From positions 1-64,000 of the forward strand of contig JAPKGU010000002.1 in the NCBI GenBank assembly GCA_026647565.1: DNA of 64,000 bases, written 5' to 3'. Source of the DNA: Phycisphaerales bacterium. GTDB taxonomy: Bacteria > Planctomycetota > Phycisphaerae > Phycisphaerales > UBA1924. The stretch's first letter is position 1. Every line of letters begins with the position of its first letter. Position numbers and translations under genes: made by a program. This document shows positions 1 to 64,000 of this stretch, one piece after another. The notes beneath the pieces are model-generated. The model did no database searches, was not told where the DNA came from, and saw nothing but the letters and a program-made list of their open reading frames with translations.

Positions 1-1
1 C

Positions 2-1423
2 GCTCGCCCGCCGAGTTCCATCTATCTCGCTCGGAAGTTCGCCAAGCGTCACAAGCCGCTTGTCGCGGCAGCGACCGTCGCCCTCCTCGGGTGTGCCGGC
101 GGAGTCGGCGGCGTGATCTGGCAGGGTCGCGTCGCCGCCCGAGAACGCGATCGTGCCACCGCCGCCCTCGATCGCGCGAATGCGGTCACGCAGTTCCTGC
201 AGGCAATGCTCCAGTCCGCGGACCCGGGTGCCGAGCAAGGCCGGAACGCCCGCGTTGCCGATGTGCTCCCGGCCGCGTCTCAAAGAGTCGAGATCGAGAT
301 GCGCGACAACCCCGGCGTGCAGGGCTCGCTCTGGGAGACCATCGGCTCGACATACTACGGGCTTGGCATGTACGCCGAGGCCGAGGCAGAGTTCAGGCAC
401 GCGCACGCCGCCTACACCAAGCACGAGAGCAAGCACTCACGCGACGCGCTCCGGATGCTCCACAACATTGCGGTCACCCTTCGACACCAGGGAGAACTCG
501 CCGCCTCCGCGGCTCTGCTCGGGGAAGCCGCAGAACTCCGCGCCACATGGCTCGGAGAAGAGGATCCGGACACCCTCCGCTCGCTTGAGAATCTCGCGAC
601 CGTGCTCAGACGCCAGGGACGCCTGAAGGAGTCCGTCGCTCTGTTCCGAAGGGTGCTTTCTTCCCAGGAGCGACACGCGGAGCTGAGCGGCACCGACACG
701 CTCGATACAAGAAACAACCTGGCTCTGGCGCTGAGAGACCTCGGCGAACTCGACGAGGCGCTCGCCATCCTCCGACACACGCTCGATCGCAAGCGAGCCG
801 TCTATGGCGCCATCAAGCCGGACCACCCGGAGATCCTGACGACCCGCCACAACATCGGTCGGGTGCTCGCCGATCTGGAGCGACTGGACGAAGCCGATTC
901 GGAGCTGCTCCCGGCGCTCGCCGCCAGGGAACGCGAGCTCGGCCCCAATCACGCCGCAACGCTCACGACGCGACTGGCCGTGGCGGACGTGCTGCGCCGC
1001 CGCGGGGACGAGGCATCGCTGGCGGAAGCGACGCGGATCCTGACGCAGTTGCTCGATTCACTCACGGAGCGAGGAATCGACCACGACGCTCTGGGACAGT
1101 CCGTCCGCGCGTGCCTGGCCGCGTGCTACAACGCGACCTCGCGGTTCGCCGAGGCAGAGGTCGAGGCAACAAAGGCCTCCGAAGACGCGGCCCTCATGCT
1201 GGGACGCGAGAACTGGATCACCGCGGACCTCCAGCGGGAGCTGGCGAACGCTCTGGTCGGACTCGGGCGGGTGACCGAGGCCGACGCCCTCTTGAGTCCA
1301 TCCCTCGCCGTGCTGGAAAAGCAACTCGGTCCAGCGCACTGGCGCACGGCTGCCGCGGCGGATCTCCTCGCGCGGAGCCGCTCCGCTTCCAGTCGGTCCG
1401 CACCGTCCGAACCCGACCCTTGA
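2..1423 (+). CDS. TPR-repeat protein, C-terminal part (probably a Ser/Thr protein kinase with TM helix and TPR region); 5' truncated by window edge
   Basis: Frame is open from base 2: ARPPSSIYLARKFAKRHKPLVAAATVALLGCAGGVGGVIW (TM) followed by TPR-like helical repeats (LRMLHNIAVTLRHQGELAASAALLGEAAELR...). The kinase domain itself is outside the window. Confidence 0.75.
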   Translation, partial: ARPPSSIYLARKFAKRHKPLVAAATVALLGCAGGVGGVIWQGRVAARERDRATAALDRANAVTQFLQAMLQSADPGAEQGRNARVADVLPAASQRVEIEMRDNPGVQGSLWETIGSTYYGLGMYAEAEAEFRHAHAAYTKHESKHSRDALRMLHNIAVTLRHQGELAASAALLGEAAELRATWLGEEDPDTLRSLENLATVLRRQGRLKESVALFRRVLSSQERHAELSGTDTLDTRNNLALALRDLGELDEALAILRHTLDRKRAVYGAIKPDHPEILTTRHNIGRVLADLERLDEADSELLPALAARERELGPNHAATLTTRLAVADVLRRRGDEASLAEATRILTQLLDSLTERGIDHDALGQSVRACLAACYNATSRFAEAEVEATKASEDAALMLGRENWITADLQRELANALVGLGRVTEADALLSPSLAVLEKQLGPAHWRTAAAADLLARSRSASSRSAPSEPDP

Positions 1424-1429
1424 ACTCCG

Positions 1430-4105
1430 TCAGTGCGCACCCACGCCGTTCGAGACCGCGTCGAGTCGCAGGGCCCGCCGCGGAACCGGCGGCAGCTCCC
1501 ACTGGCAGATGCCCTTGACGCCGAACTCTCGCTCCAGAAGCCCCATCTTGCGCTCAGCACCCCAGAGATCCGTCGTCGGGCGCTCCGACGCGCGAACCGA
1601 GAAGACGATCTCGCGGTCGCCCTCGCCCACGCGGGGCATCACCAGGCGAACCTCCTCGACGAGTTGGCTGTGCGCACGATCCAATCCGTCCGCCACCCGA
1701 AGCACGGCCGCAAGCTGACGAACCAGCCGGCGATCCGACTTCGAGAGCTTCGAGTACGCGCCGTGGCGACTCGCCGGCTCGACTCTTCGATGGTACCTCG
1801 CGACATTGGCAACGATCGCGATCTGCCGACGCGTAAGCCCCTGCAGATCGCTGTTCAGAATCAGACGAAGACTGTGCTTGTGGTGGCCGGCGTAGTTCAC
1901 GAGATAACCGATGTCGTGGAGCACCGAAGCGACCTCGAGAAGCAACCTCGCCTCGGCGCTTCCCGACCGGCGTCCCAGAAGCGAGTGGCGGACCATCTGG
2001 TCGAAGATCGACACCGCCAGTCGCGCCACCTGCTCCGAGTGTGCCTTCTCGTAACGGCAAGAGTCCGCGAATCGCCTCGCGTTGCTCAGGACCCGAGACG
2101 CCGGCGTTCCGCTCGATGCCTGCGGCGCCGGCGCCCGGCTCTCAGCGATCATCGAGATCACCAGGCCGTCCCGGACTCCCTTCTCGTGCACCCAGAGCCG
2201 ATTCACGTCCAGATGCCTCAGCACCCCCTCCGCAATGGCCGCGCCGCCGACGATGATGTCCGCCCTCTCCGGACTCATTCGCGGCAGTCTCATGCGATCG
2301 CGAAGCCCCATCGACCCGAGACGGTCGAGCAGGTGACGCACCTCCGATCGTCTCAGTTCCGCCCCCGGAACACCAGACCCGACCTTTCCGCTCGCCCCGT
2401 CTTTCGCGCCCGCAAGCGTCGCAAGAGCCGTGAATGTTCCGCCGGTGCCGACCACGATCGTGGGGACCAGCGGCACCGTCGGGAGCGCCTGGCGCAGGCA
2501 TCGGGCCACGTACCGCCTCATACGCTTGACCAGGGCTTCTCCGCCCCTCTCCGCGAACATCTCCGACACTCGCACGGCGCCGATCGGAATCGAGCACACA
2601 AGCTCGATCACGCCCTTGGTCGAAAGAACAATCTCGGTGCTGCCCCCGCCGATGTCGACGACCGCGGCGTGCACGTCCGACAGATCGAATCCCGCTGCGG
2701 CGCTCCGGAACGCGTTTCGGGCCTCGTCCTCTTCCGACATGATCTCCAGCGTGACCGCGGCATTCTCCCGCACCAGCGCCAGGAACTCCCGCTGGTTCGT
2801 CGCGTCTCGCACCGCGGACGTGCCGATCACTCGAAGCTTCGACACGCCGTATCCCTGCGCGATGCCGCGCATGCGAGCGATGCACTGAGCGGTCTTGACC
2901 ATCGGAGCCGACGCAAGCATGCCAGTCGACACGAGGCCCTGCCCAAGACGCGTCGTCTCCTTCTCATCGTCGAGCGTCCGGTATGTCCCGTCCGAGAGCA
3001 CCTCAACCACAAGCAGGCGGACGCTGTTGCTTCCGACGTCGATCACCGCGATGCGATCGTCCCTCGGCTCCGTCCGCCCGACAGCGTTCTCCGCGGGGGC
3101 CGTTCCGACGAGGTCTCGCGGCATGGCAACGGACGCGTCCGACGCCCACGCGCGAAGCTCGTGCACCAGTGACGCCAGCACGCCCGCACCGTGGCGATCC
3201 CTCACGCCCGCGAACAGACGCCCCCGTTCGGCCTCCACTTCCGCGAGCACCTCGCCCCTCTCGGCAATGCCGCGCCGGCTCAGCGACTTGAGAGACTCCA
3301 CGACGGACTGAAAGTCGCCAAGGTCCGCCAGGGCGCCCAGCGTCTCTTGCTCAGCAGAAAGCCGGTTGAGCACGCGCGAGCAGAGCTCCGGCGGCACGCA
3401 CGCCGCCGAGAGTTCAACGAGGTACCGAAGTCTCTTGAGCGAGAGCCGGAGCGCATGCATGTCCTCGACCGACTCGGGTAGCGCAAGAAAGTGCGCCGAC
3501 ATCTCATCCGTCACCGCGAGAATCCGCGCAACCGCGGCATCGGAGAAGAGACGCGGTCCGGCCATTGGCGGCCGCGCGCCGCGGGCCGCTTCGGACGCAT
3601 CGTCCTGAAGACTGGAGATGTCCTTACGAAGAATCTTGCGTCGAACGCGTTCCAGGTGCTTCTCGCGGAGGGCCACGACCGCCTTGAGGATCACCTCCGA
3701 GTCTTCGCCCGAGTCCCGGAGCTGCTTCAGCCGTCCGATCGCCACATCCAGCTGCCGCGCCTTCGCCACGAGCCGACGCCAGAACTTGCAGTGGCCGAGG
3801 AGTCTCGCCGCTTCCTGCTCTCCGATCGAGTCGGCGACAAGCTCGGTCACGGCCTCGAGTCGGCGGGTCGCGACGCGCAGCCGATGGACTCTTCCCGGCG
3901 TCGGTCCATCGCGCCGAATGGAGCGGGCGACCCTCGCCACCTGACGCGACGAGGAAAGAACAAGAACGGGCGCGACCGCGTCCAGCGGGAATGCCGCGCC
4001 GGGCGTCGTCTCCGGTGTGATCGCGCTCGCGGCCATGGGTGCTCCAACGCCTCGACTGAATCTTAAACCGACACGTCGTCGGCTCCGCTTTCTGCCGGAG
4101 AACAC
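1430..4105 (-). CDS. CHAD domain + Ppx/GppA phosphatase + HD domain fusion protein (start may be internal, at MAASAITP, about 4036)
   Basis: CHAD-like His/Arg-rich helices (VHRLRVATRRLEAV..., MHALRLSLKRLRYLVEL), then Ppx/GppA signature (IAVIDVGSNSVRLLVVEV; VVDIGGGSTEIVLS), then HD region (VLHDIGYLVNYAGHHKHS). Confidence 0.85.
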   Translation of the reverse strand: MFSGRKRSRRRVGLRFSRGVGAPMAASAITPETTPGAAFPLDAVAPVLVLSSSRQVARVARSIRRDGPTPGRVHRLRVATRRLEAVTELVADSIGEQEAARLLGHCKFWRRLVAKARQLDVAIGRLKQLRDSGEDSEVILKAVVALREKHLERVRRKILRKDISSLQDDASEAARGARPPMAGPRLFSDAAVARILAVTDEMSAHFLALPESVEDMHALRLSLKRLRYLVELSAACVPPELCSRVLNRLSAEQETLGALADLGDFQSVVESLKSLSRRGIAERGEVLAEVEAERGRLFAGVRDRHGAGVLASLVHELRAWASDASVAMPRDLVGTAPAENAVGRTEPRDDRIAVIDVGSNSVRLLVVEVLSDGTYRTLDDEKETTRLGQGLVSTGMLASAPMVKTAQCIARMRGIAQGYGVSKLRVIGTSAVRDATNQREFLALVRENAAVTLEIMSEEDEARNAFRSAAAGFDLSDVHAAVVDIGGGSTEIVLSTKGVIELVCSIPIGAVRVSEMFAERGGEALVKRMRRYVARCLRQALPTVPLVPTIVVGTGGTFTALATLAGAKDGASGKVGSGVPGAELRRSEVRHLLDRLGSMGLRDRMRLPRMSPERADIIVGGAAIAEGVLRHLDVNRLWVHEKGVRDGLVISMIAESRAPAPQASSGTPASRVLSNARRFADSCRYEKAHSEQVARLAVSIFDQMVRHSLLGRRSGSAEARLLLEVASVLHDIGYLVNYAGHHKHSLRLILNSDLQGLTRRQIAIVANVARYHRRVEPASRHGAYSKLSKSDRRLVRQLAAVLRVADGLDRAHSQLVEEVRLVMPRVGEGDREIVFSVRASERPTTDLWGAERKMGLLEREFGVKGICQWELPPVPRRALRLDAVSNGVGAH

Positions 4106-4278
4106 GCTGCGTTATTCGCGCGGCGTTCGGCGGCTGGTAAGGAATCTGCGACCTGCGCTGGAACAGCCCGGCGACCCGTGCGAAGAATGTCCCACCGGCC
4201 GCTCATGGGGAATGGCCGCGGAGCGCCCGTGCAGCACGCGGGCTGGGTCCTGCGATCGGACCCTCGGAGCACTCACGA

Positions 4279-5145
4279 ATGACGACCAAAGGCCGACCGG
4301 CCCCGTGGTGGGGTGTCCCCATCATCGCCCTCACGCTTGTCTTCTCCTCGGGATCCTCCAGCCGAGTCAGTGATTCGTGGTATCCGGCCGTCTCGAGGCC
4401 GTCGGAGCTTCGCGAGCTGGCTGTTGCCGTTCGCGGACGAGTGGAGCGGGTCAGCGTTCAGCCGGGCGACGCCGTAACACCGGGGCAGGAGATGCTCGCG
4501 CTCGAGGACGCGGTGCAGCGCCGCAGCATCGAGCTGGCCGAACTCGCCTCCGCAGACGACTCCGCCGTCAGGAACGCCGTGCTCACGCGCGATTACTGGG
4601 CGGAGGAAGTGCGGCTCACCCGCGAGTCGCTCTCACAGGGCGGGGCGAGCGAGACCGAGCTTCGCGACGCCATGTACAAGCTCGGTCAGGCCGAACTTGC
4701 GCTCATCGCCAGCCGGCGTCAGCACGAAGAAGCCCGAGTCCAGCTCGAGCGCGAGCGCGCCCGACTCGACGAGATGCGCGTCGTCAGCCCGATCGCCGGA
4801 CGCGTGCTCGAAGTGCACAAACGCAAGGGCGAGACCGCCGACGAGCAGACCAAGGTCATCACCGTGGTCTCCGTCGATCCGCTCTGGCTGGAGGTCAACG
4901 TGCCCACGCGGGACTCCCTGTCGCTCCGCTCGGGCGGAGCGGCTCTGGTCCGATGGCAGGACGTCGGCGACGATGTGCCCGAGATGAATGGAAAGATCAT
5001 CTTCATCTCGCCAGCGGGGCATGCCGGTGCGCGCCAGGTGCAGGTCCGGGTGGAAGTTTCGAACACTCGATCGCTTCCCAGCGGACTCCACGGAAGCGTC
5101 AGATTCCTCGCCTCCGGGGAACCCGGGGGATCGGTTGGCCCCTGA
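4279..5145 (+). CDS. HlyD-family periplasmic adaptor / membrane fusion protein
   Basis: Biotinyl-lipoyl-like half motifs around a coiled coil: AVRGRVERVSVQPGDAVTPGQEMLALEDAV ... VVSPIAGRVLEVHKRKGE. Confidence 0.75.
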   Translation: MTTKGRPAPWWGVPIIALTLVFSSGSSSRVSDSWYPAVSRPSELRELAVAVRGRVERVSVQPGDAVTPGQEMLALEDAVQRRSIELAELASADDSAVRNAVLTRDYWAEEVRLTRESLSQGGASETELRDAMYKLGQAELALIASRRQHEEARVQLERERARLDEMRVVSPIAGRVLEVHKRKGETADEQTKVITVVSVDPLWLEVNVPTRDSLSLRSGGAALVRWQDVGDDVPEMNGKIIFISPAGHAGARQVQVRVEVSNTRSLPSGLHGSVRFLASGEPGGSVGP

Positions 5146-5304
5146 CCCCCCCGCTGCTACCCTTAGGCCCCCTCGTCGCCGCCGGGGAGACCGAGCGCAA
5201 CGCGAGGCCCCGACTCTGGACGGCGACCCTTCGAGCGCGAGCCACACACCACGGCCTGCGCGAGCGTTCCTCAACACGTCACAACTCTTTGAAAGGACAA
5301 GCAC

Positions 5305-5640
5305 ATGGCAGAGAACTCCGGTCAGGATCAGTCGAGGCAGATCCAGCTCCGCATCGACGAGTCCAAGATGTCCACGACCTACGCCAACACCATCCGCACC
5401 TCCACCACGGCCGACGAGGTCGTCCTGGACTTCGGCATGAACCTGCCGATGCAGACCGGCGACAACCAGCAGGTCATCATGTTCAACGTCGGCAGCCGGG
5501 TCATCATGAACTGGGCCGGCGCCAAGCGACTGGCGATCAGCCTCGGCCAGGTCGTCCGACAGTTCGAGGATCGCAACGGCCAGATCTCGCTCGGGCCTGC
5601 CGGTCGTCCCGATGGCGACGGCCCGAAGCTGAGCCAGTGA
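5305..5640 (+). CDS. DUF3467-family small protein
   Basis: IQLRIDESKMSTTYANTIRTSTTADEVVLDFGMNL...NVGSRVIMNWAGAKRLAISLGQVVRQFE is characteristic of DUF3467 proteins. Confidence 0.75.
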   Translation: MAENSGQDQSRQIQLRIDESKMSTTYANTIRTSTTADEVVLDFGMNLPMQTGDNQQVIMFNVGSRVIMNWAGAKRLAISLGQVVRQFEDRNGQISLGPAGRPDGDGPKLSQ

Positions 5641-5689
5641 CCGTGGCGGCCTCCGCGGCACATCTCTGAGTCACGGAGTCGCTCGCACG

Positions 5690-7606
5690 ATGTCAAGGGA
5701 CGCCTCTTTGATCAAGGACGGCGATTCAACCAGCGGCGCACAGGCGATGGAAGCATCGACCGTCGCGCCGCTGGTTGCGTTCCTTGACTCCCTTCTCGCT
5801 CATCAGGTCGAACTGAGCGGTGCGGAGGCCGGCGTTGTCTGGCTTCGCGCAACAAGAACACGCAAGGCCGGGCCGGTCGCTATTCGCCAGGACCGGATCG
5901 ACCCGGCAAGGACCGGCGAATGGCTCCCGTCCGTCTCGCAGCGCATCGAACGCGTTGCCGAGTCGCTCGGCGAAACCTCATCACCAGCCGCAGCGACGCG
6001 ACCAATCGTTGAGCCGATCCGCATCGGCCGCGACGGCGTCTACCAGGCGGGCGCGTCGCACCTCGTGGCGATCGTGCCCCTCAGCGCCGCAGGAACAATC
6101 GAGGGATTCACGGGCCTGCTGCTGCGTTCCGTCGACCAGAAGACCGCCTCCGAAGGTGCGCTGCGGGCCAGTCTCGCCGGGATCGGATTCGAGGCATTCC
6201 TCTGGCAGCAGAATGCCGTCCGCGAGGGTGAGCAGCGCGTTCGACTGAAAGAAGTGCTGGAACTCACCGACGCCGCGCTCCAGGGCAGCGACGCAAAGGC
6301 CATGTGCGCGATCCTCTGCCATGAACTCCGGCGCAGGTACGCATGCGAACGCGTCTCGATCGGCTTGATCAAGGGTGAGTCGATCGCTGTCGCAGGAATC
6401 AGCGGCGCCGACACCGTAGACACCCGTTCCCCCGCGGCGGAGACACTCCGTGACGCGATGGAAGAGTGCGCAATCCAGGACACCGAGATCTTCTACCCGA
6501 AGCCGCCCGAGAGCGAGCACGATCCGATGACCCGCAGGATCACGATCGCCCACGAGCGGCTCTCGCAGAAGGACGGGCCTTCATCGATCCTGAGTCTTCC
6601 GCTCAGGATCGAGGGCGACCTCGTCGGCGTGATGGTCCTTGAGAGGCCGTCGAACGATCCCTTCCCTCCCGGAGCCGCCGCACTCCTCCGCCTTGTCGCC
6701 GAGTTCATCGGCCCGGCGGTGTGGACACGTCGACTCGCCGATCGCGGCGTCGCCGCCGTTGCCCGCGACCGCTGCATCGACCTTGGCCGCGCCATCGTCG
6801 GCCCAAGGCACACCGGCTGGAAACTCGTCGGCGCGATCCTGCTGCTGGCCTTCCTCGGGCTCGCGGCGATCCCAATTCCGGATCGGGTGCGCGCCCAGGC
6901 GGAAGTACGAGCGATCACCTCTCGGACGATCCCGCCGCCCTTCAACGGATACTTCGTCGAGACTCTTGTGAAACCCGGCGACCACGTGCGGGCCGGAGAC
7001 GTCCTCGGCCGCATGGACATCAGCGAGCTGACGCTCCAACTCGAGCAGGAGCGCGGCAAACGCGAGGTCCTCGAGACCGAGCGTGACAACGCGCACGCGT
7101 CGGGCGATCTCTCCACGTGGAGGCGAGCCGCACGAGGCATCGACGAGACCGACGCCAAGATCGCGCTTCTCCAGTCGAGCATCGCACGCGCAGAGGTTCG
7201 GTCACCGATCGACGGCGTCGTCAGCCGCGGAGACCTCGACGACTTCGTCGGCGCACGCGTCGAGCCGACGATGGCACTCTTCGAGGTCGTATCGCCCGGA
7301 CGACTCGCTATCCTGAGAGTCGACGAGCGCGATGCCAGGCGAGTCAAGCCGGGGCAGCGCGGCTGGATTGTCTCCGCCGCGAACCCCGCGAGGAAAGTCC
7401 CGATCATCGTCGAACGCATCAACCCGTCGGCGGACGCCGACGAGGGCGCAAACGTGTTCCGTGTCGAAGCATCGATCTCAGATCCTCCGGAGTTTCTGAA
7501 TCCCGGCACCCGGGGCAGGGCCAGACTCCGCGACGGGTGGACGACCGGCCTGGCCGCCCTCGCTCGCCCGATTGTCGATGAGATACGACTTCGGTACTGG
7601 TGGTGA
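5690..7606 (+). CDS. GAF-domain / HlyD-type periplasmic adaptor fusion protein
   Basis: N-terminal GAF-like region, single TM (LVGAILLLAFLGLAAIPI), then PPFNGYFVETLVKPGDHVRAGDVLGRMD...SPIDGVVSRGDLDDFVG (adaptor halves). Confidence 0.75.
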   Translation: MSRDASLIKDGDSTSGAQAMEASTVAPLVAFLDSLLAHQVELSGAEAGVVWLRATRTRKAGPVAIRQDRIDPARTGEWLPSVSQRIERVAESLGETSSPAAATRPIVEPIRIGRDGVYQAGASHLVAIVPLSAAGTIEGFTGLLLRSVDQKTASEGALRASLAGIGFEAFLWQQNAVREGEQRVRLKEVLELTDAALQGSDAKAMCAILCHELRRRYACERVSIGLIKGESIAVAGISGADTVDTRSPAAETLRDAMEECAIQDTEIFYPKPPESEHDPMTRRITIAHERLSQKDGPSSILSLPLRIEGDLVGVMVLERPSNDPFPPGAAALLRLVAEFIGPAVWTRRLADRGVAAVARDRCIDLGRAIVGPRHTGWKLVGAILLLAFLGLAAIPIPDRVRAQAEVRAITSRTIPPPFNGYFVETLVKPGDHVRAGDVLGRMDISELTLQLEQERGKREVLETERDNAHASGDLSTWRRAARGIDETDAKIALLQSSIARAEVRSPIDGVVSRGDLDDFVGARVEPTMALFEVVSPGRLAILRVDERDARRVKPGQRGWIVSAANPARKVPIIVERINPSADADEGANVFRVEASISDPPEFLNPGTRGRARLRDGWTTGLAALARPIVDEIRLRYWW

Positions 7607-9801
7607 TCCCGATGCCCACACGCCAGGCCTCCCCCACATTCAGCGACGTGTGGTACAAGGTGGCTCAGACCCGCCCCCGCGTCAGCCCCCACGCCCGGAT
7701 CGTGCGACAGCGCTTCGGCGGCGGCACCGCCTACGTCATCGAAGAGACCGCGGGCAACGCCTTCTACCGCCTGAGCGAGGCCGCGTATCGATTCGTCGGC
7801 CTGCTCGACGGCAGTCGAACGGCGGACGAGGCGTGGGAGGCGTGCGCGTCGCAGATCGGCGACGACGCCCCGACGCAGAGCGAGTGCATCGAGCTCCTCT
7901 CCACGCTCGATTCCAGCGGTCTGCTGATCGGCGACACGTCGGTCTGGGCCGACATGCTGGAGCACCGGCAGGCCGCCTCCCTCACATCCCATCGTCGCAA
8001 GCGGACGGGCCTCGGCCTCTTCCCATGTCTGCCGCTCATCAATCCGGACCGGCCGCTCGACCGATGTCTCCATCTCTATCGCTGGCTCTTCGATTGGCGC
8101 GGCGCGGCCTTATGGACCAGCGTGATGCTCGTCGCGCTCGTGATGCTCGTCTCCAACGCCCCCCGCTTCGCCAACGAGCTCGACCTCTCGGCCATGCTCG
8201 ACCCTCGCAATCTCGCGATTGTCGGCATCGTCTTTCTCTGCCTCCGAATCATCCACGAGCTGGGGCACGCCATGGCCTGCAAGGCCATGGGGGGCAGATG
8301 CACGGAGATCGGCGTCATGCTGGTCGCCATGATCCTGCCGCTCCCTTACTGCGACGCAACCAGTTCGTGGGCGTTCCCGGCGACAAGGCGACGCGTGCTC
8401 GTCGCCGCCGCGGGCGTCTACGTCGAGATGTTCATCGCCGCGATCGCGGCCATCCTCTGGGCCAGGTCGGACCCTGGGCTGTTCAGCGCCGTCTGCCGCA
8501 ACGTCATGGTCGTGTCCGGCGTCGCCACGCTTCTCTTCAACCTGAACCCTCTGCTGCGATACGACGGATACTACATCCTCAGCGACGTGCTCGGCATCCC
8601 GAATCTCTCGCAGAGGGCCAATGAACTCTGGAAGCACGGCATCACACGCTACGCCTTCGGCGTACGCGGGGGCCGCCCCCCGCTCCTCCGCGATCGCAAG
8701 GAGCTGATCATCGTGGCGATGTACGCCGCGATGTCCGTGCCCTACCGGATATTCGTCACGCTCACGATCTGCCTGGTCGTGACCCAGAAGTACTCGTCTC
8801 TCGGGCTGGTCCTCGGCGTGTTGTGCTTCGTCATGATGGTCGTGTGGCCGATCCTCAAGGGAATCGGCTACTTGCTCGTCTCGCCCGCGTTGCTCGGGAG
8901 GCGCGTGCGGGCGATCTCCGCTGTCGCGGGCGCCGCCAGTGTCGTGACGGTCGTGCTGGGACTCATACCGGTGCGCGAGCACGTGGACGCGCCCGGCTGG
9001 ATCCACTCGACCAGCAGCGCGGTCGTGCGCGCAGGAGAGAACGGCTACGTGGCCGAGGTGCTCGCCCATGTCGGGCATGAGGTCAACGCCGGCGATCCTC
9101 TCCTTCGACTGGAGAACCCCGAACTGACCGCAACGTACCTCGCCGCGTCCGCTCGACTCGCCCAGGCCGAAGCCGCGCTCGACGAGGCGTCGATCAAGTC
9201 CCCGGCCGATCGTCGCGCCGCGCAGGCACAACTCGCCTTCGCGACCGAAGATGCGGCCGAGGCCGCGTCTCGAATGGAGTCTCTGACGCTTCGTGCCGCA
9301 GAGTCGGGGACGCTGGTCGCCACCGGCGCTTCCGCGACGGACTGGGAGAACCTCCAAGGCAGCTTCGTCTCCAAGGGCGCACTCCTCGGCCGGGTCGTCT
9401 CGCTCAAGGATGTTCGAGTCCGGACACTCGTCGACGATCGGGACTTCGAGCACGCGTTCTCCCGCGCCGACAGCATCAAGGCCCGGGTGAGAGTCCGTGG
9501 ACTGGCCGGGCGGGACGTGCCGGTCCGCATCGAGCGCATCGCACCCGCGGGCTCTCTCGATGTCGCAAACCCGGCGATGGCGAACGTTGCGGGTGGCGAG
9601 GTGGCCGTCCGACAGACGCAGGAAGGCCGGTACGAGACGCTCAGCCCTCAGTTCGTGGTCGACCTCCTTCCACTCTCGGACTCGGCGCCCGGGATGATCG
9701 GTCAGCGTGTTCGCGCTCGCTTCCTGATCGATCGACGCCCGCTCGCCTCACAATGGCTGAGGAGACTCGAGCAGTTCTGGGACGAGAGGTTCGGAGGATG
9801 A
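7600..9801 (+). CDS. PqqD-like + M50 site-2-type metalloprotease with C-terminal biotinyl-lipoyl/HlyD region
   Basis: IIHELGHAMACKAMGG (HExxH) and NLNPLLRYDGYYILSD (M50 second motif), multiple TMs, lipoyl-like half ENGYVAEVLAHVGHEVNAGDPLLRLENPEL. GTG start at 7600 overlaps the preceding gene. Confidence 0.8.
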   Translation: MVIPMPTRQASPTFSDVWYKVAQTRPRVSPHARIVRQRFGGGTAYVIEETAGNAFYRLSEAAYRFVGLLDGSRTADEAWEACASQIGDDAPTQSECIELLSTLDSSGLLIGDTSVWADMLEHRQAASLTSHRRKRTGLGLFPCLPLINPDRPLDRCLHLYRWLFDWRGAALWTSVMLVALVMLVSNAPRFANELDLSAMLDPRNLAIVGIVFLCLRIIHELGHAMACKAMGGRCTEIGVMLVAMILPLPYCDATSSWAFPATRRRVLVAAAGVYVEMFIAAIAAILWARSDPGLFSAVCRNVMVVSGVATLLFNLNPLLRYDGYYILSDVLGIPNLSQRANELWKHGITRYAFGVRGGRPPLLRDRKELIIVAMYAAMSVPYRIFVTLTICLVVTQKYSSLGLVLGVLCFVMMVVWPILKGIGYLLVSPALLGRRVRAISAVAGAASVVTVVLGLIPVREHVDAPGWIHSTSSAVVRAGENGYVAEVLAHVGHEVNAGDPLLRLENPELTATYLAASARLAQAEAALDEASIKSPADRRAAQAQLAFATEDAAEAASRMESLTLRAAESGTLVATGASATDWENLQGSFVSKGALLGRVVSLKDVRVRTLVDDRDFEHAFSRADSIKARVRVRGLAGRDVPVRIERIAPAGSLDVANPAMANVAGGEVAVRQTQEGRYETLSPQFVVDLLPLSDSAPGMIGQRVRARFLIDRRPLASQWLRRLEQFWDERFGG

Positions 9802-11789
9802 CCCTCGCTCCGGCCGACACCCGGCTCTGGAACTGGCTCGGCCACCCGACTCGACGCGGCCCGGCGCCCAAGGGTGTCGACGCGATCAGCCAGAAGGTGC
9901 GGGGCTGGCACGCGCGACGCAAGGCCGGATCGACACTCCGCGAAATCGCCGTGTCGGCGGTGGAAGAGTCGGACTCCCTTCGCCACGTTGCCGACGCGGA
10001 TCTCCGTGCGCGAATGGACGAGGCCAGACGCCGTGCGGTCGTCACGAGTCGGGACGAGACCGTCATCGCCCATGCCTTTGCGCTGATGCGTGAGGTCGTC
10101 CGGCGCGAGGCGGGCGTCTCGCTCCATCCCGAACAGCTCATGGGCGCACTGGCCATGTCCCGCGGCGCCTGCTGCGAGATGGCCACGGGAGAGGGAAAGA
10201 CGCTCACCGCGATCCTGCCCACCGCCCTGCTCGCATGGCGAGGTCACGGCGTCCACGTGATCACCGTGAACGACTACCTCGCCGCACGCGACGCGGAGCT
10301 GACACGCGCCATCTACGCTCGGCTCGGCGCGTCGGTCGGCGTCGTGACGGATGCCACGAAGGAGGCCGATCGGCGCGACGCGTACGCCCGAGATATCACG
10401 TACGTGTCGGACAAGCAGGTTGTCTTCGACTACCTCCGCGACCGCCTCAGGACCCCCGCCTCGCCCCGCCTTGTCTCCCACCTGATGGAGCAGATCGACC
10501 CGGACGGCTCGAACGGCGCCCCCTGGTCGAGCCGGGTCGTGCAGAGGGGACTCTTCGCATGCGTCGTTGACGAGGCCGACAGCGTGCTGATCGATGAGGC
10601 GGTCACTCCCGCGATCATCGCGACCGACTCCGGTGACGCACGGGCCTCCCGGGCGGAAGTCTACTACGCGGGCGCCTCGCTCGCTCGCTCGCTCATCGAG
10701 GGTGACCATTACGTCGTCGACACCCGCCTCCGACGTGTTCGCCTCACTTCCTCCGGCAGAGAGGCCCTTGGCGGGCTGGCAACGGGTCTGCCACCCTTCT
10801 GGCGCGGGCCGCGAAGGCGTGAGGAACTCGTCACACAGGCCCTGACGGCGCTCAAGCTCTTCTCGAAAGACGATGAGTATGTCGTCGTTGATGGCAAGGT
10901 GCAGATCGTCGATCCTTCCACCGGCAGAATCCTCGAAGGGCGACAGTGGCAACTCGGGCTCCATCAGGCCGTCGAAGCCAAGGAGGGCCTCGAGATCTCC
11001 GAGCCGCGCCGCGCCTCCGCACGCGTCGCCTACCAGCGGTTCTTCCAGATGTACCGCTTTCGCTCCGGGATGAGCGGCACCCTCTGGGAGGTCCGCAACG
11101 AACTCTGGTCCGCCTATGACCTGCCCGTGGTGCGGATCCCCACGCACCGCCCGATCGCTCGCGACGAACGCCCCGACAGGTTCTTTCGATCCGAAACCGA
11201 GAAGTTCATCGCCGTCGCGGACGCCGTCGAAAGCCATCGCACCGCCGGAAGACCCGTCCTGATCGGCACGCGAAGCGTCGCCGCATCGGAACGCATGTCG
11301 ACCCTTCTGACCGAGCGATCGATCCCGTGCAGCGTACTCAACGCCAATCGCGAGGCCGAGGAGGCCGCCATCATCGCCAGAGCAGGCGAGTCCGGCACGG
11401 TCACCGTGGCGACGAACATGGCCGGGCGTGGAACCGACATCCGAATCGACGCGAAGGCCCGCGACGCCGGAGGGCTCGTGGTTCTGGCCACCGAACGCCA
11501 CGACGAGCGACGCGTCGATCGCCAGCTCTTCGGCCGCTCGGGCCGCCAGGGAGATCCCGGGATTGCGCAGGCATTCGTCTCCCTCGACGACTCCCTCATC
11601 CGCCGGCACGGCTTCCCACCCCTCACACGGCTCGCCTCCCTGCCATCCCTGCCCGGCCGGCACTTCGTGGCGGGATTGCTCTGGCGTCAGGCCCAGTGGG
11701 CCGCGGGGCTTCGTGCCGCGACCGTGCGCTCCGAGGTCGCTCGAGCCGACGCCAGACTTGAGCAGTCCCTCCGCGGCCAGAGCCGGTGA
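9798..11789 (+). CDS. SecA-like preprotein translocase ATPase, short form (accessory SecA-like)
   Basis: MATGEGKTLTAILPTAL, VITVNDYLAARDAEL, VVDEADSVLIDEAVTPAII, TNMAGRGTDIRI, FGRSGRQGDPG; about 663 aa, lacks the C-terminal zinc-binding tail; ATG overlaps the previous stop (ATGA). Confidence 0.85.
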   Translation: MTLAPADTRLWNWLGHPTRRGPAPKGVDAISQKVRGWHARRKAGSTLREIAVSAVEESDSLRHVADADLRARMDEARRRAVVTSRDETVIAHAFALMREVVRREAGVSLHPEQLMGALAMSRGACCEMATGEGKTLTAILPTALLAWRGHGVHVITVNDYLAARDAELTRAIYARLGASVGVVTDATKEADRRDAYARDITYVSDKQVVFDYLRDRLRTPASPRLVSHLMEQIDPDGSNGAPWSSRVVQRGLFACVVDEADSVLIDEAVTPAIIATDSGDARASRAEVYYAGASLARSLIEGDHYVVDTRLRRVRLTSSGREALGGLATGLPPFWRGPRRREELVTQALTALKLFSKDDEYVVVDGKVQIVDPSTGRILEGRQWQLGLHQAVEAKEGLEISEPRRASARVAYQRFFQMYRFRSGMSGTLWEVRNELWSAYDLPVVRIPTHRPIARDERPDRFFRSETEKFIAVADAVESHRTAGRPVLIGTRSVAASERMSTLLTERSIPCSVLNANREAEEAAIIARAGESGTVTVATNMAGRGTDIRIDAKARDAGGLVVLATERHDERRVDRQLFGRSGRQGDPGIAQAFVSLDDSLIRRHGFPPLTRLASLPSLPGRHFVAGLLWRQAQWAAGLRAATVRSEVARADARLEQSLRGQSR

Positions 11790-11909
11790 AGATCATCGCT
11801 CGGATTGTCCACCCCGGGGGACGGGAACCGGTAACAATGGGCATCAGGGAAGATGGCCGCCGCGTGGACACGCGATCAGGCCGCCCAGTTCGCAAGGAGG
11901 CCCTTCCGC

Positions 11910-12896
11910 ATGCCGAACACGGTTGACCTGGCGCCGCAGATCGAGGCACACGCCAGGACGTTCAAGGCCCTCACCGACGTGGTGGAGCAGGTGGTCGTCG
12001 GCCAGAGGTACATGGTCGAACGCCTGTTCATCGGTCTTCTCTGCAACGGTCACGTGCTGCTCGAAGGCGTGCCGGGGCTTGCCAAGACTCTGACGGTCAG
12101 CACGCTGGCCGGCGCGATCCACGCGAAGTTCAGCCGCATCCAGTTCACCCCCGATCTCCTGCCCGCGGACCTCGTCGGCACGCTCATTTACAACCCGAGA
12201 GACGCGACGTTCACACCCCGAAAGGGCCCGGTCTTCGCGAACATCGTGCTGGCCGACGAGATCAATCGCGCCCCGGCAAAGGTGCAGAGCGCCCTCCTGG
12301 AATCGATGCAGGAACGGCACGTCACCATCGGCGACGTCACGTACCCGTTGCCCGACCCGTTCCTCGTCCTCGCGACCCAGAATCCGATCGAGCAGGAGGG
12401 CACCTACACCCTCCCCGAAGCCCAGATCGATCGCTTCATGCTCAAGCTCCGCATCGGGTATCCCACACGAGAGGACGAGCGGAAGATCGTCGATCGCATG
12501 GCTTCCAGCGCCCCGAAGACCAGGGTCGAGGCGTCGGTCACGACGGACGAGATCGCCGCCGCCCGCCGCCTGGTCGACCAGATCTACGTCGACGATCGTG
12601 TCAAGGACTACATCGTCTCGATCGTTCACGCCACGCGCCGGCCGAAGGAGTTCGGGCTGGACATCGCGCGGCTGATCGCCTTCGGAGCGTCGCCGCGTGC
12701 CTCGATCTCTCTGACGATGGCCGCGCGGGCACACGCCTTCATGGAGGGACGACCCTACGTCAGCCCGTCCGACGTCAAGGCGATCGGGATGGACGTGCTG
12801 CGTCATCGCGTCATCACAAGTTACGAAGCCCAGGCGGAGGACGTGACCTCCGAGGACGTGGTCCGGAAGGTCTTTGACCATGTTCCGCTCCCGTAG
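11910..12896 (+). CDS. MoxR-family AAA+ ATPase
   Basis: VLLEGVPGLAKTLTVSTLA (Walker A), IVLADEINRAPAKVQSALLESMQERHVTIG; ORF track start 11853, likely start MPNTVDLAPQ at 11910. Confidence 0.9.
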   Translation: MPNTVDLAPQIEAHARTFKALTDVVEQVVVGQRYMVERLFIGLLCNGHVLLEGVPGLAKTLTVSTLAGAIHAKFSRIQFTPDLLPADLVGTLIYNPRDATFTPRKGPVFANIVLADEINRAPAKVQSALLESMQERHVTIGDVTYPLPDPFLVLATQNPIEQEGTYTLPEAQIDRFMLKLRIGYPTREDERKIVDRMASSAPKTRVEASVTTDEIAAARRLVDQIYVDDRVKDYIVSIVHATRRPKEFGLDIARLIAFGASPRASISLTMAARAHAFMEGRPYVSPSDVKAIGMDVLRHRVITSYEAQAEDVTSEDVVRKVFDHVPLP

Positions 12897-13797
12897 ACCA
12901 GCCCCGCGCTTCGACGACGCCTCGCCCCTCGGACCGGACCTCGCCCGAGAAGTTCGTCGTCTTCACGTGCTCACGCGCCGCAGGGTCAGCGATCTGCTCG
13001 CCGGAGAATACCACTCCGCTTTCAAGGGGCACGGCATCGAGTTCGCCGAGGTGCGAGAGTATGAGCCGGGCGACGATGTACGCTCCATCGATTGGAACGT
13101 CACCGCACGCACCGGAAAGACCTTCATCAAGCGATTCGTCGAGGAACGACAGCTGACCGTTGTTCTCGCCGTCGATCTCTCACGCTCCGGCGCCTTCGGA
13201 ACAAGGACGCGAACCAAGCGACGCCTCGGCGTCGAATCCGCGGCAGTTCTCTCCCTCGCCGCCACGCAGAACCAGGATCGCGTCGGCCTGATGCTCTTCA
13301 CCGATCGAGTGGAGAAGTTTGTCCCGCCTCGAAAGGGCGGCCCCCACTGTCAGCGGCTCATCCGCGATCTCCTGGCGTTCGAACCCGAAGGGGCCGGAAC
13401 CGATCTTGCCGCACCCATCCACCATCTGGCCAGGATGCTGAAACGGCGATCGCTCATCTTCCTCATCTCCGATTTCGAGGCGCCCTCGTTCGCATCGGAC
13501 CTTGCGGTGCTCGGTCGACGCCACGACGTTGTCGCCCTCTCCATCTCCGACCCCGCCGAGCGTCACGTACCGCCGCTCGGGCTGGTGGACGTCGTCGATC
13601 CCGAGACCGGACACATCCGTACGGTCGAACTCGGTCGCTCCGGATCAAAGCGGTACCAGACCGAGTGGAATCGACGCCGGGAAGTGATCGAACGCTCGCT
13701 CGCCGGTGCCGGTGTCGACGTCGTCCCGCTCTCAACCGATCGGCCGTTCGTGCAGGACCTTGCCGCGTACTTCCGTCGCAAGGAGGCCCGCCGATGA
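12874..13797 (+). CDS. DUF58 domain-containing protein
   Basis: GHGIEFAEVREYEPGDDVRSIDWNVTARTGKTFIKRFVEERQLTVVLAVDLSRSG. Confidence 0.9.
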   Translation: MTMFRSRRPAPRFDDASPLGPDLAREVRRLHVLTRRRVSDLLAGEYHSAFKGHGIEFAEVREYEPGDDVRSIDWNVTARTGKTFIKRFVEERQLTVVLAVDLSRSGAFGTRTRTKRRLGVESAAVLSLAATQNQDRVGLMLFTDRVEKFVPPRKGGPHCQRLIRDLLAFEPEGAGTDLAAPIHHLARMLKRRSLIFLISDFEAPSFASDLAVLGRRHDVVALSISDPAERHVPPLGLVDVVDPETGHIRTVELGRSGSKRYQTEWNRRREVIERSLAGAGVDVVPLSTDRPFVQDLAAYFRRKEARR

Positions 13798-14801
13798 GGC
13801 CTCTGCGCACCCTCGCCGCCGTCGTCGCAGTGCTCGTGGTCGCCGTGGCCGGCTGCGACCGCCCCAAGACGCCACCGGACGCACCCGCACCAGACGCAGG
13901 CGTCAGCCGATCCGCGGGCAGCCCGCTCGCAACGCTGACCGTTCGGGTCCAGAGCGACACCATCGCCACGAGCGACCTCCTGAACGTCGACGCGATCGTG
14001 ACCGCGGCAGACGTCGCAAGAGTCAGCACGCCGGAACTCCCGTCCACGGATGCCCTCCGAGTCGTCGAATCCTGGGCGTCCCCGTCGGTCATGCGATCCG
14101 ACGGGTCCGTCGAGCAGGTGTGGAGCTTCAAGCTCGAACCGGATCTCCCCGGCACCTTCGAGCTCCCCGGCACGCGCGTGGGCGTGCGGAACGCCCAGAC
14201 CGGGGAAGTTTCGTTCCTCACCACCGAAGCGATCCCCATCACCGTGAGGTCCCTGCTCGATGCCGACGACGCCGCTGTCTCCGAGCTTCGCACCGTTCCC
14301 GCGCCGCCTCCGACGTCGGGCACGATCACCCAGACCATCGGCTCGCTGACCGCGGGCGTCGTGCTCGCCGCGATCGTGGTGCTCCTGCTCATCGCCGCAG
14401 GCGTCACGCTGCTCGTACGGCGAAACCGGGTTCGATCCATCATCCCCGGCTCCCGCCGCGAGCTCTCACGACTCATGCAGTCCGTCCCGGACCTCGACGG
14501 GACCGCTCGTGCCGCCGTGCTCGCGGACGCGTCCAGAATCCTCAGACGCTGCATCGCCGAGCGGGCCGGCGTCGATGCGACCACCATGACCATTGCCGAA
14601 ATGGCGTCCGCGTGCCCCGAGGTTCTCGAGCTCGGCCGGATCCGAGGCGCCCTCGAGGCGGTCGAATCGCATCTCTTCTCCGGCAGCCCCGTCGAGCCGG
14701 ATCTCGCCGAATCCGTCCTGCGATCCATCGACCAGTCGCTCGATGAACTCGCCACCTTCGTGCCCACGAAGTATGTGGACCCCATCGGGGGTGTCGCATG
14801 A
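13794..14801 (+). CDS. Lipoprotein/membrane protein of the Bat operon (BatD-like, N-terminal lipobox)
   Basis: MRPLRTLAAVVAVLVVAVAGCDRPK lipobox; internal TM; position between DUF58 and vWA genes; start overlaps the DUF58 stop. Confidence 0.65.
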   Translation: MRPLRTLAAVVAVLVVAVAGCDRPKTPPDAPAPDAGVSRSAGSPLATLTVRVQSDTIATSDLLNVDAIVTAADVARVSTPELPSTDALRVVESWASPSVMRSDGSVEQVWSFKLEPDLPGTFELPGTRVGVRNAQTGEVSFLTTEAIPITVRSLLDADDAAVSELRTVPAPPPTSGTITQTIGSLTAGVVLAAIVVLLLIAAGVTLLVRRNRVRSIIPGSRRELSRLMQSVPDLDGTARAAVLADASRILRRCIAERAGVDATTMTIAEMASACPEVLELGRIRGALEAVESHLFSGSPVEPDLAESVLRSIDQSLDELATFVPTKYVDPIGGVA

Positions 14802-15862
14802 GCTTCCAGTACGGCTCCTCATGGGCGTTCTTGCTCCTGATCGTTCCGGCAGCCCTCCTCGCGGCCCGCCTCTTCCGCGCCCCGCCTCCGCTCGTCCTGC
14901 CCGGGGCCTCGCACCTCGCCGGGTTCTCGTCCCTTCGCCTGCACTTCCGCGCGCTGCCGCTCATTCTCCGCGCGGCCGCCTTGGCAATGCTCGCCATCGC
15001 CATCGCCCGTCCGCAGACGCTCACCGGACGCGTCGAGACCTCAAAGGAGGGCGTCGCCATCCAGATCGTCATCGATCGCTCCGCGAGCATGGGTGCACCG
15101 ATGGAGTTCGATGGCCGCTCCCTTGAGCGGATCGAGGTCGTGAAGCGAGTCCTCAGAGACTTCCTGCTCGGCGACGGCAAGACACTCAAAGGCCGCCCCG
15201 ACGACCTCGTCGGACTGATCGTCTTCTCCGGCTTTGCTGACACCCTCGCGCCGCTCGTGCACAACCACGACATCGTCGTTGACATGGCGATGTCCACGCA
15301 GCTCGCGCCCGCGGCACTGCCCGAGGGCGGCACCGCAATCGGCGACGGACTGGCGCTCGCCGCCGCCCGACTCAAGTCCGCCGAGGAGCAGATCCAGAAA
15401 CGCGCCAAGGCAGGCATTCCACCCGATTTCAAGATCAAGAGCAAGGTCATCGTGCTGCTCACAGACGGCGAGCACAACCGGGGCGAGGTGCTCCCCGAGG
15501 ACGCCGCCGCCATCGCCGCAGAATGGGGCATCAAGATCTACTCCATCGGCATCGGCGGCACCGGCGGCGTGGTCTTCATCCGTGGCGCCGACGGCCGTCA
15601 ACGCATCCCCATTCGCGACTACGTCGATGAGCGCACGCTCACCGCAATCTCCCAGAGAACCGGCGGGAAGTACTGGAACGCTCGAAACGCCGAGTCGCTC
15701 CGAGAGATCTACGCCGAGATCGACCGGCTCGAGAGAGTCTCCGTCACATCCCAGAGACGAACCATCTACGAAGAGAAGTTCCCGCCTCTCGCCCTCGCCT
15801 CGCTGTGGCTGCTCGCGGCCGAGATCTTCCTGTCTGCAACACTGCTCCGGAGGTTCCCGTGA
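14798..15862 (+). CDS. batA: vWA domain protein, BatA-like
   Basis: TM helices, then IQIVIDRSASMGAPM (MIDAS DxSxS) and VIVLLTDGEHNRGEVLPEDAA. Confidence 0.85.
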   Translation: MSFQYGSSWAFLLLIVPAALLAARLFRAPPPLVLPGASHLAGFSSLRLHFRALPLILRAAALAMLAIAIARPQTLTGRVETSKEGVAIQIVIDRSASMGAPMEFDGRSLERIEVVKRVLRDFLLGDGKTLKGRPDDLVGLIVFSGFADTLAPLVHNHDIVVDMAMSTQLAPAALPEGGTAIGDGLALAAARLKSAEEQIQKRAKAGIPPDFKIKSKVIVLLTDGEHNRGEVLPEDAAAIAAEWGIKIYSIGIGGTGGVVFIRGADGRQRIPIRDYVDERTLTAISQRTGGKYWNARNAESLREIYAEIDRLERVSVTSQRRTIYEEKFPPLALASLWLLAAEIFLSATLLRRFP

Positions 15863-16860
15863 CCGGCCTCGTCGCACCCGACAACCTCGATCTCCTCTGG
15901 CTGGCGCCGGCGCTGCTCGCGTTGCTCGTGTGGGCGTCGCTGAGAAGGCGAGCCATCGCCCGGAGCATCGGCCGAGTGGAGATGATCGGCCGGCTCGTCC
16001 CCGCCTCCCTCGCGTGGCGAAGGGCCGTTTCGGCAACCCTTGTGCTTCTCTCCTGTGTCGCCATCGTGGCCGGCCTCGCCCGCCCCCGCGGCGAGCCGAT
16101 CGAGCAATCCGCCACCGTCTCCGGCCGAGACGTGGCGTTCGTTGTGGACGTCTCGCGCAGCATGCTCGCCACCGACGTCTCACCCACGCGACTCGATCGC
16201 TGCAAGGTCTGGATGAAGGACGTCCTCGACACGCTCGACGGCGATCGTGCGGCGCTCGTGGCCTTCGCGGGCACTGCGTCCATCAAGTGCCCCCTCACGC
16301 TGGATCGGACGTTCCTTGAGATGCAGATCGATGATCTCGCTCCCGGATCCGTTGCCAGGGGCGGCTCCCTGATTGGTGACGCCATCCGCAAGGCGGTCAA
16401 CGAAGTCTTCGCCCAGGACTCCACGCGCCATCGCGACATCATCCTCTTCACCGACGGCGAGGACCAGGAGAGCTTCCCGGTCGAGGCGGCACGCGCCGCC
16501 GCGGAGAAAGGCATCCGCATCATCGCCATCGGCATCGGCAGCGACACCACCGGCTCCCCTGTCCCCGCCCCGACCGACCGCCCAAACCCCGAGTACCTGA
16601 GCCACCGTGGGGAACGCGTCGTCTCAAGATTGAATCCGACCACGCTTGCCGAGATCGCGACCGCGTCCGCAGGCGGCGTGTTCCTGAACGTCGGCACAGG
16701 CACGATCGAGCTCGACCGTGTCTACGCGGACCTCGCAAGGCACCTGCCCACGTCCGAGATCCGGGTGGACTCAACCACCGCTTTCGAAGAACTCTTCCAG
16801 ATCCCGCTGCTCATCGCGTTCGTCCTGCTTGCCCTGGAGGGACTCATCCGTGATCGCTAG
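15859..16860 (+). CDS. batB: vWA domain protein, BatB-like (GTG start)
   Basis: DVAFVVDVSRSMLATDVSPTRLDRCK, IILFTDGEDQES; C-terminal TM. Confidence 0.85.
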   Translation: MTGLVAPDNLDLLWLAPALLALLVWASLRRRAIARSIGRVEMIGRLVPASLAWRRAVSATLVLLSCVAIVAGLARPRGEPIEQSATVSGRDVAFVVDVSRSMLATDVSPTRLDRCKVWMKDVLDTLDGDRAALVAFAGTASIKCPLTLDRTFLEMQIDDLAPGSVARGGSLIGDAIRKAVNEVFAQDSTRHRDIILFTDGEDQESFPVEAARAAAEKGIRIIAIGIGSDTTGSPVPAPTDRPNPEYLSHRGERVVSRLNPTTLAEIATASAGGVFLNVGTGTIELDRVYADLARHLPTSEIRVDSTTAFEELFQIPLLIAFVLLALEGLIRDR

Positions 16861-18013
16861 CCACGCGCTCGCCGCTCTCCTCGTCCTGGGCCACACCCCG
16901 AGCGACGCTCTCGCCGATTCCGTGATCCGGCGCACGATCATCCGCGCCACGCACGCCTACGAGAGACAGGACTTTGAAGGCGCCGTGCAGGCGTACGCCG
17001 CGATCCCACCCACGCCCGATCGGCCCGCGACCATCTGCTACAACGAGGGCCTGGCCTTCGCGGCGCTCCAGGATCGCGCACGCGCCGCTCAGGCGTTCCG
17101 CCTTGCGGACCTCAACGCGACAGACCCCGCCATGCGTGCCGCCGCCAGGTTCAACCTCGCCCGCATCCGGTACGAGAACGCCATGGAACTGGCCGCCCGC
17201 GAACCAGAACAGGCGATCGAGGAGCTTCGCGACGTCGCTCGCACCTTCAGATCAGTGCTGGAGGTCGATCCGAACGACGCCGACGCCGCTCGCAACGTCG
17301 AGCGAGTCCGCCTGGAGATCCGCCGGCTCCAGGAACAACTCAGACAGGAGGCGGAGCAACAGGACCAGCGACGCGAGCAGATGCAGAATCTCGCGCAGCA
17401 GCTCCAGCAGCTCGCCGAACGCCAGCGCCAGGCCGCAGACGAGAGCCAACGCGCCGAGCAGCAGATGCAGCAGGACTCCGCCGTGGGCGCGGAGGCCGCG
17501 CGACAGGCCCGCTCCACGCAGGACCCCATCTCGGAAGAGACCGAGAATCTCATGCAACAGGCGCTCGACATGCTCCAGCAGATGGGCGAGACCGAGAGCG
17601 GCCAGACCGAGGTCTCGGAGGCGCTCGGGCAGATGGCCCAGGCCAGGCAGGAGCAATCGCAGGCCGACCAGGAGCTCTCACGCTCGCAACCCGGACCCGC
17701 CGAGCAGGACCAGCGCGACGCCGCCGACCTGCTGCAGCAGGCCGCCGAGCGGATGTCGCAGGCAGGAGGGGGCGAGCCGGACGAACGTCCCGGCCAGGGC
17801 CCCGGACAAAACCAGCCGGAGCAGAGCGGCGAGCAGCCCGGCGACGGCCGTCAGGAACAGGAGACACAGGCCCAGGGACCGCCCCGACAGGTCGAACGCA
17901 CCGGCAGAGCCGACGGCGATCCGATCGCCCGTCGCCTGCTCGAGAAAGAGATCCTCGACAGGGCGAACCGCATCCGTCGCGGGCCTCCCATTCCGGTGGA
18001 AAGGGACTGGTGA
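16850..18013 (+). CDS. batC: TPR / Gln-rich coiled-coil protein, BatC-like (GTG start)
   Basis: TPR-like segment (TICYNEGLAFAALQDRARAAQAFRLADLN) followed by an EQQ-rich coiled coil; position in bat operon. Confidence 0.7.
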   Translation: MIASHALAALLVLGHTPSDALADSVIRRTIIRATHAYERQDFEGAVQAYAAIPPTPDRPATICYNEGLAFAALQDRARAAQAFRLADLNATDPAMRAAARFNLARIRYENAMELAAREPEQAIEELRDVARTFRSVLEVDPNDADAARNVERVRLEIRRLQEQLRQEAEQQDQRREQMQNLAQQLQQLAERQRQAADESQRAEQQMQQDSAVGAEAARQARSTQDPISEETENLMQQALDMLQQMGETESGQTEVSEALGQMAQARQEQSQADQELSRSQPGPAEQDQRDAADLLQQAAERMSQAGGGEPDERPGQGPGQNQPEQSGEQPGDGRQEQETQAQGPPRQVERTGRADGDPIARRLLEKEILDRANRIRRGPPIPVERDW

Positions 18014-18017
18014 TCGC

Positions 18018-19775
18018 ATGACCCGCTTCGCATCCATCGCGCTCCAGATCGCGATTCTGCTCGGCCTCGCGTCCCCCGCCGTGGCCGACGACCCCCAGAT
18101 CACGCTGCAGGTGAGCGCCACCGACATATACGCCGACGACGTGCTCACGCTCGTCATCAAGGTGTCGCGCCATGACCAGCCGATCGGGACCATCGATCCG
18201 GCCTTCGATGCCAGCAACGACTTTGAGTTCTCTCAAGGGTCCGTCATGCAGGGAAGCCAGACGACCGCTCGCCTCGACGGCAACCGGGCCGTGCGCGCCG
18301 TTCGATTCGACACCAGCATCCAGTACTCGCTCTCACCGAGGCGAACCGGCACGCTCACCATCCCCGCGGCAACCATCGAGATCGACGGCACTCAGTATCG
18401 CACCAATCCCGTGGAGATCCGCGTCTCCACGCCCCCCGTCGCAGACTTCGCGACCGTCTCGCTCCTGCCCACGGATACGGTGGCCTATGTCGGGCAGGCG
18501 ATTCCGATGCGGCTCGCGTGGGAGATCAACAGAGACATCGAAGACGGTCGAATGATCGGAGACGACCTCCCATTGGGCGCCGAGATCTTCTCCGCTGCGC
18601 CGACCGCTGCCGACGTCCAGAGCTCCACTTCGCTCAACTTCATGGGCAAGTCGATCCCCGCTGCTGTCACCCGGAGCACCGGCGGCGTCGGTCTCAAGGT
18701 GGATGCGCCCTTCCGAGTCGTCTTCGACACGCCCGGCTTCCACACCCTGGGCCCCGTCGGCGTCGTCTTCACCGCTCGCCAGGGCAACGCAACACGAAGA
18801 TTCTCCGCCGAGTCCCAGCCCGTCACCGTCGACGTGCGCCCCCTCCCCGAGCGGAACCGCCCGGAGACCTTCAGCGGCATCGTCGGGCCATGCGAGATCC
18901 AGACGAGTCTCTCTTCCTCCTCGATGCGAGTCGGCGATCCCGTCACGCTCACGGTCCGGCTCAAAGGTGAACTCCCACCCTCACGTCTTCCCGCGCCGGC
19001 CGTCCACCTTCAGAAGTCGATCACCGAGGCGCTCCGCCTCGCACCTGGCGGCTGGGTCGACGGAGGCGAGCAGGGCGAGTGGCGGGTGTACAGCATGACC
19101 GTGCGCCCCCAGATCCCCGCGCTCAAGGAGGTGCCGCCGATCGAGGTTTCGTACTTCGATCCCGCGTCGGCCGAGTATCGCGTCGCAAAGAGCAGACCCA
19201 TCCCTGTCACCGTCGAGGCGTCTCGACAGGTCACCGCCGCCGACGCGATCGGTGCTGGCGGGCGAGCGATCGCGCCGGAGACGCTCCCCAGCGCCGAACC
19301 CGGCATCCGCGCCAACCAGACCGGCAAGGATCGGCTGATCCAGGAGTCGTTCGACCTCGACGCACGTCTCCGATCCCCGATCGTGTTCGGCGTCCTCATC
19401 GGCGCGCCGGGCCTATGGACCGTCGTCGCAGGCACCGCGTTCATCGCACGCCGCTCCAGCCCCGCAAGACGCCGCAGAGCCAGACTCCTCCGGTCCGCTG
19501 GTTCTCTCGCTCGTTCCGCCGATCCGAGCCGACGGGCGCTCGCCGCCCGATCCTTCGTCGCGGCACACACGGACCTCGATCCCGAAGCCGTCACCATGCT
19601 CGATGCCGAACGCCTTCTCGAATCAACGCACACGGAGGACCGAGTGACCATTCTGAACGCTCTCAGGGACGCCGAGGCCGTCGACTTCGGGCGGGCGCCG
19701 CCCCCCTCGCCATCGGGGACGAACCTCCGCGGCGCGATCCGCTCGCTTGCACGCCGCCTGGAGGACCAGGCATGA
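18018..19775 (+). CDS. batD: BatD-family (oxygen tolerance) protein
   Basis: Signal peptide MTRFASIALQIAILLGLASPAVADDPQITLQVSATDIYADDVLTLVIKV...; C-terminal TM; typical BatD layout. Confidence 0.8.
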   Translation: MTRFASIALQIAILLGLASPAVADDPQITLQVSATDIYADDVLTLVIKVSRHDQPIGTIDPAFDASNDFEFSQGSVMQGSQTTARLDGNRAVRAVRFDTSIQYSLSPRRTGTLTIPAATIEIDGTQYRTNPVEIRVSTPPVADFATVSLLPTDTVAYVGQAIPMRLAWEINRDIEDGRMIGDDLPLGAEIFSAAPTAADVQSSTSLNFMGKSIPAAVTRSTGGVGLKVDAPFRVVFDTPGFHTLGPVGVVFTARQGNATRRFSAESQPVTVDVRPLPERNRPETFSGIVGPCEIQTSLSSSSMRVGDPVTLTVRLKGELPPSRLPAPAVHLQKSITEALRLAPGGWVDGGEQGEWRVYSMTVRPQIPALKEVPPIEVSYFDPASAEYRVAKSRPIPVTVEASRQVTAADAIGAGGRAIAPETLPSAEPGIRANQTGKDRLIQESFDLDARLRSPIVFGVLIGAPGLWTVVAGTAFIARRSSPARRRRARLLRSAGSLARSADPSRRALAARSFVAAHTDLDPEAVTMLDAERLLESTHTEDRVTILNALRDAEAVDFGRAPPPSPSGTNLRGAIRSLARRLEDQA

Positions 19776-20602
19776 TCCGATTCCTGCTCCTGCTCACCTC
19801 CATCATGCTCGGGCCCCACGCCCTCGCTTCGGAACCGGATCTCGCACGAGCGCACCAGCGGCTCACCGAGGCCGATCGCCGGTTCGAGTCGGCGCTCGAG
19901 GGACGGGCCAAGGGGAACTCCAGCGCGACCGACGACTTCCTCGCCGCGGCACGCGCGTACGAGTCCGTCGCCGCCATGGGCTTCCAGAACCACGCGCTCC
20001 TGGCCGACGCGGGAAACGCATATCTGCTCGCGGGAGATCTGGGGCGTGCCGTGCTCGCGTTCAGGCGTGCCGATCTGCTCGCGCCGAACGATCGCGCCGT
20101 GCGAGACGGACTCGCCCAGGCTCGATCCATGATCCAGGTGGCCGTCAAGAAGGACCGAAGGAACCGCACCACCGACGCGCTCCTCGCGTGGAGGCCCTTC
20201 GTCAGCAGGAACGCGATGCTCGTCGCCGGCCTGACGCTCTACGCCGGCGCGTGGGCCGTCGCCATCGCTCGCGTGTTCTCCCACCGGCACGTGCCCGGAT
20301 GGCTCGGAGTCTCGTGCGCCGTCCTCGCGGGAGCCGCCGGCCTCGTGCTTGTCCTCGATCGACGACACAACGACGGCAGGTCCTCGGGCGTCGTCATCGC
20401 CGACGGCGTCACGGCGAGGAACGGCCCCAGCGGTGCCGTCTACGCGCCGACCTTCACGACGCCCCTCCGTGCCGGCGTCGAACTCCGGATCATCGAACTC
20501 CGCGACGGCTGGTACCAGGTCGAACTCGCCGATGGGCGGCGCACCTGGCTCCCCGCGCCGGCGATCGAGCCGATCGAGCCGTGGTCCTCATCCGCGATGT
20601 GA
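19772..20602 (+). CDS. batE: BatE-like protein with TPR and SH3-like domains
   Basis: Signal peptide, TPR (LLADAGNAYLLAGDLGRAVLAFRRADLLAP), 2 TMs, C-terminal SH3-like (VTARNGPSGAVYAPTFTTPLRAGVELRIIELRDGWYQVEL). Confidence 0.75.
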   Translation: MIRFLLLLTSIMLGPHALASEPDLARAHQRLTEADRRFESALEGRAKGNSSATDDFLAAARAYESVAAMGFQNHALLADAGNAYLLAGDLGRAVLAFRRADLLAPNDRAVRDGLAQARSMIQVAVKKDRRNRTTDALLAWRPFVSRNAMLVAGLTLYAGAWAVAIARVFSHRHVPGWLGVSCAVLAGAAGLVLVLDRRHNDGRSSGVVIADGVTARNGPSGAVYAPTFTTPLRAGVELRIIELRDGWYQVELADGRRTWLPAPAIEPIEPWSSSAM

Positions 20603-20609
20603 TCCACCG

Positions 20610-23105
20610 TCAGGACACCGAAATCCGCGACACGTTCTGGATCAGCCAGTTGTCCGCGTTCAGCGTCGGCTCCCAGAAGACCCTCGTCAGCTCGGTCGCG
20701 GCGTTGCGCCCGAAGATGTTGATGGATCCGTCCGCGAGCACCTGCGCGCGAAGCGCCCCGACCGGTCGAGCAATCGAAGCGTCGTCTCCCTCGGTCAGCT
20801 CACGGATCTTCCACGTATTGTCCGAGTTCGGCACCCACCAATAGAGCGTGACCTCTCCGTTGCCCTTGATTCCCGCGATGTTCAGGCCGCCGTCCGGCGT
20901 ATGGAACGCCACGATCGACTCACCGTCGAGCGTCGGGCCTGTGGCCGCGTTCGTGAGGTCCGAGGTCGCCCAGAACCCGGCGAATCGCGGGATCCACCAC
21001 GTGGTGATGACCCGGCCCGTTCCGTCGACGCCCACAATGTTGATGCCCTTCCATCGCGTCTGATAGACCGTCAGCCCGCCGCTGAAGGGCGGCGCGCCCG
21101 TGATGGTGCTCAGATTGGAGAGCACCCAGTACCCTTCCGTCCTGTTGCTGTTCCAGATCACCTCGATCTGGCCGCTCGCGTTCAAGCCCGCGATATTCTG
21201 GCCATTCCACGGCGTCACGTAGCTCGTCAGAGGGCCGACAAACGCGGGCATCTCCTTGCCCAACGGCCGCAGAAACTCGTCCGCGACATCGTTGAACGAA
21301 TACGCGTAGTTCCCCTGGTTGACGGCACCCGTCTGCCTGTACATCACCAGGTCGCCGTCCGCGGCCAATCCCGCGATCGTCACCTGCTTCGTCGAGTCCG
21401 CCGACACGAACTGCGTGAGACCCGAGACGATCGGCTGGGCGCCGCCGATCTCGCCCGTCAGGTTCCGCACGCTCCACGAACCCGTCTGTGATCGCTGGTA
21501 CAGGTAGACGCCGGAAGCGGTCGGCACAGCGACATACAGCTTCCCGTCCTTGCTGTCCGTCCACGAGGCGATCTCAAGCCCAGGATCGGTCTGAGGCGAC
21601 GTGCCCCCCGCCTCCGCGATGAGGTCGAACTCTCGCCACACGCCGTCGTTCCCGAGGATGAACGCCAGCGGCCTGCCCGTCCCGGTCTCCAGGATCGCGT
21701 CCGAGCCGAGGATCGTGTTCGTGATCGTGCCGAGCGGCGTGAACCGCGTCGCGAGCCCCGCGAATCGAGCCGCGTTCCCTGACGCGGTGACCATGCTCGT
21801 CGGAAGGAGCGTCGACCCGTTCGGCGAGACCGTCAACTCGATGCGCGCCGGCGAACCCGCAAGCTGCACCGACACCGTGCTCCCCAGCAACGTCCACGTG
21901 GCCGACACCCCGCCGGAGAGGTCTCCCGCGTCGTAGTCCGCAAGCCCGTACACCACCGCGGTGCCGTTCGCGCGAAGGTCAAGGAACTGCGCCCCGATAC
22001 CGGCGTCACCCGTCGAGAAGAACTCCTTCGCCGCCGCGCTCGCCGCCCCGATGCCCAGCCGGTATCCCCCCGCGACCTCCGGGACCGTCGCCTCGGCATC
22101 CGCACGGACAGCGACGCCGAACGACAGGTCGCCATCCGAAGAGGCCATGTCAACGGTGAGCAGGACCGACTTGTCCTTGCTCAGGTACAGGAACTCCTTC
22201 TTGCTGGTCTGGAACTGGCCCCCGTCGCCGATCGCCGTCACCTCGGTCGTGCGAGCGATCGGAACTGCTCCGTCACCCGTTGCGAACCAGACGAGGAAGT
22301 TCCCCGACGCGACCAGCGATCCGTTCAGGACCGACGCTACCCCGGTGTTCGGACTCCATTGGAAGACGGTCCAGATCCAGTTCCCTTGAAAGTCAGACTG
22401 CGTGATCGCCGTCTCCGGACGCTCGATCATGTTCCAGAGGTACGCATCGGTCGTCGTGTCATCCACCCCGGCGTACCACCCCGCCGGGTACCCGCGATTG
22501 CTCCAGAAGTTCGCGCCGATCTCAACGTCCGCCGGAGTCCCCGCCGGCGTGGGCCTTAGGAACAAGCCCCCGAGATCCCGCTGCTCCACCCATTCCCGAT
22601 CGAGCGGCACGCCCGCGTCCCGGCCCGTGGCGCCCGACGAGAAGACCGTTCCCCCCGCCAGACCGCTCGCCGTCGCAGTGCCCTCGATGATCACGGCAAC
22701 CGTTGTGGTGCCGATCCGCTCGAACCCCGTCCCGACAAACCCCGCGAGCAGCCGCCGCGGCTCAAGCTCCACGCACTCGAACGCAACCGCCACGCTCCGT
22801 CCGCTGCCAGCATCTCGCGCCATGACCCGACTCCCGGCACCCTGCGAGGCGCCCGATCCCGACAACACCAGGTCCCCACGAGTTCTTCCGCTTCCCCCTG
22901 CGACCGCGCCTCGGACCGCCCGGAACAGGGTCCGAGGTCCGATCGAGTCCCATGACATCATACCAAACAGACGATGTCCCGACGCTTGTCCCGTCGTGCG
23001 GATGCCGAAAATGATCGACCGACGGGGTTCGTCCACGTCACGGATAACGCACACGACGCCCGGAAACTGCGTCTCGGCCGCCAGAGTCGGCATCCGACTT
23101 GACAT
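20610..23105 (-). CDS. Large extracellular-type protein with LEPR-XLL-like N-terminal motif and C-terminal WW/beta repeat module (start may be internal, about 22961 or 22958)
   Basis: AFECVELEPRRLLAGFVGTGF; C-terminal repeats (NIAGLNASGQIEVIWNS..., NIVGVDGTGRVITTWWIPRF..., NIAGIKGNGEVTLYWWVPNS...). Confidence 0.7.
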   Translation of the reverse strand: MSSRMPTLAAETQFPGVVCVIRDVDEPRRSIIFGIRTTGQASGHRLFGMMSWDSIGPRTLFRAVRGAVAGGSGRTRGDLVLSGSGASQGAGSRVMARDAGSGRSVAVAFECVELEPRRLLAGFVGTGFERIGTTTVAVIIEGTATASGLAGGTVFSSGATGRDAGVPLDREWVEQRDLGGLFLRPTPAGTPADVEIGANFWSNRGYPAGWYAGVDDTTTDAYLWNMIERPETAITQSDFQGNWIWTVFQWSPNTGVASVLNGSLVASGNFLVWFATGDGAVPIARTTEVTAIGDGGQFQTSKKEFLYLSKDKSVLLTVDMASSDGDLSFGVAVRADAEATVPEVAGGYRLGIGAASAAAKEFFSTGDAGIGAQFLDLRANGTAVVYGLADYDAGDLSGGVSATWTLLGSTVSVQLAGSPARIELTVSPNGSTLLPTSMVTASGNAARFAGLATRFTPLGTITNTILGSDAILETGTGRPLAFILGNDGVWREFDLIAEAGGTSPQTDPGLEIASWTDSKDGKLYVAVPTASGVYLYQRSQTGSWSVRNLTGEIGGAQPIVSGLTQFVSADSTKQVTIAGLAADGDLVMYRQTGAVNQGNYAYSFNDVADEFLRPLGKEMPAFVGPLTSYVTPWNGQNIAGLNASGQIEVIWNSNRTEGYWVLSNLSTITGAPPFSGGLTVYQTRWKGINIVGVDGTGRVITTWWIPRFAGFWATSDLTNAATGPTLDGESIVAFHTPDGGLNIAGIKGNGEVTLYWWVPNSDNTWKIRELTEGDDASIARPVGALRAQVLADGSINIFGRNAATELTRVFWEPTLNADNWLIQNVSRISVS

Positions 23106-23229
23106 CAGGTGCGAAAGTGTCCAATGTTACTGGTGGGAGGGGAATGCTCGGGCCGACCGCCCGGGCAATGGTCGGGGTGACGCGCCGCGAACCCCGCCGC
23201 CTGCCAGAGAGGACGATCGGAGGACCGCA

Positions 23230-25056
23230 ATGTCCCACATCCGGCATCAATCCGGCCGTTTCCCCGTCAGCACACCGGCGTTCGGCTCCATGGTTGCCGA
23301 GACGCTGGAGCAGCGCACGGTCTTGGCCGCGCCGTTCCCGTTCAACCCCAACCACACCCTCGTTGAGCTTCAGACAACGCTCGGCAACATCCGCATCGAG
23401 CTCTTCGACGACGTGACACCCCTCGCCGTCGCCAACTTCCTGTTCCTCGTCAACAACAACCGTTACGACGGCTCCTTCTTCCACAGGCACGCCACCAACT
23501 TCGTCATCCAGGGGGGCGGATACACATTCGACAGCGACGACGGCCTGGGGGACGTGCAGGACAACGGCACCGTCAACAACGAGTTCAACCGGTCCAACCT
23601 CGCTCGAACCCTCGCCATGGCCAAGGTCGGCGGCAATCCCGACTCCGCCACCAGCGAGTTCTTCTTCAATCTCGCGAACAACTCGTCGAATCTTGACAAC
23701 CAGAACGGCGGCTTCACCGTGTTCGGCCAGGTCTACGACGACGAGTCCTGGGCCGTTGTCGAGACAATGCGCACAAAGGAGATCGTCAACTTCGGCGGCG
23801 CCTTCAACACCACGCCCGTCATGGACTCATTCGATCCAGAGGCCGGCGAGGTGGACGCGTCCTGGTTCATCTACATCAACGACGCCGTGGTGATCCACAC
23901 CGCCGAGGGCGTGCTCACGTCTCTCCTCAACGCCGTCCCGAACGTCACCGCCGGGCCGTCCGGCAGCGCCGTCATCGGCGTGCTCAACGAGCACGGCCAG
24001 ACAACCCTGTACCAGAAAGTGTCCGGCGGATCCGCATGGGTCGCCGTCGATCCCGACAGAGACCAGTCCCTCCCGACCCCCTCGCACAACATGGTCACGT
24101 GGCGAGATCCCAAGGACAACCGCTTCTACGCCGCCGTGCCGACACCCCAGGGCCTGCTCCTCTACACGAACACGTCCGCCGGCGTGTGGACCACGAGAAA
24201 CCTCACGAGCGAGATCACCGGCGCCGGCATCATCTCGTCCGAGATCACGCAGTGGCGCACCAATCCCACGCGAAACAACGTGGTGCGGATCACCGGTCTC
24301 CTCGCAAACGGCGACGTCGTCCAGTACGAGCAGACCGTCGCGACGACCTCACTCGGCTACCGCTGGAACTTCAAGAACCTGTCGGACGATCTCCGCGCGA
24401 TCGGAGCCACCACGCCCACGTTCCAGGGCCGCCTCATCGCCTACACGACCGCATGGGACGCATGGCACATCGCGGGGCTCGACGCCGCCGGACAGATCCA
24501 GACCATCTGGCGCGGGCCGCGCATGTCCCAGTGGGTTCTGAACAACCTCAGCACGATCACCGGCGCCCCAGCCCTCTCCGGAGGACTCACCGTCTACCTC
24601 ACAACTTGGAAGGGGATCAATCTCGCCGGCGTCGATTCCAGCGGCAACCTCCGCATCACGTGGTGGATCCCACGCTTCGAAGGCACCTGGGTCGTCACAG
24701 ACCTCTCTTCCGCCATCGAAGCCCCCGCCATCGATGGAGAGTCGATCATCGCGTTCAACACGCCCGCAGGCGGCCTGAACATCGCCGCTCGGACCACCGA
24801 CGCCAAGATCATCGTCTTCTGGTGGGTCCCCGGAGCACCGGGCAACCAGTGGCGAGTGCAGGACGTGAGCGACGCCGCCAGCAACGTCGAGACCCCGATC
24901 ATCCCAGGCGGCGAACTCAGCGCCGTGGCGGGCGGGGACGGCGTCACGAGCATCGTCGGCAGAGGCCCGGACGGCGCCGTCATCAGGTACTACGGCTCCG
25001 TCGTCGGGCAGACGTGGTTCATGGAGAACCTGAGCGACAACGCGACACTCGTCTGA
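23230..25056 (+). CDS. Cyclophilin-type peptidyl-prolyl cis-trans isomerase with LEPR-XLL-like N-terminus and C-terminal repeat module
   Basis: VAETLEQRTVLAA; TTLGNIRIELFDDVTPLAVANFLFLVNNNRYDGSFFHRHATNFVIQGGGY (cyclophilin core); C-terminal module similar to 20610..23105. Confidence 0.85.
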   Translation: MSHIRHQSGRFPVSTPAFGSMVAETLEQRTVLAAPFPFNPNHTLVELQTTLGNIRIELFDDVTPLAVANFLFLVNNNRYDGSFFHRHATNFVIQGGGYTFDSDDGLGDVQDNGTVNNEFNRSNLARTLAMAKVGGNPDSATSEFFFNLANNSSNLDNQNGGFTVFGQVYDDESWAVVETMRTKEIVNFGGAFNTTPVMDSFDPEAGEVDASWFIYINDAVVIHTAEGVLTSLLNAVPNVTAGPSGSAVIGVLNEHGQTTLYQKVSGGSAWVAVDPDRDQSLPTPSHNMVTWRDPKDNRFYAAVPTPQGLLLYTNTSAGVWTTRNLTSEITGAGIISSEITQWRTNPTRNNVVRITGLLANGDVVQYEQTVATTSLGYRWNFKNLSDDLRAIGATTPTFQGRLIAYTTAWDAWHIAGLDAAGQIQTIWRGPRMSQWVLNNLSTITGAPALSGGLTVYLTTWKGINLAGVDSSGNLRITWWIPRFEGTWVVTDLSSAIEAPAIDGESIIAFNTPAGGLNIAARTTDAKIIVFWWVPGAPGNQWRVQDVSDAASNVETPIIPGGELSAVAGGDGVTSIVGRGPDGAVIRYYGSVVGQTWFMENLSDNATLV

Positions 25057-25087
25057 GCGGGCGCCACACCCTGAAACTCCACGCAAA

Positions 25088-25113
25088 AGGCCCCGAACCG
25101 CAGTTCGGGGCCT
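25088..25113. terminator. Bidirectional intrinsic terminator-like hairpin between convergent genes
   Basis: AGGCCCCGAAC-CGCA-GTTCGGGGCCT: perfect 11-bp stem with 4-nt loop, preceded by AAAA (T-run on the minus strand), between the stops at 25056(+) and 25147(-). Confidence 0.85.
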
Positions 25114-25146
25114 CTCCCTTCTCGGCTGGTGCGCCCGGCAGTCGGA

Positions 25147-26001
25147 TCACCCGATCCGATTCGGATCGAACTCCGACATGAAGTCCTTCTTCTTCCCGGG
25201 CTTCTCGTACTTGTCCTTCTTCGACGGCTTGCTCTTCGGCGCCGACTCCTGACCTTCCGCCCCCTCCGCGCCGTGCGCCGACTCCTGACCGCCCTCGTCA
25301 TCATCGTCCTCGTCGGGGCCGTCCTGATCGATCGCGTCCTGTGCCGCCTGCGCCTGCGCGTGGAGCTCGGCCTCGACCGCCTCCTCCGCGTCGGCAACGC
25401 CCGCGGCCTGCTTCTCCTTCGCGAGCTGACGCTTCAACGCCTCGATCTTGACCTTGTCAGGCGCCAGAATGATGCTCGCCTGCTTCCCCAGCCAGCGAGG
25501 GTCCATCTCAACCTTTGCCACGTCCGAAAGATCGCGGCAGATCTGCGCCAGCCGGTCCAGCCCGAGGCCCCTGTGCATCATCTCTCGCCCGCGAAACCGC
25601 TGCGTGATCTGCACCTTGTGCCCGGCCATCAGGAACCGGCGGGACTGATCAACGCGGATCTTCACATCGTGCGGATCGATCTTCACCGAGCGTCCCAGCC
25701 GCACCTCCTTCATCTCGGAGGACTTCGATGCGGCGCGGTTCTTCCGCTCCTTCTGGGAAAGCTCGAACTTGTGCTTCCCGTAGTCCATGATCTTGCACAC
25801 CGGCGGACGGGAATCCGGCACGACCTCAACCAGGTCGAGGCCTTGCTCCTGCGCCATGCGCATCGCCTCGTACGTCTCGATGACGCCGATCTGCTCATTG
25901 TTCGGACCGATCACGCGGATCGGTGAGATACGGATCATGTGGTTGACGCGGGTCCGCTGGATCGGCGGACCGGAGTCTCGGGAAAAGCGTCGAAGAGCGA
26001 T
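25147..26001 (-). CDS. infC: Translation initiation factor IF-3 with C-terminal acidic/Lys-rich extension; probable ATC start codon
   Basis: IRVIGPNNEQIGVIETYEAMRMAQEQGLDLVEVVPDSRPPVCKIMDYGKHKFE...; upstream in-frame IALRRFSRDSGPPIQRTRVNH begins at ATC with AAGGAG 7 nt upstream. Confidence 0.9.
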   Translation of the reverse strand: MALRRFSRDSGPPIQRTRVNHMIRISPIRVIGPNNEQIGVIETYEAMRMAQEQGLDLVEVVPDSRPPVCKIMDYGKHKFELSQKERKNRAASKSSEMKEVRLGRSVKIDPHDVKIRVDQSRRFLMAGHKVQITQRFRGREMMHRGLGLDRLAQICRDLSDVAKVEMDPRWLGKQASIILAPDKVKIEALKRQLAKEKQAAGVADAEEAVEAELHAQAQAAQDAIDQDGPDEDDDDEGGQESAHGAEGAEGQESAPKSKPSKKDKYEKPGKKKDFMSEFDPNRIG

Positions 26002-26315
26002 GAGACAACTCCTTCAAAAATGAACGACAAGCGGCGCAACACGCGACACTCGCACGCTCGACAGCATGATGCCACAGACCGGGAACTGGCCAAACGGGCG
26101 CCGACTCATGCGTCCACACGACGCGAACCGGCGGACTGATTCAAGGCCATCAGCGCACTCCGTTACCCCGGATCAAGGTCAACAGGCCACACGCCCGTCG
26201 ACCACCCGACGACCGAAGGTTAACCGAACGAATCCCCCGAGGCAAGCCAATTCCCCAACCTTCTGGTGGAGCCGGGCACTCCCTCCGACCGGTCCACGCG
26301 CACACCAGAAGCCCA

Positions 26316-27695
26316 TCAGGTCAGGGCCAGAATCACGTTGAAAATCACACTCACCACCGCGACCACAAGTACCGCAATGAACAGAGGTTGCGACAGAACC
26401 GCCCCGGCTCCGCCCGCCGAGCTCACGCGGCTCTGATCGACCGCGATCTCCACAGGCGTTGCCGCCTCCGCCTTCGCGATCGATTGCAGGTCCACCGCAC
26501 CAAAGTCCCGATGCGCAATCACCGGCGGCTCACCCTTCCGGACCGCACGCAGATCAATGAGCAGGTCGCGGCAGCTCTGGTACCGCGCCCGCGGGCTCTT
26601 CTGCATCATCATCTCGATGACTTCAGAGATACCCGCGCTCAACTTCGGATTCACGTGATCCGGCGACACCAGCTCCGCCTTCAGATGCTTGTGCATCACC
26701 GCAGACGGGTTCTTCCCGTCAAACGGCACGTTGCCAGTCACCATGTGGTACATCGTCGCGCCCAGCGAGTAGATATCCGCGGGCGGCCCGATGCTCACCT
26801 CGCCACGGATCTGCTCCGGAGAGATGTAGTACGGCGTGCCGAAGGCCTTGCCCGCCTCCGCCTCCGCCGCTTCCTTGTCCGAGATCGCCCGCGCCAGCCC
26901 CATGTCCGCCAGCTTCACCACCCCGTCCGAAGACAGCATGATGTTCTTCGGCTTCACGTCGCGATGCACCAGCCCCTTCTCGTGCGCGTGCTGGAGCGCC
27001 TCCGCGACCTGGATGACGATGTCGATCGCCTCCTGCTCGCTGAATCGCTTGTGCTTCACGATGTCGTCGTAGACCGTACGGCCGTCGACGAACTCCATCA
27101 CGAAGTAGTGATACTCCCCCGCCTTGCCGACGTCGAACGCCTGCACGATGTTCGGGTGATTCAGCGCCGCCGCCGCACGACCCTCAGCGTAGAAACGCTC
27201 GATGAACTGCGGGTTCCCGCTGAACTTCCGAGGCAGGATCTTGATGGCCACCGTTCGATCAAGAGAGATCTGCTTGGCCTTGAAGACCGTCGCCATCGCG
27301 CCCTCGCCAAGCTTCCCCAGCACCTTGTACCCTGGGATCTTCTGCCCCGATCGCTGCGCCTCGACGATCTGCTTCAGACGGATGATCTGCCGCTCGGTGA
27401 CATAGTTGTGCGTCACCAGCATCTGCGCCAGCGACCGCTGGTTCCGATCGTCCTTGACCTGCTCGAGGCAATGCGAGACCTCGTCCTGCGTCGCAAGCCC
27501 CTGCTCGATCACCAGCCGACCCATCAGGGTGTCGAGATTGGTCCCCGCCTTCTCCGCCTCGGCCTTGATCGCCGCCTGCGTCTCCGACAACGAGGCCGCC
27601 GGCGACGGCGAGGGGCGACGCGCGGGAACCTTCCCACCCTCACCCGCCAGGGTCGGTGTCTTGCCCGGATCGTCGTGCTGTGGGGAAACGCTCAT
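26316..27695 (-). CDS. Ser/Thr protein kinase with C-terminal TM helix
   Basis: GYKVLGKLGEGAMATVFKAKQ, GLVHRDVKPKNIMLSSDGVVKLADMGLAR, GTPYYISPEQIRG; C-terminal PLFIAVLVVAVVSVIFNVILALT; likely start MSVSPQHD at 27695. Confidence 0.88.
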   Translation of the reverse strand: MSVSPQHDDPGKTPTLAGEGGKVPARRPSPSPAASLSETQAAIKAEAEKAGTNLDTLMGRLVIEQGLATQDEVSHCLEQVKDDRNQRSLAQMLVTHNYVTERQIIRLKQIVEAQRSGQKIPGYKVLGKLGEGAMATVFKAKQISLDRTVAIKILPRKFSGNPQFIERFYAEGRAAAALNHPNIVQAFDVGKAGEYHYFVMEFVDGRTVYDDIVKHKRFSEQEAIDIVIQVAEALQHAHEKGLVHRDVKPKNIMLSSDGVVKLADMGLARAISDKEAAEAEAGKAFGTPYYISPEQIRGEVSIGPPADIYSLGATMYHMVTGNVPFDGKNPSAVMHKHLKAELVSPDHVNPKLSAGISEVIEMMMQKSPRARYQSCRDLLIDLRAVRKGEPPVIAHRDFGAVDLQSIAKAEAATPVEIAVDQSRVSSAGGAGAVLSQPLFIAVLVVAVVSVIFNVILALT

Positions 27696-27939
27696 GCCGA
27701 TCGAAGAAACCGCCGCGCCGGACGCCACCGTGACGCCACCACTCCTGTCGGCACTCGGATGCTCCACGCTAAGTCCCCCTGGGCACTCTGTCAACGCGCC
27801 CCTTGATGCTCGCCCATACGGGCCCGAGGTCCCAACGGTTGCCGCCTCGGTCCCCGTGCCCGGTTCCCACCCCACGTCCCTACACTGTTATCGCCCTTTC
27901 CGCGTTCCCGAACGTGCGACGTTCGGAGGAGACCAGTCG

Positions 27940-28623
27940 ATGCCCCCGACAGCCCCAAGAATCGCCGTCATTCTCGCCGGATGCGGGCGCAATGACGGGA
28001 GCGAGATCCACGAGTCCGTCTCGTGCCTCATCCACCTCGCTCGGCGCGGCGTGACCTACAGGTGCTTCGCCCCCGACAGGCCGCTGGTCGACACCATCAA
28101 CCACGTCACCGGAAAGCCCGAGGGCGAGCCCCGCAACGCCATGGTCGAGGCCGCACGAATCAGCCGAGGAGAGATCTCACCGCTCGCGTCGCTCGATCCC
28201 GCCTCATTCGATGCCGCGGTCTTTCCCGGCGGATTCGGCGCCGCAAAGAACCTCTGCACATTCGCCTTCAAAGGCCCGGACTGCGAAGTGGACCCCGACG
28301 TCTCCCGCGCCATCCGCGCTTTCCACGAGCAGAAGAAGCCCATCGGACTCTGCTGCATCGCACCCGTCCTCGCCGCTCGCGTCCTCGGAAGGGCCATGGG
28401 CGGACCCGGCTGTCAGGTCACGATCGGGAACGATTCCGGCACCGCCGCCGCCATCCAGGCCATGGGCTCTCGGAACATCCCGACACCCGTCACAGAATGC
28501 GCTCACGACGCCACCAACCGGCTCCACACCACCCCCGCGTACATGTACGAGGCCACGCCGCACGAGGTCTTCGTGGGCATCGGTCGCATGATCGACAGCG
28601 TCGTTGACGGCTGTCGAAACTAG
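27940..28623 (+). CDS. elbB: Isoprenoid biosynthesis glyoxalase ElbB-like (DJ-1/PfpI superfamily)
   Basis: IAVILAGCGRNDGSEIHESVSCLIHLARRGVTYRCFAPD...NVxTGKPEGEPRNAMVEAARISRGEI...VFPGGFGAAKNLCTFA; likely start at 27940, upstream GGAGGA. Confidence 0.88.
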   Translation: MPPTAPRIAVILAGCGRNDGSEIHESVSCLIHLARRGVTYRCFAPDRPLVDTINHVTGKPEGEPRNAMVEAARISRGEISPLASLDPASFDAAVFPGGFGAAKNLCTFAFKGPDCEVDPDVSRAIRAFHEQKKPIGLCCIAPVLAARVLGRAMGGPGCQVTIGNDSGTAAAIQAMGSRNIPTPVTECAHDATNRLHTTPAYMYEATPHEVFVGIGRMIDSVVDGCRN

Positions 28624-28720
28624 GGTTTGTGCCCCATATCGATCCACCCTCTCACACCGGCCATCCGAAACCCAGTCTCGACGCGGACCATCCCGCGTTG
28701 AGGTGCGAACGCTCCCCGCC

Positions 28721-30706
28721 ATGCTTGTCACCGAATCCCGACCACGAAACCTGAAGTGGTTCCACGCCGGTCCGCTTCTCTATGGCGACTGGGGCACGAG
28801 CCGCCTCTACGTCCTCGGACTGGCGTTCGCCTTCACCGGCGCCGAGTCGGTCGTCTACATGGTGGCCATCGGCGTGCTCATGGCGGCCGTCGCATGGGCA
28901 TACTCAATCGTCTGCCGGTCCTTCCCGGACGGTGGCGGGGTCTACGCAGCCGCACGCCAGATCAGCCCCGTCGCCTCGGTCGTCGGCGCCACCCTGCTCC
29001 TCTGCGGATACATCATCACGGCTGTCATCTCCGTCGTCGAGGCACTCCACTACTTCGGAATCCCCGACGGCCCCTGGCTCGCCGTCATCGCCATCATCGT
29101 GCTCACCTTCATCGGACTCGTGAACTGGCTCGGATCCAAGAGCGCCGGAACCTTCGCCCTCGTCGTCGCGTTCGCGGCACTGGGCGTCTGCGCCATCATG
29201 GCCGTGCTCTCCATCCCCTACATCCCAGACGGCCTCGCTCGCGTCCGCATCGACCCGAGCCGCAGCACGTGGTCCCACTGGATCGCCTTCACCCACATCG
29301 TCCTGGCCCTCGCCGGTGTCGAGGCCGTTGCAAACATGACCGGTCTCATGAAGCGCCCGGTCGAGAAGACGGCCAAACGCACGATCATCCCCGTGCTCCT
29401 CGAGGTCGTTCTGCTCAACGTGCTCTTCGGCATCGTGGCGACATCCATCTTCACCCAGATCCCGGAGTTCCGTCACTTCACGACGCCCATCGGCGAGGTG
29501 ACGGCAGAGCAGCTGGCGGCACTCGGCCACGAGGGACACGCCGCCGCCGCGAAGATCGAGGACGTCAAGAACACCAGCATGAAGCTCATCGCCGAGCACG
29601 TCGGCGTCAACGCATTCGGCCCCGCGCTCGGCATGACCTTCGGCAAGATCTCTGCGTTCGTCTTTGCGCTCCTGCTCCTCTCGGCGACCAACACCGCGAT
29701 CATGGCGATGGTCTCCGTGCTCTTCTCGATGGCCCAGGACGGGGAGCTCCCCCGTCCCCTCCGGCGACTGAACTACTCCGGCGTCCCGTCGATCGGCCTC
29801 ATCGTCTCCATTCTCGTGTGCATGGTCGTCACGCTTTTCGAGAGACGACCCGAGCGACTCGCCGAGCTTTACATCATCGGTGTCTGCGGCGCCATCACCG
29901 CAACCGTGATCTCGTGCGCCATCGGAAAGGAGATCAAGCTCTCCCCCATGGCCCGGCGCGGGCTTCTCGCCCTCGGGATCTTCCTCCTCGCCGTCACGCT
30001 CACCATCGTCGCCACCAAGCCCAACGCCACGCTTTTCGCCGGTGGCGTCGTCGCCATCGTCCTGCTCGTCAGGGCACGGCTCAAGCGCGCCGAAGCGCTC
30101 CGCCCGCCCCCCGCCGAACCCACCGACGGCTGGCTCGCACAGGTCCGACGCATGCCCGCGTCGCTCGCCTCCGACAAGCCCCGCATCATGCTCGCGGCAC
30201 GCGGTCACTCCCAGCAGGCATACGCCGTCGACCTGGCAAGACGCCGCGAAGCGATCCTCTTCGCCATCTTCGTCCGCACCCTGCGCGTCCTCGACGTGCA
30301 GCCCGGAAAGGCGCCGAGACTCGAAGACGACCGAGAGGCACAGGCCGCCCTCGGGACCGCCGCCGTACTGGCGCAGGAGGCGGGCGTGCCCTTCGTCCCG
30401 ATCTATGTCACCGCAACGGACATTGTGGAAGAGATCCTCGACTACACGGCCACGTTCGGCTGCGACACGCTCATCATGGGCAAGTCGCGCAGGTCGCTCT
30501 TCGCTCGCGCCGTCGAGGGCGACGTCGTCTCTCGGATCACCGCCGTCCTCCCACGAGAGATCGACCTGATCCTGAGAGCCGCCGATGCGCAGCCCGGCGC
30601 CCCCGATGGCTCGCAATCGAGCCAAGAGCAGCCCGCGCCGGCCAAGCCGCCTCCGCCCGGCGATCGCGACCAGACGCCGGACTCCGACCTCGCCGGCCCG
30701 ACCTGA
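28721..30706 (+). CDS. APC-family amino acid permease with C-terminal universal-stress-protein-like domain
   Basis: About 12 TM helices (GDWGTSRLYVLGLAFAFTG...); C-terminal cytosolic region RIMLAARGHSQQAYAV...FGCDTLIMGKSRRSLFARAVEGDVVSRI. Confidence 0.8.
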   Translation: MLVTESRPRNLKWFHAGPLLYGDWGTSRLYVLGLAFAFTGAESVVYMVAIGVLMAAVAWAYSIVCRSFPDGGGVYAAARQISPVASVVGATLLLCGYIITAVISVVEALHYFGIPDGPWLAVIAIIVLTFIGLVNWLGSKSAGTFALVVAFAALGVCAIMAVLSIPYIPDGLARVRIDPSRSTWSHWIAFTHIVLALAGVEAVANMTGLMKRPVEKTAKRTIIPVLLEVVLLNVLFGIVATSIFTQIPEFRHFTTPIGEVTAEQLAALGHEGHAAAAKIEDVKNTSMKLIAEHVGVNAFGPALGMTFGKISAFVFALLLLSATNTAIMAMVSVLFSMAQDGELPRPLRRLNYSGVPSIGLIVSILVCMVVTLFERRPERLAELYIIGVCGAITATVISCAIGKEIKLSPMARRGLLALGIFLLAVTLTIVATKPNATLFAGGVVAIVLLVRARLKRAEALRPPPAEPTDGWLAQVRRMPASLASDKPRIMLAARGHSQQAYAVDLARRREAILFAIFVRTLRVLDVQPGKAPRLEDDREAQAALGTAAVLAQEAGVPFVPIYVTATDIVEEILDYTATFGCDTLIMGKSRRSLFARAVEGDVVSRITAVLPREIDLILRAADAQPGAPDGSQSSQEQPAPAKPPPPGDRDQTPDSDLAGPT

Positions 30707-30749
30707 TGCCGTGTGCGCACACAACTCGTACACTTCGAGCAGCCAGCGC

Positions 30750-33188
30750 ATGGAGGCACGGCGAGTGAGAGACCCGTTCGAATCGCACGCACCCGATCAC
30801 GACCCCCTGCTGAAGGACCTCACCGCCCCTCAGCGCGAGGCCGTCCTCCTCACCGAGGGCCCGCTGCTCGTCCTCGCAGCCGCCGGCTCCGGAAAGACAC
30901 GCGTCATCACCCGCCGCATCGCCCACCTCATCCGCATGGGCGTGCCCGCATGGTCCATTCTCGCGCTCACGTTCACCAACAAGGCCGCCGGTGAGATGCG
31001 CCAGCGCGTCACAACGCTCCTCGGCGAGGGGCGCCACACTCGCGGCCTGACCGTCTCCACCTTCCACGCCCTTTGCGCCCGACTCCTCCGCAAGTACGCC
31101 GACATCGCGAACCTCCCCGGCCTCAAGCCCGACTTTGCGATCTACGACACCAGCGACCAGACCTCGCTCCTCAAGCGGGTCATCGCCGATATGTCACTCT
31201 CCACTTCGAACTGGCCCCCCCGTTCCGTTCTCTCGGCGATCAGCAACGCCAAGAACGAGATGCTCACCGCCGAAGCCTTCGCCGCCCGCGCAACCGACTT
31301 CTACTCCCGGTCGATTTCACGCATCTACACCGCCTATGAGAAGGCCCTTCGCAACGCCGGCGCCGTCGACTTTGACGATCTCCTGCTCCTCACCGCGACG
31401 ATGCTCGAACGCTCCCGGGAAGTGCGAGACGACTGCCACCGTCGCTGGCAGTACCTCCTCATCGACGAGTACCAGGACACCAACCGCGCCCAGTTCAAGA
31501 TCGCCTCGCTCCTCGTCGGCCTGCCCGAGCCGCTGCCCGGCGAGGACCAGGACTCTCGCGGACCAAACGTCTGCGTCGTCGGCGATCCCGATCAGGCGAT
31601 CTACGGCTGGCGCGGCGCAGATATCTCCAACATCCTCGACTTCGAGCAGAACTACCCCGCCGCACGCGTCGTCACCCTCGGCGAGAACTTCCGATCGACC
31701 GCTCCGATTCTCGCCGCCGCCGACACGCTCATCCGCAACAACCAGCGCCGGAAGCACAAGGACCTCTTCACCTCCACGCCCGGCGGCGAAAAGCCCCTGG
31801 TCGTCACCGCACGCGACGAACAGCACGAGGCCGTGCTCGTCACGGACTTCCTCCGGCGCACCCGCCAGGAGTCCGAATCCCCGCTCGGATGGCGAGACAT
31901 GGCCGTCTTCTACCGCACCAACTCGCTCTCCCGCGTCATGGAGGACGCCCTCCGGTCCGCAGGCATCCCCTACACCATCGCCCGCGGCACATCCTTCTTC
32001 GAGCGCGAAGAGGTCCGCAACGCCCTCGCCTATCTCCGTGTCGTCGCCAACCCCGCCGACGATGTCTCGCTCGCCAGGATCATCAACACGCCCTCACGCG
32101 GCATCGGCGACACGTCCGTCGAACGGGTCCAGACGCTCGCAAGCACATCGGGAACACCCCTGCTCGAAGCCATGCGGAGCGCCTCCGAGATCGCAGACCT
32201 CTCCGCTCGCGCCAGGTCCTCCATCGCGTCCTTCGTCGCGATGATCGACGGCTGGACGGGTGCGGGCACGTTCATGGGATCACAGATCTCTTCCTCGCTC
32301 TCGGACCTCGTGGAGCGCGTGATCCGCGAGTCGGGCCTCGAGGCCCACTATCTCGCCCTCTCCAAGGCCGGAAAGTCCGAGGCCGACCTCGAGCGCCCCG
32401 AGAACCTCTCAGAACTGGTCTCCTCCGCACGCCAGTTCGAGAACGAGTTCGACCCCGACTCCGATCCAGCGTTCTTCCCGGGCGCAGACGCCGCTCGGGA
32501 TGGACGGCTCGCGCCGATCCCGCCGCTGCTCGCCATGCTCCGCGCCTACCTCGAATCGATCGCCCTTGTCGCCGATGCCGACGCCGTCGATCCCGAGCAG
32601 GGCTCGGTGACGCTCATGACCCTCCACGCCGCGAAGGGCCTCGAGTTCAAGGCCGTTGCGATCATCGGACTCGAAGAGGGCCTGCTCCCCCACTCACGCG
32701 CCCAGACCTCCGACGCCGAGCTCGAGGAAGAGCGACGGCTCTTCTTCGTCGGCATCACGCGCGCCATGCGGCATCTCCAGATCTCTTCGTCCCGATACCG
32801 CACCATCCGGGGCATCCCCGAGCGGACGATCCAGAGCCGGTTCATCGAGGAACTTCCCCGCGAGCACGTCCGATTCAGCGACCAGGCCGACCTCATGGCC
32901 GATGCCGATCCGTTCGGAGACGACGCCTTCGTCGATGAGCTTCCCACCTCGCGCCACGGCGCCGGCCAGCGAACAGGAACGCCCGCCACGCTCAGGCAGT
33001 CAGATCCCGCACAGGGCCGCGCAGCCGGCACGCTCACAGCCGGATCCCTCGTTCGCCATCCGCAGTTCGGCGAGGGCAAGGTCCTCAGCGTCACCGGCGG
33101 CATGGGCGCTCGCGCAACCGTGCAGTTCAAGAGTGTCGGCACCAAGACGCTCGTGCTCCAGTACGCACGCCTCTCGCGAATCGGCTGA
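30750..33188 (+). CDS. UvrD/PcrA-type superfamily 1A DNA helicase
   Basis: LTAPQREAVLLTEGPLLVLAAAGSGKTRVITRRIAHL, LTFTNKAAGEMRQR, VVGDPDQAIYGWRGADISNILDFE, TLMTLHAAKGLEFKAV. Confidence 0.92.
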   Translation: MEARRVRDPFESHAPDHDPLLKDLTAPQREAVLLTEGPLLVLAAAGSGKTRVITRRIAHLIRMGVPAWSILALTFTNKAAGEMRQRVTTLLGEGRHTRGLTVSTFHALCARLLRKYADIANLPGLKPDFAIYDTSDQTSLLKRVIADMSLSTSNWPPRSVLSAISNAKNEMLTAEAFAARATDFYSRSISRIYTAYEKALRNAGAVDFDDLLLLTATMLERSREVRDDCHRRWQYLLIDEYQDTNRAQFKIASLLVGLPEPLPGEDQDSRGPNVCVVGDPDQAIYGWRGADISNILDFEQNYPAARVVTLGENFRSTAPILAAADTLIRNNQRRKHKDLFTSTPGGEKPLVVTARDEQHEAVLVTDFLRRTRQESESPLGWRDMAVFYRTNSLSRVMEDALRSAGIPYTIARGTSFFEREEVRNALAYLRVVANPADDVSLARIINTPSRGIGDTSVERVQTLASTSGTPLLEAMRSASEIADLSARARSSIASFVAMIDGWTGAGTFMGSQISSSLSDLVERVIRESGLEAHYLALSKAGKSEADLERPENLSELVSSARQFENEFDPDSDPAFFPGADAARDGRLAPIPPLLAMLRAYLESIALVADADAVDPEQGSVTLMTLHAAKGLEFKAVAIIGLEEGLLPHSRAQTSDAELEEERRLFFVGITRAMRHLQISSSRYRTIRGIPERTIQSRFIEELPREHVRFSDQADLMADADPFGDDAFVDELPTSRHGAGQRTGTPATLRQSDPAQGRAAGTLTAGSLVRHPQFGEGKVLSVTGGMGARATVQFKSVGTKTLVLQYARLSRIG

Positions 33189-33242
33189 TGCCGCTTCTCT
33201 CGACGTCGTCGCCCATCCAGAGATGCGCCGCGGGCGCTCCAG

Positions 33243-36200
33243 TCAATGAAAGTCCCTCGATCGACTCGTCACCGGCGCGACCGTGTTCGTGAATCTCTCC
33301 AGCCGCGACACCAGCACGTGCACCACGATCCCCTGCCGCTCGACCTTGCCGTGCGCGATGATCGTCCCGCTGTGCCGGGCGACCCGCCGATACCTCTCGT
33401 AGACATCGGGCCGCACGATCAGATTCGCGACCCCGGTCTCGTCCTCGATGGTGATGAACACGATCCCGCTCGCGGTGCTCGGCCGCTGCCGGATCAGCAC
33501 CAGCCCGGCAACGGCGATCCGTGCTCCTGCGGGCGTCATTCCCGCGTCCGAAAGGTCGCGTGTCGGGCGGACGCCACGCGCAAAGAGCGCCTCACGCACG
33601 AACCCGATCGGGTGCGTCCGCAGCGTCAGGCCGACGCTGCCGTAGTCACGCGTCACCTCGTCGTGCTCGGTGAGCGGCACCAGGCACGGCAGCGGCTCCA
33701 CCGCCTCTTCCACGCGATCAAAGAGCGGCATCTCCGCATCGCGCAGCACCCTCGCCTCCCAGAGCGCCCGTTGGCGCGAGATCCCCAGCGATCCGAACGC
33801 GTCCGCCCGCGCAAGCCGACGGATCGCTCCCGCGCCCACACCGCTCCGACGCTGCAAGGACACCAGATCGCGCACCGGCCCATCACGCTGCACCGATGAA
33901 GCGATCGCCTCGGCATCCGCGCGCGACATCCCGCTGATGAGCCGCATGCCCAGCCGAATCGCGGGCGACGCACCGTCGCGCCCGTCCTCCAGGGTGCAGT
34001 CCCACCCGCTGGCGTTCACGTCCACGGGCCGCACCTCGACGCCGTGCTCCTTCGCGTCGCGGATGATCTGGGCCGGTGCGTAGAACCCCATCGGCTGGCT
34101 GTTGATCAGCGCCGCCGCGAACGCCGCGGGACAGTGGCGCTTGAGCCACGATGAGACGTACACCAGGAGCGCAAACGACGCCGCGTGGCTCTCGGGGAAG
34201 CCGTAGCTGCTGAACCCCTTGATCTGCTCGAAGCACCGCTCCGCAAACTCCAGCGGATATCCGCGCGCTGTCATCCCCGCGATGATCTTCTGCCCGAAGC
34301 GATGGATCAGATCCCCCTTGCGCTTCCACGCCGCCATCGCACGCCTCAACTGATCCGCCTCGCCCGGCGTGAAACCCGCCGCCACGATCGCGAGCGACAT
34401 CGCCTGCTCCTGGAACAGGGGCACCCCCAGCGTCCGCCCCAGCACCGCCCTGACATCCTCGCTCGGATACGACACCGGCTCCTCGCCCGCGCGACGCCTC
34501 AGATACGGGTGCACCATCTTCCCCTGGATCGGCCCCGGCCTGACGATCGCCACCTCGATCACGAGGTCATAGAAACATCGCGGCTTCAACCTCGGCAGCA
34601 TCGACATCTGCGCCCGGCTCTCAACCTGAAACACCCCGACCGAGTCCGCCTTGCACAGCATGTCGTACACCGCCGGATCCTCGGCAGGCACCGTCGCCAG
34701 CGACAGCGGTGTTCCCTGGTGCCGCTCCACGAACTCGAACGCCCTGCGGATGCACGTCAGCATCCCAAGCCCCAGGACGTCCACCTTCAGCAGGCCCATC
34801 GCGTCCAGATCGTCCTTGTCCCACTCAACCACCGTCCGATCGTCCATCGACGCGTTCTCGATCGGCACGATCTCCGACAGCGGCCCGCGGCTGATCACGA
34901 ACCCGCCCACGTGCTGCGACCTGTGCCGCGGGAATCCGAGAATCTCGCCCGTCAGCATCGCCAGCCAGCGGACCGTCGGATCGTCCGCCTTCATCCCGTG
35001 GTGACGCAGACTCTCGGGATCGATGTCCCCTGCTCCCCACCAATCCATGTCCTTGGCGAGCCGGTCCACAGCGTCGAGCGAAAGCCCGAGCGCCTTGCCA
35101 ACCTCTCGCACCGCGCTCCGCCCCCGATACGTGACGACCTCCGCCGTCAGCGCCGCTCGCTCCCGCCCGTACTTCCGATACAGATACTGGATCACCTCCT
35201 CGCGCCGCTCGTGCTCGAAATCGATGTCGATGTCCGGCGGCTCGTTCCGCTCCTTGCTGATGAACCGCTCGAAGAGCACGTTGATCCGGTCGGGGTCCAC
35301 GCTCGTGACACCGAGCGCGTAACAGACGGCCGAGTTCGCCGCCGCACCTCGCCCCTGGCAGAGAATCCCCCGCGACCTCGCAAAGACCACGATGTCGTGG
35401 ACGGTGAGGAAATAGGGCGCAAAGCGCAGCTCCTCGATCAGCCGCAGCTCGTGCTCGATCTGGGCAACCACCTTCGCGGGCACGCCCTTCGGGTAACGGT
35501 CCCTCGCGCCTCGCCACGAGAGATCCGCAAGGTGGGACATCGCCGTCGTTCCGGCCGGCACGACCTCGTCCGGGTACTCGTAGCGCAGCTCATCGAGCGA
35601 GAAGCCCCCACACCGCTCCGCGATCTCCACCGTCCGCGTGATCGCACGCGGATCCTGCGCAAAGAGACGCACCATCTCCTCCGGGGGCTTCAGATGCCGC
35701 TCCGCATTCGGAAGCAGCAGGTATCCCGCCCGGTCCAGCGTGCACCCATGACGAACGCACGTGAGCACGTCCCGCAGCACGCGCCGTTCGGGCACGTGGT
35801 GCAGCACGTCGTTCGTCGCCACCCGCGCCACACCCAGGTGCTCCGCGAGCGACGACGCGACTGCCGCACGCTCCGCATCATTGCACGCATAGGCACGCGA
35901 CACACCGATCGAAAAGCCGTCCGCCGCAAACACGCCCCGCAGCCCCGCCAGCACATCAACAAGCCCCGCGCCCGGCACGTCCGGCGTCAGCGCGATCCCG
36001 ATCAGCCCCTCCGCGTGCTCGGCCAGATCATGCAGCGACAGGTGGCACTCCCCCTTGGGCGCACGCCGCTTCCCCAGCGTCAGCATGCGACAGAGCCGCG
36101 CATACGCCCGCCGATCCGTCGGATACACCGCCACCCGCAGCCCCGCCGCCTCCGGGTCGGTGAAACGCAGCACGCAGCCGACAACAAGCCGCACACCATG

Positions 36201-36479
36201 CTCCTTCGCCGCAACATGCGCGCGGACGATCCCGCCAAGCGTGCAGTCGTCGGTGATCGCGATCGCCCGATACCCGAGCGCCGCGGCCCTCGCCACCGAC
36301 TCTTCCGGGTGGCTGGACCCGTGAAGAAACGAGTAGTTCGACGCGCACACGAGTTCCGCATAGACGCCCCTCGCCACACGCGCCCCCGACGCCGCGTGCC
36401 CGACACGCGACGACGACCCGCCGGGCCGGGCGTAGGGATGAGGGACGTGCTTGGGCTTCGGAGTATCGGGCATGCACAC
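33243..36479 (-). CDS. dnaE2: Error-prone DNA polymerase III alpha subunit, DnaE2 type
   Basis: PHP-type N-terminus (YAELVCASNYSFLHGSSHPEESVARAAALGYRAIAITDD), PPDIDIDFEHERREEVIQYLYRKYGRE, FGFPESHAASFALLVYVSSWLK; linked to imuA/imuB. Confidence 0.92.
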   Translation of the reverse strand: MCMPDTPKPKHVPHPYARPGGSSSRVGHAASGARVARGVYAELVCASNYSFLHGSSHPEESVARAAALGYRAIAITDDCTLGGIVRAHVAAKEHGVRLVVGCVLRFTDPEAAGLRVAVYPTDRRAYARLCRMLTLGKRRAPKGECHLSLHDLAEHAEGLIGIALTPDVPGAGLVDVLAGLRGVFAADGFSIGVSRAYACNDAERAAVASSLAEHLGVARVATNDVLHHVPERRVLRDVLTCVRHGCTLDRAGYLLLPNAERHLKPPEEMVRLFAQDPRAITRTVEIAERCGGFSLDELRYEYPDEVVPAGTTAMSHLADLSWRGARDRYPKGVPAKVVAQIEHELRLIEELRFAPYFLTVHDIVVFARSRGILCQGRGAAANSAVCYALGVTSVDPDRINVLFERFISKERNEPPDIDIDFEHERREEVIQYLYRKYGRERAALTAEVVTYRGRSAVREVGKALGLSLDAVDRLAKDMDWWGAGDIDPESLRHHGMKADDPTVRWLAMLTGEILGFPRHRSQHVGGFVISRGPLSEIVPIENASMDDRTVVEWDKDDLDAMGLLKVDVLGLGMLTCIRRAFEFVERHQGTPLSLATVPAEDPAVYDMLCKADSVGVFQVESRAQMSMLPRLKPRCFYDLVIEVAIVRPGPIQGKMVHPYLRRRAGEEPVSYPSEDVRAVLGRTLGVPLFQEQAMSLAIVAAGFTPGEADQLRRAMAAWKRKGDLIHRFGQKIIAGMTARGYPLEFAERCFEQIKGFSSYGFPESHAASFALLVYVSSWLKRHCPAAFAAALINSQPMGFYAPAQIIRDAKEHGVEVRPVDVNASGWDCTLEDGRDGASPAIRLGMRLISGMSRADAEAIASSVQRDGPVRDLVSLQRRSGVGAGAIRRLARADAFGSLGISRQRALWEARVLRDAEMPLFDRVEEAVEPLPCLVPLTEHDEVTRDYGSVGLTLRTHPIGFVREALFARGVRPTRDLSDAGMTPAGARIAVAGLVLIRQRPSTASGIVFITIEDETGVANLIVRPDVYERYRRVARHSGTIIAHGKVERQGIVVHVLVSRLERFTNTVAPVTSRSRDFH

Positions 36480-36505
36480 CTCGCTCGCGGGTCTTCATCC
36501 GCGCC

Positions 36506-38059
36506 TCACGCCCACACCCCATGCACAAACCACCGCCCCGTGGCACGCTCGCGATACACCCACAGCCACACGCCGCTCGCGTCGCGCACGCGGTAGTAAT
36601 CCCGCTCCGAACACCCACCCGGACCACTGCCCGTCTCCCTCCACCACGCCGCGCCGATCCGCTCCGGCCCGACGCCAGCATCGATCGCGATCTCGCGCCC
36701 TCGCCACGAGAGACGCGACGGCGGACGATCCGGGCAGAGCGCGATCGCCTGCGCCGGCTCCGGAGACTCCAGCAGCAGCGAGGGCCTCGCAATGCCCGGC
36801 GCAGGCGGCTCCCCGATCTCATGATCCTCCAGCATCGCCGAGCGATGCGTCGCAAGACGCTCCGGCACGTGCGTCGCCGCAAGCCCCGCCCGCATCACAC
36901 GCTCGTGCCCGAGCCGGTTCGAGAGCAGATCGATCAGCACCCCGCGATCTCGCCCCTCCCCACCCCTCTTCGCTCTCTCATCAGTCTCCCGCCACCGCTC
37001 CGCCTGCCTGTGCCCGAGCCGTCCCACACGCAACGCACGCACCGAGATCCGCTCCACGCCGTATCCCAGGTGCGCCCTCTCAACCCGCGGACGCAGCACC
37101 GACCACAGATGCACCGCATCGCGGCACGGCCTGCTGAAACACGCCTCGATCACGACCGGCACGCAGTCCACCCGCACCAGCTCGACCACGACCGCCCTCG
37201 CCCCCGACTCACGCTCGCCCAGCATCGCGCCGAGCTCATCGAGCAGCCCCCGCACCGCGGCCTCGATCGCCTCCACCCGCGTCGTTGCACCGTCAAAAAC
37301 CACCTCAGCACACGCCGGCCGCTCCGCCCGCACGGGCGACACTGTCTCGATCGCAGCACCCGTCGCCTGATCCAGGCGCAGAAGAACCTCCGCGCCGAAC
37401 CGAGCCGGCAGCGCCGAGCGGGGCTGCGCCATCAGATCCCCCACCGTCGCGATCCCGATCTCGGCCATCGCCTCGACCGTCGATGCGCAGATCCGAAGCG
37501 CCTCCAGCGGAAGCCCCGCGAGCGCCACCGCCAACTCCTCGCGACGCGCCAGCACCGCGGGCCGCTCAGAGAATCTCGCAAACGCCCACGCGCTCCCGAA
37601 CGTCGGCGCGATCGCGCCCGAGACACGCAGCCCCAGCCGCTCGCACTGCCCGATCGCCCGCAGGAGCAGCCGCCGCTCACCCCCAAACACCCGGGCGCAC
37701 CCCGTCACATCGAGCAGCAGCCCGTCCGGCGGATCGATCGCCACCACCGGGGAGAACCGCTCCGCCCACATCGCCAGACGCACCAACGCGCGCGCATCAC
37801 CGATCGGGTCGTGATCGAGCAGCACGACGCCGCCGCAAGGGAGCAACGCCCCCGCGTGCGCCACAGTCATACCCGTGCGCACGCCGCCGCTCCCCGCCCG
37901 CCCGCAGCACGCCGCGACCACCCGCCCTCGCGACGACGTCGCAACCAGCACGATCGCGCCGGACACTTCACGCCCCGCGCCGCCGCTCGCACGCCTCAGC
38001 CGCCGACGCACCAGATCCGTGCTCCACTCCGGAAAGTGCAACGAGAGCGCCCGTTCCAT
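36506..38059 (-). CDS. imuB: Y-family DNA polymerase-like protein ImuB
   Basis: MERALSLHFPEWSTDLVRRR; DGLLLDVTGCARVFGGERRLL; located between imuA and dnaE2. Confidence 0.85.
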   Translation of the reverse strand: MERALSLHFPEWSTDLVRRRLRRASGGAGREVSGAIVLVATSSRGRVVAACCGRAGSGGVRTGMTVAHAGALLPCGGVVLLDHDPIGDARALVRLAMWAERFSPVVAIDPPDGLLLDVTGCARVFGGERRLLLRAIGQCERLGLRVSGAIAPTFGSAWAFARFSERPAVLARREELAVALAGLPLEALRICASTVEAMAEIGIATVGDLMAQPRSALPARFGAEVLLRLDQATGAAIETVSPVRAERPACAEVVFDGATTRVEAIEAAVRGLLDELGAMLGERESGARAVVVELVRVDCVPVVIEACFSRPCRDAVHLWSVLRPRVERAHLGYGVERISVRALRVGRLGHRQAERWRETDERAKRGGEGRDRGVLIDLLSNRLGHERVMRAGLAATHVPERLATHRSAMLEDHEIGEPPAPGIARPSLLLESPEPAQAIALCPDRPPSRLSWRGREIAIDAGVGPERIGAAWWRETGSGPGGCSERDYYRVRDASGVWLWVYRERATGRWFVHGVWA

Positions 38060-38705
38060 GATCCCACTCCACGCACCATCGGTCTCGACTCGTGACCATC
38101 AACGCATCGCCACACGTCCCCCTGCTCCGCACCAGTTCGATCCGCCATCGCGGACGCGCATCCGCCCCCTGCCCCACCGCAGGGATCACAAGACGCCGCG
38201 TCGTCGCGCTCGACAGCACCCGCGCCTCGGCCCGCGGCCGCGCCAGCATCGCGATCGCGCCCGTGGACTCCGCCGCGAGTTGCAGCCGACGCGTGCACGC
38301 GATGTCCATCGCGCACGCATCCCCGATCACCGCGACAACGCAAGCCGATCGCAGCGCCGTCTCCATCGCCCACAGTCGCGATGGCCCGTCCGGCGCCTCA
38401 ACGAGAATCGACCTCGCCAGCAGCGACTCCCCCGGTCCGCGCTCACACCGACCAGTCAGCACACACGGATGCGGGCGGCACCGCTTCCCCACCCAAACCA
38501 CAACCCCCTCGCCGAGAGACCTCGCAACCCCCGCCAGCACGCACAACGCAGGCATCCATCCCGCGCCCGCCTCACCCCCGCACCACTCATGCACCGCGCC
38601 CAACGCCAGCGGCCCCGCCACCGTCTGGACAGCCCCCGCTCGCGACGCCGGCTGATACGCCGCCAGACGCTCCCGAAGGGCTTCAATCACATTTGATCGG
38701 TCCAT
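37968..38705 (-). CDS. imuA: ImuA-like (RecA/SulA-like) mutasome protein
   Basis: VAGPLALGAVHEWCGGEAGAGWMPALCVLAGVARSLGEGVVVWVG...; position first in the imuA-imuB-dnaE2 cassette. Confidence 0.8.
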   Translation of the reverse strand: MDRSNVIEALRERLAAYQPASRAGAVQTVAGPLALGAVHEWCGGEAGAGWMPALCVLAGVARSLGEGVVVWVGKRCRPHPCVLTGRCERGPGESLLARSILVEAPDGPSRLWAMETALRSACVVAVIGDACAMDIACTRRLQLAAESTGAIAMLARPRAEARVLSSATTRRLVIPAVGQGADARPRWRIELVRSRGTCGDALMVTSRDRWCVEWDHGTGALVALSGVEHGSGASAAEACERRRGA

Positions 38706-38765
38706 GATCGGTATACTAACTGAAGCCGATCAAAAGACAATGCGATCTCGGAAAAACCGCTTAAC

Positions 38766-39440
38766 TCATTGCTTAGAAATACTTTGCACACACTCAGGCA
38801 CGTCGTTCCGTGGGCTGTTCACGCGCGTCGAAACCGGCTTGGCAAGCATCAGCTCCGGCGGAAAAGACCGGATCAGGTCGGACGCGTCCTCAACCTTCGG
38901 ATCCAGCCACCGGTCAGTATCCGACGCATCCAGGATCAGAGGCATCCGGTCGTGGATCTCGGCCATCATCTCGTTCGGCGTGGTCGTGATGATCGTGAAC
39001 GTCCGCACGATCTCGCCCTCCGGCGACGTCCACGACTCCCACAACCCGCCGAACATCAGCGGCCCCTCGTCCGATGACGTGATGTAGAACGGCTGCTTGG
39101 TCTTGCTCCCCTCCATCTTCTTCCACTCGTAGAACCCGCTCGCAGGCACCACGCACCGCCGCTTCCTGAACGCGACCCGGAACGCCGGCTTCGTCGCCAG
39201 CGTCTCCCCCCGCGCGTTGATCATCGTGTTGCCGATCGAGAGGTCCTTCGCCCAGGACGGCACCAATCCCCATCGCAACAGGTGCGCCGCTCGCCCGCCA
39301 TCGGGCGACGTACGCACCACCGGCGCCTCCTGCGTCGGCGCGATGTTGTACCTCCGCGGCAGATCAATCGGGTCCGACGTCAGCCGCAGCAGCCGATGCA
39401 ACTGCGCCCAGGTCAAGAGATGTGTGTACCGCCCGCACAT
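38766..39440 (-). CDS. yedK: SOS response-associated peptidase (SRAP / YedK / HMCES family)
   Basis: MCGRYTHLLTW (catalytic Cys2), YNIAPTQEAPVV, RWGLVPSWAKD, INARGETLATKPAFR, RRCVVPASGFYEWKK, HDRMPLIL. Confidence 0.92.
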   Translation of the reverse strand: MCGRYTHLLTWAQLHRLLRLTSDPIDLPRRYNIAPTQEAPVVRTSPDGGRAAHLLRWGLVPSWAKDLSIGNTMINARGETLATKPAFRVAFRKRRCVVPASGFYEWKKMEGSKTKQPFYITSSDEGPLMFGGLWESWTSPEGEIVRTFTIITTTPNEMMAEIHDRMPLILDASDTDRWLDPKVEDASDLIRSFPPELMLAKPVSTRVNSPRNDVPECVQSISKQ

Positions 39441-39681
39441 GCGCAGATAGCGTAGCCGATCGACCACGCGGCACGCCCTGCGCTCGCCGTGGCGAGCCGC
39501 CCGCCTCGCCAGCCACGAGGCCCGGCTTTTCCGCCCGAACGAACACGCTGCTTCATGAACATGGCAACACGCGTGGAACGCAATGCTCACAGGCGTGACG
39601 GATCGACATGGGCACACCCAACAGACGCAGTCAACGCCGACCATCCGCGCGAATGTCCAGCCCGCGAGAGGCCTCACCCGG

Positions 39682-41688
39682 CTACTTCGATGCCCTGCCA
39701 TACCACCTGTCGAGCACCAGCGTGCGATCCTGCGCGTGCGGCCTCCATACCTGCACGCGTGCCAAGCCATCCTCCATGAACTCGACACTGCCCTCCAGTG
39801 GCCATTGACCCGAAGAGCGGTGCTCCGTCAGGTGGACTTTGAACGATCCACCATCGCCCGCAGGCACGATGTCGCCTTCGAAGACGATCGCGTTCTCAGA
39901 ACCGAAGCTGGCAAGCGCCAGGCAACGCAAGGATCGCGTGCCCGTGTGGTGATACAGATAGATGTCCATCGCATGCGACGATGACGACCCGTCGTTGATC
40001 ACCTCGACGCGCGCGTAGATCGCGTCCGTGTGCGGAACATACTGGAACGTGGACCGTGTGCGGGACTCGACCTCAGCCCGTGCCGCATCTGGGCCGTCTC
40101 CGGCGGCACTCTCCCACGCCCGACCCAAGACCCTCTCAAGCGGGCGCATCAACTCGGAGGGCGTGCCGCCTCGCGTGACGAAGGGAACCCCCGCGCCATC
40201 GGCTCGCTCCGCCTCGGCGACACGCAGTCGATCCCACCCAGCCAACAGCTCATAGTCGTTCCCCGCCATCTCCGACAGGTCGTCGCGGTACCTGTCGGGC
40301 CCGACGAAAGTCCAACTGTCGCGGAGACTCCGAGGCCCGCCGATCTGATGCAGTGTGAACACACTCTCAGCCCGGTCTCGCTCAAACGTAGTTCTTCCCT
40401 CCCCCACTCCTCGCATGACCGAGCCCACGCTCAAGAGCCGAATCTCTCCGAACCCAGGGTGCCAGTAGTACGCGGTCATCGCGCTCCACGGGCTGCCGTC
40501 GGTCAGACTTCCCAGACGCATCGATCGGATCGACTGCTTGCCCGGGCCCCAGTGCCATGTGTCGTACGTGTCTCTCCCCGCGGCCGTAGTCATCTTCCAA
40601 CGCCCGCCGATGAGCCGCGAGAACGCCGCGAGCGGCTCGGCGCTCCATGGCCCGTCTCTCATCACGTTCACGAACCGCTCGCCCTCTCGCCGGAACAGCC
40701 CTCCCGAGCACCCGAGCCAGAGCGTGCCATTGCGGTCCTCGAAGAGATGCTGCACATGGCTGACGCTCAGACCGTCCGCCGCTCCGAACACTGTCAACCT
40801 CGCCCCGTCGAATCGCGTCACACCCGCGCCGAGCGTCGCGAACCACAAGTCGCCGCGCCGATCCTCCGTCACGTCCCAGACGCGGTCGATCCCGAGCCCG
40901 TCCTTGGCGGAGTACGTGCGCACCGTACCGCCGTCGATGCACGTCACGCCCCCGCCGTCGGTCCCCATCCAGATCCGTCCGCGCCGATCCGCATGCACGC
41001 ACAACACCTGATCGCTCCCGAGCCCATCGACGCTCGTGTAGCTCGCAAATGCCGCGCCGTCGTACTTGAACAAACCCGCACCATCGGTCGCAAACCAGAT
41101 GCTGCCGCTCTGATCCTGCGCCATGTCCAGGACCACGCCGGGACCGACAAGCGAACGACCGATCGGAGCCCTTGCCGCGGGCAACTCGAAGGGAACAAAG
41201 GCCTTCCCGTCAAAGCGACTCACACCGGCCAGCGTGCTGACCCAGATCGCACCCGAGCGATCAAGGAAGAGACTCCACACGTCGTTGTCGCGTGCGGCGT
41301 CGCCCAATCTGAACGTGGTGAACACGCCGTGCTCGAATCGGCTCACGCCACTGTCAGTGGCGATCCACACCGCCCCTCCCTGGTCCTGCGCGATGCCACG
41401 CACCGCCCTGCCCGCAAGACCCTCACGCGGACCGTAGAACATCAGCTCGCGGCCATCGAAGCGTCCAACGCCGTCGTCGTTGGTGCCGAGCCAGAGGTGC
41501 CCGTCGCGATCCTGAAAGACCCTGCGGACGTACGCGCTGACCTGTCCGCGTGCTTGGAACGACTCCGTCGGACTCATCATCGGCCCGCTCCACGGCTGGG
41601 CGTACGCCTCGGAACTCCCGGACGCAAGAGCAGTCGCCAAGACACAGGCGACCCACGCCGCGAAGGAGTGCTGGCTGAATGACCGCAT
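39682..41688 (-). CDS. Exported Reg_prop (two-component-regulator-type) beta-propeller protein without a kinase domain
   Basis: Signal peptide MRSFSQHSFAAWVACVLATALASGSSEAYA; repeats DRDGHLWLGTNDDGVGRFDG, DRSGAIWVSTLAGVSRFDG, DRRGRIWMGTDGGGVTCIDGG, DRRGDLWFATLGAGVTRFDG. Confidence 0.85.
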   Translation of the reverse strand: MRSFSQHSFAAWVACVLATALASGSSEAYAQPWSGPMMSPTESFQARGQVSAYVRRVFQDRDGHLWLGTNDDGVGRFDGRELMFYGPREGLAGRAVRGIAQDQGGAVWIATDSGVSRFEHGVFTTFRLGDAARDNDVWSLFLDRSGAIWVSTLAGVSRFDGKAFVPFELPAARAPIGRSLVGPGVVLDMAQDQSGSIWFATDGAGLFKYDGAAFASYTSVDGLGSDQVLCVHADRRGRIWMGTDGGGVTCIDGGTVRTYSAKDGLGIDRVWDVTEDRRGDLWFATLGAGVTRFDGARLTVFGAADGLSVSHVQHLFEDRNGTLWLGCSGGLFRREGERFVNVMRDGPWSAEPLAAFSRLIGGRWKMTTAAGRDTYDTWHWGPGKQSIRSMRLGSLTDGSPWSAMTAYYWHPGFGEIRLLSVGSVMRGVGEGRTTFERDRAESVFTLHQIGGPRSLRDSWTFVGPDRYRDDLSEMAGNDYELLAGWDRLRVAEAERADGAGVPFVTRGGTPSELMRPLERVLGRAWESAAGDGPDAARAEVESRTRSTFQYVPHTDAIYARVEVINDGSSSSHAMDIYLYHHTGTRSLRCLALASFGSENAIVFEGDIVPAGDGGSFKVHLTEHRSSGQWPLEGSVEFMEDGLARVQVWRPHAQDRTLVLDRWYGRASK

Positions 41689-42220
41689 GGCGAGACCTCC
41701 ATCGACGCGTGCCGAGTACCCATGGATCCACGCAGACGATGGGTTCACGCCAGAGATTGAACACACTGGACCGGAGCGCCGGGCGTATCCAGCATGTAAC
41801 ACCAGGAAGCACCTCGCCCGCTCACCCAACGCGGGAGTTCCCCATCACGCGAGCACCCGCGAGAGGCCGCTCGCCGAGCCGCGTCCATCAGCGTCCCGCT
41901 CCCCTGTCCGCACTCGGACCGCGTCCTCAGCCGCAGACCCACAGTCGCGACACCACGCACAGCACAGAGCCCCTCCAGATCGCAGGGCCACACCGGAGGG
42001 CTTGCTTGCTGAATCGGGATGCCGGGCTTCACGCACGCAACGCCAGTCGAGAGTCTCAATAACACCAAGTCCCCGACCAATGCGCGTGACGAAAGCGCTC
42101 CGACGGCTCTCAAGCGCTCCCCGGCTCCGGCCGATCCTCACGCCGGTTCGGCGGGAGGAAGCCAACATGAGTCGTGCCAGAGTGCGGCGCTCTCGCACGG
42201 TCCCGAGCAGGCGACCACCC

Positions 42221-42709
42221 ATGGCGGCAACCCATCATCACATCCAGGCGATCGTTGACGCCACACGCTCCGTCTGTGAGATGATGCTGCGTCTGCCCGT
42301 CTCCTTCACCTCGCCACGCCTCACATCGACCCAGTCGCACGATGTTCAGGGCATCGTCGGCCTCTCGGGCGACGCAACGGGATCCGTCACGATCGGCCTT
42401 GATCGGGCGAGCGCCGAAGCACTCGCGACGGCCCTGGTCGGCGCACCAATCAAGTGCGGCTCCTCCCACTGCGACGATGCCATCGGCGAGCTGACGAACC
42501 TGATCGTCGGCGCGGCCAAGACCCGCTTCCCGGAGCCAGACGTCCGAATCGGGTGCCCGCGCGTCGAGTCGCCCTCAACGCGATCGAACGGCTCTCCGGA
42601 CGGGGCGCAGGTCACGGCGTTCTCCTGCAGCATCGGCGATGCCACCATGCACATCGAAGTCGCACTGCGTTCACTCAAGCCGCTTGCTGCCGACCCGCAC
42701 GCCGCCTGA
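42221..42709 (+). CDS. cheX: CheX-like chemotaxis phosphatase (start could be upstream at 42167)
   Basis: GIVGLSGDATGSVTIGLDRASAEALATALVG...DDAIGELTNLIVGAAKTRF. Confidence 0.8.
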   Translation: MAATHHHIQAIVDATRSVCEMMLRLPVSFTSPRLTSTQSHDVQGIVGLSGDATGSVTIGLDRASAEALATALVGAPIKCGSSHCDDAIGELTNLIVGAAKTRFPEPDVRIGCPRVESPSTRSNGSPDGAQVTAFSCSIGDATMHIEVALRSLKPLAADPHAA

Positions 42710-42726
42710 TCAGGAGCAGAGAACAC

Positions 42727-43110
42727 ATGCGCGTACTCATCATCGACGACAGCAAGACCATGCGCAGCATCGTGAAGTCCGTGATCGAACCACTCGGTGC
42801 CACCGCGATCGAGGAGGCTGGCGACGGCAAGGAAGCGCTCGAACGCGCCGCAGCGTTCAGACCCGACCTCGTGCTGGTGGACTGGAACATGCCCATCATG
42901 TCAGGGCTTGAGTTCGTCGTGGCGTTCAGAGCCACAGGCAGCAAGACGCCCGTCATCATGGTCACCACCGAGGCCGAGAAGCCGCGCGTGATCGAGGCCA
43001 TCAAGGCCGGCGTCAACAACTATGCAATCAAACCCTTCACCCCCGCCGGCCTGACCCAGATCATCGAGAGCACGCTGGCAAAGGCTCGGAGCGGAGCCAG
43101 AGCGGCTTGA
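42727..43110 (+). CDS. cheY: CheY-like response regulator
   Basis: MRVLIIDDSKTMRSIVKSVIE...LVLVDWNMPIMSGLEF...PVIMVTTEAEK...NNYAIKPFTPAGL. Confidence 0.92.
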   Translation: MRVLIIDDSKTMRSIVKSVIEPLGATAIEEAGDGKEALERAAAFRPDLVLVDWNMPIMSGLEFVVAFRATGSKTPVIMVTTEAEKPRVIEAIKAGVNNYAIKPFTPAGLTQIIESTLAKARSGARAA

Positions 43111-43284
43111 TGAGGCCGAGCAATCACCGTCGCTCGTGCGGCGCGGATACGCCGCACGCTTGCCGAGAGGCCCGTGGCACTCGGCGTGCCTGACGGCGCA
43201 CGCCCGCCGACCCCTCAGTCCCATTTCCCCGACACGCAATCAGCGCCTCCAGAAGACACGGAGTGTTCGACGGATCGGAGCCCG

Positions 43285-44379
43285 ATGATGCCGACTCCCA
43301 GCTCAGACGCACAGAAGGGTCGCCATCACGTGCATCGGCGCGCCGTGACCCGTCACGATTGCGCAGTCGAGGCGACCATGATCGCGTTGGACGGCAGCGG
43401 CGTCTCTGTCAAGGCCAGCATCGTCAACGTGGGTGAGGGTGGTGCCATGGTCAGGACGCACGCGGACGTGCTTCCCGGCCAGCGTTGGTGCCTCGCTCTG
43501 ACGCTTCCCGACGGCTCGAGGCACACCGCGTGCACCATCGTCCGCCGTGTCCGTGCGCACGAGGGCTCACGGCTCGCCGGACTCCAGTTCACACTCGACC
43601 CGTCGATCCTGCTCGCGATCGGTGTCCGCTGCGAGTCCCTCCGGGAGGACAGCCAGCTGCTCAGATCAGCAACGCCCCCGAGCTGGTCGCGCTCCCGAGG
43701 CGTCCAGGTCGCCCATCCGGTCCGCGTCAAGTCCCTCATTGCCTCCTGCCTCCACTCGACCGCCGATCTGACCATCGACGAACTCTGCATCGACTCGGAC
43801 CTGGACGTGCAGGGGCAGGTGATCGCCGACAGCGCCTGCATCATCGGCGGCACAACGCACGCCCTCAGCAGGATCTCGGTGGCGGAACTCGGCTCCCCGG
43901 ATGTGCGCCGCACCATCGTCGTCCTGGGTCGTTCCGAGATCATGCACACCATGATTCACGCCGCAGAGTGCGCGATCTCTCGCCTGCGGGAACAAGCCGA
44001 CGGCGGAGCAAAGCGACTCGCCGAGATGAGCGATCAGCAGGCAGAGGCACTCTCCGCTGCCGACCGCGAAGCGATCATGATCATGCGATTCGACCGTGAG
44101 GCCGCTGAGACCCAGATTGCAAGGATCGAACATAACAGTTCAATTGTGCGCCAGAGAGAGAACGCACTCCGGACCTGCGAGCTCCGCGTAGGACGCGCCA
44201 TCTACCCGGGTGTCGAATTAACCGCCGGCCAGCACACCGCGCGTTTCACGACGACCGTACAGGGCCCACTCATCGTCACCCTGGGGGCATCCGGAGATCT
44301 CGTGCTCGCGCCCGAAGGGGACGGCCGCGCAGCGATTGCCCCGACCGAGGTGGCGACCGTCACCCGCGCCGCCGCGTGA
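43285..44379 (+). CDS. PilZ-domain protein with C-terminal FapA (DUF342)-like region
   Basis: RHHVHRRAVTRHDCAVEATMIALDGSGVSVKASIVNVGEGGAMVRTHADVLPG (PilZ); C-terminal DIQGQVIADSACIIGGTTHA-type polymer-like segment, coiled coil, and VGRAIYPGVELTAGQ, as in FapA proteins. Confidence 0.65.
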   Translation: MMPTPSSDAQKGRHHVHRRAVTRHDCAVEATMIALDGSGVSVKASIVNVGEGGAMVRTHADVLPGQRWCLALTLPDGSRHTACTIVRRVRAHEGSRLAGLQFTLDPSILLAIGVRCESLREDSQLLRSATPPSWSRSRGVQVAHPVRVKSLIASCLHSTADLTIDELCIDSDLDVQGQVIADSACIIGGTTHALSRISVAELGSPDVRRTIVVLGRSEIMHTMIHAAECAISRLREQADGGAKRLAEMSDQQAEALSAADREAIMIMRFDREAAETQIARIEHNSSIVRQRENALRTCELRVGRAIYPGVELTAGQHTARFTTTVQGPLIVTLGASGDLVLAPEGDGRAAIAPTEVATVTRAAA

Positions 44380-44464
44380 CGCCCCAAGTCGCGTCTCTGG
44401 CTCAAGTAGCCCCGCACACGCTCCGATTCAAGGCACCTGCTCCAGCCCCCACTCGAGAGAGCTC

Positions 44465-47062
44465 GTGCGCGCGGACTCAATTCTAGATGTGTTGTCGAAG
44501 AAGGTCGTCCTCGTCGAAGAGGACGATCTGACGCTGCTCGTCGAGATCCACGATCACCTCGCGCAGCTGCGATCTGGCCTCGACGGCCCCACAGCCCATC
44601 CGGCACTCGAAGCCTTGGCGCACGCCGAGTCACTCACCGAGAAGCTCATCCAGCGATCCGCCGATGACGCCGCCGCGACGCTCAGGGACCTGCGAACTCG
44701 CGTCGATGCGATCCAGCGGGCGCTCGGCGCTGCAGCGGGTCCGGCGCCCGCAACCCTCAGCTCACAGGCGTCCGATGGACCCGCCGTCGCGCAGGCCGAC
44801 CACACCGGTCTTCTGAGCACATGGCTTGCCGACTGCACTCATGCTCTCAACGCCCTCGAAGAGACACTTCTCGCGATCGAGTCCGGCGTTGAGGTCGAGT
44901 CACACCTGACCGAGACACGGCGAAAGCTCCACACCCTCAAGGGCGAGTGCGGCGTCCTCTCGCTTCACACCGCCCAGTCCGTCCTCCACCAGGCCGAGAG
45001 CGCGGTCGACTGTGCCGGCTCCGCGCCGCCAGGGGAGACCACGGACGCCCTCTTGGCCGTGGTCGACTGGATGCGTGCGTACGCAGACCGGCTCGGCGAG
45101 GCGGCGAACGCCGCGCCTCCCGATCCGGACGCCCTTCTGGCCCGGCTCCGCACCATCCCGGCAGGGGCGAGACCGTTCGCCCAGGCCCCCGAGCGCCCCC
45201 CAGAGTCGCACAGTGCCAACGCCCCGGAAGACGCTCCGCAACCGACGGAAGCATCCGGCCGGCAAGGAGCGCACGTCTCCTTCACGGTCGATCCGAGTAT
45301 GGTGGACACCCTCGGCGAGTTCCTCGGCGAGGCACGCGAGCACCTCTCCAGGGCGGAGCAGGCGTTGCTCGAGCTTGAGCAGCAGCCCGGCGAACAAGAG
45401 CTGCTGAACACAGTGTTCCGTGCGTTCCACACGATCAAGGGCGTGGCCGGCTTCATGAATCTAGGCCCCGTCGTCTCGCTCGCGCACAGCGTCGAGTTCC
45501 TCCTCGACGCCGCCCGCGCCGGAAAGCTCGCGCTCCAACCCGAGCACCTGAGTGTCGTGCTCCAGGGCAGAGACCTCATGGACCACATGCTCTCCATGAT
45601 GGCCGGCGACGCGGTGCCGCCGATCGAGATCGCCACGTTGAACGCGCTCGTGGCCGCCATCGAGTCGCTGGCCAGCGGCACGCCCTCCACAGTCCCCGTG
45701 CCCGTCAGTCGGGACACCCACTCGGACATGACCCCGCCTCCGCCGGAGTCCGCCGGGGACGAATCGCCGACCATGCCCACCGCCCGGCAGCCCGGTGCAT
45801 CACCGTCCTCGCCACCAACCGTGGCCAGGCAGGATGTTCGCCGCGCGGACCAGACCGTGAAGGTCAGCACATCCCGAATGGACGCGCTCGTCGACATGGT
45901 CGGTGAACTGGTCATCGGATACCAGATGATCGCGCAGGATCCCGCGATCCAGACCATCGCCGAGCAGAGATCGCAGCGCAATCTGGCGATGGTGGGCAAG
46001 ATCATCCGCGACCTCCAGGAGGTCTCCATGTCGCTCCGAATGGTCCCGATCAAGGGGGCCTTCCAGCGCATGGCGCGCCTCGTCCGGGACGTCTCCGCCA
46101 AGACCGGGAAGCGAATCGAGTTCCGGAGCGAAGGAGACGACGTCGAGCTTGATCGAAACGTCGTCGAGGAGATCGCGGACCCGCTCGTTCACATGGTGCG
46201 CAACGCCTGCGACCACGGAGTCGAGGCCGCCGACCAGCGCCGCGCGGCTGGGAAGCCCGAGTCCGGTCGCATCACGCTCAGGGCCTTTCACTCCGGCGGC
46301 TGCATCGTGGTGGAGATCGAAGACGACGGCCGCGGCCTCTCTCGAGACAGAATCCTGGCCAAGGCCATCGAGAAAGGCATCTACGCACCTGATCGCCCGA
46401 TCGCCGAGATCTCGGACGCAGAGGTCTTCGACCTCGTCTTTCTCCCCGGGTTCTCAACGGCGGAGAAGGTGACGGACATCAGCGGTCGCGGCGTGGGCAT
46501 GGACGTCGTACGCCGCAACATCGAGGCCCTCCGCGGGAAGGTCGAGATTCGCTCGACGCTCGGCAAGGGCACCGTCTTCTCCATGCGCCTCCCCCTCACC
46601 ATGGCCATCATCGACGGAATGGTCGTTCGGGTCGGCTGCGAGCGCTTTGTCATCCCGACCCTCTCGATCGAGCGGACCATCATCCCGAAGCCCCAGGACC
46701 TCCACACCGTGGCCGGCTACGCCGAGATGGCCCTCGTCCGCGGCGATCTCCTGCCGATCGATGACCTGGCCGCGTGCCTGGGACGCGGTCAGACCGCAAC
46801 TCCCGCGCAGTCGCGTGTTCTGGTCATCGTCGAGACGAAGGGTGGCGGCGCCGGGTCGCGGGCGTGCCTCGCTGTTGACGAGATCATCGGACAGCAGCAA
46901 GTCGTCATCAAGAGCCTCGGAGACGCCGCGCCGCACGTGCCCGGCGTCTCGGGCGGCGCCATCCTCGGCGACGGCCGCGTCGCGCTGATCCTCGACATCG
47001 CCGGCGTGCTGAGAGGAGCGATCGCCGCGGCCGGACAGCCCTCCAAGGAGATCGCTCAATGA
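44465..47062 (+). CDS. cheA: CheA chemotaxis histidine kinase (GTG start likely near 44465)
   Basis: Two HPt-like segments (LHTLKGECGVLSLHT; FHTIKGVAGFMNLGPVVSLAHSVE), LVDMVGELVIGYQM, DPLVHMVRNACDHGVE, GRGVGMDVVRRNIEALRGKVEI, CheW-like C-terminus. Confidence 0.92.
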   Translation: MRADSILDVLSKKVVLVEEDDLTLLVEIHDHLAQLRSGLDGPTAHPALEALAHAESLTEKLIQRSADDAAATLRDLRTRVDAIQRALGAAAGPAPATLSSQASDGPAVAQADHTGLLSTWLADCTHALNALEETLLAIESGVEVESHLTETRRKLHTLKGECGVLSLHTAQSVLHQAESAVDCAGSAPPGETTDALLAVVDWMRAYADRLGEAANAAPPDPDALLARLRTIPAGARPFAQAPERPPESHSANAPEDAPQPTEASGRQGAHVSFTVDPSMVDTLGEFLGEAREHLSRAEQALLELEQQPGEQELLNTVFRAFHTIKGVAGFMNLGPVVSLAHSVEFLLDAARAGKLALQPEHLSVVLQGRDLMDHMLSMMAGDAVPPIEIATLNALVAAIESLASGTPSTVPVPVSRDTHSDMTPPPPESAGDESPTMPTARQPGASPSSPPTVARQDVRRADQTVKVSTSRMDALVDMVGELVIGYQMIAQDPAIQTIAEQRSQRNLAMVGKIIRDLQEVSMSLRMVPIKGAFQRMARLVRDVSAKTGKRIEFRSEGDDVELDRNVVEEIADPLVHMVRNACDHGVEAADQRRAAGKPESGRITLRAFHSGGCIVVEIEDDGRGLSRDRILAKAIEKGIYAPDRPIAEISDAEVFDLVFLPGFSTAEKVTDISGRGVGMDVVRRNIEALRGKVEIRSTLGKGTVFSMRLPLTMAIIDGMVVRVGCERFVIPTLSIERTIIPKPQDLHTVAGYAEMALVRGDLLPIDDLAACLGRGQTATPAQSRVLVIVETKGGGAGSRACLAVDEIIGQQQVVIKSLGDAAPHVPGVSGGAILGDGRVALILDIAGVLRGAIAAAGQPSKEIAQ

Positions 47063-47571
47063 ACACCTCCGCATCGGTCGCTTCTATACGCCACCACGAT
47101 CGGGCAGGCGGGCAACGCGACAAGTTCCTGACCTTCTGCCTCGGTCGCGAGGAATACGGCCTGCCGATCCTCGTGGTCCGCGAGATCATCGGCGTGATCG
47201 ACATCACACCGCTCCCGAGGACTCCGGCCCACGTCAAGGGCATCATCAACCTCCGCGGGAAGATCATTCCCGTCATCGACCTGCGCGCCCGATTCGACCT
47301 TCCCCCTGTCGCGTACACGTCCAACACGTGCATCATCGTCGTGGAGAACACCGGTGCCGCTGGCGTTGTGACGCAGCTCGGAATCGTCGTCGACGCGGTC
47401 AGCGAAGTCCTCGACATCGACCAGAACTCCATCGAAGCCTCGCCGTCCTTCGGCGTCGCGATCCCCCAGTCGTACATCCTCGGGATGGGCAAGCTGAGGG
47501 AACGCGTCATCATCCTGCTCGACATCAACAGCGTCGGATCGATGCGGACGAGCGAGGATGCCGCGGCATGA
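47059..47571 (+). CDS. cheW: CheW chemotaxis coupling protein
   Basis: KFLTFCLGREEYGLPILVVREIIGVIDITPLPRTPAHVKGIINLRGKIIPVIDLRARF. Confidence 0.93.
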   Translation: MNTSASVASIRHHDRAGGQRDKFLTFCLGREEYGLPILVVREIIGVIDITPLPRTPAHVKGIINLRGKIIPVIDLRARFDLPPVAYTSNTCIIVVENTGAAGVVTQLGIVVDAVSEVLDIDQNSIEASPSFGVAIPQSYILGMGKLRERVIILLDINSVGSMRTSEDAAA

Positions 47572-48590
47572 GCTTCCTCCTCGGTCATCGCACCTCCACG
47601 CCCACCCGCCGAGCTGCCGGAGCGATCGGCGCGCTCGCCGCCAGCTCGCTGCCGATCCTCGCTCCCGCACCGTCCGCGCTCGCGATCTCGGCCCTTCCCG
47701 GCTCCGCTTCGCTCCAGCCAGAGACCTCCGATCCGCGCTCGGCCGCGTCCGATCCTTCCGCCGAGGCGCCACGAAGCCAGGTGTCGGAACCCGAAAGGGC
47801 CCGGCCGTCCGATCCCACGCCATCGCGCCTCCATCTCACCGCCGGAACCGATGTGGTCAGCGCGTACTACTTCCGAGGCATCCGCCAGGAGGACAGCGGC
47901 CTCATCGTCCAGCCGTACGCCGACTTCTCGCTCGATGTCCGTCGAACCGACTCAGCGACTATCTCATTCAAGCTGGGCACCTGGAACTCTCTTCATGGCC
48001 AGGCCACGTCCGCCGGCACCGACGACGATGCGACCGAACACTGGTACGAGGCCGACGTCTACGCCGGCGCTGGGGCCGTGATCGGCAAGTGGACGCTCGA
48101 CGCACGCTACACGTGGTATCTCAGCCCGAGCGATGCATTCGGCACGGTGGAGGAAGTCAGCTTCGGCGTCGCCTTCGACGACTCGGGGCATCTGGGTCGC
48201 TGGTCACTCCGACCGAGCGCGACGCTCGCGATCGAGACCGGCCCGCACGCCGCAGACGGAAGGCGCAACGGTGCGTACCTCCAGCTCGGCATCGCTCCCG
48301 GACTCACGCTCTCCGCCGGACGCATCGAGTCCATCGCAGTCGCCTTCCCCGCGCAGGTCGGCCTCAGTCTGTCGAACTACTACGAGGGCAGCGACGAGGA
48401 GAACGACACGTTCGGATACGCGTCGGTCGGCATCAGAGCCACCGTGCCCATACCGATCGGTCACTCATGGGGCCACTGGTCCTTCTACGGCGCGGCCCAG
48501 GGACTGCTCCTGGGCGACGCCGCGCGGAGTTTCAACGACGGCGACTCGGCCGAGCTGATCGGCTCTGTCGGTGTCTCGGTCTCTTTCTGA
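47568..48590 (+). CDS. Outer-membrane beta-barrel-like protein (TorF-like putative porin)
   Basis: Signal-like N-terminus; [35 protein letters not shown]... alternating beta-strand pattern ending GSVGVSVSF (C-terminal aromatic). Confidence 0.6.
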
Positions 48591-48645
48591 ACCATTCACA
48601 CACATCAAGGACACCCGACAACTTTCACTCTCAAGAGGTGTGCAC

Positions 48646-50415
48646 ATGAAACTGGCCAACATGCGACTCCGCACGAAGTTCCTGGCGCTCATCGCGCTGG
48701 TGGTGACGTCCATCGCCGGGCTCTCATTGGAGGGCTACATGACGACCCAGAAGATCCGCGTCGGTGGTCCCGCATACCAGGAGATCGTCATGAGCAAGGA
48801 CCTCCTGGCCGACATCCTCCCGCCTCCGGAGTACATCATCGAGAGCTACCTCACTCTGCATCTTCTGCCCGACTTCTCAGCCCCCAGCGAGCGACAGGCC
48901 CTCGTCGATCGGTTCGCTCAGCTGAAGGAGGAGTTCAACCAGCGCCTGCAGCACTGGAAAACCCAGCCCCTGGACGATGAGGCGCAATCGCTCCTGTTCG
49001 GCCCGGTGAGCGAGTCCGCTCAGCGGTTCTACGCCCTCGCGAATGATCAGTTCATCCCGGCCGTGATGAGCGGCAAGCTCGAAGAGGCCGACTTGGTGCT
49101 CACCAATGAGCTCCACGACGCTTTCATGCAGCACCGACGCGCCATCGACGAACTCGTGCAGGTCGCACTGCAGAGCTGCCAGACCGCAGAGCAGCACGCC
49201 GCCGCTGCCGTCGTAGCGGGCTGGCGTGTCATGGCCGTGGGGTGCGCCATCGCAATCGGCGCGGTCGTGGGTCTGTCACTCCTCATCGCCCGCAGCGTCA
49301 CGCGCCCGATGCTGGCGCTCGACGGCCGCCTGCGAGAGATCGCCAGCGGCGACGGAGATCTGACCAGCCGACTTGAAGTGACTGGGCGCGACGAGATCGG
49401 CCGCGTCGCCGAGTCGTTCAATGCATTCGTCGCCAAGATCGAACGCCTCGTCGGCGAGGTCAAGACCGCTACGGTCGAGATCGACGCCGGGGCGTCGCAG
49501 ATCTCCGGAGCAAGCCAGTCTCTGGCAGAGTCGTCGAGCGAACAGGCAGCAAGTCTGGAAGAGATCAGCGCCAGTGTCGAGCAGATGTCCGCAATGACGC
49601 AGCAGAACGCCGATAACGCGCGCCAGGCGAGCACCATGGCCCAGGGCGCCAAGCAGGCAGCCGACAAGGGACAGACCGAGATGCTGCAGATGGTCGCGGC
49701 CATGAACGAGATCAAGAGCTCGTCAACCGAGATCGGCAAGATCATCAAGGTCATCGACGAGATCGCCTTCCAGACCAATCTCCTCGCGCTCAACGCCGCT
49801 GTCGAGGCCGCCAGAGCCGGAGAGGCGGGCAAGGGCTTCGCCGTCGTCGCCGAAGAGGTGCGAGGCCTTGCCCAGCGATCCGCCGAGGCCGCCAAGAACA
49901 CATCCTCCATGATCGAGGAAGCCGCCAGACGCGCAAACGCGGGCGTTGAGATCGCCGGCGGCGTCGGCACGGTTCTCGACGAGATCGCTTCCGCCACCGG
50001 CAAGGTCAACTCCATTCTCGCCGAGATCGCTTCCGCATCCAGCGAGCAGGCCAAGGGCATCTCCCAGATCAACACGGGAATCAGCGAGCTTGACAAGTCC
50101 ACCCAGACGAACGCCGGCAACTCCGAGGAACTCGCGAGCGGCTCGCAGCAGACCGCCGCGCAAGTCGCGTCACTCCAGGACCTCGTGCGCCAGTTCCGAA
50201 CGACCGAAGACGCCCGCACGTCCGGCGCAGCAGGCCGCACGCCGATCGCCGCGTCGCGGGTCGGAATGGGCCGCGCCGGCCACGGTCCCTCGCTCGCACG
50301 CGGGCCGTCGCGCACCGGCATGAATGGCGCATCCCGGCGCGACGACACCTCACGCAAGGCCGCCGAACGCGCGATACCGCTCGACGCCGACGATGACGCG
50401 CTCGCCACCTTCTGA
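48646..50415 (+). CDS. Methyl-accepting chemotaxis protein
   Basis: N-terminal TM, HAMP ([51 protein letters not shown]), signalling hairpin [60 protein letters not shown]. Confidence 0.95.
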
Positions 50416-50471
50416 GCCCGAGACCCTGCGCAGGCCGACTCACGCAGCATCGCCACCGACACGGTCACACG

Positions 50472-51293
50472 ATGGCAACACTCGCACCGTCACAGTTCGA
50501 GCGAATCGCGGAGATCGCCAAGAGGCGCTGGGGGCTCTGCTTCTCGGAGAAGAAACTCCCTCTCGTGACCAATCGTCTCGCGAGCTTCATTCGCCGCTCG
50601 CCTTTCAAGGATGTCCAGTCATACCTGGATCATCTCGAGAAGCACGCCTCCGAAGAGGACATGCTCGTCTTCTTCGACATCCTCTCCACCAACGTCACAA
50701 GCTTCTTCCGTGACCCCGCGCACTTCGAGTGCCTCGAACGCGAGTTCTTCACGCCGCTGGCCCGGGGGAACACTACCACCCCGGGTCGAAGGATCCGCAT
50801 CTGGTCGGCGGCGTGCTCGACCGGGCAGGAGCCGTACTCCCTCGCAATGTCCGCGTGCGAGAGTCTCCCGGATCTGGACTCCTGGGACGTGAAGATCCTC
50901 GGAACGGACCTCTCAAACTCGGCCGTCGCCCAGGCCAGGTCGGCGACTTACCCCGCCGACAAACTCGACGGCATTCCTCCTGCGATCGCCGAACGGCATC
51001 TCATCCACGATCGACGCGCGGGAACCGCCACGATCGCACCCCGTGCCCGCGGGCTTGTGACGATCGCCCGGCTCAATCTGATGGACGCATGGCCTTTCAA
51101 GAGCAAGTTCGACGTCATCTTCTGCCGAAACGTCATGATCTACTTCGACGCACCGACGCGACGAGACCTCGTCAAGAGGTTCCACGAACTCCTCCATCCC
51201 GGGGGCATCCTGGCGCTCGGCAGCTCCGAAAGTCTCGCGGGGCTCAACGCGCCCTTCACGCCGGTCCAACCCTCGGTCTATCGGTCCGCCTGA
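50472..51293 (+). CDS. cheR: CheR chemotaxis protein methyltransferase
   Basis: RIRIWSAACSTGQEPYSLAMSACE, KILGTDLSNSAVAQAR, FDVIFCRNVMIYFDAPTRRDLVKRFHELLHPGGILALGSSESL. Confidence 0.94.
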   Translation: MATLAPSQFERIAEIAKRRWGLCFSEKKLPLVTNRLASFIRRSPFKDVQSYLDHLEKHASEEDMLVFFDILSTNVTSFFRDPAHFECLEREFFTPLARGNTTTPGRRIRIWSAACSTGQEPYSLAMSACESLPDLDSWDVKILGTDLSNSAVAQARSATYPADKLDGIPPAIAERHLIHDRRAGTATIAPRARGLVTIARLNLMDAWPFKSKFDVIFCRNVMIYFDAPTRRDLVKRFHELLHPGGILALGSSESLAGLNAPFTPVQPSVYRSA

Positions 51294-51838
51294 TGGAGAC
51301 ACGCTTGCTCCAAGACCAAGCTCCATGGAAAGCACGACCCGTTGATCCGACGGGGAAACTGGTCGTGGGTGTCGCCGACCTGCTCGTATCCAGCGACCCC
51401 GACGGAACGATCATCACCCACGCCCTGGGTTCATGCATCGGCCTGACAGTCTACGACCCCGTCGCCCGCGTCGGTGGAATGCTGCACTACATGCTCCCGA
51501 GCGCCGACCTCAACAAGGAACGCGCGGAGGAATCGCCCGCGATGTTCGGCGACGCCGGCATACCGCTGCTGTTCCGGACCTGCTACGAGCACGGCGGCAA
51601 GAAGGAGCGGCTCATCGTCTGCGCCGCAGGAGGTGCCGAAGTCCTCAGCGCGGACGGGCACTTCAAGATCGGCTCACGCAACCGCACACTCCTCCGCAAG
51701 ATCCTGTGGAAGAACAACGTGCTGCTCGCCGCCGACGAGACCGGCGGCACGCAGAGCCGCACCCTCTCGCTCCGACTCTCCGATGGAATCGTCGCCGTCC
51801 GCTCCCAGGGAGTCGAGAGGCAGGTCTGGCCACTCTGA
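51293..51838 (+). CDS. cheD: CheD chemoreceptor glutamine deamidase
   Basis: VVGVADLLVSSDPDGTIITHALGSCIGLTVYDPVARVGGMLHYMLPSA. Confidence 0.92.
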   Translation: METRLLQDQAPWKARPVDPTGKLVVGVADLLVSSDPDGTIITHALGSCIGLTVYDPVARVGGMLHYMLPSADLNKERAEESPAMFGDAGIPLLFRTCYEHGGKKERLIVCAAGGAEVLSADGHFKIGSRNRTLLRKILWKNNVLLAADETGGTQSRTLSLRLSDGIVAVRSQGVERQVWPL

Positions 51839-51879
51839 CGCTCGAATCAGTCGCAGGCACCAAGCCCGGAGGTCCCACC

Positions 51880-52259
51880 GTGAGCTGCAACATCCTCATC
51901 GTTGACGACTCCTCGCTCCTTCGCAAGGCGGTCCGCCGCGTGGCCGAGATGGCCGGGGTGCCCGCCGAACGCCTCCGTGAGGCCGCAAACGGAAGGGAAG
52001 CGCTCGACGTCGTCGAATCCGAGTGGATCGATCTGGTGCTGCTCGACATCAACATGCCTGTCATGGACGGCGAACAGTTCGTACGGGAGCTCCGCCGGCG
52101 ACCGGATGTCGCTCAGACGCCGATCATCGTCGTGAGCACCGAGTCGAATGCCGAACGACTGCAGCGCCTCAAGGACATGGGCGTCACCGAGTTTCTCCGA
52201 AAGCCCTTCCAGCCCGAAGACCTCTGCCGCCTCATCTCAAAGCTCCTGGGAGTCAAGCC

Positions 52260-52263
<4 letters not shown>
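51880..52263 (+). CDS. CheY-like response regulator (GTG start)
   Basis: [23 protein letters not shown]...IDLVLLDINMPVMDGEQFVRELRRRPDVAQTPIIVVSTES...EFLRKPFQPEDL. Confidence 0.9.
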
Positions 52264-53815
<1,552 letters not shown>

Positions 53816-53929
53816 GACGTGCGTCACCGGCGATGGCTCGGCCGCCGATCTCTAGCGACGACATCCCGCAACTCTCGGGCAGAACAGGTCCCCGACGGAC
53901 GCGCGAGCGACACCAACCTCGCCAGCCGC

Positions 53930-55069
53930 TCACTCCCCGTCGCGGAGACGTGCGTCCAGCTCCTCCAGCGTGAATCGCACGCACAGGATCGACGGCTTCT
54001 CGCCCTGCGCCCACGTTCCGTAGGTCGTCCCGACGAACGTGCCGTCCGGGAGCACCTCAAGCCCCGCGTATCCGCAGTCGGAACCCCCGAGATTGTCCTT
54101 CAGGCGAACCAGCATCGGACGCCGCGCCCCGGGCTTGCCCGTCATTGGTGCATCGGCGTCGACCGACCTCTCCCCCGCCGGATCCGACGCGACGATGTGG
54201 TCCCAATCTCCTATCCACGCGACCCAGTCGCCCCACCAGGGGTCGTTCCTCGCCATGAATCGAAAGGTGACGACGATTCGGCCATCCGGCGCATTCACCG
54301 CGATGTGCCGGTCCCCCGTGAGCCACGCGGGCAGCTCGCGCGGCTCGGTCCACGTCGCCGCACGATCCTCGCTGAACATGACGTGCGAGTTCTTCACGCG
54401 CCGATTCTCTCGCAACAGAATCGCGAGCGTCTCCCCGTCAGGCGACCACACCACCCCCGGCTCGCACAAGTGCACATCCGTTCCCGCCCAGATGGTTCGC
54501 GGCTGGGACCACGTCAAGCCACCATCGTTCGAGTCCGTCTGATAGAGCGTGAACATCCCCTCGAACGTGCCACCGGCGCGAATGAAACGCCCGTCATCGT
54601 GAAAGAACGCCGTAAACGCCTCGTCGCCGCGACGGACGACCCCTCCCATGGCCACGATCCCGCCGAAATCGCCGATCGGCTCGAGTTCGCTCCACGTGGT
54701 GCCCGAGTCCGACGAGCGGGCCGCACGGATCGGGTACAGGCCTGAGAACAGGATGAGCGACTCGCCCCCCAGCCCAAACAGCGTCGGCGTCTCCTGACTC
54801 GTGGCCCAGGTCTCGGGTGTAGCCAACCGATCGGACCAGGTACGCCCACCATCCACGCTGCGCTTGAGCACGATCGGGCCCTTGCCATGCCCCTTGGGAT
54901 ACGCAGCCAGAATCGTCGCGCGGTCCTCCAGAAGCAACGTCGACACATGTCCGAGGTACGTCCCCGGCTCATGATCCACGACCACCTGCCGCGCGGCGTC
55001 GGCATCCAGGTCGATCCTCGTCGGTTCGTGGGCCAGGCACAGAACCGCTATCAGCGCAAGCGTCACCAT
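53930..55069 (-). CDS. Sialidase/BNR-repeat-like exported glycosidase family protein
   Basis: Asp-box repeats: KRSVDGGRTWSDRL, ARSSDSGTTWSELE, SNDGGLTWSQPR, SEDRAATWTEPR; N-terminal signal-like MVTLALIAVLCLAHE. Confidence 0.8.
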   Translation of the reverse strand: MVTLALIAVLCLAHEPTRIDLDADAARQVVVDHEPGTYLGHVSTLLLEDRATILAAYPKGHGKGPIVLKRSVDGGRTWSDRLATPETWATSQETPTLFGLGGESLILFSGLYPIRAARSSDSGTTWSELEPIGDFGGIVAMGGVVRRGDEAFTAFFHDDGRFIRAGGTFEGMFTLYQTDSNDGGLTWSQPRTIWAGTDVHLCEPGVVWSPDGETLAILLRENRRVKNSHVMFSEDRAATWTEPRELPAWLTGDRHIAVNAPDGRIVVTFRFMARNDPWWGDWVAWIGDWDHIVASDPAGERSVDADAPMTGKPGARRPMLVRLKDNLGGSDCGYAGLEVLPDGTFVGTTYGTWAQGEKPSILCVRFTLEELDARLRDGE

Positions 55070-55366
55070 GCCACGATCCTACAGAAAGCTGCAAGTCTTC
55101 GCCCCGCATCGGCTGCCCCACCTCTGCCCGACTGGCTTCCTCGCATGCCCGTTGCTCTCGCTGGGGTTATCGCCCGCGCCGCCGTTCGCGGGAGCATCCC
55201 GCGGCCACGGACCGGCGACCAAAGCGGCACCGGCCAATGGAGGGGCGAGCAGGCGGGACCGCAAGCACATAAAGTTCGCGAATCGAGTCGCTGCGCCATT
55301 GAGCCAGGCCCAGGACTCGATAGCATACAAACTGTCCATAGGACGACATACGCGGGAGTCATCGTG

Positions 55367-56470
55367 ATGCGAGTTCAGTGTGCGCGAGTCTTGGCGTTAT
55401 CGGCCGCAATCGGGATGTGCAGCGCTGGCGCATCCGCCCAGATCACCATCCCCACAGTGACCATCGGCGATCTCGGCAACGCGCCGGACACGATCGTCAT
55501 GATTGATGGAACGTCCGGCTACGGCTCGGTGGCGTACGAGTACAACATCGGCATGTACGAAGTCACCAACGCGCAGTACGCCGCGTTTCTGAACGCCAAG
55601 GCCAAGTCGGACCCGTTCGGCCTCTACAACAACACCGCGTTTGCTGGAGGCATGGCCGGGATGTACGGCGGCATCGCGCGCTCGGGCTCGCCGGGTTCGT
55701 ACACGTACTCGACCATCAGCGGTCGGGCCGACCACCCGGTGAACTATGTCTCGTTCTGGGACGCCTGCCGCTTTGTCAACTGGCTGCACAATGGCCAGGG
55801 CAACGGCGACACGGAGACCGGCGCGTACACGCTCGGCGGCATCACGAACCCGGTGAATACCTCGGTCAATCGCAACGCGGGCTGGAAGTGGGCATTGACG
55901 AGCGAGAACGAGTGGTACAAGGCCGCGTACCACCAGCCCGCCAGCGAGGGCGGTGACCGCGACAACTACTGGCTGTATCCGACCCAGAGCAACGGGATCG
56001 GCATCTTCTTTGCCAACTACGCCGACAACGGAATCCACAACACCACGCCCGTCGGCTCGTACCCGGCGTATTACTACGGCGCGTTCGACATGGGCGGAAA
56101 CGTGTCCGAGTGGAACGACACGATCACTTTCGGCTCCTACCGCGGCGTCCGGGGCGGGGCGTTCACCGACGACTCCAGCACCCTGCGGTCCGTCAGCCGC
56201 GAGTACGTCAGCTTTCCGACGGTCGAGAGCTACGCCATCGGGTTTCGTGTCTCCCAAGCCATTGGCCTGCCGTCCTGTCCCGCTGACTACAACGGTTCTG
56301 GCGACGCTGGCGACATCCTCGATTTCTTGGACTTCTTCGACGACTTCGGCGCATGCGACGGACAGGCTGCTCCATGCGGGCAACTCGGCAACCCCGATGT
56401 GAACGGCGACACGAGCATCGATGTTCTGGACTTCCTCGACTTCCTCGACGCGTTCGGGCAGGGTTGCTGA
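55367..56470 (+). CDS. SUMF1/formylglycine-generating-enzyme-like protein with C-terminal GC-type dockerin-like tail
   Basis: YNIGMYEVTNAQYAAFLNAKA..., VSFWDACRFVNWLHNGQG, WALTSENEWYKAAY, YGAFDMGGNVSEWND, RGVRGGAF; tail CPADYNGSGDAGDILDFLDFFDDFGACDGQ...PDVNGDTSIDVLDFLDFLDAFGQGC. Confidence 0.85.
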   Translation: MRVQCARVLALSAAIGMCSAGASAQITIPTVTIGDLGNAPDTIVMIDGTSGYGSVAYEYNIGMYEVTNAQYAAFLNAKAKSDPFGLYNNTAFAGGMAGMYGGIARSGSPGSYTYSTISGRADHPVNYVSFWDACRFVNWLHNGQGNGDTETGAYTLGGITNPVNTSVNRNAGWKWALTSENEWYKAAYHQPASEGGDRDNYWLYPTQSNGIGIFFANYADNGIHNTTPVGSYPAYYYGAFDMGGNVSEWNDTITFGSYRGVRGGAFTDDSSTLRSVSREYVSFPTVESYAIGFRVSQAIGLPSCPADYNGSGDAGDILDFLDFFDDFGACDGQAAPCGQLGNPDVNGDTSIDVLDFLDFLDAFGQGC

Positions 56471-56530
56471 GCCGTTATCCCTCGGTGCCGCCTTGAGTGG
56501 GCGAACGTAGCCCGAAGATGGCGCGTTCTC

Positions 56531-57055
56531 GGCGGGTGGCACCGACCTCCTCCAAACCTCCGCCCCAAACACGCGGACCGCCGTGCCACCGAAGTTGCTG
56601 GCCTTGCGGCAAGTTCGGTGCTCGATCCGCAGACTTCGCCTCTCTCCCATTAACCCCGGCTCGCTTGCACATCCACTCGCCATCCGGCACACTCCCCGCA
56701 TGTACGAACAGGCGTCCCCACCTCACCCGCCGCGGGGCGAACCCCGCTTCTGGCAGCCCGGCGGCGGCTTCGACCACAACGTCCGCTCCGAGGCATCCCT
56801 CATCAAGATCATCAACGACATCCACAACAATCCCGTCGAGCGCGAACTCGTCGCCTCGCCGATCGAGTGGCGGTGGTCCAGCATTCACTGGTGGTTGAGT
56901 CGCGAGACGAGCCCCTGCCACAACCAGGGAGAATGCCGCGTCCCGTGCGACCTCCCGCGTGGCCGCATGTGGCGCACCTGGAAGCCGCGGACCGGCACAG
57001 CCGCCCGGTCAAGGAGAAAGGGCGGCCTTGAGACCGCCCATTTCCTAACGAATCG
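56531..57055 (+). pseudogene. Internally deleted RAYT (REP-associated transposase) copy lacking the HUH region
   Basis: Upstream about 170 bp and 3' coding part closely match 60942..61806, but 333 bp between M(Y)EQASPP and PRGEPRFWQPGGGFDHNVRSEASLIKIINDIHNNPVERELV are missing; an extra C near the end destroys the stop (TTTCCTAA vs TTTCTAA). Confidence 0.85.
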
Positions 57056-57184
57056 GGGGGACAGAACACCAATAGAACTTTCTTGGAAAGCGTAAGGGAT
57101 TGGGAGCCGTCGACCTGCCCGTTGCTGGCCTCCGAAGGGCTTGGAAGGGCCAACTGACCCCGCTGGACCGTACACTCTCCGCTC

Positions 57185-59974
57185 ATGCACCCAACTGCCA
57201 TTGGCCCATTCAAGGTTGATCGCGAACTCGGCCGTGGCGGCATGGGGGTGGTGTACCTCGCCACCGATACCAAGCTCGACCGTCAGGTCGCCATCAAGGC
57301 CCTGCCCGCCGACCTCGCCGCGGACGCTGATCGCCTGGCCCGCTTCCAGCGCGAGGCCAAGGTTCTGGCGTCGCTGAGCCACCCCAATGTCGGCGCGATC
57401 CACGGGCTCGAATCCGCCGGTGGTCAGCAGTACCTCGTCCTGGAATACATCGAGGGTGAGACGCTCGCGGAAAGGCTCGAACGCGGGCCCACGCCGGTGG
57501 ATGAGTCGCTCTCGCTCGCCAAGCAGATCGCCGAGGCCCTCGAAGCCGCACACGACAAGGGCATCGTCCACCGCGACCTCAAGCCCGGCAACGTGATGGT
57601 CACGCCCGAGGGCGTCGTCAAGGTGCTGGACTTTGGTCTGGCCCGCACCGGCGAAGGCTCCCCCAGCTCGTCCCACGCCGCGATGCCCGATTCGCCCACG
57701 ATCACCACGCCCGCCAGGCATTCGCCCACCATCCCGGGCGTCATCATGGGCACCGCCGGGTACATGTCGCCCGAGCAGGCCCGTGGCAAACCCGTCGACA
57801 AACGCTCCGACATCTTCTCGTTCGGCTGCGTGCTATACGAGATGCTCACGGGCACGATGCCCTTCCGCGGCGAGACCGTCGCCGACGCCATCGGCGCCAC
57901 GCTGCACAAAGAGTCGGACCTCAGTCTCCTCCCGCCGGGGACGCCGCCCACCGTCCGACTGCTCCTCACGCAGTGCCTCGCCAAGGACAAGGCCAGCCGC
58001 CTTCGCGACATCGGCGACGCACGGCTCGCGCTCATGCAGGCAATCGGCGACCCGGGCGGATCGGCGCTCGGGCTCAGCAGCACCGACACCGAGCCACATC
58101 GGCGCGGCATGAGCCGAGCGCTCGCCGTCGCACTCGCCGCGGTCGCGGTCATCGGTGGAACCTTTCCCCTCTGGTCCGGACGCGTCGGGCTCGCGGGCGC
58201 AAGGGCGGGCGCTGACGTTCCCAAGCAAGTCGTGCGATTCACGATCGAGCCGCCGGCGGGGTACACGCTTCCGCCGTATATCGGAGGCGGCTCGGGCATC
58301 GCCATCAGCCCGGCGGGCGATCGGATCGTGTTCGTCGTCGAGGCAAACAACCGGACGTATCTCTGCGTGCGGGACGTCGCGAGCGCCCAGTCGCGTGTGC
58401 TGCCCAACACGGAAGGCTGCGCCAATCCGTTCTTCTCGCCCGACGGCACGTGGATCGCGTTCACCTCCAACTCGCGCTTGATGAAGATGCCCGCCGCGGG
58501 CGGCCCGGCGCTGACCATCTGCGAGGTGACCACCTTCGCCTCCTTCGCGTGGCTCGACGACGACACGATCGTCTGGGGCGCCGGGCCTGCGGGGCTATGG
58601 CGCGTGAGCTCGAGCGGCGGCAAGCCCGTTCAACTCGCCAAGGCCGGCCCGGGCGCGACGACGGTCGGCGGCGACCTCGTGGTCACGGGCTTCAACGTCC
58701 CGGTCGCCGTGCCGGGCGCGGACTACATCCTGTCGGACTCGTGGAGCGGCTTCTCCACCGAGGAGTACAACCTCGTCGCCGTGTCACTCAAGGACGGCCG
58801 CGTTCGCCCCGTGCTCCGCACGGCAACCGAACCCCGCCTCATCGCGCCCGACCGCCTGATCTTCACGCGAGGCACGACCGTCATGACCGTGGGCTTTGAC
58901 CCCAAGCGCGGCGTCACCGTCGGCGAGCCAACCGTCGCCCTCGAACGGGTCCTCACCGACATGTGGATGGATTCGGCGTACATCGGCGCGTCTCCGAGCG
59001 GTTCGTTCGCCTACGTGCCCGGCGCCCGGTATGGCGGCGATCGGCGTCTCGTCCGTGTCGATGAGGCGGGAAAGCCCACGCCGATCCTCGACAGGACCGA
59101 TACCTATCCGATGAACCCGGTAGTCTCTCCCGATGGACGTAAGGCCGTGCTCACCACGCTCCGCAACAAGATCGAGATGTGGGTGCTCGACCTTGAACGG
59201 CGATCGATGTCGCTGGTGAACTCCAAGACTGAGGTGTACTCGCCCAGATGGTCGGCCGATGGCGCGTCGATCGTGGCCGGGCACACCGATGCGCAAGGGG
59301 TCACCAGTCTTGCGAAGTGGCCGGTCGGCGGCGGGGACCCCACGATTCTCCCCGGCACACCCGGCCGGTTCGACAACGCGCTCCAGGATCTTCCCGACGG
59401 CTCGGGGTTGCTGGTCGAGAGCGGCGTGCTCGATGTCACGAGCAAGCCAGACCTGTTCCTGTACAACTACGCGAAAGGCTCGTTCACACCCGTGCGGAAC
59501 AGCCCGGCGATTGAGACCGAGGGCCGCGTCTCACCCGACGGCAAGTGGATCGCGTACACCTCCGACGAGTCGGGACACGCGGAGATCTATCTCGGGCCTC
59601 TGGGCGCGAGCGGGCCCAACGTGCAGGTTTCGACCAACGGGGGGCGGATCTCACGATTCTCCCATGATGGAAAGCGCCTCTTCTTCAGAGATGCGCAGGA
59701 CACCATGATGGCCGCGGCCATCGACTATTCCGGCACTGAGCCCAAAGTATCCGTGCCGACCAAGCTGTTCGAGATGAAGGCGTCGGGCCCGTATGCGGTG
59801 CTGAGTCTGACCGGGTATGAGGTGTTACCCGAGGGCGGGTTCCTGATGATCGAGCGACCGGCGTGGGAACGAGAGACGCGTGTGATCCACGTGGTACTGA
59901 ACTGGGCCGAGGAACTGCGTGCCAACGGTGCGGGCAATTTGACTTCGCGCGGTATCGTGACAACAGCACCGTAA
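57185..59974 (+). CDS. Ser/Thr protein kinase with TM and C-terminal WD40-like/TolB (PD40-like) beta-propeller
   Basis: FKVDRELGRGGMGVVYLATDTKLDRQVAIKAL, IVHRDLKPGNVMVTPEGVVKVLDFGLAR, GTAGYMSPEQARGKPVDKRSDIFSFGCVLYEMLTG; FFSPDGTWIAFTSNS, VSPDGRKAVLTTLRN, RVSPDGKWIAYTSDESGHAEIY. Confidence 0.9.
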   Translation: MHPTAIGPFKVDRELGRGGMGVVYLATDTKLDRQVAIKALPADLAADADRLARFQREAKVLASLSHPNVGAIHGLESAGGQQYLVLEYIEGETLAERLERGPTPVDESLSLAKQIAEALEAAHDKGIVHRDLKPGNVMVTPEGVVKVLDFGLARTGEGSPSSSHAAMPDSPTITTPARHSPTIPGVIMGTAGYMSPEQARGKPVDKRSDIFSFGCVLYEMLTGTMPFRGETVADAIGATLHKESDLSLLPPGTPPTVRLLLTQCLAKDKASRLRDIGDARLALMQAIGDPGGSALGLSSTDTEPHRRGMSRALAVALAAVAVIGGTFPLWSGRVGLAGARAGADVPKQVVRFTIEPPAGYTLPPYIGGGSGIAISPAGDRIVFVVEANNRTYLCVRDVASAQSRVLPNTEGCANPFFSPDGTWIAFTSNSRLMKMPAAGGPALTICEVTTFASFAWLDDDTIVWGAGPAGLWRVSSSGGKPVQLAKAGPGATTVGGDLVVTGFNVPVAVPGADYILSDSWSGFSTEEYNLVAVSLKDGRVRPVLRTATEPRLIAPDRLIFTRGTTVMTVGFDPKRGVTVGEPTVALERVLTDMWMDSAYIGASPSGSFAYVPGARYGGDRRLVRVDEAGKPTPILDRTDTYPMNPVVSPDGRKAVLTTLRNKIEMWVLDLERRSMSLVNSKTEVYSPRWSADGASIVAGHTDAQGVTSLAKWPVGGGDPTILPGTPGRFDNALQDLPDGSGLLVESGVLDVTSKPDLFLYNYAKGSFTPVRNSPAIETEGRVSPDGKWIAYTSDESGHAEIYLGPLGASGPNVQVSTNGGRISRFSHDGKRLFFRDAQDTMMAAAIDYSGTEPKVSVPTKLFEMKASGPYAVLSLTGYEVLPEGGFLMIERPAWERETRVIHVVLNWAEELRANGAGNLTSRGIVTTAP

Positions 59975-60007
59975 GCCGCTTGCGCTGCGACGGCACAAAC
60001 ACAAACA

Positions 60008-60029
60008 CCCGCGAGCGGGGGCTCGCGGG
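60008..60029 (+). terminator. Intrinsic-terminator-like hairpin downstream of the kinase gene
   Basis: CCCGCGAGC-GGGG-GCTCGCGGG: perfect 9-bp stem, 34 bp after the stop at 59974; only a short T-containing tail. Confidence 0.65.
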
Positions 60030-60043
60030 CGTTCATTGTTCAA

Positions 60044-60088
60044 TCGGGGTGACAGGATTTGAACCTGCGACCTTCTCGTCCCGAAGCG
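60044..60088 (-). repeat. tRNA-Pro(CGG)-like 3'-half fragment, copy A
   Basis: Reverse complement CGCTTCGGGACGAGAAGGTCGCAGGTTCAAATCCTGTCACCCCGA has an anticodon loop TTCGGGA, T-arm GCAGG-TTCAAAT-CCTGT and 3' acceptor CACCCCGA, but no matching 5' half. Confidence 0.75.
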
Positions 60089-60191
60089 CGAGCACTATCT
60101 GAACGCCTTCCATAACCCACGTTACACGCGACAGTTACGAAAGGCGAGGAATGTCGCTCTTGCGCCCGTTTGCGCCGGGTTCCGCCCCGTT

Positions 60192-60209
60192 GCGCGGTGT
60201 ACACCGCGC
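60192..60209. repeat. 18-bp perfect palindrome GCGCGGTGTACACCGCGC, copy 1
   Basis: Sequence equals its reverse complement; recurs at 61945..61962 and, with one change, at 62087..62104. Confidence 0.9.
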
Positions 60210-60212
60210 CAA

Positions 60213-60440
60213 TCATCTACAGAACTCATGCTGAGTGCGTACTCCGCGCCGTCCGTATCGCTGGATTTGTGGTCCGTCATTTCCAAGACGCATGTGCGGG
60301 AACGGCAGGATGTGGTCCGCGTTCAGCACCTCGCCGTACGCGTCGTACACCCACTGCCCCGCCACCTCGGCAACAGGCGTCGAGCCCTCGCCGGGATCAA
60401 CGATCGCAACCACGTCGCCGCGCCTTGAAAGGTCGATCAA
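60213..60440 (-). pseudogene. RHS/YD-repeat protein remnant
   Basis: SRRGDVVAIVDPGEGSTPVAEVAGQWVYDAYGEVLNADHILPFPHMRLGN resembles the RHS core (VYDxYGEV...PxPHxRxG); upstream frame closed by stop, no full-length gene present. Confidence 0.6.
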
Positions 60441-60534
60441 GTACTACAGTAGAACGACTGCTTGAAGTCGGCAGCGCCGTGAACGAGTCCGGATCGAGTT
60501 TCTGAACACTACGATCCAGGGGTCCGCTCACGCA

Positions 60535-60918
60535 TCAATGACCGCGAGAATTGATCGCATTTCGCAACATTAGCATAAACCATCCCGGAGCGCGAAAGAT
60601 CCGTTCATCAAGGGAAACACTAACAAGTTTATCGCGATCACTATACAACCACGCGGACGATACGTCAATGGCAGTATCTTCCATAGAAATGATCTCATCC
60701 CATTTATAAACCCCGTCTGCGGTAGATACGCCGTCGCAATCACATGTGGCTTGCCAATCAACAGAAAGCCATTTGATTGTGTAACCCATAATCTCATTCA
60801 CGCTATCAAGACGAACATCATTGATGCGATAATTGACATCAATTTTGGGCCTCTTGGTTGGTCGGAATGTCGCATCAAGTAACCGGTGTAGTTCTTTCAA
60901 TATGCTTTTGTGATTCAT
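60535..60918 (-). CDS. Small hypothetical protein (127 aa), lower-GC than surroundings
   Basis: MNHKSILKELHRLLDATFRPTKRPKIDVNYRINDVRLDSVNEIMGYTIKWLSVDW...; codon composition visibly more AT-rich than flanking genes. Confidence 0.6.
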   Translation of the reverse strand: MNHKSILKELHRLLDATFRPTKRPKIDVNYRINDVRLDSVNEIMGYTIKWLSVDWQATCDCDGVSTADGVYKWDEIISMEDTAIDVSSAWLYSDRDKLVSVSLDERIFRAPGWFMLMLRNAINSRGH

Positions 60919-60941
60919 TGCAAGCCCTTCACAGATCGAAT

Positions 60942-61110
60942 GGCGGGTGGCACCGACCTCCTCCAACCCTCCGCCCCGAACACACGGACCGCCGTGCCAC
61001 CGAGGTTGGCCGCTCTGGGCCAAGCTCGGTGTCCGAACAACAGACTCCGCCCCCCTCCCATCAACCCCGGCTCGATTTGACATCCACTCGCCATCCGGCA
61101 CACTCCCCGC
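60942..61110 (+). repeat. RAYT-associated upstream repeat with REP-like inverted elements (second copy of 56531..56699)
   Basis: GGGTGGCACCGACCTCC...GGACCGCCGTGCCACCGAGGTTG contains GGTGGCAC/GTGCCACC inverted repeat; same arrangement at 56531 upstream of the deleted copy. Confidence 0.75.
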
Positions 61111-61791
61111 ATGTCCGAACACGCGTCTCCGCTGCCTCCGCCTGCCCGCCGCCGCATGCACCGGCGTGAGGGCACGGGCTCGCCCCGATTCCTCACCTTC
61201 TCCTGTTATCGGCGCGTCCAGCTCTTCCACCCATCCATTGCGGATCTCTTCGCGGACACCCTCGCCGCGGCACGCATGAAGCACCGCTTCGCGCTGCACG
61301 CCTGGGTCGTCATGCCCGAGCATGTCCACCTCCTCATCACCGCACACCCGGACCTCGACGTCGGCGCCGCACTCCGCTCCATCAAACTACCAGTCGCCAT
61401 CGAGGCCATCAAGCTGTGGACCGCCGAATCCGCCCGTCATGAGTTCACCCGCTCTCTCCCCACCGTCCACACGCCGCGGGGCGAACCCCGCTTCTGGCAG
61501 CCCGGCGGCGGCTTCGACCACAACGTCCGCTCCGAGGCATCCCTCATCAAGATCATCAACGACATCCACAACAATCCCGTCGAGCGAGAGCTCGTCGCCT
61601 CGCCGATCGAGTGGCGGTGGTCCAGCATTCACTGGTGGTTGAGTCGCGAGACGGGCCCCTGCCGCGACCAGGGGACACGCCGCGTCCCGTGCGACCTCCC
61701 GCGCGGCAACATGTGGCGGACCTGGAAGCCGCGGATCGGCACAGCCACCCGGTCAATGAGAAAGGGCGGCCTTGCGACCGCCCATTTCTAA
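61111..61791 (+). mobile_element. REP-associated transposase (RAYT / Y1_Tnp, IS200/IS605-like) gene, full length
   Basis: RFLTFSCYRRVQLF, HAWVVMPEHVHLLITAHPDLDV (HUH motif HVH), IIND IHNNPVERELVASPIEWRWSS (RAYT C-terminal motif NPVxxxLV...WxWSS). Confidence 0.85.
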
Positions 61792-61796
61792 ACGAA

Positions 61797-61841
61797 TCGG
61801 GGTGACAGGATTTGAACCTGCGACCTTCTCGTCCCGAAGCG
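61797..61841 (-). repeat. tRNA-Pro(CGG)-like 3'-half fragment, copy B
   Basis: TCGGGGTGACAGGATTTGAACCTGCGACCTTCTCGTCCCGAAGCG identical to 60044..60088, then diverging; no 5' half. Confidence 0.75.
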
Positions 61842-61944
61842 ACTTAGCTACTTGGACGCGTTCCATAACCCACGCTAGCGGAGACAGTTACGAAAGGCGA
61901 GGGATGTCGCTCTTGCGCTCGTTTGCGTTGGCTTGCGCCCAGTT

Positions 61945-61962
61945 GCGCGGTGTACACCGCGC
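61945..61962. repeat. 18-bp palindrome GCGCGGTGTACACCGCGC, copy 2
   Basis: Identical to 60192..60209. Confidence 0.9.
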
Positions 61963-62086
61963 CGCATGAGCATCCGCATGGATGCGCGGCGCTGATCGCG
62001 CATGTACTCGCTCGTTCTGGAGCGACGCACACGCCGGAATGGCGACATTTCTGGGGAGCGTTCGTCGCTCAGAACTCGCAGCAACA

Positions 62087-62104
62087 GCGCGGTGTGCACC
62101 GCGC
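62087..62104. repeat. 18-bp near-palindrome GCGCGGTGTGCACCGCGC, copy 3
   Basis: One base different from the other two copies. Confidence 0.85.
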
Positions 62105-62186
62105 CCAGCATCGGGGGTCACGAAGCGGACTCGCTGAGGCTTCCGAAACGGCTGGGATGAGGACAACCCCTAGTGGCGCACGAGGC

Positions 62187-63074
62187 TCAGGAGAGACTAT
62201 TGGGGGTTGATCTGCGAGGAAACTGCGCGATGAGGTGTGCGATCGCCTCTTCGGCTGTTCGTCCATGTCCGCCGGATATACTGGCCATGCTCGCGAGTTC
62301 TGTCTTGGCGACGGCCCAAGCGAGAAAGACGCGTCCGTCTCCGCGCGTGTGAATGTCGAAATCATCCAGCGAAGGAAACTCAGGGCTCTTTCGGCAAAGG
62401 CGCGACTTGTATCCATCGATCGATTCGTAACCGCACTCGAAGCGGTCGATACGGGAATCGCCGTACTCGTGTTCCATGATGCCCGTGCTGGACAGATCCG
62501 CCTTGCAGGTGGGACACTGGAATCTCTCTAGAGCATCTTGGGCCTGTTGCAGGCGGTCCTCGGCCGCATCGATCTGAGCCTGCAGACAGGCGATTACGTC
62601 TTCCCCAACCTGCCGCTGGAGATCGGCACGCGAATGTGCTAGGTATCGGGCGGGATCAACGCACTGCAGGATCTGCAGGGCCAGTGTCGCAGCGTCGGTG
62701 CCGTGGGTGCGCAATGCCATCTTATCTGCAAGCGAAGGGCTGACTTCTGCGACCTCCTGACGGGAGACTCCGTGCCATACCGGGATTATGGTGGAGCTCT
62801 GATCGATCTCACGTGCGACCAGCCCTCGGAGTTCCTGCCGCGGCCACTGTTTCTGAAAAAACCAGGGGCTCAGAATGACGAGTCCAAAGTGAGACGACGC
62901 CAACCCCCTGTCGATCGACTCGGACAGGCTGTCCCCAGGCTTGAGTGTGAACTCGTCATACCACACCCGAAGGCCGAGATTCCGAAGCGCTATCGCTAGT
63001 TCACGTACAAGCAGCTCTTTGTCCTCAGAAGCGTGTGAGATGAACACGTCGTACTTCGTAGGCACATGACCCAT
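62187..63074 (-). CDS. TIR-domain protein with C-terminal zinc-ribbon-like region
   Basis: KYDVFISHASEDKELLVRELAIALRNLGLRVWYDEFTLKPGDSLSESIDRGLASSHFGLVILSPWFFQKQWPRQELRGL (TIR with WxxxE); then coiled coil and CPTCKADL...ECGYE...C. Confidence 0.88.
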   Translation of the reverse strand: MGHVPTKYDVFISHASEDKELLVRELAIALRNLGLRVWYDEFTLKPGDSLSESIDRGLASSHFGLVILSPWFFQKQWPRQELRGLVAREIDQSSTIIPVWHGVSRQEVAEVSPSLADKMALRTHGTDAATLALQILQCVDPARYLAHSRADLQRQVGEDVIACLQAQIDAAEDRLQQAQDALERFQCPTCKADLSSTGIMEHEYGDSRIDRFECGYESIDGYKSRLCRKSPEFPSLDDFDIHTRGDGRVFLAWAVAKTELASMASISGGHGRTAEEAIAHLIAQFPRRSTPNSLS

Positions 63075-63181
63075 GCATTGACCCCATCGCGATCGCCGTC
63101 CGTCAGGGTGTAACGAGAAACGTCTCCACACCCCGTCTCCCCCTCAGCCTTCTCAGGGCGGGGCGAGTATTTGGTCGAGGC

Positions 63182-64000
63182 TCATTCGGCCTCGAACCCA
63201 TGACTCTTGAACTTGAGCACCCGGCAGTTCTCCGTCACAGCCCGCACCGTTGGCTGGTCAACTCCGTCAGGCACTTCAACCTGTATCTCAACGGTGACCA
63301 TGACATTCGCGTCCTTGAGTCCCGTGAGGTGGGATAGAACCTCCTGCGCGATGCGACCAGCGTCTCGCCCCAGCCGCGTCGCATCCACCTCTACCACACC
63401 GAAGAAGCGGGTCGGAGCCGAAGACGTTGCGCGACTAATTCCGGTGGTGGGAAGCCCGACCCCGCCAGAGCCCGGCACTGGCGGCGGCTCGCCTCCGACC
63501 TGCACACCGCTCGGGGGATCGCCTCCCGGCACAGGCACAGCGTCAGCCGTCTGCTGGCGGCTCGCCGTCTCCGACTTCACAACCAGACTCTTCCCATCCG
63601 CCACGACCATGTCGATGTTCGCCGTGCGCAAGCCAACAAATCGCTTCTTCTTGTCGTCGTAGAAGTCGGCATACCCGAAGCCCTCACTCTGCCATGTCAA
63701 TCTGCTCACGCCGTCTCGCACGGCGTCGAGCAGGACCTGAGGAGACTTCACCCGAGGCAGATACAGGTACTGCGCGAAGTCGTCAACGAGTTGTTTCACC
63801 GAGACACTCTCGCCCCGCCAAAGGGGAACTCGATCCAATTCCATCCGCAGGAGCGTCCCGGCGTATCGAGTCGCCAGGCCACCATCGTTGATGAGCTTCT
63901 TCGACGCACGAGGCGCAAGCCAGTCCGCCCCTTGCAGACGAACCTCGCTCCACTCGACCGGTGCTTGTGTGCTCGGTTGTCCCGGCACGAGCAGCCACTG
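63182..64000 (-). CDS. C-terminal part of a DUF499-like (anti-phage-associated type) ATPase protein; probably truncated by window edge
   Basis: QYLYLPRVKSPQVLLDAVRDGVSRLTWQSEGFGYADFYDDKKKRFVGLR... and RFFGVVEVDATRLGRDAGRIAQEVLSHLTGL...VTVEIQVEVPDGVDQPTVRAVTENCRVLKFKSHGFE match my recollection of DUF499 protein C-termini. Confidence 0.55.
   Translation of the reverse strand, partial: QWLLVPGQPSTQAPVEWSEVRLQGADWLAPRASKKLINDGGLATRYAGTLLRMELDRVPLWRGESVSVKQLVDDFAQYLYLPRVKSPQVLLDAVRDGVSRLTWQSEGFGYADFYDDKKKRFVGLRTANIDMVVADGKSLVVKSETASRQQTADAVPVPGGDPPSGVQVGGEPPPVPGSGGVGLPTTGISRATSSAPTRFFGVVEVDATRLGRDAGRIAQEVLSHLTGLKDANVMVTVEIQVEVPDGVDQPTVRAVTENCRVLKFKSHGFEAE

Follow-up and report, generated by a model that had tools for sequence, protein, structure and literature searches.

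A short-SecA/M50-HlyD locus in a Phycisphaerales bacterium as a probable export machine for LEPR-XLL-leader proteins

Five adjacent genes in a 64,000-nucleotide stretch of DNA from a Phycisphaerales bacterium (hereafter the window) form a conserved multi-gene module of envelope adaptors, an intramembrane protease and a short SecA-like ATPase. Across many phyla the module tracks with giant proteins carrying an N-terminal LEPR-XLL motif, and it is therefore most likely their dedicated handling and export machine. Specifically, the locus probably encodes an envelope machine for proteins with LEPR-XLL leaders, typically giant repetitive surface proteins, which it would recognise, process and carry out of the cell. 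The locus itself and the idea of a SecA-powered machine were already published in 2015. Kamneva, Poudel and Ward described 'secondary SecA_DEAD' proteins without SecA_SW in several phyla, whose genes adjoin M50-HlyD, GAF-HlyD and HlyD genes, with OEP genes in some cases, and proposed a type-I-like machine with SecA as the ATPase and M50 as the pore (PMC4452313). Their paper, in which the locus of Methylorubrum extorquens AM1 is META1p2399-2402, left the substrate unnamed and called the biological role unknown, and neither DUF3467 nor PqqD appears in its text. The assignment of LEPR-XLL proteins as the substrate appears to be the new part; no transport system tied to the motif (NCBIfam NF012209) was found in the open-access literature searched, and an unseen paper or database note may have made the link before.

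Genes and products of the locus

The five genes lie consecutively on the plus strand at positions 4279–11789, and coordinates and Pfam agree with the order and overlaps given in the first-pass annotation of this DNA. The first gene (4279–5145) encodes a HlyD/RND-type periplasmic adaptor of 288 aa with a hydrophobic N-terminus (Pfam HlyD_D23/HlyD_3 at ~1e-18, HlyD_D23 at 1.5e-18). It is followed by the gene of a small DUF3467 protein (5305–5640, 111 aa, Pfam 3e-17) and by a fusion of a GAF domain with an HlyD adaptor (5690–7606, with the start at 5690 or 5747), identified with Pfam and NCBIfam. In this fusion, GAF covers residues 203–343 (Pfam GAF, 1e-9) and the adaptor begins at about residue 394 (HlyD_3, 7e-12). 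The Pfam matches thus uphold the earlier description of two adaptor proteins, one of them GAF-fused. The third and fourth genes overlap at 7600–7606, the fourth and fifth in an ATGA at 9798–9801. The predicted DUF3467 structure contains three strands and a long helix (pLDDT 84). Compared with PDB folds, it gave zero matches at E ≤ 0.001, and SecB was absent among the best hits, so a role as a SecB-like chaperone was dropped.

The fourth gene (7600–9801, plus strand) encodes a 733-aa protein in which a putative PqqD (RRE-like) domain, an M50 intramembrane protease and an HlyD adaptor are fused. In Pfam, Peptidase_M50 (3e-4) and PqqD (5e-4; 20.8 bits vs 23.4) both fall under their curated cut-offs. 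These weak calls are supported by an NCBIfam match, by invariant motifs and by a confident structural model. The NCBIfam model 'daptide intramembrane metalloprotease' aligns to residues 43–421 with 166 bits, under its own cut-off, and spans both the PqqD and the M50 region. Both site-2-type protease motifs, HExxH and NxxPxxxxDG, are present, and HExxH (H219, E220, H223) and NxNPLxRxDG (N314–G323) are invariant in 39 sequences. The AlphaFold model has a mean pLDDT of 90; residues 32–105 fold into three strands and three helices in PqqD-like order, HExxH sits in helix 202–229 of a helix bundle, and the C-terminal adaptor part matches AcrA/MexA structures.

The fifth gene (9798–11789, plus strand) encodes a short SecA-like ATPase of 663 aa with both nucleotide-binding domains and the PPXD (Pfam SecA_DEAD 7e-83, P-loop_SecA 1e-53, PPXD 2e-24). 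The GEGKT (Walker) and DEAD-type motifs are invariant. The profile of the short SecA aligns with Bacillus subtilis SecA only up to residue ~608, so that the protein has neither the helical wing nor the two-helix finger and retains little of the scaffold. The earlier description of a SecA of about 663 aa without the C-terminal metal-binding tail is correct, and the loss is larger than it stated. In canonical SecA, the wing and the two-helix finger engage SecY; these parts, expected of an accessory Sec SecA, are absent from the short SecA. A separate full-length SecA is encoded on another contig of the same genome (C215). A maximum-likelihood tree places short SecAs from several phyla in a clade of their own, split from the planctomycete housekeeping SecAs with a support of 100/100. 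The short SecA was therefore rejected as the housekeeping copy, an identity that the first-pass annotation had left open.

Two further kinds of SecA-like sequence were observed. Proteins of ~626 aa occur in three planctomycete genomes (L159 8267–10147 in G080, L168 7777–9657 in G072, L169 8300–10183 in G068), where they adjoin a gene for ~1,017–1,068 aa and genes for ~395 aa, and they form their own tree branch; the neighbours in L169 include an LptD-like protein, a class V aminotransferase and a weak HlyD match. In the window's genome, a frame at positions 1–2035 of contig C209 (L004) opens with SecA sequence that differs from the other SecAs of the genome and then continues into unrelated sequence that shows signal-peptidase-like features. 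This contig end seems to be chimeric or a contaminant.

Pfam detects no ABC exporter among the five genes, and no TolC-type outer-membrane protein was found among the scanned genes of the window's locus. The earlier statement that no TolC is encoded nearby thus holds for this locus, but OEP (outer-membrane) genes are present in several related loci. On the minus strand at 1430–4105, a single protein fuses CHAD, Ppx/GppA and HD domains. Downstream, positions 11853–20602 contain genes for a MoxR ATPase, DUF58 and VWA proteins and then more genes in one Bat-like run, and the MoxR-DUF58-VWA order is repeated in genus mates and in L030. Because these genes (11853 onward) are common only to the genus and a few relatives, they were excluded as parts of the system.

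Distribution of the locus and its linkage to LEPR-XLL proteins

Among 101 relatives within Phycisphaerae, 73 have the M50 gene, and 71 of these also encode the short SecA; the other 28 relatives have neither. This answers the question raised in the first-pass annotation of whether the genes occur together in other genomes. A scan of 84,980 species genomes provided a cross-phylum set of 80 loci, which spans Alpha-, Beta-, Gamma- and deltaproteobacteria, Nitrospirota, Verrucomicrobia, Omnitrophota and more. In these 80 loci M50 was called in 73, GAF-HlyD in 69, SecA in 67, HlyD in 48 and DUF3467 in 17, with some genes missed by the gene finder; some locus counts are lower bounds, with gene calls missing or on the wrong strand in L041, L173 and L183. 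An HlyD-related gene is found in 14 of 21 planctomycete loci, and the same fraction applies to DUF3467. GAF-HlyD adjoins the M50 gene in nearly all loci of both the planctomycete and the cross-phylum set. As the gene order recurs across phyla, the locus is more than a chance arrangement. The window's genome (G000) contains a second copy, with the HlyD, GAF-HlyD and M50 genes at the end of contig C31 (L171) and a short SecA at the start of contig C255 (L003); the two pieces are probably one locus split by the assembly. Full-length ABC exporters lie near only 3 of 73 related loci. Given the conserved module, the separate SecA and the co-occurrence, the earlier view of a non-standard export machine is very probably right.

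Several neighbours were set apart. A sulfatase/fucosidase (L034) and a helicase (L039) adjoin the locus and were not considered cargo candidates. Proteins of ~259 aa form a cluster from nine loci of the cross-phylum set (e.g., L083 2643–3440), and the member scanned is a SapC protein (PF07277).

A first pointer to the cargo is given by giant ORFs adjoining two planctomycete loci, which start with LESLEDRVLLSG and LEALEAKILLSAEL and match NF012209 (LEPR-XLL), one of them barely below the cut-off (16.9 vs 17 bits). The model is only 24 residues long, and single weak matches, the window's own included, are therefore uncertain. Among the 101 Phycisphaerae relatives, LEPR-XLL proteins (E ≤ 0.01) occur in 54 of the 73 genomes with the M50 gene vs 1 of the 28 without it (p = 3e-11), and the corresponding figures are 16/46 vs 1/150 in a Planctomycetota-wide sample (p = 1e-10), 18/26 vs 4/173 in the family of Roseovarius (p = 6e-16) and 10/10 vs 0/138 in the family of Dyella (p = 1e-15), p values that ignore kinship and of which the two planctomycete ones share some genomes. 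In the family of Dyella, LEPR matches below 1e-6 are found in exactly the ten genomes having a full-type M50. In other groups, LEPR matches that exceed the curated cut-off are found in 28 of 30 system-bearing genomes; most of the ORFs concerned are several thousand aa long, the longest 14,390 aa. A match at E ≤ 0.01 is missing in 19 of the 73 system-bearing relatives. Conversely, three genomes (G046, G261, G602) have LEPR-XLL matches where the M50-HlyD gene was not found, which may reflect gaps, chance or another route.

Physical linkage is close in proteobacteria: in 24 of 30 cases, no more than 6 kb separate the M50 gene from one end of a LEPR ORF (2,246–17,824 aa), and in four genomes that possess two systems, each system has its own adjacent giant. 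L166 and L167 show the contiguous order giant, (DUF3467), GAF-HlyD, M50, SecA, and HlyD-like or other. Planctomycete genomes contain a larger number of LEPR genes, which are mostly dispersed (up to 37 matches in one genome, G084), and in the relatives of the window's bacterium most of them lie away from the locus. This distribution suggests that one planctomycete system serves several cargo proteins. In a rough hydropathy test, none of seven LEPR leaders showed a hydrophobic core of the signal-peptide kind; the leader is a mostly polar stretch with a final LE-P-R-x-L-L-S/A-x-D. Some LEPR giants contain RTX-type repeats, which often accompany type I secretion.

The window also contains a candidate substrate of the LEPR-XLL type, found by motif scan on the minus strand at 20610–22793 (727 aa, N-terminus MARDAGSGRSVAVAFECVELEPRRLLAG). 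It matches our own LEPR profile with E = 9e-4, a profile built including this sequence. The protein is not among the NF012209 matches at E ≤ 0.01 and has no Pfam domain at 1e-4. As its basis is the motif MARDAGSGRSVAVAFECVELEPRRLLAG and a profile containing the same sequence, it is treated as a candidate only. Further LEPR-type N-termini are encoded on contigs C26, C25, C24 and C192 of the window's genome. Other proteins of this genome (L192, L194, L195, L196) have LExRxL[LM]A-type N-termini, in several cases followed by an SLRQAI/TLREAI stretch, and are likely further cargo. The first-pass annotation overlooked the likely substrate of the system, the LEPR-XLL proteins, including a candidate inside the same window.

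More divergent M50-HlyD genes (E of about 1e-55 to 1e-100) lie in loci without SecA. These loci have adjacent ORFs of ~2,600–4,550 aa, accompanied either by an OEP gene plus one or two HlyD genes or by DUF3467. The N-termini of their giants read ALEPRxMFDGA, LEPRQMYDGA or PLEPRIMLDGNLEW, i.e., leaders of the LEPRx[ML][FYL]DGA type. The motif is followed by D in all 17 giants of SecA-less loci and by S/A in all 7 beside SecA-bearing loci (p = 3e-6), counting only neighbours found without requiring S/A/T after the motif; a comparison with a regular expression that demands S/A/T is biased on the SecA-bearing side and was not used. In three scanned M50 proteins of SecA-less loci, PqqD was not detected by Pfam. 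Since both leader types occur beside M50-HlyD, the LEPR leader goes with M50-HlyD as a whole, and the short SecA accompanies one leader type. The existence of SecA-less M50-HlyD loci with LEPR-type giants also means that the short SecA is not universal in the wider family.

Proposed mechanism and alternative readings

In the proposed mechanism, the M50 protein would bind the LEPR leader through its cytosolic N-terminal PqqD/RRE-like domain, and the short SecA ATPase would feed the unfolded chain. M50-HlyD, GAF-HlyD and the separate HlyD may together span the membrane and periplasm as a conduit that ends at an outer-membrane protein of the TolC type, encoded in the locus or elsewhere. The intramembrane M50 protease would cut off the leader, and the GAF domain probably senses a signal. 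M50-HlyD is thus proposed to be leader receptor, protease and channel core at once. PqqD-like domains act in leader recognition in peptide pathways. From this role and the architecture of the protein we infer that the domain reads the leader, and from the invariant catalytic residues that M50 removes it. A motor function of SecA is suggested by its invariant ATPase motifs, the coupling of the genes and the rarity of ABC exporters (3/73). The missing wing and two-helix finger, together with seven leaders without a hydrophobic core, point to a route through M50/HlyD instead of SecYEG. The most far-reaching version of the model can be put forward only tentatively: a translocase independent of both SecYEG and ABC exporters, in which a minimal SecA threads giants through M50/HlyD, the RRE reads LEPR and the protease releases the product, with a SecA-less branch reading LEPRx[ML][FYL]D.

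In the main rival to this model, the locus serves the maturation, anchoring or quality control of LEPR proteins, which themselves cross the inner membrane via SecYEG or an ABC type I exporter encoded elsewhere, with the short SecA assisting in the manner of SecA2. Related M50 proteases do work in peptide maturation, SecA-less variants exist, some giants carry RTX-type repeats, and the SecA2 proteins of Gram-positives use the canonical channel (PMC4452313). However, the short SecA lacks those parts with which canonical SecA engages SecY, the inspected leaders have no hydrophobic core of the signal type, few of the loci include ABC exporters, and three adaptor-type proteins plus the OEP genes favour a trans-envelope path. 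We therefore regard this rival as unlikely, although it deserves more weight than the following two.

A general type-I-like exporter with many or non-protein substrates, for which the LEPR link would be secondary, corresponds to the 2015 idea without cargo specificity. It agrees with the adaptor-rich locus and SecA as a possible ATPase (PMC4452313), and with LEPR genes that mostly do not adjoin the locus in the window's relatives, but in proteobacteria systems and giants pair one to one, also in two-copy genomes, which makes this reading improbable. That the genes are housekeeping or degenerate, a SecA fragment and adaptors without joint function, is hardly credible: SecA is indeed truncated compared with the full-length protein, yet the latter is encoded separately in the genome, the M50 and SecA motifs are invariant, the gene order is kept across phyla and the co-occurrence of M50 and short SecA contradicts such a reading.

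If the preferred reading of a dedicated LEPR-XLL exporter is true, it joins two orphans: a SecA locus that had no known cargo and a motif at the N-terminus of giant proteins that had no known transporter. It would explain the exit of proteins that are among the longest in bacteria (ORFs reaching ~17,800 aa), and the LEPR tag would predict the secretome of the system. Whether SecA can act without SecY could then be addressed directly by experiment in cultured organisms, for example Methylorubrum and Dyella.

Comparison with known systems

The closest description is the secondary SecA_DEAD locus of 2015. The window's locus shares with it a SecA without scaffold and wing that stands apart from the housekeeping SecA, the neighbourhood of M50-HlyD, GAF-HlyD and HlyD genes, and an overlapping range of phyla. 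Beyond the 2015 description, the present analysis adds the link to LEPR-XLL, a SecA-less variant with LEPRxMFDGA leaders and the two-paralog structure. Type I secretion (HlyB-HlyD-TolC) is similar in its HlyD adaptors, in the OEP genes of some loci and in giant repetitive cargo, partly with RTX repeats. In contrast, 70 of 73 loci have no full-length ABC exporter, and a SecA-like ATPase and an intramembrane protease are found instead. Furthermore, LEPR cargo has an N-terminal leader. A C-terminal uncleaved signal is typical of type I cargo, and RTX-type repeats occur in some of the giants.

SecA2 and accessory Sec systems likewise have a second SecA besides the housekeeping copy. They differ from the present locus, in which the short SecA lacks the wing and two-helix finger and is accompanied by adaptors and M50, and in which no SecY2 was seen among the scanned locus genes or in the annotated neighbour clusters. 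In the M50 proteins of daptide and epipeptide (YydH/LiaK) RiPP pathways, the intramembrane protease likewise comes after a PqqD-like N-terminus, which is putative in the window's protein. Here, the protease is fused to HlyD, the linked protein is a giant and not a short peptide, and no RiPP enzymes were seen in the annotated loci. Finally, LEPR-XLL (NF012209) is a sequence model only; it describes the same N-terminal motif as that of the proposed cargo, and its match lies near the N-terminus of the system-linked cargo proteins.
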